Source of the DNA: Patescibacteria group bacterium
GTDB taxonomy: Bacteria; Patescibacteriota; Dojkabacteria; JAKAPS01
Reading direction: 5' to 3'
Length of the DNA stretch: 44,797 nt
Assembly (NCBI GenBank): GCA_025450075.1
Contig: JANWIC010000019.1
Span: 1-44,797 of the forward strand
Under the pieces are notes generated by a model. It worked only from the letters and a program-made list of their open reading frames with translations. It ran no database searches and was not told the origin of the DNA. This document shows, one piece after another, positions 1-44,797 of this stretch. Position 1 is the first letter of the stretch. Every line of letters starts with the position of its first letter. Made by a program: the position numbers and the translations under genes.

Positions 1-334
1 TATCGCAAAGAATTTGAAAAAGCATATATAATATTACTTTACTTCCCGCATCAACAAATACTTCAGATGGGTCGTATGCAATGTTATTGTCTTTTCGAAA
101 TTTTGTACAAATTGCTGATCGAAGTTCTGGATATCCTCCTGTCTGAGTATAATGAGTGTATCCATCACGAATTGCTCTAATTGCAGCATTTTGAATGTTT
201 TTGGGAGTATTAAAATCCGGTTCTCCGATTCCGAGATTAATAATGGGGACTCCTTGGGATTGTAACTGCTTCACTTTACTATTGAGTCCAACGGTCGGTG
301 ATGGGACTAATTGTTGAATCCTTTTTGAAAGCAT
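1..334 (-). CDS. class I/II PLP-dependent aminotransferase, aspartate aminotransferase-like (N-terminal part)
   Basis: Only the first 111 codons lie in the window; the gene runs off the left edge. The start is the ATG at 334-332. The N-terminus reads MLSKRIQQLVPSP, followed by INLGIGEPDF (residues 32-41) and YTQTGGYPELR (62-72). These are the usual N-terminal signatures of fold-type I aspartate/aromatic aminotransferases, where the glycine-rich loop helps bind substrate and the second motif leads into the PLP-binding domain. The family transfers amino groups between amino acids and 2-oxoacids with pyridoxal phosphate in the cytosol. The catalytic lysine lies outside the window, so substrate specificity and integrity cannot be judged. 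It is divergent from the pilus operon. There is no Shine-Dalgarno sequence, and a -10 box sits 8 nt before the ATG. Confidence 0.85.
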   Translation of the reverse strand, partial: MLSKRIQQLVPSPTVGLNSKVKQLQSQGVPIINLGIGEPDFNTPKNIQNAAIRAIRDGYTHYTQTGGYPELRSAICTKFRKDNNIAYDPSEVFVDAGSKVILYMLFQILCD

Positions 335-342
335 ATAGCAGT

Positions 343-371
343 ATTATATCCATGAGATGGCGATATGTCCA
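343..371 (-). promoter_or_regulatory. promoter of the aminotransferase gene
   Basis: On the minus strand TGGACA (371-366), a 17 nt spacer and TATAAT (348-343) form a near-consensus sigma-70 type promoter. The -10 box ends only 8 nt before the ATG, so the transcript would have no leader or just one or two nucleotides. Confidence 0.6.
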
Positions 372-380
372 CATCTATGC

Positions 381-409
381 TTTCCATTCCTGGATAATTA
401 TTGTACACT
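381..409 (+). promoter_or_regulatory. possible promoter of the type IV pilus operon
   Basis: TTTCCA (381-386), a 17 nt spacer and TACACT (404-409) lie upstream of pilB in the 99-nt divergent gap. Both boxes match consensus at four of six positions, so this is the best candidate seen but a weak one. It overlaps the alternative TTG start at 401, which supports the later ATG at 434 as the real start of pilB. Confidence 0.35.
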
Positions 410-433
410 AGTATCATCTATCATAAGCTGCCC

Positions 434-2203
434 ATGGCTACTGTTGTTGATATCCTTTTACGGGATCAAAAAATTACAGAAGATCAACTTGCTAAACTAA
501 AGTACGAATCGCTTCAGTCTGGAAACCCAATTGAAAATCTCATTCTTTCAGATCATATCGTTTCTGATGAGGATTTAACCAAGGCACGAAGTGAAGCGTA
601 TAACATTCCTTTTATTGATTTAAATGATGTAGAACTTACGAGAAATGCACTGAATGCTATCGATGAGAGTACGGCAAAAAGCCATCAAGTCCTTATCATG
701 AGTGCCGATGATACAAGTGCAAAGGCTGCAATGGCTGATCCGCTCGATATCCAATCAATACGCTACCTGGAACAAAAAATTGGAAAACGTATTATCCCCT
801 ACTTTGCAGTCAAAGATCAGCTTCACTATTTCCTAGAAAGCAAGTATGGACAGCAAATCGAAAGCCAAGTCGTTCAGGAATTGGAACAGGCTGAGGAAAA
901 TGAAGTAAATGTGCAGGATACCCATGTCGATGATATAAGTAAAGTTGCAAACTCTCTAAAAAATGCTCCTGTTGTTAAAATTATTAATACAGTTCTTGAT
1001 TTCGGTGTAAAATCGAAAGCTTCTGATATTCATATCGAACCGCTTAAAGACCGGTTAAGATTCAGATATAGAATAAATGGAATTTTGGTAGAAGAATTAA
1101 GTATTCCTATGTCATTTGCGCCATCTGTGGTTTCACGTATCAAGATTATGTCTAAACTTAAAATTGATGAGAAGCGTATTCCACAAGACGGTCGATTTGC
1201 ACTGAAAGTAGAAAATACTGAAGTTGATGTTCGTGTATCTACTCTTCCGACAAATTATGGAGAAAAAGTTGTCATGAGGTTGTTGAAAAAAACTGGAGGA
1301 ATACCAAAACTTGAAGAAAGCGGATTACGTGGAATGGCATATAAAGTGTATATGGATTCTTTGAAAGATACCTCCGGTATCATTCTTATCACCGGTCCTA
1401 CGGGATCTGGAAAAACACAAACTCTTGCAAGCTCACTTTCACTTGTAAATAGTGCTACGGTAAATATTGTAACACTGGAAGATCCTATTGAAATTGTCAT
1501 TGATGGTATTAATCAGGTACAAGTTAACAATGAAGCCGGATTAACATTCGCTTCAGGACTTCGATCCTTCTTGCGACAAGATCCAAACATTATTATGGTA
1601 GGAGAAATTCGAGATGAAGAAACAGCTCGGTTAGCAACACAAGCTGCACTGACAGGTCACTTGGTATTTTCAACTATCCACACAAATAGTGCTGCAGGTG
1701 CACTCCCCCGTCTTCTCGATATGGGAATAGAAACATATTTAATTGCATCAACTATTAGAACAGTTGTCGGACAACGGTTAGTTCGAATCCTGTGTCCTGA
1801 TTGTAAAACACTTGCTGTAGCAGATGACACAGTAAAAATTGAATTAAAACGTATTTTGGATGGTATACATGAATTTGATATTGATAAGTATATTGAGAGG
1901 AGTCAGGCCAAAACGATGCAAGATAACCCTGCTTTACAATTAGAACCCAATAAGCTATATTTGTATAAACCGGTAGGGTGCTCAAAATGCAATAATACTG
2001 GATTTACAGGACGTATTGGAGTTTTTGAGGTTCTTTCGGTTACAGAAAAGATCAGTCAAATGGTTATTCAGCAAAGAACAGAAGGCGAATTAGAATTTCA
2101 AGCAAAACAGGATGGAATGATTACGATGATTCAGGATGGTTATTTAAAAGTGCTTGACGGATTTACAACACTTGAAGAAGTGTTGCGAGTTGCAAAAGAT
2201 TAA
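434..2203 (+). CDS. pilB: type IV pilus assembly ATPase PilB (GspE/PulE family)
   Basis: PilB is the cytoplasmic hexameric ATPase that powers pilus extension by driving the PilC platform. The 589-aa product has an N-terminal T2SSE-type domain (about residues 1-150) and a C-terminal secretion-ATPase core. The Walker A motif GPTGSGKT lies near residue 321, followed by FLRQDPNIIMVGEIRDEETA and the histidine-box segment TGHLVFSTIHTNSA. A zinc tetracysteine site typical of PilB/GspE is present as C454-x2-C457 and C516-x2-C519, with an unusually long insert of about 58 residues between the pairs. An upstream in-frame TTG at 401 would add 11 residues. I prefer the ATG at 434 because conserved sequence begins there and a possible promoter overlaps the TTG. 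It is the first gene of the pilus operon. Confidence 0.93.
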   Translation: MATVVDILLRDQKITEDQLAKLKYESLQSGNPIENLILSDHIVSDEDLTKARSEAYNIPFIDLNDVELTRNALNAIDESTAKSHQVLIMSADDTSAKAAMADPLDIQSIRYLEQKIGKRIIPYFAVKDQLHYFLESKYGQQIESQVVQELEQAEENEVNVQDTHVDDISKVANSLKNAPVVKIINTVLDFGVKSKASDIHIEPLKDRLRFRYRINGILVEELSIPMSFAPSVVSRIKIMSKLKIDEKRIPQDGRFALKVENTEVDVRVSTLPTNYGEKVVMRLLKKTGGIPKLEESGLRGMAYKVYMDSLKDTSGIILITGPTGSGKTQTLASSLSLVNSATVNIVTLEDPIEIVIDGINQVQVNNEAGLTFASGLRSFLRQDPNIIMVGEIRDEETARLATQAALTGHLVFSTIHTNSAAGALPRLLDMGIETYLIASTIRTVVGQRLVRILCPDCKTLAVADDTVKIELKRILDGIHEFDIDKYIERSQAKTMQDNPALQLEPNKLYLYKPVGCSKCNNTGFTGRIGVFEVLSVTEKISQMVIQQRTEGELEFQAKQDGMITMIQDGYLKVLDGFTTLEEVLRVAKD

Positions 2204-2220
2204 TTCATGCAAACATCATT

Positions 2221-3270
2221 ATGGTTATAGAAGATTTACTTGATTTAACAATCAAACGAAATGCGTCTGATCTGCATTTGACTGTTGATTATCCCCCGGT
2301 TATCCGAGTTGATGGAAGGCTTTCCAATCTAGGTACAGTAGATTTAACAGATGAAATGTGTGAGAACCTTATCATGCCGATTTTGACAGATACGCAAAAA
2401 AATCTTTTAAAAAGGGATAAGGAGTTAGATCTTTCATATACTCATTCATCTGGAAATAGATTTCGAATCAATATTTTTTATGAAAGAGGACATCTTGCTG
2501 GTGCATTCCGATTGATTCCTTCTACTATTCGATCAATTGAAGAACTTGGACTTCCTCCTATCGCTCATGAATTTGCAAAACTTTCACAAGGTCTTATTCT
2601 TGTTACCGGACCAACGGGACAAGGAAAAACAACAACCTTAGCATCCATTATTAAAGAAATTAATGAATTATATTCCCGAAATATCATTACAATTGAAGAT
2701 CCGATTGAGTATATTTTTCCAAAAGCAAAATCTATTGTAAGTCAACGTGAACTTGAGCAGGATACCCTTACATGGGAAAATGCATTACGAAGCGCTCTTA
2801 GACAAGATCCAAATGTTGTTCTTATAGGAGAAATGCGGGATTATGAAACTATCTCATCTGCAATTACAATTGCAGAAACTGGACATTTAGTTTTTGCTAC
2901 TTTACATACAAATAGTGCTGCACAAACAATTGATAGAATCATTGACGTCTTTCCTGAGAATCAACAAAATCAGGTACGTTCACAACTTGCTAGTATTTTA
3001 GAGGGAATTATTTCACAACGTCTTCTTGAAAATTTGCTTGGAGGTCGGGTTATTGCAACTGAAGTTCTACTTGCAACACCTGCGGTCAGGAATGTAATTC
3101 GAGAAGGTAAAACGTATCAAATTGATAATATTATTCAAACAAGCGGAGATTTGGGAATGATAACGCTCGAAAAATCATTGGTAAAACTGGTGCGTGAAGG
3201 AAAAATTACACTCGAGACTGCCCAGTCTGTGTCTTTACGACCTGATGAGATCATCAGACTTTTTAAATAA
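2221..3270 (+). CDS. pilT: type IV pilus retraction ATPase PilT
   Basis: PilT powers pilus depolymerisation and hence twitching or DNA uptake. The 349-aa product has the usual family length and the full motif set: Walker A GPTGQGKT at residues 130-137, the Asp-box/Walker B segment LRQDPNVVLIGEMRDYETI, and the His-box ATLHTNSAAQTIDRIIDVFP. It lacks the long N-terminal domain and the zinc cysteines of PilB, which is how the two paralogs are told apart. It follows pilB after 17 nt and precedes pilC by 9 nt. No Shine-Dalgarno sequence is visible. Having both PilB and PilT implies a dynamic, retractable pilus and not a pseudopilus. Confidence 0.92.
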   Translation: MVIEDLLDLTIKRNASDLHLTVDYPPVIRVDGRLSNLGTVDLTDEMCENLIMPILTDTQKNLLKRDKELDLSYTHSSGNRFRINIFYERGHLAGAFRLIPSTIRSIEELGLPPIAHEFAKLSQGLILVTGPTGQGKTTTLASIIKEINELYSRNIITIEDPIEYIFPKAKSIVSQRELEQDTLTWENALRSALRQDPNVVLIGEMRDYETISSAITIAETGHLVFATLHTNSAAQTIDRIIDVFPENQQNQVRSQLASILEGIISQRLLENLLGGRVIATEVLLATPAVRNVIREGKTYQIDNIIQTSGDLGMITLEKSLVKLVREGKITLETAQSVSLRPDEIIRLFK

Positions 3271-3279
3271 TCGAGGTCA

Positions 3280-4494
3280 ATGAAAAAGTTTAAATACACT
3301 GCTGTTAACAAGAAAGGGGAAACAATCCTTGGTGAACTTGAAGCAAAAACACCTGAGGATGTTGCATCTATTTTGCTTGAAAGTGGTATTTCCCCTGTAA
3401 AGATTATTGAAAAAGTGAATATTTTTGATTCACTGCAACCTTCAATTAACAAACAACGAATCCCATCAAAAGAAAAAGTTATTTTTCTTCGTGAATTTTC
3501 TACGATGATTTCTGCCGGACTTCCTTTGGATGATGCATTAGAAGTTTCTGCAGCGCAAACTACTCAAAAGACTTTTAAATCTATCCTTAACGATATTACA
3601 AAAGACATTCGTTCAGGAAGCAGTCTTGCAACAGCTATAGGAAAATTCCCTAAAATTTTTAGCCAAATAGAAATTAATCTGGTAAAAGCTGGAGAAGTTT
3701 CCGGTAAAATGGATACCATTTTAAACCGATTAGCTGATGATGTTGAAAAACAATCAGTTCTTCGTGGAAAGGTACGTGGAGCCCTCTCCTATCCTTTCTT
3801 TGTATTAGCAATTGCAGTTGTCGTTGTAGCTACGATTACTATTAAACTTGTCCCTGCTATGCAGAGTCTTTATGCGGGATTTGGATCAACTACGCTTCCG
3901 CTTCCAACAGAGATTTTGATTGGGGTTAGTTATGCTTTTACGAATTTCTATTTCTTTATTATTCTCGCAGTATTACTAATCTATATTGCTGTCCGCTATT
4001 ATATCTCTACTCCTGAAGGAAGATTAGTTGTAGATAGTGGAATACTTCGTCTTCCCATTATTGGAGAACTAATTTCAAAATATGAAGTCGTTACCCTTAT
4101 TAAAACATATGCTATGCTTTTATCTTCAGGTATTCCTGTGATTACATCACTGAACCTTGTAGGTGAATCAATTGGAAACCAGCTTTATGCAAAAGCGATA
4201 AAAGAATGTTCAAAAGAAGTTGAAAAAGGTATTTCTCTTGCAACCTGTCTTGCTAAATATGAATTCATACCATCAATTTTATGGAGATCGATCGCAATTG
4301 GAGAAGAAACAGGAAAAACAGAAGAAATTTTAAACAAAATTGGTGCATATTTTGAAGAACAGGTCAATGATAAGATCAACAACTTGACAAGACTTTTAGA
4401 ACCTATCATGCTGGTGGTATTAGGATCAATTGTTGGGTTTATTGCTATTGCCATTTATTTGCCTATTTACAATTTTTCGTCAATTGTTCATTAA
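3280..4494 (+). CDS. pilC: type IV pilus inner-membrane platform protein PilC (GspF family)
   Basis: PilC is the integral membrane platform on which PilB and PilT act and from which pilin subunits are pushed into the growing fibre. The 404-aa product begins MKKFKYTAVNKKGE and contains two T2SSF repeats (about residues 65-190 and 265-395). Each begins with the characteristic FLREFSTMISAGLPLDDAL or TLIKTYAMLLSSGIPVITSL segment. Three hydrophobic segments are visible, near residues 168-190, 222-240 and 368-395. Length and layout match the family. A GAGG lies only a few bases before the ATG, too close for an ideal ribosome site. Nine nucleotides separate it from pilT. Confidence 0.92.
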   Translation: MKKFKYTAVNKKGETILGELEAKTPEDVASILLESGISPVKIIEKVNIFDSLQPSINKQRIPSKEKVIFLREFSTMISAGLPLDDALEVSAAQTTQKTFKSILNDITKDIRSGSSLATAIGKFPKIFSQIEINLVKAGEVSGKMDTILNRLADDVEKQSVLRGKVRGALSYPFFVLAIAVVVVATITIKLVPAMQSLYAGFGSTTLPLPTEILIGVSYAFTNFYFFIILAVLLIYIAVRYYISTPEGRLVVDSGILRLPIIGELISKYEVVTLIKTYAMLLSSGIPVITSLNLVGESIGNQLYAKAIKECSKEVEKGISLATCLAKYEFIPSILWRSIAIGEETGKTEEILNKIGAYFEEQVNDKINNLTRLLEPIMLVVLGSIVGFIAIAIYLPIYNFSSIVH

Positions 4495-4495
4495 A

Positions 4496-4503
4496 AGGAG
4501 GTG
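4496..4503 (+). promoter_or_regulatory. strong Shine-Dalgarno sequence of the major pilin gene
   Basis: AGGAGGTG begins just after the pilC stop codon and ends 9 nt before the ATG at 4513. It is the only full-length canonical ribosome-binding site I found ahead of any gene in the window, and it rules out the in-frame GTG at 4501, which lies inside it. Confidence 0.8.
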
Positions 4504-4512
4504 AAAATATAT

Positions 4513-5028
4513 ATGAAAAAAGTTTTAAAAAACAAAGGTTTTACCCTTATTGAACTGTTAGTCGTGCTTGCAATTATCGGTATTCTTATTGCCCTTGCAA
4601 TCGTCGGACTTCGAGCAGCACAAGCTGCACAACGAGACACTGCTAGAAAAGATATTGCATCGCAGATCAATGCAGCTTTACAAAGCTGGCAGTCAACTAA
4701 TGGAACATTTCCAACAAATAACTGTTTTCTTACTCAAGCAGCAACAAATGCTCCTTGTAATGGTAATGCAAATGGATACTTTATTGTTTCCCCAGGAGGA
4801 TGTTCTGGAAATGCAGTAAATGTAAATGGATCATGCGTTGGAATGAATAGTCTTTCAGTACTTAACACATCCACAGTATTTACATCAAATGCTGGTCAAA
4901 ACTGTACATCTCCAAGTCCATTTACCAACCAGAATTTTTATCTATGTTACGATAACGGAACTGGATCAGCCGGTTATGTATTTGGTGTTCCATTAGAGAG
5001 TGGATCAACATATTGGATCGCTCAATAA
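4513..5028 (+). CDS. type IV prepilin, probable major pilin
   Basis: The product is a 171-aa class III signal-peptide protein. A 9-residue basic leader, MKKVLKNKG, is followed by FTLIELLVVLAIIGILIAL, the classic prepilin peptidase site (cleavage after Gly9, Glu at mature +5) and hydrophobic helix. A C-terminal globular region carries six cysteines, an even number that would allow disulfides. The family forms the helical pilus fibre after PilD cleavage. A strong Shine-Dalgarno sequence and position as the first pilin of the operon suggest this is the most highly expressed subunit; that is inference. The start is placed at the ATG because the upstream GTG lies within the ribosome-binding site. 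Confidence 0.9.
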   Translation: MKKVLKNKGFTLIELLVVLAIIGILIALAIVGLRAAQAAQRDTARKDIASQINAALQSWQSTNGTFPTNNCFLTQAATNAPCNGNANGYFIVSPGGCSGNAVNVNGSCVGMNSLSVLNTSTVFTSNAGQNCTSPSPFTNQNFYLCYDNGTGSAGYVFGVPLESGSTYWIAQ

Positions 5029-5051
5029 AATGAAATTAATTTGTTCTGGTC

Positions 5052-5645
5052 ATGAAGAGAGAGATAAAAAAAAACGCATTTACGCTGATTGAAATACTTG
5101 TCGTTATGGCAATTATAGGAATACTCCTTGCCTTGGCAGTTGTCGGTGTAAGATACGCGATTCTCTACTCTCATGACCAACAGAACAAACAGTATACCGT
5201 CCAAATTCAGCAGGTGTTGAATGAATATTATTCCCTTAAGAATCAATATCCTGCAATTTCCTGCCCTGGAAGCGGATTCGATTCCCAAGGTGATATTACG
5301 ACGTTATATAATCTCATAACGTCTGGTTCAGGATTTAGCGCTACAGACCAGATCGTAACGGATATGAGTGATGTTTATACAAAAATTTCTAATGGAAATC
5401 TTTTAAGCAGATTTGGATATTGTACAAATCCAGTAAGTGCCGGACAACCCACTGCATATATTCTTACAACACAAATGGATCTTGGGCAAAAATGTATGGA
5501 TAGCTCTAAAACTTCATTTTATGTTATTGGTCAGGGACATTATCTTTACAGTGGTCAAAACTGGAATTATGACCATATTCCTACGGATATGGGATTAAGT
5601 GTTTTACAGAATGGAACCCAGTTCACAATTAACTGCTTCAACTAA
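5052..5645 (+). CDS. type IV prepilin, second pilin with Ala at the cleavage site
   Basis: This 197-aa prepilin-like protein reads MKREIKKNA then FTLIEILVVMAIIGILLAL, so it has the leader, Glu+5 and hydrophobic helix of a type IV pilin. The residue before the cleavage point is alanine where glycine is normal (codon GCA at 5076-5078). Known prepilin peptidases tolerate alanine here but usually process it less well. The helix and following segment resemble the preceding pilin and suggest tandem duplication, while the C-terminal region differs and has four cysteines. It overlaps pilD by one nucleotide (TAATG). It could be a minor pilin or an alternative major pilin. Confidence 0.85.
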   Translation: MKREIKKNAFTLIEILVVMAIIGILLALAVVGVRYAILYSHDQQNKQYTVQIQQVLNEYYSLKNQYPAISCPGSGFDSQGDITTLYNLITSGSGFSATDQIVTDMSDVYTKISNGNLLSRFGYCTNPVSAGQPTAYILTTQMDLGQKCMDSSKTSFYVIGQGHYLYSGQNWNYDHIPTDMGLSVLQNGTQFTINCFN

Positions 5646-6502
5646 TGATTATTGATATTGCCATAGCTTTCTTTGTCTTTCTATTTGGATCCTCAATCGG
5701 CTCCTTTCTTCATGCAACTTCTGAACGAGTTTTTAATAAGGAAGAATTTATTAAATCCCGATCACATTGTTTAGCATGTAATAAGACACTGTCAGCTTTA
5801 GATCTTGTACCTTTTTTCAGTTATATTTTTCTTAATGGAAAATGCAGATATTGTAAAGCAAAGATTCCATTTGATGTGTTCTTGGCTGAAACAATTCTTG
5901 GCATATTGTATGTATGTTCATATTTTGTTGCAAAACCTCTTCTTGATATGAGTGAAACAATGTTTATCCTTTATTGGGGATATATTGCGTTAAGCATATC
6001 TTTTTTCTTTTTTGTTGCATTATATGACTATAGATACTATATCATTCCTGATGTAGCTGTTTATCTCGCTACATTATTTACTGCCCTACTTCTTATTGTT
6101 ATCTATATTCTTCATCTTGCCGGATTCAGTTTCTTTGCCTATGCAGATTACAACACTTTCCTTTTCCAGCATTTTATAACGGCAATTGTATTATTTCTTT
6201 TTTTCCTATCTATCTATATATTTACAAAAGCAAGAGGAATAGGTGGAGGTGATGTGAAGCTATCTTTTCTAATTGGATTACTACTCGGAGCACGTCCGAC
6301 TATTATCTTTTTGTATGTGGCATTCTTTTCAGGTGCATTAGTATCAGTCGTATTGCTTTTAGGGGGATCAAGGAAAATAAAAGATTCAATTCCCTTCGGT
6401 CCATTCTTGGCATTTGGGGTTATTATAGCTATACTGTACTCAGGAGCGATTCTAAATACTCCTATATTTAGCTTTGTTAACTACTTAACAAGTCTTTTTT
6501 GA
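5645..6502 (+). CDS. pilD: prepilin peptidase / N-methyltransferase PilD (A24 family)
   Basis: PilD is the membrane aspartyl protease that removes prepilin leaders and N-methylates the new N-terminus. The 285-aa product has the N-terminal domain with two zinc-type CxxC pairs (C42/C45 and C67/C70), which is linked to the methyltransferase activity in this family. The catalytic aspartates are D128 (in ALYDYRYYIIPD) and D203 (in GIGGGDVKLS, the GxGD motif). About seven to eight hydrophobic segments follow. Its location inside the pilin cluster, with one-nucleotide overlap to the pilin before it and one base between its stop and the next gene, fits co-expression with its substrates. Confidence 0.93.
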   Translation: MIIDIAIAFFVFLFGSSIGSFLHATSERVFNKEEFIKSRSHCLACNKTLSALDLVPFFSYIFLNGKCRYCKAKIPFDVFLAETILGILYVCSYFVAKPLLDMSETMFILYWGYIALSISFFFFVALYDYRYYIIPDVAVYLATLFTALLLIVIYILHLAGFSFFAYADYNTFLFQHFITAIVLFLFFLSIYIFTKARGIGGGDVKLSFLIGLLLGARPTIIFLYVAFFSGALVSVVLLLGGSRKIKDSIPFGPFLAFGVIIAILYSGAILNTPIFSFVNYLTSLF

Positions 6503-6503
6503 T

Positions 6504-7232
6504 ATGAAAATAAGGACAGGATTTACATTGATTGAGCTTCTAATAGTCATGGCAATTATGGGGCTTTTATTAGGTTTATCAGTAAATGGAGTAAACAACC
6601 TGCGTATGACACAAGATATTCAGACAGAAGCACAAAACATTCTCTTTTATATAAATAAAGCAAGGGCTTATGCCACTAATGAGCAAGTTGGTAGTATAAA
6701 TGACAAGTGGGTATACGGCTATGTATTTACCCTCTATACTTCAGGAAATGTGCGGGGGTATTGTATTGATAAATGGTATAGTACTAATGCTAATTCTGAT
6801 CCAACCTCACCAAACTTTACTTTCCCCGGTACTCTCACACAGATGCTTAATCCCTCTATCAATCCAAATGCAGGAAACTATAGATTTCCATATGCCTCGG
6901 TAAGATGCCCTGGTCATACAACAGGAACAGGCTTTGATGAAGTAGAAGAAGGTGTGCTAGATAACAAAGGCCCTTATGTTGAAACTTGGACTAGCGGATA
7001 TATTACCTATCTTGTCTTTGAAAATCTTACAGGCAATATGTATATGTTTGCAGGTAATCAACAGGGAAACGGTAATGATGGGATGCTTGTTCAGGGAGGA
7101 GGAGATCAAAACCTATATATCTGGGATAGAAGGCTTCCGCCAAATCCAGTGCCTGCAGGATCAACAGCAAAAAACAGCCTACAAATTATAGCTTATTCTG
7201 ACTCTACTTATGATCCGCCGCATATTAAATAA
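6504..7232 (+). CDS. minor prepilin-like protein (GspH/FimT type)
   Basis: The 242-aa product begins MKIRTG then FTLIELLIVMAIMGLLLGL, a short 6-residue leader with a perfect prepilin peptidase site. The segment after the helix (about residues 28-55, with QTEAQNILFYINKARAYATN) resembles the GspH/FimT pseudopilin domain, in which the helix leads into a beta-rich globular head. It is larger than most GspH proteins. It overlaps the next pilin gene by 23 nt. A role as a minor pilin priming or capping the fibre is inferred from family and operon position. Confidence 0.82.
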   Translation: MKIRTGFTLIELLIVMAIMGLLLGLSVNGVNNLRMTQDIQTEAQNILFYINKARAYATNEQVGSINDKWVYGYVFTLYTSGNVRGYCIDKWYSTNANSDPTSPNFTFPGTLTQMLNPSINPNAGNYRFPYASVRCPGHTTGTGFDEVEEGVLDNKGPYVETWTSGYITYLVFENLTGNMYMFAGNQQGNGNDGMLVQGGGDQNLYIWDRRLPPNPVPAGSTAKNSLQIIAYSDSTYDPPHIK

Positions 7233-7836
7233 TGTGAAACAATATAAACAGAAGATCGATACCAGAGGACTTAGCCTTATTGAAGTATTGATAGTACTTG
7301 CAATCACAGGCTTTACACTTATTGCATTATTAAACCTTTCAACACGAGATCTTGGCATTGAAAAATTGAATGAACAGCAAGATGTTGCAAACTACATTAC
7401 TTCTTCCCAAATGCAATCATTTGATGCAACAAAAACATTAGCTCCTTCTTGTCTTCAATCACTTGTAACCAACTGGTCGGTCAATAAAAATATATATTAT
7501 ATTTGTCATGCGAATAATCTTTCATCAATTGGTACAGTGGTAAATGGATGCACCGTTAGTGGAAATGGAAATTCTTCCAGCCAGCAATACTGGTATTTAT
7601 ACCTTTCAACTAGTTCAAACTATATCGACACAGCACAGCAGAATATTAATCAACAAACAGCACCTTTTTATGATTGTCAAACCACTTTCGGCTCTTCAGG
7701 CGCGTATGATGAAAGACTTCAAGTAACAAATGTTGATACTAGTGCCCGAACAATTACATTATCAAGTCAAGTCAAATGGACTAATTTTAATGGAAAAGTT
7801 AATAACCTATCATTAGATCAGCAATATATATATTGA
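7210..7836 (+). CDS. minor prepilin-like protein (PilV/GspI type)
   Basis: The 208-aa product has a longer basic leader ending in TRG (residues 17-19), followed by LSLIEVLIVLAITGFTLIALL. Leu replaces the usual Phe at mature +1, as is common in PilV/GspI-type minor pilins, and Glu+5 is kept. The rest is a beta-rich globular region of about 150 residues with several cysteines and no further recognisable motif. It overlaps the previous gene by 23 nt and the next by one nucleotide (TGATG). Assignment to PilV type rests on the N-terminus only. Confidence 0.78.
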   Translation: MIRRILNNVKQYKQKIDTRGLSLIEVLIVLAITGFTLIALLNLSTRDLGIEKLNEQQDVANYITSSQMQSFDATKTLAPSCLQSLVTNWSVNKNIYYICHANNLSSIGTVVNGCTVSGNGNSSSQQYWYLYLSTSSNYIDTAQQNINQQTAPFYDCQTTFGSSGAYDERLQVTNVDTSARTITLSSQVKWTNFNGKVNNLSLDQQYIY

Positions 7837-8423
7837 TGAAAAAAAGGAAGCTGTCAAAAAATAATAAGGGATTTACGCTGATCGAAATCATGATTGCAAT
7901 GGCAATCTTTGGGTTTCTCTCATACATTATTACTTCGCTGCTTATTATTATAATCGGCTCAGTATACAACGTAAATCAACGATCATATCTTAGAACTACG
8001 GTTGAAACAGCAATTTCAACGATTAGTGAAGATGTGCAATTTGCCCAGGATGTGACAGATTGTTCCGCTTCAAACGGAGGGGTTGCACAATCATGTATAA
8101 GCATGACGGTGCCATCCACTGGACTTGGAAATACAAGCGGTGGAGTAAGTTACTCCAAGTTTGAAAAAATTTATGCAACTACAGTAAATGGATTGCCAAG
8201 CATTATGAAACTTGTTATTATAAATGGAGTAAGCAGTTCAGTACGCCTGAATCCTTCAAATATATCTATTGATAAAGGAATATTTGATTTAGAATCTAGC
8301 AATTATCAACAAGGAAATATTATCTTGACAGTACAGGCGCATATAGCTCAGAGGACTAACTCAGTGAATTCAAATAATAAAGCAAGCGTATTTTTAAGCT
8401 CTAATATAGAATATGGAAGATAA
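7836..8423 (+). CDS. minor prepilin-like protein (PilW/GspJ type)
   Basis: The 195-aa product carries a 12-residue leader ending NNKG, followed by FTLIEIMIAMAIFGFLSYI. This is a clear type IV prepilin signal with Glu+5. The region after the helix (QRSYLRTTVETAISTISEDVQFAQDVTDC) matches the amphipathic helix seen in PilW/GspJ minor pilins, and the rest is beta-rich. An in-frame TTG three bases earlier is an unlikely start; ATG at 7836 overlaps the upstream TGA. The gene overlaps the next one by 11 nt. Confidence 0.8.
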   Translation: MKKRKLSKNNKGFTLIEIMIAMAIFGFLSYIITSLLIIIIGSVYNVNQRSYLRTTVETAISTISEDVQFAQDVTDCSASNGGVAQSCISMTVPSTGLGNTSGGVSYSKFEKIYATTVNGLPSIMKLVIINGVSSSVRLNPSNISIDKGIFDLESSNYQQGNIILTVQAHIAQRTNSVNSNNKASVFLSSNIEYGR

Positions 8424-9300
8424 AATCAAATTACTTAAAGGCCTTAAAAAAAACAATAGTGGTCAGGCTTTACTTCTTATAATTGTTGTTCTATTTATCG
8501 TATTCTTTCTTGTAGTATCCTTAAGTGAAAATATTTCAGTTGATACAGTAAATACTATCCAGAATCAAAATTTCCAGAAAGCTTTTGCTGCAGCAACATC
8601 AGGATTAAGCGCTGCTAAAAACTATATCACTACGAATGGATGTTGTGGAAACAACTCTTCTCTTTCCTCGGGCATACTTTCCTACGGAACAGGTTATCAA
8701 TATAATTATGTGATTCAAGCTCAACAGGAAATTAATCAGAATGTGCAAAGCGATTATACCCTTCAAGCACTTGTTGACTCCTCCACAACTGCAGATATCG
8801 CATTTAATAGATCTTCCAGCATTCTTTTTGCTAATGTCATATTTAAAACACCACAAACAATTAATGGAGTTCAAACGATGAATGCAGAATGTGTTTTTTA
8901 TCCTCAAGGAATGTCTTTAAATGGAGTACAGGCTAATCTTGGAAGCTTTTCCCAGGGGCCTTCCAGCATTTGTGGAGCAATTGGCCCTGCTTTACCGCTT
9001 CAGACTAGCGGAACATATAATGGATATTATGAAACTACTTTAAATTTAAATAACAATGCACAATTTATTCGTGCATATGTAGTAAACTATAATACTGGAC
9101 TTCTTACCAATATCATTATTCATCCAAGTCAAACATCAATACAGCAATATCAGATTATTGCAACTGGTTATTATAATAATAGCAGAAGAGATATTGATGC
9201 TTATTTCAGTCTTCAAGGAGATCCACCTGGCATATTTGATTATGTACTATTTAATGGAGAGACAAATAGTGTTGGAAACCCTCCTCCACTTGCATTTTAA
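8413..9300 (+). CDS. PilX-like minor pilin or pilus-associated protein
   Basis: The 295-aa product starts with a basic stretch, then SGQALLLIIVVLFIVFFLVV, a single N-terminal membrane helix preceded by a glycine. It lacks the FTLIE box and the Glu+5. This pattern, with SG then ALLL, is typical of PilX/GspK-type proteins, which cap or initiate pili. The helix is followed by FQKAFAAATSGLSAAKNY, like the conserved EAGxxAA segment of PilX. The remaining roughly 220 residues are Ser/Asn/Gly-rich and probably beta-structured, ending in VGNPPPLAF. Operon position just after three minor pilins matches the usual H-V-W-X order, which supports the assignment. Confidence 0.65.
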   Translation: MEDKIKLLKGLKKNNSGQALLLIIVVLFIVFFLVVSLSENISVDTVNTIQNQNFQKAFAAATSGLSAAKNYITTNGCCGNNSSLSSGILSYGTGYQYNYVIQAQQEINQNVQSDYTLQALVDSSTTADIAFNRSSSILFANVIFKTPQTINGVQTMNAECVFYPQGMSLNGVQANLGSFSQGPSSICGAIGPALPLQTSGTYNGYYETTLNLNNNAQFIRAYVVNYNTGLLTNIIIHPSQTSIQQYQIIATGYYNNSRRDIDAYFSLQGDPPGIFDYVLFNGETNSVGNPPPLAF

Positions 9301-9314
9301 TTTAACAACTCAAA

Positions 9315-9707
9315 ATGGATGATGTAACTATACCGAAAAAAATCGTTGTCATAGAAGACGAGAAGTACATAATGGATATGTACAAAGAAATAATGGAGGA
9401 ATCTGGCTTCAATGTACGTGCAGCACAAAATGGTGAATCAGGATTAGCTGTAATTGAAGAATTCAAACCTGATCTAATCATGCTTGACTTGATGCTTCCA
9501 GGAATTGATGGAATGGAAGTATTACGTGTGGTTCGAAAAGACCCGGTTAAATATGGAACACCTATCATCGTAGTCTTAACAAACCTTTCAAATGAAGTAA
9601 TGATAAAAGATGCATTTTATGAAAAAGCAGATGGGTACCTCATGAAAACCGAATTGACACCTGAACAGGTTGTAAGTGAAGTGAAGGGTTTTCTTCATAT
9701 GAACTAA
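9315..9707 (+). CDS. stand-alone CheY-like response regulator receiver
   Basis: The 130-aa protein is a single REC domain with no output domain. All key residues are visible: acidic pair E14/D15, phospho-acceptor D58 (in DLIMLDLMLPG), T89 and K111 (in YLMKT). Such receivers act by phosphorylation-dependent protein contacts and are common in pilus loci (PilG/PilH type) and in Patescibacteria. No histidine kinase is in the window, so the phosphodonor is unknown. It sits 14 nt after the PilX-like gene and 2 nt before pilN, inside the operon. It may tune pilus assembly or retraction, which is inferred from context. Confidence 0.88.
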   Translation: MDDVTIPKKIVVIEDEKYIMDMYKEIMEESGFNVRAAQNGESGLAVIEEFKPDLIMLDLMLPGIDGMEVLRVVRKDPVKYGTPIIVVLTNLSNEVMIKDAFYEKADGYLMKTELTPEQVVSEVKGFLHMN

Positions 9708-9709
9708 AT

Positions 9710-10261
9710 ATGAGTAATACAATCAACCTATTGCCCGTCAGGACAAAGGACCAAATTAAAACTGAATTCAGAAAGTTTAAATACGACTTTATAACCTCAA
9801 TCGTCATTCTCGGTGTTGTACTACTTGGCATATTCTTGATGTTTATCCATGCCTTTTTAGAATATAACTTGAATCAGTTAAATAGCAATATTACAAAACA
9901 GATGAATGTTTTAAAAACATATCAAAATTTCATCCATGGTTATCAGATAATTGATGAAAAAGCACAACAGGTAAAATTAATAAACAAAAACAAGGTTGAT
10001 CCGGCGGATGTTATAAATTATATGTATACACTTATCCCATCTGGTTCTACACTATCTAATTTTGCATTGGATGAGCAGCATAATTTTACCGTAACAATTG
10101 CAAGTTCAAACTATATAGATATTGCAAGATTTTTAGTCATATTGGAGAATCCTCAAATTCGTTTAACACAAACAGAAATTAAAGGAATATCTTTCAGTAA
10201 AAGCCAAAACATTTATAACTTTGTTATTTCAGGTACATATGTAAAACCAAATGGACAATAA
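9710..10261 (+). CDS. pilN: PilN-like type IV pilus assembly protein
   Basis: PilN is a bitopic inner-membrane protein that binds PilM through its cytoplasmic N-terminus and pairs with PilO. The 183-aa product begins MSNTINLLPVRTK; the NLLP motif is the PilM-binding signature of PilN. A single membrane segment spans about residues 29-51, a coiled-coil-prone region covers about 52-95, and a small ferredoxin-like domain follows. Length fits the family. It overlaps pilO by 11 nt. The assignment is strong because of the NLLP motif and the neighbouring pilO and pilM. Confidence 0.85.
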   Translation: MSNTINLLPVRTKDQIKTEFRKFKYDFITSIVILGVVLLGIFLMFIHAFLEYNLNQLNSNITKQMNVLKTYQNFIHGYQIIDEKAQQVKLINKNKVDPADVINYMYTLIPSGSTLSNFALDEQHNFTVTIASSNYIDIARFLVILENPQIRLTQTEIKGISFSKSQNIYNFVISGTYVKPNGQ

Positions 10262-10937
10262 GGCTAATAATAAGGACTTACAATTTAATACATTTCTTTA
10301 CTTTATCCGTGGATATTTTATTCCTGTAATCGGAGTTATTGTTATTCTTCTTGTAATCATATTTATATATATTCCCAATACTACAGGTATATTTGGAGAT
10401 ATTGGAACAATTAGTGACAAAAACACCAAATACAATCAAGTAAGACAAAAAACTGATTTTTATCATTCTCTCTCTACAACAGATAATGAGTTAAAGCAGG
10501 TTGATGCTTTAACTGCAATTAATACAAAACTGCCAGACCAAGTTAAAAGTGCTGATGCTATTGATGCATTGCAGCAGGTTGCACAAACCGACGGAGTACA
10601 GGTATTAAGTGCAAGTGGAACATTACTTCAAAACAATCAGTTAAATGGAACGATTACAATTTCTCCATTAGTGCAAGTGAGTGAAATTATCCTTCATGTT
10701 TCAGGAACCATTGATAATTTGAAGAAACTTTCAACTGACATATCAAAAATGCCTCAGCTTACATCAATCAATACTTCATCATGGAATGGTGGATTAAGTC
10801 CAGGGACTACATTAGAAGGATTGTTTACTGTAGATGTTTACTTCCTAGATTCAAATGCAATTTCAGGAAGCGTTGATTTGCTTGCAAATGTTAATACAGG
10901 ATATACATCGGATGTGATAAACAATTTGACATATTAA
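10251..10937 (+). CDS. pilO: PilO-like type IV pilus assembly protein
   Basis: The 228-aa product has one N-terminal membrane segment (about residues 22-44), a helical/coiled-coil stretch (about 58-90) and a C-terminal alpha/beta domain containing LPDQVKSADAIDALQQVAQT, which resembles the start of the PilO periplasmic domain. PilO heterodimerises with PilN and aligns the assembly platform. Sequence identity to known PilO is likely low, so the call leans on topology and on the gene being sandwiched between pilN and pilM. It overlaps pilN by 11 nt. Confidence 0.75.
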   Translation: MDNKANNKDLQFNTFLYFIRGYFIPVIGVIVILLVIIFIYIPNTTGIFGDIGTISDKNTKYNQVRQKTDFYHSLSTTDNELKQVDALTAINTKLPDQVKSADAIDALQQVAQTDGVQVLSASGTLLQNNQLNGTITISPLVQVSEIILHVSGTIDNLKKLSTDISKMPQLTSINTSSWNGGLSPGTTLEGLFTVDVYFLDSNAISGSVDLLANVNTGYTSDVINNLTY

Positions 10938-10939
10938 TG

Positions 10940-10969
10940 TTGACTGAAAGCATTGTTTTATACTATATT
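10940..10969 (+). promoter_or_regulatory. internal promoter in front of pilM
   Basis: TTGACT (10940-10945), an 18 nt spacer and TATATT (10964-10969) lie in the 53-nt gap between pilO and pilM, ending 21 nt before the pilM ATG. This suggests pilM can be transcribed separately from the rest of the operon. Confidence 0.55.
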
Positions 10970-10990
10970 TAATTAGATTACACCACTCAT

Positions 10991-12022
10991 ATGGCTATAG
11001 AATATTTTGGACTAGATTTTGGACATGCGACGCTTAAAGCTATAGAGCTTAGAAGGAATGGTAAAATCCATGAACTGGTGACATTTGGATCAGTCCCTAC
11101 TCCACCGGGAGCTTTAGGTAGTGAAAATGATGATCAGAAAAATAATTTGGTAAAGGCGATAAAATTATTGGTAAAAGATTTGAACTTGAAAACTAAAAAA
11201 GTAGTCATATCAATTCCTGAAGCATTTGTTTCTTCAAGACTTATCCAGGTTCCATATGTAGATGAGGCCCAATTAGATGAAGCAATTCACTGGCAGGCTA
11301 AACAATACATTCCTGTCCCTCTTGATGAAGTGAATATGAGTTATAGAAGAATTGGTGAATCTTATACAGCTGATGGGGTAAAACAATGGAATATATTCCT
11401 TGTTGCAGTATCAAAACTTCTTATCGAGTATTATATTACTCTTCTCAAACGCGCTGGACTAGAACCTCTTGCAATTGAAACACAAGGCGCAGCGCTTGCA
11501 CGATCAATTTCAAAAAATGGAGATAAAACAGCTTCTTTAATTCTTGATGTGGGATATGACACAGCTACTATCGCAATAATTAAAAACCTTGAATTGATAT
11601 ATTCCCAATCCGTACCTACCGGATCAAATGCATTAACAAAAGCTATTGCTCAAGACTTTTCATTAGAATACGGACAAGCTGAAGAATACAAGAAAAGTTA
11701 TGGACTTGATGAAAGTCAATTGGATGGTAGAATTTATCGATCATTAAAGCCGGTTGTGGATGCTATAGTATCTGAAGTAACTAGAGCAATCGATTACTTT
11801 AAAATAAATTCTTCGGAAAATATGCCTACCAAAATTATTCTTGTTGGGGAAGGAAGTTATTTACCTGGACTTGTTATTTATCTTACCCAGATTTTAGGTC
11901 TTGAAATTCAATTGGGAAATCCTTGGATTGGTGTTAAAGTGAATGAACAAGGAAAACTTCCCCCACTTTCCCCTGCATATGCAGTCGCATTAGGACTTGC
12001 AATGAAGGATGATGAAATCTAA
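10991..12022 (+). CDS. pilM: PilM, actin-like type IV pilus assembly ATPase
   Basis: PilM is a cytoplasmic actin/FtsA-fold protein that binds the PilN N-terminus and links the assembly platform to the ATPases. The 343-aa product has the phosphate-1 segment FGLDFGHATLKAIELRR at the N-terminus, the conserved EAIHWQAKQYIPVPLDEV block (about residues 96-113), a phosphate-2 segment SLILDVGYDTATIAII and an adenosine-type segment IILVGEGSYLPGL. Family length is about 350. It ends tail-to-tail with the next gene, the two stop codons overlapping in CTAA. In most bacteria the order is pilM-N-O; here pilM comes last and has its own promoter. Confidence 0.92.
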   Translation: MAIEYFGLDFGHATLKAIELRRNGKIHELVTFGSVPTPPGALGSENDDQKNNLVKAIKLLVKDLNLKTKKVVISIPEAFVSSRLIQVPYVDEAQLDEAIHWQAKQYIPVPLDEVNMSYRRIGESYTADGVKQWNIFLVAVSKLLIEYYITLLKRAGLEPLAIETQGAALARSISKNGDKTASLILDVGYDTATIAIIKNLELIYSQSVPTGSNALTKAIAQDFSLEYGQAEEYKKSYGLDESQLDGRIYRSLKPVVDAIVSEVTRAIDYFKINSSENMPTKIILVGEGSYLPGLVIYLTQILGLEIQLGNPWIGVKVNEQGKLPPLSPAYAVALGLAMKDDEI

Positions 12023-12918
12023 GAAATTTCAGTTAATTCTTTTCTTTCGATTTCTTTTGAGAAGATATTCTTAAGCGCATTTACCAATTGATCGGAAAGT
12101 AGTTCTAGCTGCTGAAGAAGTTCGAAAATCCTTGTTTCGGCCTGATTCCCGTTTTCAGCACGTTCGCGTATAAGTTCAAACAATCCATGGCATGAATCAG
12201 CAAAATCTAAATCTGCTAATAACATTAAATTTTTAATAGCTATTGCTAATTCGTTTATACATAGGTAGGCACGCGACGTATGTTCCAATGCTGTATTATA
12301 TGCAATTCCTGCCATTGTTTCCTTTCCCTTATCAGTTGAATTAAATTTTTTCGATTGATAGAATGCATAGAGATATTGAGAAGCGCGTTGTAACCATACG
12401 AAAGGCACTTGATCACCTTTTGATACGTGTTGAGCAATCTCAACTAGGGTTATTTTTGGTTCATATCTAGATTCACGTGATGAAGGCTGCATGTTAATTT
12501 GCTGGCACAGTGGATTATATCTACCAATTATGATTGATGGGGATTTACCCATAATTCCTGCACGTATTGTTCCTACCATTGGCGAGCTTCCTTTTCCTAA
12601 TACAATATGTATTCTCTCAATCGTGATATGTAAAGTGGAAAGATATGTTAAACGGATTATGCTATCGTTTGCTTGCACATTTGTATGTTCATTTTCTATA
12701 TATCTCTCAATAATAATCTGAAGATTTTCTGCCATTTTCGCTGCACTTCTGTATTCATCATCCGCTTCAAGTGCTAACCTCTCTATTTCAGTAGCAATGC
12801 ATGCAAATCTCCTTTCAAATTCATCAACAAGATTTTTAGGATTAGTAAATTCCCAAAGTGGATGATTGGGCGCTGTTTCATTTGTAGAACTTGATGTTGA
12901 AAAATTACCTTCTTCCAT
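12019..12918 (-). CDS. uncharacterised helical protein
   Basis: I do not recognise this 299-aa protein. It has no signal peptide and no membrane segment, so it is probably cytosolic. After a Ser/Thr/Asn-rich start (residues 1-20) it is predominantly alpha-helical by composition, with charged amphipathic stretches such as LVDEFERRFACIATEIERLA and, at the C-terminus, RIFELLQQLELLSDQLVNAL. A more beta-like central part contains GTIRAGIMGKSPSIIIGRY (about residues 117-135). It is a single-gene unit with a strong promoter, convergent with pilM. A helical scaffold or regulator is possible, but nothing in the sequence proves it. Confidence 0.7.
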   Translation of the reverse strand: MEEGNFSTSSSTNETAPNHPLWEFTNPKNLVDEFERRFACIATEIERLALEADDEYRSAAKMAENLQIIIERYIENEHTNVQANDSIIRLTYLSTLHITIERIHIVLGKGSSPMVGTIRAGIMGKSPSIIIGRYNPLCQQINMQPSSRESRYEPKITLVEIAQHVSKGDQVPFVWLQRASQYLYAFYQSKKFNSTDKGKETMAGIAYNTALEHTSRAYLCINELAIAIKNLMLLADLDFADSCHGLFELIRERAENGNQAETRIFELLQQLELLSDQLVNALKNIFSKEIERKELTEIS

Positions 12919-12941
12919 ATGTAGAGATTAATATACAGGGG

Positions 12942-12970
12942 AGTATAATATCTTTATGAAATATGATCAA
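12942..12970 (-). promoter_or_regulatory. promoter of the uncharacterised helical protein gene
   Basis: On the minus strand TTGATC (12970-12965), a 17 nt spacer and TATACT (12947-12942) precede the ATG at 12918 with a gap of 23 nt. The leader lacks a Shine-Dalgarno sequence. Confidence 0.6.
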
Positions 12971-12977
12971 TTAATCC

Positions 12978-12998
12978 TAATATATATGGAATATATTA
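12978..12998. repeat. perfect 8-bp inverted repeat overlapping the khpA stop codon
   Basis: TAATATAT and ATATATTA flank a 5-nt loop (ATGGA). It covers the khpA stop and lies just upstream of the next promoter. It has no T-tract, so it is not a classical intrinsic terminator. It may still mark the end of the ribosomal operon or simply reflect the AT-rich background. Confidence 0.35.
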
Positions 12999-13226
12999 CT
13001 CTACTTTTAGGCTGACTCTTTTATTCTCTTTCACTGCCTTTACAGCAATGATGTCATTTAGTGCTTTGATTGTTCTTCCACCTTTTCCAATAATGATACC
13101 TTTATCTTCTTCATGAGCTGTTATAGTGTAAATAACTATACCGGTCTGTGGTTCCTCAGCACTGACAGTAACATCATCAGGATGGTTGACAATACTTTTT
13201 AAAAGATTAATTAATGTTGTTTCCAT
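12996..13226 (-). CDS. khpA: KH-domain RNA-binding protein KhpA
   Basis: KhpA is a small RNA-binding protein that, with KhpB/EloR in Firmicutes, binds many transcripts and affects cell division and elongation. The 76-aa product is a single type II KH domain with the GxxG loop in GIIIGKGGRTIKALNDII (about residues 46-63). This is the standard length and the standard position directly after rpsP, from which it is separated by one base. No khpB is in the window. There is no Shine-Dalgarno sequence, so translation is probably coupled to rpsP. Confidence 0.92.
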   Translation of the reverse strand: METTLINLLKSIVNHPDDVTVSAEEPQTGIVIYTITAHEEDKGIIIGKGGRTIKALNDIIAVKAVKENKRVSLKVE

Positions 13227-13227
13227 T

Positions 13228-13458
13228 TTATTTTGCTTTTGTGATTCTTTTAACCGTTTCAGTCATTTGAGCTCCGACACCGATCCATTTTTCAAGCTTT
13301 TCTTTATCGAACTTAATTTCAGCAGGTTTAACAACAGGATTGTAATATCCAATGTTATCAAGTGCTTTTCCTCCACGTGCCCGTCTTGAATCTGCAACAA
13401 TGATACGATAGAAAGGTCTATTTTTCTTGCCTTTTCGTTGTAGTCGAATTTTTACCAT
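13228..13458 (-). CDS. rpsP: 30S ribosomal protein S16
   Basis: The 76-aa product begins [20 protein letters not shown], the conserved S16 start, followed by [22 protein letters not shown]16 binds 16S rRNA early in 30S assembly. It is slightly shorter at the C-terminus than the 82-90 aa of many S16 proteins, as is common in reduced genomes. Its partner khpA follows immediately and rnc lies 17 nt upstream. No ribosome-binding site is visible. Confidence 0.95.
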
Positions 13459-13475
13459 AATGTAAAGATAAAATA

Positions 13476-14162
13476 TTATGTAAGTGCATCTAATGCATTT
13501 TTTGCAGCTTCTTGTTGGGCTTGCTGTTTACTCTTCCCTGTTCCCGTTCCCATTATTTTTCCTTTTACTAAGACATTTACCGTAAATGTCTTGTCATGAT
13601 CTGGTCCTTCTTCCTTTACCAGCTTATACACTGGTGTGAGCTTAAATCTTTCCTGGGTTACTTCCTGAAGATGTGATTTAGCATCAATATAGTCCTTGTT
13701 CTCAATGATCGTGTTTATTTTATCAAAAAAAACTGAAGAAAGGAACCTTTTACACTCTTCAATACCCTGGTCAATAAAAAGTGCTCCTAAAAATGCTTCA
13801 AATGTATTTGCTAAAATATATGGTCTTGTCCTTCCACCCGTCATCTCTTCGCCTTTAGACATGAGTATGAGCTCGCCAAAGCCCAATTCAGCGGATATAT
13901 CGGCAAGACTCTCCATCTTTACAACTGCTGATCGGAAGGTCGTCAAATCCCCTTCTCGAAGATTAGGGAACTTGTTGAAGAGATACTCTGAAACGAGAAT
14001 CTCAAGAACAGCATCTCCCAAAAATTCCAGTCGTTCGTTATGTTCAGTTGCAACTCCATTAGCTTCATTTAAAAATGACCTATGTGTAAATGCTGTTTGT
14101 AACAGCATCTTATCGTTAAATGTAATATGTATTTTTTCTTCAATTTTTTGTGTATTTTCCAT
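13476..14162 (-). CDS. rnc: ribonuclease III
   Basis: RNase III cleaves double-stranded RNA, including rRNA precursors. The 228-aa product has the catalytic signature [20 protein letters not shown], with the acidic residues of the active site, a second acidic cluster ([13 protein letters not shown]), and a C-terminal double-stranded RNA-binding domain (about residues 150-228) ending in [20 protein letters not shown]. Family length is about 225. I start it at the ATG at 14162; an in-frame start at 14180 would add six residues and lengthen the overlap with nusB from 23 to 41 nt. Confidence 0.94.
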
Positions 14163-14589
14163 TTTCCATATCATGCACAATATTTCCTAAAACACCATTG
14201 ATAAATGTAAAACTCTTATCCCCGCCAAATTCTTTTGCTAGCTCAATTGCCTCATCGATAACAACTTTTGTAGGTGCTGATTTTTGAGTATATAATATCT
14301 CAAAAATAGCCATACGAAGAATCCATAAATCAACTTTTGCAGTATCCTTTATCGGGCGCTTAGGAGTATAGTTAATAATGATCTTGTCAATCTCATCTCT
14401 ATGCTCCTCTACTCCATGCAAAAGCTCCTGCATAAATATCTCATCAGGCTGCATTTCATCGTACAAATCACTGTTGATATCTCGTAATTCGGCAATCTCA
14501 AAAGGGGCGTTAGACCGGAAGTCAAATTCAAATAATTTTTGCAGGGCAATTATCCGTGATTGATGTCGTGGATCATTGCGTGTCTTCAT
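14140..14589 (-). CDS. nusB: transcription antitermination factor NusB
   Basis: NusB binds boxA RNA with S10/NusE and promotes antitermination of rRNA operons. The 149-aa product has the N-terminal RNA-binding helix (RHQSRIIALQKLFEFDF), the central INYTPKRPIKDTAKVDLWIL segment and the C-terminal VVIDEAIELAKEFGGDKS(F)TFINGVLG block that defines the family. Length is normal. Its ATG overlaps the rpmF stop (ATGA) and its end overlaps rnc by 23 nt. Grouping with rnc and rpsP makes sense, since all act in ribosome production. Confidence 0.94.
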   Translation of the reverse strand: MKTRNDPRHQSRIIALQKLFEFDFRSNAPFEIAELRDINSDLYDEMQPDEIFMQELLHGVEEHRDEIDKIIINYTPKRPIKDTAKVDLWILRMAIFEILYTQKSAPTKVVIDEAIELAKEFGGDKSFTFINGVLGNIVHDMENGKYTKN

Positions 14590-14768
14590 AACTGGCCCTT
14601 TAGAACAATTTTTCCTTTATATTGACCACAAAATTCACATGCATGATGTGGCAGCATTGATCTTTTGCAATTTGGGCATGTCGTTAATTCGACTGGTGAA
14701 AGTGCATGGTGAGCTCTTCGGTTATTCTTTCGTGAATGAGAAATTTTTCGTTTTGGTAATGCACCCAT
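14586..14768 (-). CDS. rpmF: 50S ribosomal protein L32
   Basis: The 60-aa product begins MGALPKRKISHSRKNNRRAH, the typical L32 start, and carries a zinc ribbon C-x2-C (TCPNCKRS) and C-x2-C (ACEFCGQY). This is the zinc-containing C+ form of L32 and not the C- paralog made under zinc starvation in some bacteria. It is the first gene of the rpmF-nusB-rnc-rpsP-khpA operon and lies 27 nt after a near-perfect promoter. Confidence 0.95.
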   Translation of the reverse strand: MGALPKRKISHSRKNNRRAHHALSPVELTTCPNCKRSMLPHHACEFCGQYKGKIVLKGQL

Positions 14769-14795
14769 AAATGTAATATGTAAATTGACGCTGCT

Positions 14796-14824
14796 ATTAT
14801 ATAGATAATGGACTTCGAAGTCAA
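14796..14824 (-). promoter_or_regulatory. promoter of the rpmF-nusB-rnc-rpsP-khpA operon
   Basis: On the minus strand TTGACT (14824-14819), a 17 nt spacer and TATAAT (14801-14796) match consensus at 11 of 12 positions. A perfect 12-bp palindrome, GACTTCGAAGTC (14811-14822), overlaps the -35 box and could be a protein-binding site. The leader before rpmF has no Shine-Dalgarno sequence. Confidence 0.7.
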
Positions 14825-14836
14825 ATAATCACGTAC

Positions 14837-17728
14837 TTACAACCCTACTTCCTGCTTGTTCTGAGCTGCTGTGAAAAAATGTGAAAACTTCGTAATATAT
14901 GATGGGTCATAACTAGTTTCTACTGCCGGATACCATTGGTTAAAATCCCCTATATCCAGTAAGAATTGTATATTACTGTATGAAAGAAGCATTCCTGATA
15001 TTTTCATTCCCTGGATGAAGTTTGGAACAGCCGGGTATGGATCAACTGTTAAGCTAGAATCAGTCAATATTCCCATATCAAGATACTGATAGATGAATTG
15101 ATTTATTCCTGGTCCAGTGTTTGTATAATAGCTAGTTGGTTTAATATCAACAACTGCATTTGTAATGAGAAGAAGCCTGTTGGTGGTATTAGCAAAATCG
15201 TTTTGATGGTCAGCTGTAATGGTGATAGTTCCTCCATTCGGGAAATATACAAGTAAAATTCCGTCTGTAGTCAGTCCACCGTTATCAGCGTTTATGGAAA
15301 GAGTTGCTCCAGTTGTATTGTCAGTATATTGGTAAATACCACTATTAAGATTATTTGTATTTGCATCAATCGTATTTGAAGGAAACGACCCAGCAGCTAG
15401 CTGTGTACAGGTATTTACTCCGGTGCCACACAACTCGTGATTTAAGCTCCCAAATCCATAGACATTTGAAAGGTTTCCATTTGAGTCATGGTTTATATAT
15501 GAAGGATAATACTGGAATTCCCAGTTGTAGAATGAGCCATATCCTCCATTACTAAAAACATTGGTTTTATCTGATAATAGTCCATATTCTGAGAAATAAG
15601 CTGGATTCGAACCAAAACCTCTTGGATTTGGACCACCAAGAGGTTGTGTATTATTTGATAATTGCTTAATGTTATAACCGCCTTGGGAAAAAGTGTTCCC
15701 CATTCTTGTTATATAGTATGGGCTATAATGTTGCTGTGCAGATCCGTACCCATAAAGAGGGGCGATATCATCCCATGATACTCCAGCTTGTGTGGGATAA
15801 TACAGATTACCATGAAATTTATATCCCATATATATCGAACTTGAAGAATATGCTCTTCCAAGATTATTTGCTATAGCGGCTGCTACCACATCTGGTCCAT
15901 AGAAAGAGTATATGCCGGCTGCATAGGTAGCAACATATAATTGTCCAAATCCATCTACTTCTGCCCCGTCAAATCCTGTCGGCGGACTAGGAGGAGCTGG
16001 GTTTGGTACATCATCAGTATATGTAACTCCTAATGTTGGGGTTCCGCCTTTCCAGTCAGCATGAGCAATGACAAAGATTACGCGTCCATAATCAGTAACT
16101 GCATAAATATTGCCGCTTGCATCTATTGTCATCCCATCTATTCCCCATCTACCCTGTATCAATATGACTTTTCCATTAAATACCAAGTTCCCTCCATTAA
16201 ATGAATTACCCATCTGCGTTTTATAGGTTAATCCATTATATGGTGCCGGGTGATTTCCTCCCGATGCATTAAATGGCTGAATTTCTCTATCACCTGTTGA
16301 GTTATTGATATATGCGACATACAATAATGGAAAGCCGAGATTTGTTTGGGCTTCAGTAATTCCGAAAAGTACTGACATATATCCAGTGTGGAGGAATTGG
16401 TATGCTGCAAGATTACCATTAATTGGTGTGACTAATACACCGGGGTTATTGATCCATCCATTTAAGGATGCATTAATTGTTGCAAAACTAATCCTAATAA
16501 CATATCCCTGGGTAATTGAAATGAATAAATTAGATGCATCCAATGTCATGTCAACGGTCTGCCCAGGAAAATTATTAATTAATTGAGTTGCCCGGACAGT
16601 TCCGGGTTGTACAATTTTGTGTATACTAGTATTATTGCTCCAATTCCAAGTCACAATCCAGATATCATTGCTTCCAACAGTTGATAATAAAACGACATTA
16701 TCATAGCCAGGATAATACAAGATTGAGTCTTTCCCCCTACCGTTATATGTTGGGTTATTATATACTCCTGATGTAGTTATAGTATTGGTTGCAACCCCTG
16801 TAAAGTATCCGGTTTGACACGGTGTTGTTCCTGAACCCGAAGGATTATTATCAAATAAAGTTAAAACGCTTCTGGTATTGTCACTAGCAAGAAGTGTTCC
16901 CGTAGCTGGTGTTCCACATTGAAAGTTTTTAGGAGCAGTTGCGTAAAAAAGCAGTGTGCTTGTACTTGATGTTCCAGCAGCGTTTCTTGCAGATACACGC
17001 AAATTAAAAGAGAAAAGGTCTGTGACCGGATCTCCTCCTATTGGGTTTAATGAAAAAGTATATGCATTTCCGTTGTTTGCATATGATGCTGTTGAAGTAG
17101 GTTTATTCGTGTCAACGACTGTTAAGATCCAGGTTGTTGTATATGAGATCGTTGAAGAAACACTAACCGAACCTGTAACAGAATCCCCTTCAGGTTTTAC
17201 ATCTCCTCCATTTACCTGTGTATTATTTTGGAAAGTATCAATTGCCGTTATTTGGCTAATAGTTGGAGGTTTTGGAGGAGGAGGTGTTGGTGTTGAGGTT
17301 GGTGTTGGTGTTGGAGTAGAACAATTAGTTGCATATATAACATTTTTATAATTCCCCCCAGCATCTTCACATGCCGCGGATCTAACTATACACCCACTTG
17401 AAGATAACGATGGCGTGCAAGCAAATGATGATCCGAAAAACATACATTGTGTTCCATACCCGCAATAAAATCCTGATGCCCCGCAAATGCCGCTTAAAGG
17501 TTGATAATTTTGACATGTGTTACAAAGATTTGGCCCACCGGAAACACATCGTCCTGTACCACCCCCATGAGCTGTACAATATTGACCTCCACTACAATCA
17601 CAATCACTCGTACAACTAACACTAGCGTAAGATTTTGTTGAAAAAAGAAAGTAAGATGCAATTATAAAAGCAATGCTTATTGAAAATAGGCGAAGCACTT
17701 GTATAAATCTATGTCGATTGGCAGTCAT
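14837..17728 (-). CDS. large secreted protein with Cys-rich head and propeller-like body (paralog A)
   Basis: The 963-aa product has a signal peptide (basic start, hydrophobic core about residues 10-28, probable cleavage after SYA at 35). A disulfide-type domain with 14 cysteines follows (residues 39-136), then a Thr/Pro linker (137-156). Next is an Ig-like segment (about 157-265) starting ISQITAIDTFQNN, and a body with propeller-like repeats such as DGMTIDASGNIYAVTDYGRV and FDGAEVDGFGQLYVATY. The C-terminal domain (about 810-963) ends SYITKFSHFF...QEVGL. Apart from the Cys-rich head and linker it aligns along its length with the protein at 18847-21285. It has no sortase motif or C-terminal membrane anchor. 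I do not recognise a named family; a surface or pilus-associated adhesin is inferred from architecture and location. Confidence 0.75.
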   Translation of the reverse strand: MTANRHRFIQVLRLFSISIAFIIASYFLFSTKSYASVSCTSDCDCSGGQYCTAHGGGTGRCVSGGPNLCNTCQNYQPLSGICGASGFYCGYGTQCMFFGSSFACTPSLSSSGCIVRSAACEDAGGNYKNVIYATNCSTPTPTPTSTPTPPPPKPPTISQITAIDTFQNNTQVNGGDVKPEGDSVTGSVSVSSTISYTTTWILTVVDTNKPTSTASYANNGNAYTFSLNPIGGDPVTDLFSFNLRVSARNAAGTSSTSTLLFYATAPKNFQCGTPATGTLLASDNTRSVLTLFDNNPSGSGTTPCQTGYFTGVATNTITTSGVYNNPTYNGRGKDSILYYPGYDNVVLLSTVGSNDIWIVTWNWSNNTSIHKIVQPGTVRATQLINNFPGQTVDMTLDASNLFISITQGYVIRISFATINASLNGWINNPGVLVTPINGNLAAYQFLHTGYMSVLFGITEAQTNLGFPLLYVAYINNSTGDREIQPFNASGGNHPAPYNGLTYKTQMGNSFNGGNLVFNGKVILIQGRWGIDGMTIDASGNIYAVTDYGRVIFVIAHADWKGGTPTLGVTYTDDVPNPAPPSPPTGFDGAEVDGFGQLYVATYAAGIYSFYGPDVVAAAIANNLGRAYSSSSIYMGYKFHGNLYYPTQAGVSWDDIAPLYGYGSAQQHYSPYYITRMGNTFSQGGYNIKQLSNNTQPLGGPNPRGFGSNPAYFSEYGLLSDKTNVFSNGGYGSFYNWEFQYYPSYINHDSNGNLSNVYGFGSLNHELCGTGVNTCTQLAAGSFPSNTIDANTNNLNSGIYQYTDNTTGATLSINADNGGLTTDGILLVYFPNGGTITITADHQNDFANTTNRLLLITNAVVDIKPTSYYTNTGPGINQFIYQYLDMGILTDSSLTVDPYPAVPNFIQGMKISGMLLSYSNIQFLLDIGDFNQWYPAVETSYDPSYITKFSHFFTAAQNKQEVGL

Positions 17729-17737
17729 GGACGAATT

Positions 17738-17762
17738 CTTATGTATATAGAATATACATAAG
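17738..17762. repeat. perfect 11-bp inverted repeat over the -10 box of paralog A
   Basis: CTTATGTATAT and ATATACATAAG are exact inverted repeats separated by AGA. They cover the -10 box (17749-17754) of the promoter of the large secreted protein. This fits a dimeric repressor operator or a leader hairpin. It also lies 36 nt past the stop of the upstream gene, but without a T-tract it is a poor terminator candidate. Confidence 0.7.
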
Positions 17763-17777
17763 CTGAGAAAAAATCAA
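17749..17777 (-). promoter_or_regulatory. promoter of large secreted paralog A
   Basis: On the minus strand TTGATT (17777-17772), a 17 nt spacer and TATTCT (17754-17749) precede the ATG at 17728 by 20 nt. The -10 box sits in the centre of a perfect palindrome (17738-17762). Confidence 0.6.
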
Positions 17778-17797
17778 GAAAGTAAATTCTTAGAAAT

Positions 17798-18577
17798 CTA
17801 TAAACGAGAAATTGGGTAGACTGGACAATGCTCATAAAGATTTTCAAGAGCTCCATTTAATTGCTCTTGATTATAAGGATCTTTATTATATGCAGTATAA
17901 AGTGCAGTCAAAGCATTTCCTAAAGGATTATCCCCAGTTAGTGCTAATTGAGTTTGGCTCCATGGGTATAAAATTGCTGCTAAAAATAGAACCTGCTCAA
18001 TTGGAAGTCTTGTTAACCATTGTTCTATTGAAGAGTTTATAAGTTGATTGTAATATTGTTGGAAAATCGTATCTATTGAATATCCATTGTCAATAAGCAG
18101 TTTTATTCCTGAACTAATTCGGATTGCATCAGGACCATTATATGCTCTGTTTATCTTCTTTCCTATTGTATGAGATGAAATACTTGCAAAATTACAACTT
18201 TCTACTGCGGCAAGATTTATTAACCCATTTGCTAAACTTCCAGCACGTTTTTCTAGATCTCCTACTAAATTTCCATCTGTTGATTGTATAGATGCAGCTG
18301 GAGTAATTGTTCTATTGCGATGCCTATCTAGCATTCTTAATGCAAAATAACATGTGACAGCACCGCCAGCAAATAAAGCTGTTCGACGTGTCACTTGCCG
18401 TGCTTGAGGGTCAATAGATCTAACTAACTCTCTTAAAAATAATCCATATTCTCTGTCGATGTCAATTTCTAAAGTATCACCGTCAGCTGATTCTACTAAT
18501 TCTGCATATATATAATCAACTGGTTGAAGTTCAACCCCTCCATTTATTTCACCTGAATCTCCACTATCTGTCTCCAT
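17798..18577 (-). CDS. uncharacterised single-pass membrane protein
   Basis: I do not recognise this 259-aa protein. Residues 1-60 are acidic and hydrophilic. One hydrophobic segment, TALFAGGAVTCYFALRML (about residues 66-83), is bounded by RR (64-65) and further basic residues. A mostly helical C-terminal domain of about 170 residues follows. The segment resembles a twin-arginine signal but is 64 residues from the N-terminus, so an internal membrane anchor is more likely. It lies between the two large secreted paralogs on the same strand and has its own strong promoter. A link to them is possible from position only. Confidence 0.65.
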   Translation of the reverse strand: METDSGDSGEINGGVELQPVDYIYAELVESADGDTLEIDIDREYGLFLRELVRSIDPQARQVTRRTALFAGGAVTCYFALRMLDRHRNRTITPAASIQSTDGNLVGDLEKRAGSLANGLINLAAVESCNFASISSHTIGKKINRAYNGPDAIRISSGIKLLIDNGYSIDTIFQQYYNQLINSSIEQWLTRLPIEQVLFLAAILYPWSQTQLALTGDNPLGNALTALYTAYNKDPYNQEQLNGALENLYEHCPVYPISRL

Positions 18578-18846
18578 TTATTCTGTAGATAATATTATGG
18601 GCTATTATAGCAAATATAATCAACTTTATCAATAATAATATTATCAATTTGCATGTTTGAATTAACTTCTTTTATTGATGAGCTTGGACTGGGGGAAAGA
18701 TTATCAGAGAAGAAACAATACTTCTTAAAATAAACTTCATGGTTTAAACCTTGGTTTGGTTTTTGCCTATGCATAATAGATAAATGCAGTGCATTTTATG
18801 AGTTAAATATAGCAGGTGAAGGAAATTTTGGCAAATTAGTAGAGAA
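18578..18846. other. longest intergenic stretch in the window
   Basis: This 269-bp gap holds the promoter at 18604-18632, a palindromic stretch around GGTTTAAACC and AAACCTTGGTTT (near 18741-18757), and a short inverted repeat AAATGC/GCATTT near 18783-18797. On the minus strand 18740-18672 encodes 22 residues, MKFILRSIVSSLIIFPPVQA then two more, which looks like a bare signal peptide. It may be a remnant of a larger secreted gene or chance. I see no RNA gene here. Confidence 0.4.
18604..18632 (-). promoter_or_regulatory. promoter of the uncharacterised membrane protein gene
   Basis: On the minus strand TTGATA (18632-18627), a 17 nt spacer and TATAAT (18609-18604) match consensus at 11 of 12 positions, 26 nt before the ATG at 18577. 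No Shine-Dalgarno sequence lies in the leader. Confidence 0.7.
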
Positions 18847-21285
18847 TTACAATCCTACTTCTTGTGAAAATACAGGTGCTTCAAAAAAGTGTGAAAATTT
18901 TGTTAAATAACTTGCATCATAATCAATCTCTACAGCAGGATCAAATTGATTAAGGCTCCCTGCATTAAAGTTTAATGAGACTTTTCCATAGGATATGAGC
19001 ATCCCCTTTATTACCATTGGTTGAGTAACATTTGGTGCTATTACATAATTATCAACAGTGATGTTTCCATCAGCCACAACCATCATATACAAATATTGTT
19101 TAAGAATTTGATTAGATTGAATATTGTACGGAGGATTCGCAGGATGGATATCGACATTACCGTCTGTTATGAGAAGGATTCGATTAGATGATTTAGCAAA
19201 ATCATCCATATTATCTATTGTTATATTAATATTACCTCCACCTAAAACGATTAATACTCCATCTCCATAAAGTCCTCCATTACTTGCATCGATTGTAAAA
19301 GTACAACTGCTATTACAATTATATGTATATACTCCCCCGCTCATGTTATTAGGAGTGCTTGAAAGGCTTGTTCCACTGTATGATTGGCATTTTTGTGTTC
19401 CACAAATTTGTGAATAGAGAGATTTGGCAGTATATATTGCTTTGAGTCCACCTGAATGATTTAAATTAGAAGCATAATGTTGGAATTCCCAATGGTAAAA
19501 ACTTCCTGTACCATTCAAAATTGTATTTGTTGCATCTGAGATAAGAGAATATGTAGAGAAGGGATTACCCATGACTTTAGAAATTGCATACCCACCTTCT
19601 GAATAGACATTTCCCTGAGTAGTTAAATAATATGGGGAGGGGGCTGCTCCAATACTTTTAAATGGTGCTATATCATCCCATGATTCACCATTAGGAACAC
19701 CATAATATTGGATGAATGGAATAGTATATCCCTGATAAATTGCTTGAGTTCCAATATATGTAGTACTATTTCGATTATTACCAATAGCAGCTTTTATGAC
19801 ATCACTTGCATTTGTTGAGTATATTCCCGTGAGATATCCAGCGATATATAACTGACCGAATTGATCAATTTCGGCTCCATCAAGTCCAGTTGCCATACCA
19901 TTTTTTGCAGGAGTCGGATCAGGAATATTTGGTGCATAGGTCAGTCCAAGAATTGATGCGCCTTTATTACCTGGTGCGCTATTATCAACATTTTGTAATA
20001 CAAATATAAGTTTGCCGTAATCAGTTACAGAATAGATATATTTATTATCATAACTTACTGTCATCCCATCCATTCCCCAATTGCTTTGCAGAGCGAGTGC
20101 ATGATTATTAAATGTATATCCCTGCGGTCCGAACCCGGTGTCCAAAACATACACTGGTTTTGGATTTAACCCTTTATTAGCAGGATAAGCAGCAAATATT
20201 TTATGTCCATTGATATTACTTACATATGACAAATATAGTAATGGTCCGCTTTTTGCATTTACCAACACAATCCCATTTATATTTTGCATAAAACCTTGAT
20301 TTAAGAAAGTATCATTGACCGCATTTACAGGTGATACAATGCTTCCTGGATTGATTAACCAACCGTTTAATGCATTCGAAATTGATGAAAAAGGAATCCT
20401 AAGAATATAATTAGGCCCGCATGATATGAAAAGATAACCAGCTCCTGTATCCATATCAATTGCCCATTGTGCACCAGGAGGAATATTGAAAACAATTTGG
20501 GTAGCACGGACAGATTGTGGATCAACTTCGTTATTAATATTACTTGCTTTCCAATTCCAGGTTACAAGCCAAATGTCTCTTCCATGTACAGTACTTACAA
20601 ATGCTGCGTTATCTGTGCCAGGATAATATATGACTGAATCTTTAGGAATATTATTATAAGTAGGATTATAATATGGACCTGGGACAGTTGTTATTACATT
20701 TTGTTTATTTGTTGTATTTGTAAAATATCCTGTTTTACAGGTTGCATTTGAGTCATTTGGGTCAGGTGGATTGTTATCAAAAAGAATTAGATCTTTATTT
20801 ACTATATCTGTAGTTAATAAAGCGCCTGTTGCAGGAGTCTTACAAGATGCGTTTACTTGTGTTGCTGTATAGAAAACAAATGTTTGGTTGCTGCTTCTAT
20901 TTCCATTGGAATCAGTAGCAAATGCCGTCACTTTATATGAATATGTATCACCAGGCTGTCCAGTAAGATTATTAATAGTTAGCGGTGCAAGGGTAAAAGA
21001 GTCTGTAAAACCAGTATTTGTAGTGGTTTGTGAAAGAGATGTGTTATTCATATCTGTTTCAACAATATTCCAAAATACAGTTGTTACTCCATTTCCTTTT
21101 GCAGAAATACTTAAGCTAACTTGATCTCCGGAAGGACGGCTGTCATTTAGATTAATTGTGCTATTTTGACTAGTATCAACCGCTGAAATTTTTGAAATTG
21201 TTACGGATGCAGCATAGGTAGATGCGCTTGTAGCTATTGAAACAAATGGAGAAAGAGCTAAAAGTACAAAAAACAACTTTCGCAT
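18847..21285 (-). CDS. large secreted propeller-like protein (paralog B)
   Basis: The 812-aa product has a signal peptide (MRKLFFVLLALSPFVSIATS, probable cleavage after TYA near residue 25) and goes straight into the Ig-like segment ISKISAVDTSQNS. It thus lacks the Cys-rich head and Pro/Thr linker of paralog A. The body shares matching blocks with A: YYPGTDNAAFVSTVHGRDIW, DGMTVSYDNKYIYSVTDYGK, LDGAEIDQFGQLYIAGYLTG. So does the C-terminal domain, with GDGVLIVLGGGNINITIDN, SNRILLITDGNVDI and ASYLTKFSHFF...QEVGL. The pattern of short beta strands with D-x-x-G turns suggests an extracellular beta-propeller. The C-terminal domain resembles segments I associate with patescibacterial PilX-like proteins (recollection, not a search). 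A possible promoter lies at 21308-21335. Confidence 0.75.
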   Translation of the reverse strand: MRKLFFVLLALSPFVSIATSASTYAASVTISKISAVDTSQNSTINLNDSRPSGDQVSLSISAKGNGVTTVFWNIVETDMNNTSLSQTTTNTGFTDSFTLAPLTINNLTGQPGDTYSYKVTAFATDSNGNRSSNQTFVFYTATQVNASCKTPATGALLTTDIVNKDLILFDNNPPDPNDSNATCKTGYFTNTTNKQNVITTVPGPYYNPTYNNIPKDSVIYYPGTDNAAFVSTVHGRDIWLVTWNWKASNINNEVDPQSVRATQIVFNIPPGAQWAIDMDTGAGYLFISCGPNYILRIPFSSISNALNGWLINPGSIVSPVNAVNDTFLNQGFMQNINGIVLVNAKSGPLLYLSYVSNINGHKIFAAYPANKGLNPKPVYVLDTGFGPQGYTFNNHALALQSNWGMDGMTVSYDNKYIYSVTDYGKLIFVLQNVDNSAPGNKGASILGLTYAPNIPDPTPAKNGMATGLDGAEIDQFGQLYIAGYLTGIYSTNASDVIKAAIGNNRNSTTYIGTQAIYQGYTIPFIQYYGVPNGESWDDIAPFKSIGAAPSPYYLTTQGNVYSEGGYAISKVMGNPFSTYSLISDATNTILNGTGSFYHWEFQHYASNLNHSGGLKAIYTAKSLYSQICGTQKCQSYSGTSLSSTPNNMSGGVYTYNCNSSCTFTIDASNGGLYGDGVLIVLGGGNINITIDNMDDFAKSSNRILLITDGNVDIHPANPPYNIQSNQILKQYLYMMVVADGNITVDNYVIAPNVTQPMVIKGMLISYGKVSLNFNAGSLNQFDPAVEIDYDASYLTKFSHFFEAPVFSQEVGL

Positions 21286-21307
21286 GCTGCGTAACTTTAA
21301 TACCTCT

Positions 21308-21335
21308 AGGATATCATATTGAGAAAAAAATGCAA
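21308..21335 (-). promoter_or_regulatory. possible promoter of large secreted paralog B
   Basis: On the minus strand TTGCAT (21335-21330), a 16 nt spacer and TATCCT (21313-21308) precede the ATG at 21285 by 22 nt. Both boxes are imperfect, so this is the best candidate and not a firm call. Confidence 0.4.
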
Positions 21336-21369
21336 CAGCAATTGATATGATAAACTTGATATGAAAAGG

Positions 21370-21903
21370 TTATTCTTCTTTTTGGTATATATCAAATTGC
21401 ACGATTCCATACGTTCTTGTATCGATTAGTTCAATATCTTCTACTGGTTTAAAATGATCCTTTTTATGGTGCTCAAATATGAGTATCCCATGAGGAGCCA
21501 GCAATTGTGCAGCACTTTTTGCCATATAATATTTTGCTTCAGGATATGGAGGACATACAAATATAATGTCATATTCTTCTCCAATATTCTCTTTAATAAA
21601 TTCATCTGCCTTTATTTGTACAACATCGGCATTTTCTTCAAAATGGGTCTTTTGTAAATTCATCCTGACACTTTGACATGATCTTTTTGATATATCAACA
21701 AAAGTTGCATTACGTGCTCCTCTGCTGAGGGCTTCAATTCCTAAAGCCCCTGACCCTGCATACAAGTCAAGGACAACACTTTCTGGTATTTTATCTCTTA
21801 TAATATCAAACAGAGCGCTTTTTGCGCGATCAGATAATGGTCTTGTTCTCATATCTAATGATATGAGGGGTATACTCCCTGCTTTTCCTGAAATGACTCT
21901 CAT
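21370..21903 (-). CDS. rsmD: 16S rRNA (guanine966-N2)-methyltransferase RsmD, with altered catalytic motif
   Basis: RsmD methylates G966 of 16S rRNA. The 177-aa product has the RsmD start MRVISGKAGSIPL, then MRTRPLSDRAKSALFDII and the SAM-binding motif VLDLYAGSGALGIEALSRGA (about residues 43-62). The rest of the Rossmann fold follows, and length is normal. The catalytic motif IV, normally (D/N)PP(F/Y), reads CPPY, with cysteine at residue 117 (codon TGT at 21555-21553). The surrounding IIFV and P of the motif are intact, so this is not a frameshift. It lies 5 nt downstream of recG, an arrangement often seen in bacteria. Confidence 0.85.
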   Translation of the reverse strand: MRVISGKAGSIPLISLDMRTRPLSDRAKSALFDIIRDKIPESVVLDLYAGSGALGIEALSRGARNATFVDISKRSCQSVRMNLQKTHFEENADVVQIKADEFIKENIGEEYDIIFVCPPYPEAKYYMAKSAAQLLAPHGILIFEHHKKDHFKPVEDIELIDTRTYGIVQFDIYQKEE

Positions 21904-21908
21904 AGTTG

Positions 21909-23927
21909 TTAATTTAATTTAGCAATTTCTTTTTTGAATTCTTCCAATTGCTTATATATACTACTATTCCTTTTTAAACCTTTCGTCAATATCCCCTGCG
22001 CGACTTCTTTTGTTTTGGTAATTAGCCCAACATCAAGAAGAGATGCTGCTTTTAGGGTTGGTATGCCTGATTGTTTTACGCCATAAACTTCACCCGGTCC
22101 CCTGTTTTGAAGGTCAAATTCTGCAATCTTTAATCCAGATGTGTTTTGACTAAATACTTGTAACCGTTCAATGCTTTCCTGCTCGGCTTGAGAAGTGAGC
22201 AAGAAACAGTATGATTGGTATTCCCCCCTTCCTACCCGTCCCCGAAGCTGATGCAGCTGTGCGAGTCCGAATCGCTCTGCTCCTTCTATTACCATGACAG
22301 AAGCATTCGGTACATCGATACCGACTTCAACCACAGGGGTTGATACGAGAATATCATACTCATGTCTTTTAAATGCTTCTAAAATCTCATCTTTCTCCCC
22401 TACTTTCATTTGTCCGTGCAGCAAGACTAATCGATAATTCGGGAATATGTCTTTTTTCAATCTTTCAAATTCTTCTTTTGCTGATGCAACATTTAATTTA
22501 TCTGAAAGACTGATAAGAGGGCAGATGATAAAGGCTTGTCTCCCTTCATCAAGTAGTGTCTTGATAAACGAATACATATCATCACGTTTTTTTTCAGGAA
22601 CTATTCGAGTAAGAATCTCTTTTCTCCCCTTTGGCAATTCATCAAGATATGATATATCCAGATCTCCGTAAATGCTTAATGCAAGGGTTCGAGGTATTGG
22701 GGTTGCAGTTAATGTCAAAGAGTGAATGAGATTCCCGTTTTTGTTTACCATCTTTTCTCGTTGATGAACACCAAAACGATGTTGTTCATCAACTATTGCA
22801 AGGCTAATTCGGTCAAGAATTTCTTGTTTGAATAATAACGCTTGCGTGCCTATAAAAATTTTTGATTCCTTTTTCGGTTTTGATTTGTTTGTAACCAATG
22901 ATACATGTTCTTCTTTAATTCCATACATGGAAAAAAGATTTACAAATGTATCATAATGCTGTTTTGCAAGGATGCTGGTAGGTGCCATAATTGCCACATC
23001 TTCTCCAGCTAAGTATGCATGATATACTGCAGCTGCAGCGACAACAGTTTTACCAGATCCAACATCTCCTTCCAAAAGCCTGTTCATAGGAGTGTTAGTT
23101 TGCAAATCGCAAAGTATTTCAGTCGTTGCCTTTTGCTGTGCTTCAGTTAGGGAAAATGGCAAACTTTTAACATATGTAGCTATTGTATTGCTGTCAGATG
23201 GAATAGGTTTTGCAGATCCATTTTTAGCAATATTTCGTTTTTCCTGCATTAACAATTGAATCAGAAGCATTTCATCAAATGCAATACGTGCTATCCCATT
23301 ACTCGCTTCATCTACACTTTCAGGAAAATGGATAGCATGAATTGCTTTATCTAGATCCACCAGATTATAAGTTTCACGTATTTCTACAGGAAGCCATTCT
23401 TGAATGGTTACTTTTTCAAGAGCATAATGAATTCTGCTTCCAAGCCATTTTGATGAAACACCTTTGGTTTCCGGATAGATTGCCGTCAGTTTTCCTAAAT
23501 GAAGTGCAGTTCCTTCTTTTAATACTTCATAGGATGGAGAAATGAATTTTGGTTTAAAAAAATCTTCAAATGTCACTTTTCCGCTTATCATAACCTCCTG
23601 GCCGACAGGAAGAGTTTTTGTTAAGTATTGCTGATTAAACCAGATGATATCTGCAATTCCACTCGCATCTTCTATGACTGCTTCGGTAAGTTTCTTGCCA
23701 TACCTTGTATATATATTACGGATTTCAAGGATTTTACCTTGTATTGTTACAAGATTTTGTGTATCAGCTGGAATATTTTTTATAGCAAGTATTTGCGATG
23801 TATCTTCGTATCGGAAAGGAAGATGATACAACAGATCTTTTATAGTATATATATTTAACTTTGCAAGTTTATTTGCATTTGCCTCACCGACAAATGGGAG
23901 AACATCGACATACGTGTGTAAATCCAT
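21909..23927 (-). CDS. recG: ATP-dependent DNA helicase RecG
   Basis: RecG remodels stalled replication forks and branched DNA. The 672-aa product has the N-terminal wedge/OB-fold domain (about residues 55-150) and a superfamily 2 helicase core. Core motifs include Walker A LLEGDVGSGKTVVAAA, the DEQH box AIVDEQHRFGVHQRE, motif III TLTATPIPRTLA, motif V STPVVEVGIDVPNASVMVIE and motif VI QLHQLRGRVGRGEYQSYCFL. Family length is about 680-690. It follows a tiny membrane-protein ORF after 2 nt and precedes rsmD by 5 nt, and is probably transcribed from the promoter at 24045-24074. Confidence 0.95.
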   Translation of the reverse strand: MDLHTYVDVLPFVGEANANKLAKLNIYTIKDLLYHLPFRYEDTSQILAIKNIPADTQNLVTIQGKILEIRNIYTRYGKKLTEAVIEDASGIADIIWFNQQYLTKTLPVGQEVMISGKVTFEDFFKPKFISPSYEVLKEGTALHLGKLTAIYPETKGVSSKWLGSRIHYALEKVTIQEWLPVEIRETYNLVDLDKAIHAIHFPESVDEASNGIARIAFDEMLLIQLLMQEKRNIAKNGSAKPIPSDSNTIATYVKSLPFSLTEAQQKATTEILCDLQTNTPMNRLLEGDVGSGKTVVAAAAVYHAYLAGEDVAIMAPTSILAKQHYDTFVNLFSMYGIKEEHVSLVTNKSKPKKESKIFIGTQALLFKQEILDRISLAIVDEQHRFGVHQREKMVNKNGNLIHSLTLTATPIPRTLALSIYGDLDISYLDELPKGRKEILTRIVPEKKRDDMYSFIKTLLDEGRQAFIICPLISLSDKLNVASAKEEFERLKKDIFPNYRLVLLHGQMKVGEKDEILEAFKRHEYDILVSTPVVEVGIDVPNASVMVIEGAERFGLAQLHQLRGRVGRGEYQSYCFLLTSQAEQESIERLQVFSQNTSGLKIAEFDLQNRGPGEVYGVKQSGIPTLKAASLLDVGLITKTKEVAQGILTKGLKRNSSIYKQLEEFKKEIAKLN

Positions 23928-23929
23928 TG

Positions 23930-24037
23930 CTAAATGACTAAAAGCAAAGAAGAAAGGATCATGGAAATGATAACAATAAACATGAATGTGATGAATATCT
24001 TTTTATGATGTTTTAGTAATGCTTTTCGTATTTTCAT
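23930..24037 (-). CDS. 35-residue single-pass membrane protein
   Basis: The ORF reads MKIRKALLKHHKKIFITFMF then IVIISMILSSLLLVI: a strongly basic N-terminus followed by one hydrophobic helix of about 20 residues. An earlier in-frame ATG at 24136 would add 33 residues but would start upstream of the promoter. The ATG at 24037 lies 7 nt after a good -10 box, which supports this start and a leaderless mRNA. It ends 2 nt before recG, so it is the first gene of that operon. Function is unknown. It could also act mainly as a leader ORF for recG. Confidence 0.5.
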   Translation of the reverse strand: MKIRKALLKHHKKIFITFMFIVIISMILSSLLLVI

Positions 24038-24044
24038 AATTAGA

Positions 24045-24074
24045 ATTGTATCATTTAATTGAAATACATGACAA
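24045..24074 (-). promoter_or_regulatory. promoter of the small ORF-recG-rsmD operon
   Basis: On the minus strand TTGTCA (24074-24069), an 18 nt spacer and TACAAT (24050-24045) end 7 nt before the ATG at 24037. Transcription would start at or next to that ATG. Confidence 0.6.
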
Positions 24075-24138
24075 ATAAAGGGGAAAGTAAAATAGATATC
24101 ATAATGTATATTGTAAAGTTTACTAAATTGATGCAAAG

Positions 24139-24167
24139 TTGTATTTCCTGAAGCAATAGTATAAAAT
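24139..24167 (+). promoter_or_regulatory. promoter of the orphan gene at 24190
   Basis: TTGTAT (24139-24144), a 17 nt spacer and TAAAAT (24162-24167) precede the ATG at 24190. A second possible -10, TATACT (24179-24184), lies closer to the start. Both fall inside the inverted repeat at 24158-24184. Confidence 0.5.
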
Positions 24168-24184
24168 CCACTAAATTTTATACT
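24158..24184. repeat. perfect 10-bp inverted repeat over the promoter of the orphan gene
   Basis: AGTATAAAAT and ATTTTATACT are exact inverted repeats around the 7-nt spacer CCACTAA. The element spans the -10 region and the expected transcription start and ends 5 nt before the ATG, as expected for an operator bound by a dimeric repressor or for a start-occluding hairpin. Confidence 0.65.
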
Positions 24185-24189
24185 ATTAT

Positions 24190-24753
24190 ATGCTTAATAA
24201 TGGTGCTTTTGTAGCAAATACAGAAGAGGCAGATCTCTCACGAATAATTGTCGATTATCCAAATAGGGTAATAATAATAAAAGGTGGGCTTCATCTTTAC
24301 TCTAGGACTGGATTTGAACCATTTTATTTTAATAATGAACCTGTCTATGTTATTGGTACTGATGAAGTTTTTCAATCTAATACTCCGGGATTTCGAGCTG
24401 ATTTCTATACTCAAAAATCATTAGAAAGAAGAAGTGTATTGCGTGAACTAGAAGGAGATATTCGTGTTTTAATGCATCTCTTAAACACTGGAGAAATTCC
24501 GCATGAATACAAATGGTTAGGAGGTTTAACAAATGAGAAATTTGCGAGGTATGTAATCAAGCATCTTGAGGGTCATATTTTGATCACTAATTCTTTAAAA
24601 GAATGGCTTGAAAGAAATGATCCTTCTGCTTTGAATCTTACTGATATTGAATTTCTTGATTATTTTTTAACAAGCAACTTAAGTGATTTGATATCATCAG
24701 ACTATGGAAATAGATTGCCCGTTGTTATCCTACTCGATGAACTTCGAACATAA
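24190..24753 (+). CDS. uncharacterised protein with palindrome-controlled promoter
   Basis: I do not recognise this 187-aa soluble protein; it has no signal peptide or membrane segment. Its N-terminal part is beta-rich (IIVDYPNRVIIIKGGLHLYS, then YFNNEPVYVIGTDEVF). From about residue 80 it is helical (LERRSVLRELEGDIRVLMHL), and it ends with a strand-like VVILLDELRT. It is a single-gene unit: it is divergent from the recG operon, a gap of 65 nt follows before the penicillin-binding protein gene, and it has its own promoter with a perfect palindrome. That placement suggests tight or autoregulated expression, which is inference. Confidence 0.65.
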   Translation: MLNNGAFVANTEEADLSRIIVDYPNRVIIIKGGLHLYSRTGFEPFYFNNEPVYVIGTDEVFQSNTPGFRADFYTQKSLERRSVLRELEGDIRVLMHLLNTGEIPHEYKWLGGLTNEKFARYVIKHLEGHILITNSLKEWLERNDPSALNLTDIEFLDYFLTSNLSDLISSDYGNRLPVVILLDELRT

Positions 24754-24790
24754 ATTCCTAAAAATTACTTCTCTACTTTTCATATATATA

Positions 24791-24799
24791 TGGTATAAT
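24791..24799 (+). promoter_or_regulatory. extended -10 promoter of the penicillin-binding protein gene
   Basis: TGGTATAAT is a perfect -10 box with the TGn extension, preceded by a 12-bp AT palindrome CATATATATATG (24781-24792 region). No good -35 box sits at the usual distance, as is typical for extended -10 promoters. The ATG follows 19 nt later without a Shine-Dalgarno sequence. Confidence 0.5.
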
Positions 24800-24818
24800 A
24801 TGCGCATCACTCTGTGAA

Positions 24819-27800
24819 ATGGGAACACTAACATATCAAAAGATAAAAGAATATTTAGGATTTGAACAGCCTTTAAAAGGTAAGCGAAAACCGGTAAAAA
24901 GACATGTAAAAAAAGATGGAAAAAAAGATGAAGACAGAAAAAAGCTAATTATTAAGATTGCTCTCATAGGTGGAGGGTTATTTGGTTTAGTCCTTATTGT
25001 CGGACTTATCGGTTTTGGTATTATGGTTATTGCATACAGTAAGCAACTTCCTCCGCCGGGTAAACCGTTTGCAACGCAGGATATTGCCCAGGACACGAAT
25101 ATATATGATAAGAATGGGGTGCTTTTAGCTGCACTTCATGGAAATGTGGAAAGAAATTGGGCTCCATTAAATACTATCAGTAAAAATATGCAGGTTTCAA
25201 TGATTTCTGCAGAAGATGTCAATTTCTATAATGAACCAGGAATAGATGTATTGGGAATTGCACGTGCTGCAATTGAAGATGTTCTCCACCGGGGGCAAGG
25301 ACTACAGGGTGCAAGTACTATCACACAACAGCTTGCTAAATTAACAGAACTGTCAGATGAAAGGACGATACAAAGAAAAGTTAAGGAACTCATCTTAACG
25401 TTTGAAATAGAAAAACAATATTCAAAAGATCAAATTCTTGAAGCGTATCTTAACCAAATTCCATTTGGGGGAGATATCTCTGGAGTAAGGGTAGCCTCTG
25501 AGAAATATTTCAATATTGAACCTTCACAGTTGGATCTTGCTCAAAGTGCTTTCTTAGCAGCACTTCCGCAAGCTCCAAGTTATTATTCCCCACTATATGG
25601 CACGAATCCAACTCTTTCAGATGGGAATCCTGCATATGTCGATCGGGCATATTATGTACTGGACAATATGTTAAAGCATAGTGATATTACTCATGTAACC
25701 AAGACACAAATAACAGCAGCAAAAGCTGAAATTAAAAACTTCAAATTTACTCAGGATACTTCTCAATACAAAGCATATCATTTTGTCGGGTATGTTAAGA
25801 ATCTTTTAGAGAATATGTATGGTACACAGGTTTCCAGTGCAGGATACCAAGTATATACCACACTTGATTACAGTATGCAGCAGGTAGCTGAAAGCGAAAT
25901 AAATAGAGAATATAACGATTTGAATAATAAGTATAAATTTAATGGAGATGATGCAGCTATGGTCAGCATCGATCCAAAATCAGGAGAAATACTTGCTATG
26001 GTTGGATCTCCAAAAGGAGGTACCACCGTCAACATTGTTACAAGCGGAATGGCATCCCAGGGAGGAAATGGAGTGCAGCCAGGATCTTCTATTAAACCAA
26101 TGTTGTATATGAGTGCATTTAAAAACCTTGGATGGGCGCCATCCACATTTATGCCGGATGTCCCAATCTCAATCCCAAGTTATAACGGATATACATATCC
26201 TAGTCCATACTCACCTACTAACTTTGCAGGAGAAAGTGAAAAGATAAGCGATTTACCGATTATGAATATCGACCATGCGTTAAGCTATTCCTTAAATATC
26301 CCGGCTGTAGAAGCCCTCTACACTCTTACACCAACCAAATTCATCAATGATTTACAATCTCTTGGGTATTCCAATATATCTCCTAGTGGGCATGCAAATG
26401 ATTTAAGTTTTGCAATTGGAGGTGAAAATGTATCACTTCTTGAGCATGCTGATGCGTATGGAGTATTTGCAGATGAAGGGACCCTCTACCCTCCAACTGC
26501 AATCCTTAAAATTACAGATTCAAAAGGGAAAGTTTTGTACCAATATGATCCGACAAGTGTTGGGAAAAAAGTTGTTGATCCAGCTTATCCATATATGATA
26601 GATACGATGTTGCAGCATTATGTATATCTGCTTAAAGTAGGTAATGCCTATACACCGCAATTATTTAAAGATTATGGTACCAGTCTTGCTGGAAAGACCG
26701 GAACTAATAATACGGTAGATGCTAATGGTAATGAAGGTAATGCCTCCTCTTTAACATTTGTAGGATATACACCTGACCTGGTATCTGAATTCTGGTTTGG
26801 TAACCAGCAGTATCAGGGTAAGCCATTAACTACATATGGAGGATATATTCCTGAAGGAGAATATCTCATCCCGTATTGGGGAGATTATATGGAAAAAGTA
26901 TTACCGAAATTTCCAAAGGATCAATTCTCAAGGCCTGCAGATGTTGTGACGACACAAATTTGTTCTGACACCGGCTTATTATATCAATCTGGAACAACTA
27001 ATTGTCCTGTTACGCAAGGGGTTTTCGAAAAAGATCATTTACCTCCTGTAGATAATGCCCATGTTCAGGTGAATGTCTGTCCTGATAACCCGAATCAATT
27101 GGCAACACCGGATATGGTTACAGCCGGGGTTGCAGTAGCAAAAACATTTGTAACCTACAAGACACCTGATCCTTTCTTTCAACCAATGCTTGATAATTTC
27201 GTTACAAAGAATGGTGGTGTAAACCAGGTCCCAACAGCGTATTGTACAACTTCTCAGGGATTAATAGTGTCTTTCACAAGTCCTGTTTCTGGCGCAACTT
27301 TCGCCGCAGGAACCCAGGTAAGTGTAAATGCATCAATCATTGCAGTAAATACGCAAAATACATACTCAAATGCCGACTTGTATTTTAATGGCGATAAAGT
27401 GGGATCCTTAAGTGGCTCGAACGGAACATATACCTCTTCATTTACTATTCCTGCAACACTTGGAAATGGATCATATCCACTTACAATAAAAGCATTTGAT
27501 AATACCGGTGCAGAGAAAGATGCAACAATCCAGATTAATGTTGGTATAGCATCCCCAACTCCACCTCCCGGACAAAGTGGAAATATAACTATTACTTCAC
27601 CATATCCTGGTCAGCATATTATTCCTTCAGTTCCTACCCCACTGAAATTAACGATTAATGGTGTTGATTTATCTACCGTTTCATCTGTATATTTTGATAT
27701 CTATTCTAACGGAACGGCAATCAATGGATCCCATATTAATGCTTCAAGAAATGGTGGTGGAAACGAATGGAATGCATCATACCAATTCCCTCCTGAGAGT

Positions 27801-27875
27801 GGTTACACTATCTATGGAACAGCCGTTATTACAGGGAAAGGGACAATAAGCGGATCAGTATCCGTATCTCCTTAG
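24819..27875 (+). CDS. bifunctional penicillin-binding protein (glycosyltransferase GT51 + transpeptidase)
   Basis: Class A PBPs polymerise lipid II and cross-link peptidoglycan outside the membrane. The 1018-aa product has a basic cytoplasmic tail, a membrane helix (about residues 43-73) and a GT51 domain (about 95-265) with catalytic Glu in SAEDVNFYNEPGID and the GASTITQQLAK motif. The transpeptidase domain (about 345-680) has SxxK at S423-K426, SxN at S491-N493 and KTG at K626-G628. After about residue 790 come two Ig-like modules, IVSFTSPVSGATFAAGTQVS and, after a Pro-rich linker, ITITSPYPGQHIIPS. These extracellular modules make it longer than typical PBP1A and may bind wall or surface partners. 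It converges with rplT, 18 nt apart. Confidence 0.93.
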   Translation: MGTLTYQKIKEYLGFEQPLKGKRKPVKRHVKKDGKKDEDRKKLIIKIALIGGGLFGLVLIVGLIGFGIMVIAYSKQLPPPGKPFATQDIAQDTNIYDKNGVLLAALHGNVERNWAPLNTISKNMQVSMISAEDVNFYNEPGIDVLGIARAAIEDVLHRGQGLQGASTITQQLAKLTELSDERTIQRKVKELILTFEIEKQYSKDQILEAYLNQIPFGGDISGVRVASEKYFNIEPSQLDLAQSAFLAALPQAPSYYSPLYGTNPTLSDGNPAYVDRAYYVLDNMLKHSDITHVTKTQITAAKAEIKNFKFTQDTSQYKAYHFVGYVKNLLENMYGTQVSSAGYQVYTTLDYSMQQVAESEINREYNDLNNKYKFNGDDAAMVSIDPKSGEILAMVGSPKGGTTVNIVTSGMASQGGNGVQPGSSIKPMLYMSAFKNLGWAPSTFMPDVPISIPSYNGYTYPSPYSPTNFAGESEKISDLPIMNIDHALSYSLNIPAVEALYTLTPTKFINDLQSLGYSNISPSGHANDLSFAIGGENVSLLEHADAYGVFADEGTLYPPTAILKITDSKGKVLYQYDPTSVGKKVVDPAYPYMIDTMLQHYVYLLKVGNAYTPQLFKDYGTSLAGKTGTNNTVDANGNEGNASSLTFVGYTPDLVSEFWFGNQQYQGKPLTTYGGYIPEGEYLIPYWGDYMEKVLPKFPKDQFSRPADVVTTQICSDTGLLYQSGTTNCPVTQGVFEKDHLPPVDNAHVQVNVCPDNPNQLATPDMVTAGVAVAKTFVTYKTPDPFFQPMLDNFVTKNGGVNQVPTAYCTTSQGLIVSFTSPVSGATFAAGTQVSVNASIIAVNTQNTYSNADLYFNGDKVGSLSGSNGTYTSSFTIPATLGNGSYPLTIKAFDNTGAEKDATIQINVGIASPTPPPGQSGNITITSPYPGQHIIPSVPTPLKLTINGVDLSTVSSVYFDIYSNGTAINGSHINASRNGGGNEWNASYQFPPESGYTIYGTAVITGKGTISGSVSVSP

Positions 27876-27893
27876 AGTATAAGGGAAATTGTT

Positions 27894-28238
27894 TTAAGCT
27901 TTTACTTCTTCAACGACTTTGTTGAAAATTTCCGGCTCATTGAGAGCCAGATCAGCAAGCATCTTTCTATTAATTCCAACTTTAGCTTTTGAAAGCAAGT
28001 TGATGAATCTGCTATATGACACGTTATGAGATGCTAATCCAGCATTAATGCGTTGTATCCATAATTCTCTAAATGTTCCTTTTTTCTTTCTTCTTCCGTT
28101 GAATGCATACTGTCCTGCATGAAGCATTGCTTCTTTTGATACGCGAACTAATTTATGCTTACTCATCCGGTAGCCTTTTGTTGCTTTATGGATCTTTTTG
28201 TGGTTTTGTCTTCGGGTTACACCTGTTTTAACTCGCAT
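27894..28238 (-). CDS. rplT: 50S ribosomal protein L20
   Basis: The 114-aa product begins MRVKTGVTRRQNHKKIHKAT and has the conserved LWIQRINAGLASHNVSYSRF block near its middle. L20 is needed for early 50S assembly. Length matches the family (about 115-118). It is the last gene of infC-rpmI-rplT and starts 9 nt after rpmI. No Shine-Dalgarno sequence is visible. Confidence 0.96.
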   Translation of the reverse strand: MRVKTGVTRRQNHKKIHKATKGYRMSKHKLVRVSKEAMLHAGQYAFNGRRKKKGTFRELWIQRINAGLASHNVSYSRFINLLSKAKVGINRKMLADLALNEPEIFNKVVEEVKA

Positions 28239-28247
28239 AGTTGTATA

Positions 28248-28451
28248 TTAAGATAATGATTTGATGAGAACATCTGCCTGATTACTATTATTCAGATTTC
28301 TTTCAATTTTTCCTCGAAATTGTCTAAATTTTCTCTTTTTTGATGCGTTGTGTGAAAAACCATGTGCTTCAAACATCACTTTTGGTTTTGCATGTTTTGG
28401 ATTAGAAAGAGTATATCTCTTTGAAAGAACTTTTCTTGATTTTTGTTTCAT
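28248..28451 (-). CDS. rpmI: 50S ribosomal protein L35
   Basis: The 67-aa basic protein begins MKQKSRKVLSKRYTLSNPKH and contains ASKKRKFRQFRGKIERN, consistent with L35 though more divergent than its neighbours. Its position between infC and rplT is the universal bacterial arrangement and supports the call. It begins 17 nt after infC. Confidence 0.88.
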   Translation of the reverse strand: MKQKSRKVLSKRYTLSNPKHAKPKVMFEAHGFSHNASKKRKFRQFRGKIERNLNNSNQADVLIKSLS

Positions 28452-28468
28452 GTATACAGCATGATAAA

Positions 28469-29020
28469 TTATTTTTTCCCCGGTCTGACTATTGCCAGAA
28501 TTTGTTTTGCTTCATATTTAGGCGCTGTATCAACAATACTGTCTTCTGCTAATGCAGTGATAATATTGTTCATCAAGCTTTTCCCAAGTTCATAATTCAC
28601 TCTTCCCTGCATCTTTATTACTAATTTCACGTTATGCTTTTCTTCTAAAAATTCCTTAACTCTTTTCAGTTTATGATCTAAATCATTTTTTCCGATAAGA
28701 GGATGAAACCACATCTCCTTTAATTCTTTGCTTTTACTATGTTTTTTGGTCTGTTTTTCCTTTTTTAACAATTCAAACTTAAACTTTGACCATGATTGCA
28801 CCCGGGCTACAGGTGGATCAGCATTTGTTGCTACTTCAATAAGGTCTAATCCCCGTTCCTTTGCGTACTCTAAAGCTTTTTGTGTATCCATGACTCCAAG
28901 TTGCTCACCTTCTTCGGATATGACTCGAAGAGTAGGAGAACTGATCTGTTCGTTGCATCTATACTTACTTTCTAACGTATTCTTTGGTTTATATTGTAAC
29001 TGTCTATTGTATATCGCCAA
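28469..29020 (-). CDS. infC: translation initiation factor IF-3
   Basis: IF-3 prevents premature subunit joining and checks the start codon. The 183-aa product has the N-domain with RCNEQISSPTLRVISEEGEQ and the C-domain with KMQGRVNYELGKSLMNNI and IVRPGK, matching the family in length and motifs. The only in-frame start compatible with the conserved N-terminus is TTG at 29020; upstream codons run into a stop. Non-ATG starts are a known feature of infC, because IF-3 discriminates against them and so regulates itself. The leader is only about 20 nt and lacks a Shine-Dalgarno sequence. Confidence 0.94.
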   Translation of the reverse strand: MAIYNRQLQYKPKNTLESKYRCNEQISSPTLRVISEEGEQLGVMDTQKALEYAKERGLDLIEVATNADPPVARVQSWSKFKFELLKKEKQTKKHSKSKELKEMWFHPLIGKNDLDHKLKRVKEFLEEKHNVKLVIKMQGRVNYELGKSLMNNIITALAEDSIVDTAPKYEAKQILAIVRPGKK

Positions 29021-29044
29021 TGGTAGATATAATTAACGCTTTTG

Positions 29045-29073
29045 ATGATACCAAATAAGCCCTATTTTGTCAA
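29045..29073 (-). promoter_or_regulatory. promoter of infC-rpmI-rplT
   Basis: On the minus strand a perfect -35 TTGACA (29073-29068), a 17 nt spacer and TATCAT (29050-29045) with a TGG extension precede the infC TTG by 24 nt. The leader is too short for the long L20-binding structures known from Bacillus and E. coli. Confidence 0.7.
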
Positions 29074-29113
29074 AAAATACGGGTATTATATTGAAAGGTA
29101 TATAAAAATCTCT

Positions 29114-29142
29114 TTGACATCCACAACCATATGCATTATAGT
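29114..29142 (+). promoter_or_regulatory. promoter of the PH-like protein gene
   Basis: A perfect -35 TTGACA (29114-29119), a 17 nt spacer and TATAGT (29137-29142) precede the ATG at 29166 by 23 nt, diverging from the infC promoter. Confidence 0.7.
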
Positions 29143-29165
29143 AGAAATATATTAGTGGTAATAAC

Positions 29166-29624
29166 ATGATTAATCTTGATATTGTAGGATTTATGCTTAG
29201 GAATGCAAAAGATTTGCATGATGATTCAATGGTGACTGCCGCAAGAGAAAAAGGATATGATGAAGGAAGTATTAAAGAGGCAATGGATGCAATTGATCGG
29301 GATGAAATAATTGTAGTATCAACATTGTGGTTTTTAACCCCTATTAGTCCAATCATATATAGACTTGGAGTGAGAAAAGTAAGTATCGAAAGAAGAGTCT
29401 TGTGGGGACTTTTTAGAAACAATACCGATGTTGGAATTCGCGCAATTGATAATGCTAAAATCTCAGAAAGAATTGTCAGTGCATCTGTTACCATAACACA
29501 TTCTGACCAAAGTGAAGTTCTCATTGATAAAATCACAAAAAGCGATGCAAGAAAAATTGAGCAATTCTTCGGTTCAGTTATTGAAGCTCAGCGCAGCAAT
29601 GTAGTCAATATCGCATCTGATTAG
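29166..29624 (+). CDS. small protein with UBA-like N-terminus and possible bacterial PH-like domain
   Basis: The 152-aa protein has two parts. Residues 1-45 include AREKGYDEGSIKEAMDAI, a short three-helix pattern resembling UBA-like or SHOCT-like segments common in patescibacterial proteins. Residues about 52-145 contain VRKVSIERRVLWGLFRNNTD, IRAIDNAKISERIV and then VTITHSDQSEVLIDKI. This strand pattern with R-x-LWGLF and an ID-x-AKI strand resembles bacterial PH-like (bPH) domains. There is no clear membrane helix. The fold assignment is inference from sequence pattern. It has a strong own promoter and converges with the helicase-nuclease gene, overlapping it by 4 nt at the stops. Confidence 0.6.
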   Translation: MINLDIVGFMLRNAKDLHDDSMVTAAREKGYDEGSIKEAMDAIDRDEIIVVSTLWFLTPISPIIYRLGVRKVSIERRVLWGLFRNNTDVGIRAIDNAKISERIVSASVTITHSDQSEVLIDKITKSDARKIEQFFGSVIEAQRSNVVNIASD

Positions 29625-32500
29625 TTTGCTTGAGTAAATTCACAAATCTTATTAAATTGACAATATGTACAAGCCAAATATGAGGGATTAGCCTCAAACC
29701 TATTGGATCGTATCCCATTCACAGCATATTGAATAATCTTTTCAGCATCGCGAATTGTTTTTGCATCTGGTACATATCCTTCTTCAATACTACTTGAAAG
29801 AAAATAGAGGGAAAGTTTTGTTGGAAGTTCATGGAAAGTCTTTTCATACGCCCATGCATATATTTTCAGTTGAGGACTTTCTTTCGCTTTTGCTATTGCC
29901 TCTTTTGAGTTATGCACGACACTTGTTTTAAAATCCACAATCTTCCCTGATGCATCTATGAGATCCCACCTCCCTTGAATAATGGTTTTGGAAGTAAAAG
30001 GAACCTGGAACTTTTTTTCAATGAATTTTGGTTTAAATGTTTTACTTTCTTCTAAAAACTTTGTAATCATCTGTTTTACATGTGAGTAAGCCTGGTCAAT
30101 ATGGCCTTGTGATAGATATCCTTTATCACTCCACTTATCATTGAGAGATGTCATAATCTCGTCTAGAAAAACCGGATTTTTTTGCATTTCTCGCATCAAA
30201 ACCTGTTCAACTATATCATGCATAAGAGAGCCTAGTGTTGCATGAAACTGCATTATTCCCTGCAATTTCTTACGGTACATATAGTCATATTTAAGTGGAC
30301 AAAGAGCATATTCATCCATCTGAGACTGTGTAAGTGTAAGGATAATAGTCTCTTCTACTACCTCATCAATCTCATCCTTTATTATTTTTTCTGTTTTTTC
30401 CTTAGTGGTAGACGTAAGAGATTGTGTCGTACTTTCTTTCACAAAAGGAGAAGGTTTTTTGAGCGTTTTTTGATAATAGTCTTTAGCCCAAAGCAAAAAT
30501 AACCTATCTTTTGCACGGGTCATACCTACATAAAAAAGACGACGTTCTTCTTGTATATGAAAATTTCCTTCCGGTAAAATTTCTTTTACAAGAGCTGTTG
30601 GAATTTCTATAGGATCACGCATGTCCCTTACAGGAAATCTTCCTTCAATCAGATCAATCATGAATACGGTATGAAATTCCATTCCTTTTGCTTTATGTAT
30701 TGTCATTATATTTACCGCATCAATTGAGGTATCAGTTTCTTCGCTTGATGGATCATCTCCCATTTCTCGAGAATAATCCAAAAAATCACAAAACTGATCA
30801 ACTGAGGTATAGGTAGTATTGGTTATGAAGCGATCGATTCTTTGGAAAAATTTCTGTACATTTTCGATTCTTCCCTTTTCATTATCAAGAAGCTCTAAAA
30901 ACCCTTTTTCTTTTATATATGCAAGGAGGATACTTCCCACATTTTCATTTCGTGATCTTTCTTGATAAGCTTGAATATCTGCAATGAGTGTATGTATTTT
31001 TTCCAGATTTTCATCACTTAGTTCCAATTCGTGTGTATAAGAATCTATATGATGAAAGATATATGAAAGAGGTTTACTGTTCCCCTTTGCAAGGCTATTG
31101 CATGCGCTTAATAAATCCATTTGTAGATCATATAAAGGACTTGCTGCCAGGTGAAAAATGCTTATATTATCATCATATCGAGCTAAGCTATACAAGAAGC
31201 TTAATAATATCCTAATTTCTTTTGTCTCATATAATCCTGTATTGCCTTCATATTTAAAAGGGATGTCAGATATATTGCATTGCCTGATTATCTGTTGAGC
31301 CTGAGAATTTGAGCGGATCAACACAGCAAAATCCGAATAATGAAGAGATGTGTTTTCTCCCATTATGAGCTGAATCTGTTCTATGAGATATTCCATTTGT
31401 TTTGTTACATTTTCGCTTTCATGACTTATAACAGGATAACTGCTCTTGTTTCCTACTGCTTTTAATCTCTTATCAACTTTTGCAATAATCTCCAACCTGT
31501 CCGGATTATTGTTATTTATCAAACGGTATGCACTATCAAGTATAGTTTGGGATGATCGGTAGTTTTGCGTAAGGACAATCTTTTTGCAATCAGGATAATG
31601 TTCTTCGAATTGCAGGATATTGGAAATTGAAGCTCCTCGGAAACGATAGATTGATTGGTCATCATCTCCACATACACATAAATTCTTATGTCTTTGGGAT
31701 AAGATTGTTACAATTTCATTTTGTGCATAATTAGTATCCTGATATTCATCTACAAGGATATATTTGTATTTTTTTTGATAGTATTCTCGTATTGTCGACT
31801 TGTTTCTCAAAACATCAAGTGTTAAAAATACTAAATCAGAAAAATTGAGTATACCCTGCTCTTTTTTAAGTAATTCATATTGTTCATATGTATTACATAA
31901 TTCTTCCTGGATAGAAATATACTCTTGCAGCGTTTTAATACTATCAAATTCTCCACTTTTCCCCTGATTTATATCATCTTGTAAGGAATGAATAAATTGA
32001 CGATAAGATGTAATATCTACATCTTCATCTTTTAATCTTGAAAAATATGATAAAAGTGCTTCGATAAATTTGGATGGGTTTGAAATTGGTCGATAATATG
32101 AAAGCGGGAAAGCAAATAAATGTTCTTTGAAAAAATATATCTCTTCAGGAGTATTCATCACTTTATAATCTGGTGTAAGACCGATACTGATGGCGTTTTC
32201 TTTTAGAAAATAATCTCCAAATGCATGAAAGGTGCATACATCTACCCCGCTTTTGCCATATGGAAGGGTAAGTTCGACACGTGCACGCATTTCTTGAGAA
32301 GCTTTCTCAGTGAAGGTAAGTGCAAGAATTTCTTCAGGCTTAGCTAAACCTTTAGCAATGATATATGCTATTCGATGCGTAAGCGATTTCGTTTTTCCAG
32401 TCCCTGCACCTGCAATGATGAGAACAGGCCCTTCAGTTGTCTGGACGGCCCCTTGCTGCTCTTCATTGAGGTCCTGCAGGTATTGTTCCCAGCTATCCAT
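29621..32500 (-). CDS. UvrD/PcrA-like superfamily 1 helicase fused to a PD-(D/E)xK nuclease
   Basis: The 959-aa product has an N-terminal SF1A helicase with Walker A LIIAGAGTGKTKSLTHRIAY, motif Ia LALTFTEKASQEMRARVE, Walker B ILVDEYQDTNYAQ, motif III CVCGDDDQSIYRFRGAS, motif V NIMTIHKAKGMEFHTVF and motif VI ERRLFYVGMTRAKDRLFLLW. From about residue 690 a second domain starts TLTQSQMDEYALCPLKYDYM and contains GRWDLIDASGKIVDFKTS, the PD-(D/E)xK core. It ends ACTYCQFNKICEF, so with the first cysteine it has the four-Cys pattern of Fe-S cluster nucleases (AddB/Cas4/AdnA type). A role in double-strand break end resection, replacing RecBCD/AddAB, is inferred. Its ATG overlaps the trxB stop by one nucleotide. 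Confidence 0.88.
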   Translation of the reverse strand: MDSWEQYLQDLNEEQQGAVQTTEGPVLIIAGAGTGKTKSLTHRIAYIIAKGLAKPEEILALTFTEKASQEMRARVELTLPYGKSGVDVCTFHAFGDYFLKENAISIGLTPDYKVMNTPEEIYFFKEHLFAFPLSYYRPISNPSKFIEALLSYFSRLKDEDVDITSYRQFIHSLQDDINQGKSGEFDSIKTLQEYISIQEELCNTYEQYELLKKEQGILNFSDLVFLTLDVLRNKSTIREYYQKKYKYILVDEYQDTNYAQNEIVTILSQRHKNLCVCGDDDQSIYRFRGASISNILQFEEHYPDCKKIVLTQNYRSSQTILDSAYRLINNNNPDRLEIIAKVDKRLKAVGNKSSYPVISHESENVTKQMEYLIEQIQLIMGENTSLHYSDFAVLIRSNSQAQQIIRQCNISDIPFKYEGNTGLYETKEIRILLSFLYSLARYDDNISIFHLAASPLYDLQMDLLSACNSLAKGNSKPLSYIFHHIDSYTHELELSDENLEKIHTLIADIQAYQERSRNENVGSILLAYIKEKGFLELLDNEKGRIENVQKFFQRIDRFITNTTYTSVDQFCDFLDYSREMGDDPSSEETDTSIDAVNIMTIHKAKGMEFHTVFMIDLIEGRFPVRDMRDPIEIPTALVKEILPEGNFHIQEERRLFYVGMTRAKDRLFLLWAKDYYQKTLKKPSPFVKESTTQSLTSTTKEKTEKIIKDEIDEVVEETIILTLTQSQMDEYALCPLKYDYMYRKKLQGIMQFHATLGSLMHDIVEQVLMREMQKNPVFLDEIMTSLNDKWSDKGYLSQGHIDQAYSHVKQMITKFLEESKTFKPKFIEKKFQVPFTSKTIIQGRWDLIDASGKIVDFKTSVVHNSKEAIAKAKESPQLKIYAWAYEKTFHELPTKLSLYFLSSSIEEGYVPDAKTIRDAEKIIQYAVNGIRSNRFEANPSYLACTYCQFNKICEFTQAN

Positions 32501-33423
32501 TATATCGTTATTCCTTCAAGATATTTTCCAAGATCAAGTGCAGCTTTGCACCCTTCTCCTGCAGCAGTTATAGCTTGTTGATATCGAAAATCATCAACAT
32601 CACCTGCGCTAAATACGCCGTCTACATTTGTTTTGGTATGGTTTGTTACTACTATATATCCATGTTCATCCATGGCTAATTGGTTCTGGAATATTCCTGT
32701 ATTTGGATTATGGCCAATGGCAATGAATAACCCGTCAAGATTTAAATCTCTTTCTTGGCCATTTGTTACGTCCCGGATTGTAATTCCTGTCAGTTTATCT
32801 TTTCCTTGAAGCATAGTTACTTCACTGTTATATATTGGCTCAATACTGGGATTTGCTTGCACCTTTTGTTGCATGATAGCACTTGCTTTAAATGTATCTC
32901 GTCTATGAATAAGGTATACTTTGGATGCAAATTTTGTTAAAAACAACGATTCCTCCATTGCGCTATCTCCTCCTCCGATAACTGCGATTTGTTTTGATTT
33001 GAAAAAAGGTCCATCACATGTTGCACAATATGAAATACCTCTTCCGGTAAGTTGTGCCTCATTAGGTAATCCTAGTTTTCTTGCAGATGCACCTGTCGCG
33101 ATAATAATTCCTTCTGCGGAATATTCCTGATCATCAGTATATACCCGGTACGGTTTTTGAGAAAAATCTGTCCGTAAAACATCTTTAAATATAATATTCG
33201 CACCGAATTTTTTTGCCTGTTTAAGGAGATTATCCATTAAGACAGGACCCATTATGCCGTCCAAAAATCCCGGGAAGTTATCAACTTCTGTTGTTAACAT
33301 AAGTTGTCCACCAAATGAGGATCCAGCAAATACAGTCGGGTTTAGATTTGCCCGAGCAAGGTAAATGGCGGCAGTTAATCCTGCAGGTCCTGATCCGATC
33401 ACTATTGTTTTTTTCTGATCCAT
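32500..33423 (-). CDS. trxB: thioredoxin-disulfide reductase
   Basis: TrxB is an FAD enzyme that reduces thioredoxin with NADPH. The 307-aa product has the FAD-binding GxGxxG in VIGSGPAGLTAAIYLA near the N-terminus, the redox-active CATC in GISYCATCDGPFF, the NAD(P)H-binding VIGGGDSAMEESLFL, and the C-terminal GVFSAGDVDDFRYQQAITAAGEG. I use the ATG at 33423; an ORF start at 33477 would add 18 residues overlapping the upstream gene. The gap to that gene is then 7 nt. It precedes the helicase-nuclease in the same operon. Confidence 0.93.
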   Translation of the reverse strand: MDQKKTIVIGSGPAGLTAAIYLARANLNPTVFAGSSFGGQLMLTTEVDNFPGFLDGIMGPVLMDNLLKQAKKFGANIIFKDVLRTDFSQKPYRVYTDDQEYSAEGIIIATGASARKLGLPNEAQLTGRGISYCATCDGPFFKSKQIAVIGGGDSAMEESLFLTKFASKVYLIHRRDTFKASAIMQQKVQANPSIEPIYNSEVTMLQGKDKLTGITIRDVTNGQERDLNLDGLFIAIGHNPNTGIFQNQLAMDEHGYIVVTNHTKTNVDGVFSAGDVDDFRYQQAITAAGEGCKAALDLGKYLEGITI

Positions 33424-33430
33424 GGTAAAT

Positions 33431-34330
33431 TTATGATATATGATTATATTTTCTTGTTTTATATACAAGGTAAACAAGACATGCTACAAAAGCTAAGAAA
33501 AGTGTTACGGTCAGGATCTTCTTAGAGGTAGCTTGTTGATCAGGTATTTGCGACAATGCTGAAAAAAGAACCTGATAGTTTGTCTGTATACTTCCATTCT
33601 TATTTACTTCATACGGATTTATTTCTCTAAAAAACCCATTCCATGAATTCCCGTCTTTGCTGTATTGATATGACCAAGCATAAAGTGATTGTTTGGTCGA
33701 ATCTGGTAAGGTAATGTTATCTCTTTTTAATGAAGTATCGACTATCGTATTTGTGGCAAATCCAAGATCCGGATCAGCCATTATCCCTTTTTCAATGTTA
33801 AAAAATACATCTGATACCTTCCCTACACTTTTCGTCTGCATAACCATTGTAGTATATATGTCAAGGCCTTTTCTGGCGTCTTTTATTCTGCTTGATTCAA
33901 TGGTGTAACCAAAATCTCTATAAGCAGCAATGGATTGTGAGAATGTGGAAGGAATATCAGAGATGATTGTATGTACTTGGGCATGATATATGCCAAGCGT
34001 TAACAAAACATCAAGATAGCCTAAATTATCTATTTGCAGGTTACTTTTAGGATCAATGCTGGTTTGTACTTCTAGATTTGCCTGAGGAATCAATTTAAGA
34101 CCTCCGAGTGCTAGCGATGGGTTTGTAGCTGGTTGCCATATTGTTGATATGTCATTTACAGTCAAGAATTTATATTTAGACGAGGAAAGTTGCTTCTCAT
34201 AAAGAGTAGTTGTTTGTTGATCAAGATCTGCACCAAAATATGCACTATAGCTAGTTGAATCTGCAAGCACTAAACTGTTTGCAGAAAGAATAAAGAAGAA
34301 AATTGTTAGAATAAATATGAATTTTTTCAT
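33431..34330 (-). CDS. exported membrane-anchored protein of unknown function
   Basis: I do not recognise this 299-aa protein. It has an N-terminal signal peptide (MKKFIFILTIFFFILSANSL, likely cleavage after VLA near residue 24). A predominantly polar extracellular region of about 240 residues follows. Near the C-terminus is one membrane helix (ILTVTLFLAFVACLVYLVY, about 274-292) with a short basic cytoplasmic tail, giving type I topology. A start at 34345 would add five residues. Upstream of the preferred ATG a weak TTCAAG-17-GATAAT promoter lies only 3 nt away. It heads the operon with trxB, so a redox link is conceivable, but the protein has no cysteine motif to support it. Confidence 0.7.
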   Translation of the reverse strand: MKKFIFILTIFFFILSANSLVLADSTSYSAYFGADLDQQTTTLYEKQLSSSKYKFLTVNDISTIWQPATNPSLALGGLKLIPQANLEVQTSIDPKSNLQIDNLGYLDVLLTLGIYHAQVHTIISDIPSTFSQSIAAYRDFGYTIESSRIKDARKGLDIYTTMVMQTKSVGKVSDVFFNIEKGIMADPDLGFATNTIVDTSLKRDNITLPDSTKQSLYAWSYQYSKDGNSWNGFFREINPYEVNKNGSIQTNYQVLFSALSQIPDQQATSKKILTVTLFLAFVACLVYLVYKTRKYNHIS

Positions 34331-34440
34331 AGCATTATCTACCATGATACCACACTCTTGAACAGGGGAATACTAGATGAATCTATTTTTATTTGCACAG
34401 GATTAATCCTGTAGGAACGGCGTTATCTTCTCTGAAGAGC

Positions 34441-34469
34441 TTGCTAAAATACAAGAATAGAGATATAAT
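34441..34469 (+). promoter_or_regulatory. promoter of the receiver-like protein gene
   Basis: TTGCTA (34441-34446), a 17 nt spacer and a perfect TATAAT (34464-34469) precede the ATG at 34498 by 28 nt. A second TATAAT closer to the ATG could give a leaderless transcript. Confidence 0.6.
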
Positions 34470-34497
34470 GCGCAAGCTATAACTTATAATATATTCT

Positions 34498-35061
34498 ATG
34501 TCACAAGGTTTTCCTTTTACATCATTTAATGGTTTAGAATTTGGCAATGCATATCCAGATTTTGGAATTCCTACAGATTTTCCCACTGAATTACCAACTA
34601 CTTCTCCACAATATCCCCTACAATATAAAATTTTGGGAGTAGATGATGAACACAGTTTTCATGATGTAGGTGAAATGCTTGCTGAAAGTAAATATAAAAG
34701 ATTCGGAAGCGAAGGTGTAAATAAAAGAGAAAATGCTAGAGATATTGCTACTAAAGCAATTGAACAATTACACCAGAGTGAAAATTATAGTCTTGTTATT
34801 GTTGATGGCTTATATGGAGAAGGAATTCGAGTTCTTATAGAAGCTGCAAAGTTGGGAAAATTTGTAATTTATTATTCGAATGAAGGAGATGATGCAAACA
34901 ATTTTAAAGCACAAGAAAAAATTATTGAGTTAATTCAAAGATATCCTTGGGTTAAAGGCAGAATAATTTGTATGCATAAAGTTAAAGATTTATTTAAAAT
35001 GTTTGATTTATTAGAAACAGATGATCCAATAGTAGCAAGTCAATTACTATTTCATCAATAA
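34498..35061 (+). CDS. divergent receiver (REC)-like protein
   Basis: The 187-aa protein has a Phe/Pro-rich N-terminal tail of about 40 residues, then a domain laid out like a CheY receiver. Strand 1 reads YKILGVDDEHSF with acidic pair D49/D50. A later strand, YSLVIVDGLYGEG, places D103 at the phospho-acceptor position. KFVIYYSNEG places S127 at the Thr/Ser position, and IICMHKVKDLF supplies K161. About 50 residues separate the acid pair from D103, slightly more than usual. I infer a functional or degenerate phospho-receiver; sequence identity to standard receivers is probably very low. It is a single-gene unit with its own promoter and no kinase nearby. Confidence 0.55.
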   Translation: MSQGFPFTSFNGLEFGNAYPDFGIPTDFPTELPTTSPQYPLQYKILGVDDEHSFHDVGEMLAESKYKRFGSEGVNKRENARDIATKAIEQLHQSENYSLVIVDGLYGEGIRVLIEAAKLGKFVIYYSNEGDDANNFKAQEKIIELIQRYPWVKGRIICMHKVKDLFKMFDLLETDDPIVASQLLFHQ

Positions 35062-35101
35062 TATGCTTGATTTCTAATTATTCTGTTGACTTTAGAAAAA
35101 A

Positions 35102-35175
35102 TGGGTTTAGCAGGGCTCGAACCTGCGACCTTTACAATGTCAATGTAATGCTCTAGCCATCTGAGCTATAAACCC
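35102..35175 (-). tRNA. tRNA-Val (anticodon GAC)
   Basis: Read on the minus strand, this forms a complete cloverleaf: 7-bp acceptor stem GGGTTTA/TAAACCC, D arm GCTC...GAGC, anticodon stem TTACA/TGTAA with loop TTGACAT (anticodon GAC), and T arm GCAGG-TTCGAGC-CCTGC, with discriminator A. CCA is not encoded, so it must be added by a nucleotidyltransferase. A run of six T follows, which could end transcription. The 5' end directly abuts the clpP stop codon with no intervening base, so it is probably processed from the clpP mRNA. Confidence 0.93.
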
Positions 35176-35775
35176 TTAGATTACTTCTTTTTCTGATGTT
35201 AACACATCATCGATAAGTCCGTATTGCTTTGCATCTTCACCCGTCATCCAGAAATCTCTTTCCACATCTTGTGCAACTTTTTCTCTACTTTGTCCTGATT
35301 GACGAACAATAAGGTCTATGATGTTATTTTTACGTTTTAAGATCCAGTTTGCAGTGATTTCAATATCTGTAGCCTGACCTTCTACTCCACCTAAAGGTTG
35401 GTGAATAAGAATGGAAGCAGACGGAAGTGAGAATCTCTTTCCCTTTTTACCGCAAGTAAGTAATAATGCACCCATAGAAGCAGCTAAACCTACAGCTACA
35501 GTGGATACTTCTGGCTTTATATGATACATTGTATCAATTATTGCCATTCCAGAGTCAATTACTCCACCCTGGCTATTTATATACATAGTAATATCTTTAC
35601 TTTCATCTTCCTTTTGAAGAAAAAGAAGTTGGGCTATAATGCTGTTTGCACTATCTGTGTTTATCTCTCCAGTTACGAATATGATCCGCTCTTTTAAGAG
35701 TCTTGAATAGATATCATACGCTCGTTCACCTTTTGGATCTCTTTCTATTACTGTTGGAATTAAAATGCTTGCCAT
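35176..35775 (-). CDS. clpP: ATP-dependent Clp protease proteolytic subunit
   Basis: ClpP forms the tetradecameric serine protease chamber fed by ClpX/ClpA/ClpC unfoldases. The 199-aa product has the catalytic triad S100 (in VGLAASMGALLL), H125 (in ASILIHQPLGG) and D174 (in ERDFWMTGEDAKQYGLID), with the usual family length. It starts one base after the tig stop. tig-clpP(-clpX) is a common order in bacteria; clpX is not here and a tRNA gene follows immediately. Confidence 0.95.
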   Translation of the reverse strand: MASILIPTVIERDPKGERAYDIYSRLLKERIIFVTGEINTDSANSIIAQLLFLQKEDESKDITMYINSQGGVIDSGMAIIDTMYHIKPEVSTVAVGLAASMGALLLTCGKKGKRFSLPSASILIHQPLGGVEGQATDIEITANWILKRKNNIIDLIVRQSGQSREKVAQDVERDFWMTGEDAKQYGLIDDVLTSEKEVI

Positions 35776-35776
35776 A

Positions 35777-36730
35777 TTAGTTATTTTCTATTCTGTTAAT
35801 TAAATCATTAAATGCTTTCTGTCGAACTAAAGCATAGCTAATGTAATTATACATCCCCTGGTCAAGAGTTGCTATTTGCTCCGGAGTGTATACTTCATGA
35901 AGACTTTTTTCGACCTCATCTTTATCAGCCTTGATATCTTGCTGTTTTGCATATTCGGCAAGTAAAAAATCCTGTTTAAAACTGAATTCGATGTCTTTTT
36001 TCCAATGGGTTTTCGACTCATCAAGTGTTGTATTTTGTAATTTCAAATAATCATCTACCTGAATTCCTAGTTCATTTAATTTTTCAGTAAAATTTTGGAT
36101 ATGATTTTCCAGTTCTCTTTCAATAAGTGCCTCAGGAACATCAACTTCTGAAATTGCAAATACTTTATCTAAAATATCACTGTAGTATTTATCCATATTA
36201 AATGGAGGAGTTTCATCTTTCTTTTCTTCATTTTGTTTTACTTCAGCTTCCTTTGAATCTTCAGTTTTTTCTTCATTGGGAGTTTGAGCTGATTTCTCTC
36301 GTGCTTCCTTTGCTTTATTTACTTCATCTTTATCCAGCTTTATTGTTGAAAGGTCTCCAATCTTCACTTCAGGATATACTGCAAACTGTACTGAAAATTC
36401 AATAGGTTTTGTTGGATCAAAAGAAAGCAGTGAAAATTCAGGATCAGAAATTGGGCTAAGTTTTTCCTGTACCAATGCCTTGTTTGTCAGTTCCCAGATA
36501 AGTTGGTTTAAAGCCTCATCGTACAATTTTGGTCCAAGCTCTTCCACGATCATATTCTTAGGAGCTTTTCCTTTTCTAAATCCTTTTACTTCAACTTCTT
36601 GTGAGAGCCTGTTATATGCTCTATCCATGGAAGATTGAAAATCTTCAACTTTTGAAGTAATAGTCAATTTAATGGTACTTTTAGGCTGTAATTCCTTTTT
36701 TAACTCGACAGTTTCTGCGTTTTGTTCCAT
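35777..36730 (-). CDS. tig: trigger factor lacking the PPIase domain
   Basis: Trigger factor is the ribosome-bound chaperone that meets nascent chains. The 317-aa product has the N-terminal ribosome-binding domain with the signature GFRKGKAP (residues 50-57) and a helical C-terminal chaperone domain (about 180-317). The usual middle FKBP-type peptidyl-prolyl isomerase domain is missing. It is replaced by a highly charged Lys/Glu stretch (about residues 133-178). The family is usually about 430 aa, so the deletion accounts for the short length; reading frames are intact. The ATG at 36730 is preferred over a TTG one codon earlier. It lies between the zinc-ribbon gene and clpP. Confidence 0.9.
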   Translation of the reverse strand: MEQNAETVELKKELQPKSTIKLTITSKVEDFQSSMDRAYNRLSQEVEVKGFRKGKAPKNMIVEELGPKLYDEALNQLIWELTNKALVQEKLSPISDPEFSLLSFDPTKPIEFSVQFAVYPEVKIGDLSTIKLDKDEVNKAKEAREKSAQTPNEEKTEDSKEAEVKQNEEKKDETPPFNMDKYYSDILDKVFAISEVDVPEALIERELENHIQNFTEKLNELGIQVDDYLKLQNTTLDESKTHWKKDIEFSFKQDFLLAEYAKQQDIKADKDEVEKSLHEVYTPEQIATLDQGMYNYISYALVRQKAFNDLINRIENN

Positions 36731-36741
36731 CAATATATATA

Positions 36742-37284
36742 TTAAATAGTGTCTGAACTTGGATAGTCATTTTGATATGGAAGTCCATCAAATAGTGAAT
36801 CCATTCCTCTTTTTTTTAGATATTTCTCTTCTTCATCAACCTCATATGCTTCATCTTCTTCCATAATTGGATCGAATTCTTCACGTGGTGCTACTGCATC
36901 TGCTGTAAGTTGCAGCTTATTTCCGCATAACGGACAAATATCCATATCAAGTACTTCTTCCTTGCAATGGGGGCATTGTATAACGACGCTTTTTGTTGTG
37001 GTAACCTCTTCTTCTTTTGTTTCTTCAATATCATCCCCTACATCCGCAAGAGGAACAACAATATCATCTTCTTCTTCAATATTATTTGCAATTTCTTCTA
37101 TGTTAGAAAGTTCTTCTGTACTGACATCTACCAATTCTTCAGGGGGTATCTCGTCAGGTTGTATATCCAAGTCTTCGAGAGCTATTTCATCATTTTCTGA
37201 TTCATCCATCGTATCTTCTGCTTTTGCATCAAATTCTTCATCATCAAACAATTCTTTTTTGCTTTTTGTTTTTGATTTGGTCAT
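36742..37284 (-). CDS. acidic zinc-ribbon protein
   Basis: I do not recognise a named family. The 180-aa product starts with a Lys/Ser-rich stretch. It continues with a long, very acidic low-complexity region (about residues 11-95) and then a zinc ribbon with QCPHCKEEVLDMDICPLCGN (two CxxC pairs, about 103-122). A second acidic region is followed by RGMDSLFDGLPYQNDY at the end. The acidic regions are probably disordered. A nucleic-acid or ribosome-associated adaptor is possible but not shown. It is first in the tig-clpP-tRNA unit, so a link to nascent protein quality control is a fair guess from position. Confidence 0.65.
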   Translation of the reverse strand: MTKSKTKSKKELFDDEEFDAKAEDTMDESENDEIALEDLDIQPDEIPPEELVDVSTEELSNIEEIANNIEEEDDIVVPLADVGDDIEETKEEEVTTTKSVVIQCPHCKEEVLDMDICPLCGNKLQLTADAVAPREEFDPIMEEDEAYEVDEEEKYLKKRGMDSLFDGLPYQNDYPSSDTI

Positions 37285-37347
37285 GGTCAAAATGTTAAAT
37301 AATATATTGCAGGGATCGCCTGTAATAGTGACAAAATATGCCCAATG

Positions 37348-37375
37348 ATTATAGCATGTTTCCTATTTTTGTAAA
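37348..37375 (-). promoter_or_regulatory. promoter of the zinc-ribbon-tig-clpP-tRNA-Val unit
   Basis: On the minus strand TTTACA (37375-37370), a 16 nt spacer and TATAAT (37353-37348) lie 63 nt before the ATG at 37284. A weaker second candidate, TTGTCA with TGCAAT, lies closer to the gene. Confidence 0.55.
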
Positions 37376-37380
37376 ATTTA

Positions 37381-39672
37381 CTATCTTACACTGATGATGT
37401 ATGAACCACCACTTTGGAAAACAATCTTGCCGGTTTGCTGGAGGATGGCTTCATTGATGTTTGGATATTTTGTCCTTTCTTGGTCCCCAACGATAATATA
37501 GTTAATACCATACTTCTTTACTATATTCTCCGCGTTTTGTAAAGAGGGGGAAGTATACAGGTCGCTAATATCAGTTATTCGCTCAGCAGAATAGGTATAT
37601 GTGTTTCTCCATTGATATTGATGGTTTGGCCAGCCCAATACAGTTGAAAGGCCGGTATTTGCTGATATCCTAGCAAAGTAGGTATAACTATCCCCTACTG
37701 CCTCAGCTATGACGCTGTTTTGATTAGCATGTTCATTTAGCCAATTAATCATGGCATAATCATTCGGATATTGATCCTGTATATATTGAGTCCCATCATC
37801 TGTTTTAAATGGATTAAAACAAACTTGACCTATGCATGTTTGTGATGCGTATGATGCTGACTTTTTAGTTACATTCAAAAATCCTTCGTTAATGGCTTGA
37901 AATGTATATAGAAAAACACAAAATAGAAGAATTGCTGTAATGGTATTCCAAAACCATACCCCAATATGAACAGGAATGATTTTGTGATTTTTTTTGATGC
38001 TATTGATCTTTGCAACCACATATCCAACAGTTACTGAAAAAAGAATCCAGGACTGATAATACAATTTAAAAACTGTATTTGCTCTAAAATATGGAGGATT
38101 TGCTTTATAGAAAATATCTTTAAGATAGAATATTTCTGCTGCAATAATCAGGCCTATTCCTAACACCATAAAAAGAAGAATAAAAAGATCTAGCATTGCT
38201 ATTTTTTTCTTTGTAATTGTTGCAAACATAAGAAAAATAGCAAAGGAGATAACGAAGAAAAAGAAAAATCCAAATAACAAGAGCTCAATAGTCGGATCAC
38301 TATGAGTTGTTGTATTTACTCCTATACCGTCAACCGGTGCCTTAAATCCGATATAGAATGGAAGAAATAGGAGAATACCGATAATTCCTGCAGAGGTAAT
38401 AGAAAGAATAGCTTGAACAAGAGGTGTTTCCAGTATTGCCGCTATGCCTTTCCCTTTCAAATTCATAATACCTTGCATTATCTTTTCTACATATTCTTTT
38501 GCTGTATATGAATCTTTTTTCTTTCCTTCCAAGAGATATGTACCTAGAATTGCACAAAAGAGAATGAATGCATATAATAATGCATCCCAGCTGTTTGCCG
38601 CAGCCATGATGCCAAGTATTAAACCAGAAATTGCAAGATCTAATCGACTAAATACTTTTTTATTCAATATATTGAGAGAAAAAATGAGTGATACGAGAAC
38701 AATCGGAATATCTGTCACATGGGCATGTAAGTCAGAAACAATAAAACTATATATAGGAAATTCATTGATAGTAAATGGAATTAGTCTAGTTGAAGATGGA
38801 TACCAGAATGTAAAGGCATTTAGATTATGGTATTGGAAAAAATACTGGATAGCTTGTGTAACAAAATGTAAATTTCCTGCAAGTGTTAATACACATCCTG
38901 AAATAAAGGCTGCATATAATTTCTTGGTTAAAGAGAATACAAATGAAAAAGATAATAGAAAGGTCAATGCAAATATAGTAGGAATTGAGTAATTATATGC
39001 AAAATTTGAGGGAATACCTGATAAGCTTGTGAGAAACGTATAAATATATTGACCATAATAATAATAATTTAAATGAAATCCCGATAACCACATATCATGT
39101 GGCGGGAAATATGAACTCTTAAGCAGAGCGTTCATAATACCGAAGTCCATAAATTTCTCAGTCCCAATTATTGAAGGTGTTGTTCCTCGTAAAAATGTCC
39201 AGATGAAAAATGAAGTCAGAAATATTACTTCTTCTATAAAGATTAATCGTGCAGTCCTTTTCCTTTTATCCCTGTCATCATATTCTTCATGTTTTATAAA
39301 CCATGCCTGGACTTTTGTAACCATTTTTACTATTAATGTTTGATTTACTGGGTGGTGAAAGACGTTTTGCTCACTTGCTAGCATGGAATCAAAAATTTTT
39401 TCCCGAGTTTTCATTCGCAGAATTGAAAGACCCACACAAAGTCCTAAAAATAGGAGTGATACAATAGTGGTTGTAATGCGGGTAAAAGGGAAAATATGCA
39501 AAGATGCTCCCAGCCAAACAATATAGGAGGCTACAAGAATCCCCAAAAGTTTTGAGACTGCAAATCCTTTATCACTTACACCTTTAAAAATGATGGATAT
39601 TAATGGATATGTAGCAAATGAAAATACTTCAATAACTAAAATCCAGATATTAGCGTTAATAATGCTGTCCAT
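37381..39672 (-). CDS. DUF2298 (Chlor_Arch_YYY) multi-pass membrane protein
   Basis: The 763-aa product has about a dozen or more hydrophobic segments and a C-terminal extracellular or cytoplasmic domain of about 130 residues. The motif FHLNYYYYGQYIYTFLTSL, with the tyrosine run that names the family, and the following PSNFAYNYSIPTIFAL are diagnostic. The fold resembles GT-C type glycosyltransferases. The early segment with ITVMD-like acidic residues is replaced here by TEKFMDFGIMNALLKSSYFP, which fits the GT-C first-loop pattern. A role in transferring sugars from a lipid carrier is inferred. It is the last gene of a three-gene unit with the FAD oxidoreductase and LPG-synthase-TM protein. 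Confidence 0.85.
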   Translation of the reverse strand: MDSIINANIWILVIEVFSFATYPLISIIFKGVSDKGFAVSKLLGILVASYIVWLGASLHIFPFTRITTTIVSLLFLGLCVGLSILRMKTREKIFDSMLASEQNVFHHPVNQTLIVKMVTKVQAWFIKHEEYDDRDKRKRTARLIFIEEVIFLTSFFIWTFLRGTTPSIIGTEKFMDFGIMNALLKSSYFPPHDMWLSGFHLNYYYYGQYIYTFLTSLSGIPSNFAYNYSIPTIFALTFLLSFSFVFSLTKKLYAAFISGCVLTLAGNLHFVTQAIQYFFQYHNLNAFTFWYPSSTRLIPFTINEFPIYSFIVSDLHAHVTDIPIVLVSLIFSLNILNKKVFSRLDLAISGLILGIMAAANSWDALLYAFILFCAILGTYLLEGKKKDSYTAKEYVEKIMQGIMNLKGKGIAAILETPLVQAILSITSAGIIGILLFLPFYIGFKAPVDGIGVNTTTHSDPTIELLLFGFFFFFVISFAIFLMFATITKKKIAMLDLFILLFMVLGIGLIIAAEIFYLKDIFYKANPPYFRANTVFKLYYQSWILFSVTVGYVVAKINSIKKNHKIIPVHIGVWFWNTITAILLFCVFLYTFQAINEGFLNVTKKSASYASQTCIGQVCFNPFKTDDGTQYIQDQYPNDYAMINWLNEHANQNSVIAEAVGDSYTYFARISANTGLSTVLGWPNHQYQWRNTYTYSAERITDISDLYTSPSLQNAENIVKKYGINYIIVGDQERTKYPNINEAILQQTGKIVFQSGGSYIISVR

Positions 39673-39674
39673 CG

Positions 39675-40961
39675 TTATTGTATATTTTTTGCTAAGTTAA
39701 ACGCATTTTTTACTGCAAAGTTCATACCCCTATCTTCAGGATACACTTGTGACATATTCAAAATATATACATCTTCAATCGGTGATTGAACTGCAGGAAT
39801 ATGAGTATGATATTCCGTAGTAACAATCGGCTGGGCAAAAGGTGCCCTGAAAACCTGAAAATCTTCGACCCAAGAGTCTTTGAAATTCTTATTTAATTTT
39901 TTCAGGAATGGATAGTATATTTTCTTTAATGCATCATCAGACATTGTAAGAATTTCTGAGTCGTTTTGCAAATAGTTGCCCACATAGATAATATGCTTCC
40001 CGTTATATCCTTCTACCATATTTGTTTGTTCAACAATTACGAGCGCTGGCTGTTTTGTATCTGCAACAGTAATCCAGTAATAATCTGTTAGTTTTTCCTT
40101 TAATGTCAAAATGATTGTTTGAGCAGAAATATAATCAATGCTGTTTACATTATGTATGTATTCTTCAGTTAATCCATGTAATAGTTTTGTATAAACATGG
40201 GAAGGTGTTGTAATAATTACCTTATCAAAAACTTTTTTTGAGTTATCATTAAATGTAAGGATAACTCCTTCATTTGTTTTCTCAATTCCTGTTATAGTCA
40301 TATTTGTTTGGATCATTCCGCCTTTCCCTCGAACTTTTTTTTCGAGTGTATCGAACAATGTTCCGAATGAACCATCCATATAGCCAAGCTTCCCTTTTGA
40401 ATTACCTCTCGTTTCGATTCGTGACCATACCCATGACATGGTAATCTTGTCAAAATATTTCTGGAATTTTGCAAAAAGTACAGGTTGCCAAAATATTTCG
40501 TATGCCTTTTTCCCCATATATTTTGAAAGCCATGAACTTGCAGTGGTATTTTCAAACTTCTTCCAATTTTTAGTTTTCATTAGATAATATGTTATTAAAC
40601 CAACTCGAAATCTTGATAAAAAAGGAAGTGGAGAAAATAATAGAAGGTCTTTTGCACCCAAGAATGGGTACAAAGTATTTCCCCAATATGTCGCTCGATT
40701 ATCTTTGTACCAATGGAGTTTGTCCTCAATTCCTAATTCTGTTATCAGGTTCATTATTTCTTTATCCGTAGTAAATATATGATGATAAAATTTTTCCAGT
40801 TTTGTTCCTTGAATAGAAATTGGAGCTGCAAGTCCACCCACTACATTTCCTTTTTCAAATATCTCAACATGTAATTTCGGATTTTTCTTAAGGAGGAAGT
40901 AAGCACAAGCCAATCCTCCCACACCTGATCCGATAATTGCGAGATTTGTATTTTCTTTCAT
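39675..40961 (-). CDS. NAD(P)/FAD-dependent oxidoreductase (amine oxidase / protoporphyrinogen oxidase-like)
   Basis: The 428-aa product begins with the dinucleotide-binding motif LAIIGSGVGGLACAYFLLKK (about residues 7-26) followed by EIFEKGNVVGGLAAPISI, the standard FAD-binding pattern. It then has FYHHIFTTDKEI, seen in UDP-galactopyranose-mutase-like and protoporphyrinogen-oxidase-like members often found in polysaccharide loci. The C-terminal part has the flavin-contact segment VYPEDRGMNFAVKNAFNLA. The exact substrate cannot be told from sequence. It overlaps the LPG-synthase-TM gene by 4 nt (ATGA) and precedes the DUF2298 gene by 2 nt. A role in modifying a lipid-linked sugar or a polyprenyl is plausible. 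Confidence 0.82.
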   Translation of the reverse strand: MKENTNLAIIGSGVGGLACAYFLLKKNPKLHVEIFEKGNVVGGLAAPISIQGTKLEKFYHHIFTTDKEIMNLITELGIEDKLHWYKDNRATYWGNTLYPFLGAKDLLLFSPLPFLSRFRVGLITYYLMKTKNWKKFENTTASSWLSKYMGKKAYEIFWQPVLFAKFQKYFDKITMSWVWSRIETRGNSKGKLGYMDGSFGTLFDTLEKKVRGKGGMIQTNMTITGIEKTNEGVILTFNDNSKKVFDKVIITTPSHVYTKLLHGLTEEYIHNVNSIDYISAQTIILTLKEKLTDYYWITVADTKQPALVIVEQTNMVEGYNGKHIIYVGNYLQNDSEILTMSDDALKKIYYPFLKKLNKNFKDSWVEDFQVFRAPFAQPIVTTEYHTHIPAVQSPIEDVYILNMSQVYPEDRGMNFAVKNAFNLAKNIQ

Positions 40962-41938
40962 AATGTTGAGTGTAATGTAGGAACATGCATAAGGTTATGA
41001 TACCCTTTAAAGAAGTAGAGGTACATACCAACAATAGTAACAGGAATCAACAATTCTAAATGAAGGATAAGGACATAACCAAGTGCAAGGCTTTTGCTTA
41101 TACCTAAAAAAATTAAAAGTCTTGTAGTAAAAAATTCAAATGTTCCAATAAAGCCAGGAGATGAAGGGATCGCAGAAGAAATATTGACAACTGCACATAC
41201 AAAAATAAAATCAGTTAGGGATAGCGGCATATGAAACATCATTGAGAGTGTGAAATAACTTACCCCTTCAAGGATCCAAATAGAAACTGATAATCCACAA
41301 ATTTTTAATACAAGAGGAATATCCTTGTATATGACATATCCATCTTTTATTTCATTAATCTTATCAGCTATAAAACCAAATACAATATATTTTTGAAGCT
41401 CTTTCAGTCTTTTCTGATTAAAAAAAGTTTGCAAGATTGAGATAAGAACAGGTGAGATCAGAATAAATATGATAAGGAATAAAAGTGAAAAATTAATAAG
41501 TGAATTAATATAGCCGGGCCATGTTCTAAATTTAATAAATACTGCTACGACAAGAAGTAATCCAATTATATCGAATAATCTCTCCATAATAAGGGTAATG
41601 GTAGATTTTACTTTTGATATTTGAAGCTTATTAGATAATAAAAAGATTCTTGCAAATTCTCCTGCTCGAAGAGGAAGTGTATTATTCATTGCAAGACCGA
41701 TTGCAATTAGTGGAAATAACTGATTTCCATCAGTTTTTTTAAACTTTGATGTTATTATCGCCCATTTCAAAGCCCTTATATAGAAGCTGACAAAGTGAAG
41801 AATTATGGCAGGAATTATGAATAGATAGGTTCCTGTCTTTATCACGTGCCAGACACTTCCCCATTCCGTTCCCTTTAGGCTTAGGTATAAAAAAAATGCA
41901 CTGATTAGTGTGCCTATGATTATTTTAATATATTTCAT
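40958..41938 (-). CDS. lysylphosphatidylglycerol synthase transmembrane-region (UPF0104/AglD-like) protein
   Basis: The 326-aa product has about seven to eight membrane segments and the family hallmarks LRAGEFARIFLLSNK and IPSSPGFIGTFEFF. Proteins of this group are the flippase-like membrane half of MprF or stand-alone proteins (AglD type) associated with lipid or polyprenyl-sugar handling. The aminoacyl-transferase domain of true MprF is absent, so lysyl-PG synthesis is unlikely. The preferred start is the ATG at 41938; a TTG two codons earlier is possible. It heads the three-gene unit and follows a perfect-spacing promoter. Confidence 0.85.
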   Translation of the reverse strand: MKYIKIIIGTLISAFFLYLSLKGTEWGSVWHVIKTGTYLFIIPAIILHFVSFYIRALKWAIITSKFKKTDGNQLFPLIAIGLAMNNTLPLRAGEFARIFLLSNKLQISKVKSTITLIMERLFDIIGLLLVVAVFIKFRTWPGYINSLINFSLLFLIIFILISPVLISILQTFFNQKRLKELQKYIVFGFIADKINEIKDGYVIYKDIPLVLKICGLSVSIWILEGVSYFTLSMMFHMPLSLTDFIFVCAVVNISSAIPSSPGFIGTFEFFTTRLLIFLGISKSLALGYVLILHLELLIPVTIVGMYLYFFKGYHNLMHVPTLHSTL

Positions 41939-41958
41939 CAGCAATAAGTCGACAATTC

Positions 41959-41987
41959 ATTATATAATTCCATTTATAAAATGCCAA
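41959..41987 (-). promoter_or_regulatory. promoter of the LPG-TM / FAD oxidoreductase / DUF2298 unit
   Basis: On the minus strand TTGGCA (41987-41982), a 17 nt spacer and TATAAT (41964-41959) match consensus at 11 of 12 positions and end 20 nt before the ATG. Confidence 0.7.
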
Positions 41988-42021
41988 CTATACCCTGTCT
42001 CTTTGATAGCACAACATTTGT

Positions 42022-42050
42022 TTGCCATTTTGTCTCCATAACTATATAAT
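42022..42050 (+). promoter_or_regulatory. promoter of the DedA-family gene
   Basis: TTGCCA (42022-42027), a 17 nt spacer and TATAAT (42045-42050) match consensus at 11 of 12 positions. The boxes overlap the first nine codons of the longest ORF, showing that its TTG start at 42022 cannot be the translation start. Confidence 0.7.
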
Positions 42051-42072
42051 GATCGGGTTATATCATCAACCT

Positions 42073-42690
42073 ATGACCACAAAAATTGTTGCAGCCATCA
42101 CTGGTTTTATTCTTTTTATCATTACACATTTATCCTATCTTGGTTTAATTTTTCTTATGGCAATTGAAAGTGCCAATATTCCCTTACCATCTGAACTTAT
42201 CATGCCGTTTGCCGGATTTTTAGTATATCAGGGGAAAATGAATATCCATCTTGCAGCATTTGCAGGAGCAACGGGTTGTGTCATTGGTTCTGTTGTTTCA
42301 TACTATCTTGGTTATTATGGTGGAAGACCATTTTTAGAAAAATATGGAAAATATATTCTATTAACTCGTCACGATCTTGATCTTGGAGAACGACTATTTG
42401 CCAAACATGGAGATAAGATCGCATTCATTTCACGAATACTTCCGATTATTCGCACTTTCATATCATTTCCAGCAGGTGTAGTTAAGATGAATATAAAGAA
42501 GTTTTTAATCTATTCTTTCGTGGGATCACTTTTGTGGTCTTATTTACTCGTGTTTATAGGTGAAAAAATTGGTAGTCATCAGGATGTAATAGCTGCCTAC
42601 TTCCACAAGTTTGATGTACTTATAGGAGTAATTCTTGTATTTGCAGTTGTTGCATATATCTACAGGCATGTAAAACAACTTCGGGGATAG
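42073..42690 (+). CDS. DedA-family membrane protein
   Basis: DedA proteins are membrane transporters implicated in recycling the undecaprenyl-phosphate carrier and in lipid homeostasis. The 205-aa product shows the acidic re-entrant motif AIESANIPLPSELIMPFAG and the arginine motif FISRILPIIRTFISFPAGV, both conserved in the family, plus the usual four to five hydrophobic segments. The start is set at the ATG at 42073 because the promoter occupies 42022-42050. Length then fits the family. It converges with xseB, 4 nt apart. It diverges from the envelope unit, so a shared role at the cell envelope is plausible. Confidence 0.9.
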   Translation: MTTKIVAAITGFILFIITHLSYLGLIFLMAIESANIPLPSELIMPFAGFLVYQGKMNIHLAAFAGATGCVIGSVVSYYLGYYGGRPFLEKYGKYILLTRHDLDLGERLFAKHGDKIAFISRILPIIRTFISFPAGVVKMNIKKFLIYSFVGSLLWSYLLVFIGEKIGSHQDVIAAYFHKFDVLIGVILVFAVVAYIYRHVKQLRG

Positions 42691-42694
42691 ATAG

Positions 42695-42895
42695 TTACTC
42701 CGCTTTTTCTTCAAATAATTTTGTAATGCGGATTTGTGCTTTATCAAGCTTTTCTTTGCAAAGTTTATGCAGATTAATACCTTCTTCAATAAGCTTTAAT
42801 CCATCTTCCAGGCTTAATTCAGGATTTTCAAGTTTAGCTACAATTTCTTTTAACTGCTTAAGTGCTTCGTTAAAGTCGACTTCAGTATTTTTCAT
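42695..42895 (-). CDS. xseB: exodeoxyribonuclease VII small subunit
   Basis: XseB forms a multimeric regulatory subunit that wraps XseA. The 66-aa helical product contains the family signature FNEALKQLKEIVAKLENPEL followed by SLEDGLKLIEEG, ending in a charged helix. Length is normal. Its ATG overlaps the xseA stop (ATGA), indicating translational coupling. Confidence 0.93.
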   Translation of the reverse strand: MKNTEVDFNEALKQLKEIVAKLENPELSLEDGLKLIEEGINLHKLCKEKLDKAQIRITKLFEEKAE

Positions 42896-44211
42896 GATAT
42901 CGTGATATCTAAAATATTACTTTTCACACTTCCATCTGAAAACTGTGTCTCTAATTCGGATCCTTTTTTAAGGCTTTTAACACTTTTGATTATATTTCCT
43001 TGACTATCTTTTACTATACTATATCCTTTTTCAAGTATTTGTAAAGGATTCCTTAATTCAATATGCGTGCCAATCTTTTCAAGAATATGGGTATATTCTT
43101 GTATCAAGTCTTCTGAAGCGCAACGAAATTTTTCTTTTGTATCTACAAGAGATGTTATATATTGCGGAACTAAATTTTTTGAATATGATTGAAATTTATA
43201 TTGTATTTCTGATAATTGATAACCATAACTTTCATATATCCTTTTATTCGAAGCCATTTTTCCTGATAACGAAAGTAATTCATCTAAAAACCGTTTTGTA
43301 AATCGATGGACATCCACAATATCAGAACGTGCTATTGTGTTTGACATATTTAAATTGCATACGGCGATACGGTTATTCGCCCATGTCTGCATTCTTGATA
43401 GCACGACATCAAGTCCTTGGTATAACGCATCTTTATGTGGCGCAATGAGCTCAGCTGCATTAGATGGGGTTGATGCTCGAAGATCTGCGACAAGATCAAG
43501 TACAGATATGTCTTTCTCATGTCCAATTGCGCTTACTATTGGATGACGGGATTGAGCTGCTTCTCGAGCTAGCTGTTCATCATTAAATGCCATTAAGTCT
43601 TCTAATGATCCACCACCTCTGGTAATAACGATAAAATCAAGATCATCAATGGTATTTAAATACTTCATGGCCTTGATTACATCCTTTGCACTTTTGTCTC
43701 CCTGAACGAGCACATCGTATAAAAGAATTTCAACATTTGGGTAACGTTCTTGCAGTATCTTAAAAAAATCTTTCCATGCTGCACTGTCTTTTGAGGTAAT
43801 GACACCGATCTTTTTAGGTATTAAAGGTAATTTTCTTTTTCGTGCCTCATCAAGTAAACCTTCTTTTTGCAGTCTTTGTTTTATCTCTTCAATTCGTGCT
43901 TGCAGGTCACCAACACCATCTTTTTCTAAGATTTCCACTTTAAATTGAAATCTTCCATCCCGCTCAAAAATACTTAATTTTCCAAATGCTTTTATCGTAA
44001 TCCCATCTTCAATACTAAATCCAAGTCCCAGGAGCTTTGATGCAGGGAATACACAATCTATTGCTGATAGTTCATCTTTTAGTTTGAAATATTTGTAATA
44101 GTATTTATCAGGACTGCAGCCGGAAACCTCACCCTTGATCCATACAGAGTATTCTTCTAGTACCTGTTTTGCCAGTGTATTTACTTGTGTAACTGATAAA
44201 CAATCTTCCAT
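42892..44211 (-). CDS. xseA: exodeoxyribonuclease VII large subunit
   Basis: XseA is the catalytic subunit of the single-strand exonuclease that trims DNA from both ends. The 439-aa product has the N-terminal OB-fold domain (about residues 1-100, with LSVTQVNTLAKQVLEEYSVW then IKGEVSG) and the catalytic domain with KIGVITSKDSAAWKDFFKIL, VITRGGGSLEDLMAFNDEQL and VSAIGHEKDISVLDLVADLR. A coiled-coil C-terminal region ending LEKGYSIVKD follows. The ATG at 44211 is preferred over a TTG at 44229, because the -10 box lies between them. Confidence 0.95.
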   Translation of the reverse strand: MEDCLSVTQVNTLAKQVLEEYSVWIKGEVSGCSPDKYYYKYFKLKDELSAIDCVFPASKLLGLGFSIEDGITIKAFGKLSIFERDGRFQFKVEILEKDGVGDLQARIEEIKQRLQKEGLLDEARKRKLPLIPKKIGVITSKDSAAWKDFFKILQERYPNVEILLYDVLVQGDKSAKDVIKAMKYLNTIDDLDFIVITRGGGSLEDLMAFNDEQLAREAAQSRHPIVSAIGHEKDISVLDLVADLRASTPSNAAELIAPHKDALYQGLDVVLSRMQTWANNRIAVCNLNMSNTIARSDIVDVHRFTKRFLDELLSLSGKMASNKRIYESYGYQLSEIQYKFQSYSKNLVPQYITSLVDTKEKFRCASEDLIQEYTHILEKIGTHIELRNPLQILEKGYSIVKDSQGNIIKSVKSLKKGSELETQFSDGSVKSNILDITIS

Positions 44212-44217
44212 CCAACT

Positions 44218-44247
44218 ATGATACAGCAAAAAGATAAGAGAATGAAA
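44218..44247 (-). promoter_or_regulatory. promoter of xseA-xseB, likely leaderless
   Basis: On the minus strand TTTCAT (44247-44242), an 18 nt spacer and TATCAT (44223-44218) end 6 nt before the xseA ATG at 44211, so transcription should begin at or next to the start codon. Confidence 0.5.
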
Positions 44248-44282
44248 CTAGTAAGTATATATTCGATACCCATTTGAATTCT

Positions 44283-44311
44283 TTGAATTTTACATTAGAT
44301 TGGAGTAAAAT
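44283..44311 (+). promoter_or_regulatory. promoter of the gene at the right edge
   Basis: TTGAAT (44283-44288), a 17 nt spacer and TAAAAT (44306-44311) precede the ATG at 44333 by 21 nt. No Shine-Dalgarno sequence is visible. Confidence 0.6.
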
Positions 44312-44332
44312 GCTGGGCAAATAGATACCAAT

Positions 44333-44797
44333 ATGTTTGAAGATATCCAAACTGCTGATAATGGAAGAGGAGCCTATCCTCCACCTTATTTGCTTCCTGA
44401 ATGGGTAGTAAGGAATGAGGAGTATAGTGAAGGAGTCACAAATCTCTTTAAATGGGTTTCGTACTACGCAACAATACTTCCAGTAATTGTTTCATATGGT
44501 ATACAGCAAACGTTAGCTGATGCTTGTGATAATATTGGAAATACAAAAAAACTTTTTGAAATGCATGCGGCTGATGCAAATCCCGTTGCTGCCATTGTCT
44601 CGGAAATGACAATCCGTTGGGCAACAGATATTTTAAATCGCACTTTCGATGGAGATTTTTCTTATCTATTAGGATTAGAAAGAAACCAACAAATTCGTTG
44701 TGCCGAATATGTGAGAGAATCAGATCCATCAGATAGAATCGTAATCTTAGAATTAATGCAGGAAGAAGATGAGGGAATGATGCAATCAATCGTTGGA
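44333..44797 (+). CDS. uncharacterised protein (N-terminal part)
   Basis: The reading frame is open from the ATG at 44333 to the window edge, giving 155 codons without a stop. The N-terminus reads MFEDIQTADNGRGAYPPPYL, then a moderately hydrophobic stretch, KWVSYYATILPVIVSYGIQQ (about residues 43-62), that could be a membrane or buried helix. Helical, charged sequence follows. I recognise no family. A well-placed promoter upstream and absence of stops support it as a real gene; the rest lies outside the window. Confidence 0.6.
   Translation, partial: MFEDIQTADNGRGAYPPPYLLPEWVVRNEEYSEGVTNLFKWVSYYATILPVIVSYGIQQTLADACDNIGNTKKLFEMHAADANPVAAIVSEMTIRWATDILNRTFDGDFSYLLGLERNQQIRCAEYVRESDPSDRIVILELMQEEDEGMMQSIVG

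Follow-up and report, generated by a model that had tools for sequence, protein, structure and literature searches.

A recurrent C-terminal module of secreted proteins in Dojkabacteria and other Patescibacteria as a candidate docking domain for type IV pilus heads

Two large secreted paralogues encoded in a Dojkabacteria contig (GenBank assembly GCA_025450075.1, JANWIC010000019.1; the window is the whole stretch of 44,797 nucleotides that was analysed) are best explained as accessory heads or adhesins that are carried by type IV pili in the manner of PilY1 and docked by a conserved C-terminal module, predicted to be a beta-solenoid, a reading to which we give a probability of roughly 60%. The variable N-terminal part, composed of a Cys-rich region, a domain resembling fibronectin type III (Fn3) and the body, would meet a target outside the cell, most likely another cell, and grip this partner. 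The module, with a length of about 270 residues, would dock the protein onto the pilus, probably at the minor-pilin tip complex, and the pilus used would be the product of the operon at a distance of 3 kb. We infer attachment by the module from gene context and from a weak fold match to ComZ, and docking on the pilus tip and binding of a host cell are likewise inferred. The features concerned are collected in Table 1.

Table 1 Features of the window and of related loci (window positions unless preceded by a locus handle)
Feature	Position	Strand	Description	Basis
Type IV pilus operon	401..12022	+	pilB, pilT, pilC, pilins, pilD, minor pilins, PilX-like, CheY-like, pilN, pilO, pilM	Pfam, N_methyl and T2SSF matches
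PilX-like protein before CheY-like gene	8413..9300	+	no Pfam match over cut-off	39% identity to G001 protein in same place
rnc and nusB	13476..14589	-	conserved flank between pil operon and pair	Pfam; same neighbours in G001 and sister family
963-aa secreted protein	14837..17728	-	signal peptide, Cys-rich region, P/T-rich linker, Fn3/Ig-like domain, body, C-terminal module	ORF; paralogue of 812-aa protein
C-terminal module of 963-aa protein (residues 669-963)	14840..15724	-	found phylum-wide	profile match E 6e-117
812-aa secreted protein	18847..21285	-	signal peptide, Fn3/Ig-like domain, body, C-terminal module	ORF; structure model
C-terminal module of 812-aa protein (residues 550-812)	18850..19638	-	last ~200 residues predicted beta-solenoid	profile match E 1.6e-121; model, Foldseek
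Body of 812-aa protein	19639..20865	-	possible propeller	pLDDT below 50; segments 392-455 and 455-545 align, hhalign E 2e-4
Fn3/Ig-like domain of 812-aa protein (residues 27-140)	20866..21207	-	best Foldseek matches fibronectin type III domains	AlphaFold pLDDT about 70-80
rsmD and recG	21370..23927	-	other flank of pair	blastp of relatives
Operon-encoded first parts of module, sister family	L106:3324-5936, L112:6295-8190, L113:7177-9816		end at profile position ~98	
Unlinked second-part proteins, sister family	L047:6487-8139, L048:7514-9181, L049:6570-8219		end with positions ~103-158	

Both open reading frames are present as the first-pass annotation had described them, and their alignment, which starts at the Ig-like segment and continues through to the C-terminal residue, is borne out by BLASTP (41% identity over 830 aa, E 1e-174); in the window genome (1.11 Mb, 25 contigs) no other matches were found. 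Their N-termini, judged by eye, resemble signal peptides of the Sec type, as had been claimed. The reported lack of a sortase signal or membrane anchor also holds, since a motif scan of both proteins found no LPXTG, lipobox or prepilin motif and no hydrophobic segment beyond the first. Between the two genes lies a 259-aa open reading frame (17798-18577, minus strand) that is unrelated to them and matched no family; in a close relative (G001), other genes occupy this place.

The C-terminal domain is not restricted to this pair, but recurs as a module on secreted proteins that otherwise differ. The relative G001 encodes a full-length homologue of 1097 aa and, directly before it, a secreted protein of 504 aa that has only its last 260 residues in common with the pair and a different N-terminus. 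A first profile, built from the C-termini of these two proteins and of the window pair, gave matches in 23 of the 86 genomes from the Patescibacteria class to which Dojkabacteria (WS6) belong. With a broader profile of 18 copies, 71 of the 86 were positive (45 of the 53 good-quality ones), as were 89 in a set of 380 genomes that spans the phylum, in which the reversed profile used as a control found nothing. Named relatives are mostly Candidatus Dojkabacteria (WS6), and this assigns the window genome to that class. The match stops 0-23 residues short of the C-terminus in the distinct proteins that were read, and within the class the ending is typically FFGTEAPIYKQEVGFKPF, outside it QKWSEIAGP or WEEIP; the QEVGL end of the window pair is the class ending minus its last residues. 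An N-terminal hydrophobic segment is present in 27 of 28 full-length carriers that were checked, and a prepilin motif in none of them. A Cys-rich N-terminal region occurs in most of these carriers, as in the 963-aa protein. The N-terminal parts of the proteins that were read differ. With the HMMER filters off, weak module matches also appeared in pilB and pilM (L116, L118) and in other known or unrelated proteins; these were put down to chance.

The association of the module with type IV pili shows in gene context. The complete pil operon that had been noted close to the pair is confirmed by Pfam matches to pilB and pilT (T2SSE), pilC (T2SSF), an N_methyl pilin, pilD (A24 peptidase), a response regulator and PilM_2, while pilN, pilO and the PilX-like gene, which are without a Pfam match, were named by position and likeness. 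The search of other genomes that the annotation had proposed showed that relatives often carry the module gene within their pil operon. In 12 of 16 pil loci that were read (L096-L103, L107, L108, L110, L111), it shares the strand of the pil genes and is located within the operon or at its end, most often in the order pilB-pilT-pilC-pilin-pilD-minor pilins-CheY-like-module-pilM-pilN, and in two more (L104, L105) it adjoins the operon on the opposite strand. A module gene within 20 kb of pilC on the same contig was found in 28 of the 71 positive class genomes against 6.2 expected from random placement (P about 6e-13), and in 15 of 60 positive genomes outside the class against 4.4 expected (P about 1.5e-5); the P values ignore relatedness of the genomes, and the counts are lower bounds because of contig breaks and an incomplete list of pilC genes. 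The occurrence of the module throughout the phylum, its C-terminal position in proteins with an N-terminal hydrophobic segment and the location of its gene in pil operons support the pilus-head reading. Against it stand the position of the window pair outside the operon and on the other strand, the 43 of 71 class genomes with no pilC within 20 kb of the module gene (many have pilC on other contigs), and the weakness of the ComZ match. The CheY-like response regulator gene of the window (9315-9707, plus strand) is located inside the pil operon, and its place beside the module gene is the same throughout the class, a hint that the pili may be regulated.

The chromosomal site of the pair seems to be peculiar to its own family. 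The two genes are found between nusB and rsmD, on the strand opposite to the pil operon and 3 kb away from it, beyond rnc-nusB. In both the window and G001 the slot before the CheY-like gene is taken by the PilX-like protein, a possible docking partner, and the module genes are between nusB and rsmD. In the sister family within the same taxonomic order (L106, L112-L114, L116-L118), a secreted protein with a partial module is encoded in the operon, in the interval between the last pilin and the CheY-like gene. Where the contig extends, rnc-nusB follows the operon, and in L112, L115 and L117 rnc-nusB is followed by rsmD-recG without surface genes in between. This comparison indicates that the pair occupies a family-specific place beside the pil block, and it may have moved there from the operon. 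Two further proteins without a Pfam match are encoded nearby, one beside the pil locus (12019-12918, minus strand) and one after recG (24190-24753, plus strand).

The module of the sister family appears to be divided between two unlinked secreted proteins. In the operon-encoded protein, the match ends at profile position 71-98, and the next gene, the CheY-like one, begins within about 30 bases in six of seven loci (L106, L112, L113, L116, L117, L118; the seventh, L114, ends at a contig edge), which leaves no room there for the remainder of the module. Profile positions 103-158 instead end another secreted protein, unlinked to the first (read in G003, G004, G006 and G008, and by coordinates only in G009). 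These second parts have modest scores, but their boundaries are complementary to those of the first parts. It is conceivable, if on balance doubtful, that the predicted solenoid is a common socket for exchangeable pilus heads, which in the sister family would be completed in trans from parts covering positions ~7-98 and ~103-158; if true, heads could be exchanged in this family without any change to the pil operon. Downstream of one second-part gene, a 368-aa protein (L047:8186-9292, plus strand) is encoded that has an LPNTG motif and a C-terminal hydrophobic segment, and may be a sortase substrate.

The module could also be a general domain for retention or sorting at the cell surface, for example by binding to the envelope or an S-layer, in which case the link with pil genes would reflect no more than clustering of surface genes. 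The many carriers that are not encoded near pil genes would fit such a role, and so would the second-part protein of the sister family that is encoded beside an alaS-ruvX-yceG block and the LPNTG protein. We nevertheless consider this explanation unlikely, as many families have the module gene within the operon, in the interval between the CheY-like gene and pilM, and as proximity to pilC is enriched outside the class as well.

Structure prediction gives the pilus-head reading some further support and raises another possibility for the function of the module. Folded alone, the module was modelled with a pLDDT of about 75 in the core (mean 60) and a pTM of 0.65. The module is predicted to be a beta-solenoid. 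Weak matches to beta-solenoids of ice-binding proteins (E 0.04-0.05, probability about 0.9) head the Foldseek results; at rank 9 stands ComZ of Thermus, a weak match (E 0.96, probability 0.57) obtained with a model of mean pLDDT 60. The closest structural relative of the solenoid of Thermus thermophilus ComZ (PDB 6qvi) is itself an ice-binding protein, and ComZ has been argued to be located at the pilus tip and binds DNA (PMC6561018). That both the module and ComZ come out near ice-binding solenoids is a suggestive agreement between a model and a known structure, and both are tied to type IV pili. However, the ComZ solenoid sits inside a pilin, whereas the prepilin motif is absent from the pair and from the 28 carriers. 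If the module were, like ComZ, a receptor for DNA uptake at the pilus tip, the pair would serve competence instead of host contact, and competence genes are indeed widespread in the phylum. Yet the large and variable ectodomains are better suited to adhesins, and with a fold match as weak as this one a DNA receptor is decidedly improbable.

For the body of the pair, the proposal of a propeller could not be confirmed. In the 812-aa protein, AlphaFold2 predicted an all-beta N-terminal domain with fair confidence, and Foldseek, run with this model, placed fibronectin type III domains on top, whereas the body, with only two sequences usable in the alignment, stayed below a pLDDT of 50. Its internal repeat is confined to one weakly aligning pair of segments, as other matches were overlaps or insignificant. 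The D-x-x-G-x-(I/L)Y block, which had been described as repeated, does occur above chance (about 0.05 expected from shuffling), but calling it repeated was generous, with two copies in the 963-aa protein and one in the 812-aa protein. A propeller is thus a possible fold for this part. That the pair are secreted enzymes with a catalytic propeller and a module serving export only, as the propeller-like blocks might suggest, is the least probable of the explanations, since searches of Pfam, NCBIfam and PHROGs turned up no enzyme family and searches of the PDB no sequence match, and since the N-terminal parts vary among module carriers.

The same searches gave no meaningful match of any kind for either protein, and Pfam, NCBIfam and PDB searches with the 18 module copies yielded nothing usable. 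One of these copies is weakly matched by DUF7305 (PF23981, E 0.013), but membership was rejected, as there are no matches over the cut-off in the 86 genomes and none of six weak DUF7305 matches is at the module position. Membership of PilY1 (PF05567) was rejected too, with no Pfam match at E values up to 1 and none in the 86 genomes, the control panel being without positives. Viral contigs that were searched held no relatives of the pair, so there is no sign of a phage origin. A description of the module was not encountered in the literature searched, which left preprints and most subscription journals outside its reach. The best reading is that the docking module is undescribed and different from that of PilY1.

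In spite of this difference, PilY1 offers a close model for how the pair may function. In the type IVa pilus systems of Myxococcus and Pseudomonas, PilY1 has a type I signal peptide, a poorly conserved N-terminal region and a conserved C-terminal domain, and is encoded together with minor pilins in several paralogues (PMC7541494). The pair shares the signal peptide, the variable N-terminal part, the conserved C-terminal domain and the occurrence of paralogues; module genes accompany minor pilins in the 12 loci of relatives, whereas the window pair lies only beside the operon. By sequence the pair has no PilY1 domain, and the C-terminal domain of PilY1 is a modified propeller, in contrast to the predicted solenoid. 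In this reading, the pair would work like PilY1 by analogy without being filed as a member of its family. Another relevant example is PilX2, a propeller protein of the T4P-2 system of the Saccharibacteria strain TM7x, without which host binding is incomplete (PMC12206443); a part played by pilus-borne heads in contact is therefore plausible. PilX2 is likewise a pilus-linked protein of Patescibacteria without a PilD signal and a proposed adhesin, and a propeller-like part is suspected in the pair as well. However, PilX2 has been described as pilin-like and lollipop-shaped, with an RCC1 propeller at its C-terminus, whereas the pair ends in the predicted solenoid module.

Type IV pili are leading suspects in the open question of how members of the Patescibacteria recognise other cells and hold on to them (PMC6744442; PMC12206443). 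As a sequence marker of likely pilus heads, the module would allow candidate recognition proteins to be listed across the phylum, and its split version may offer a direct handle on assembly in trans.
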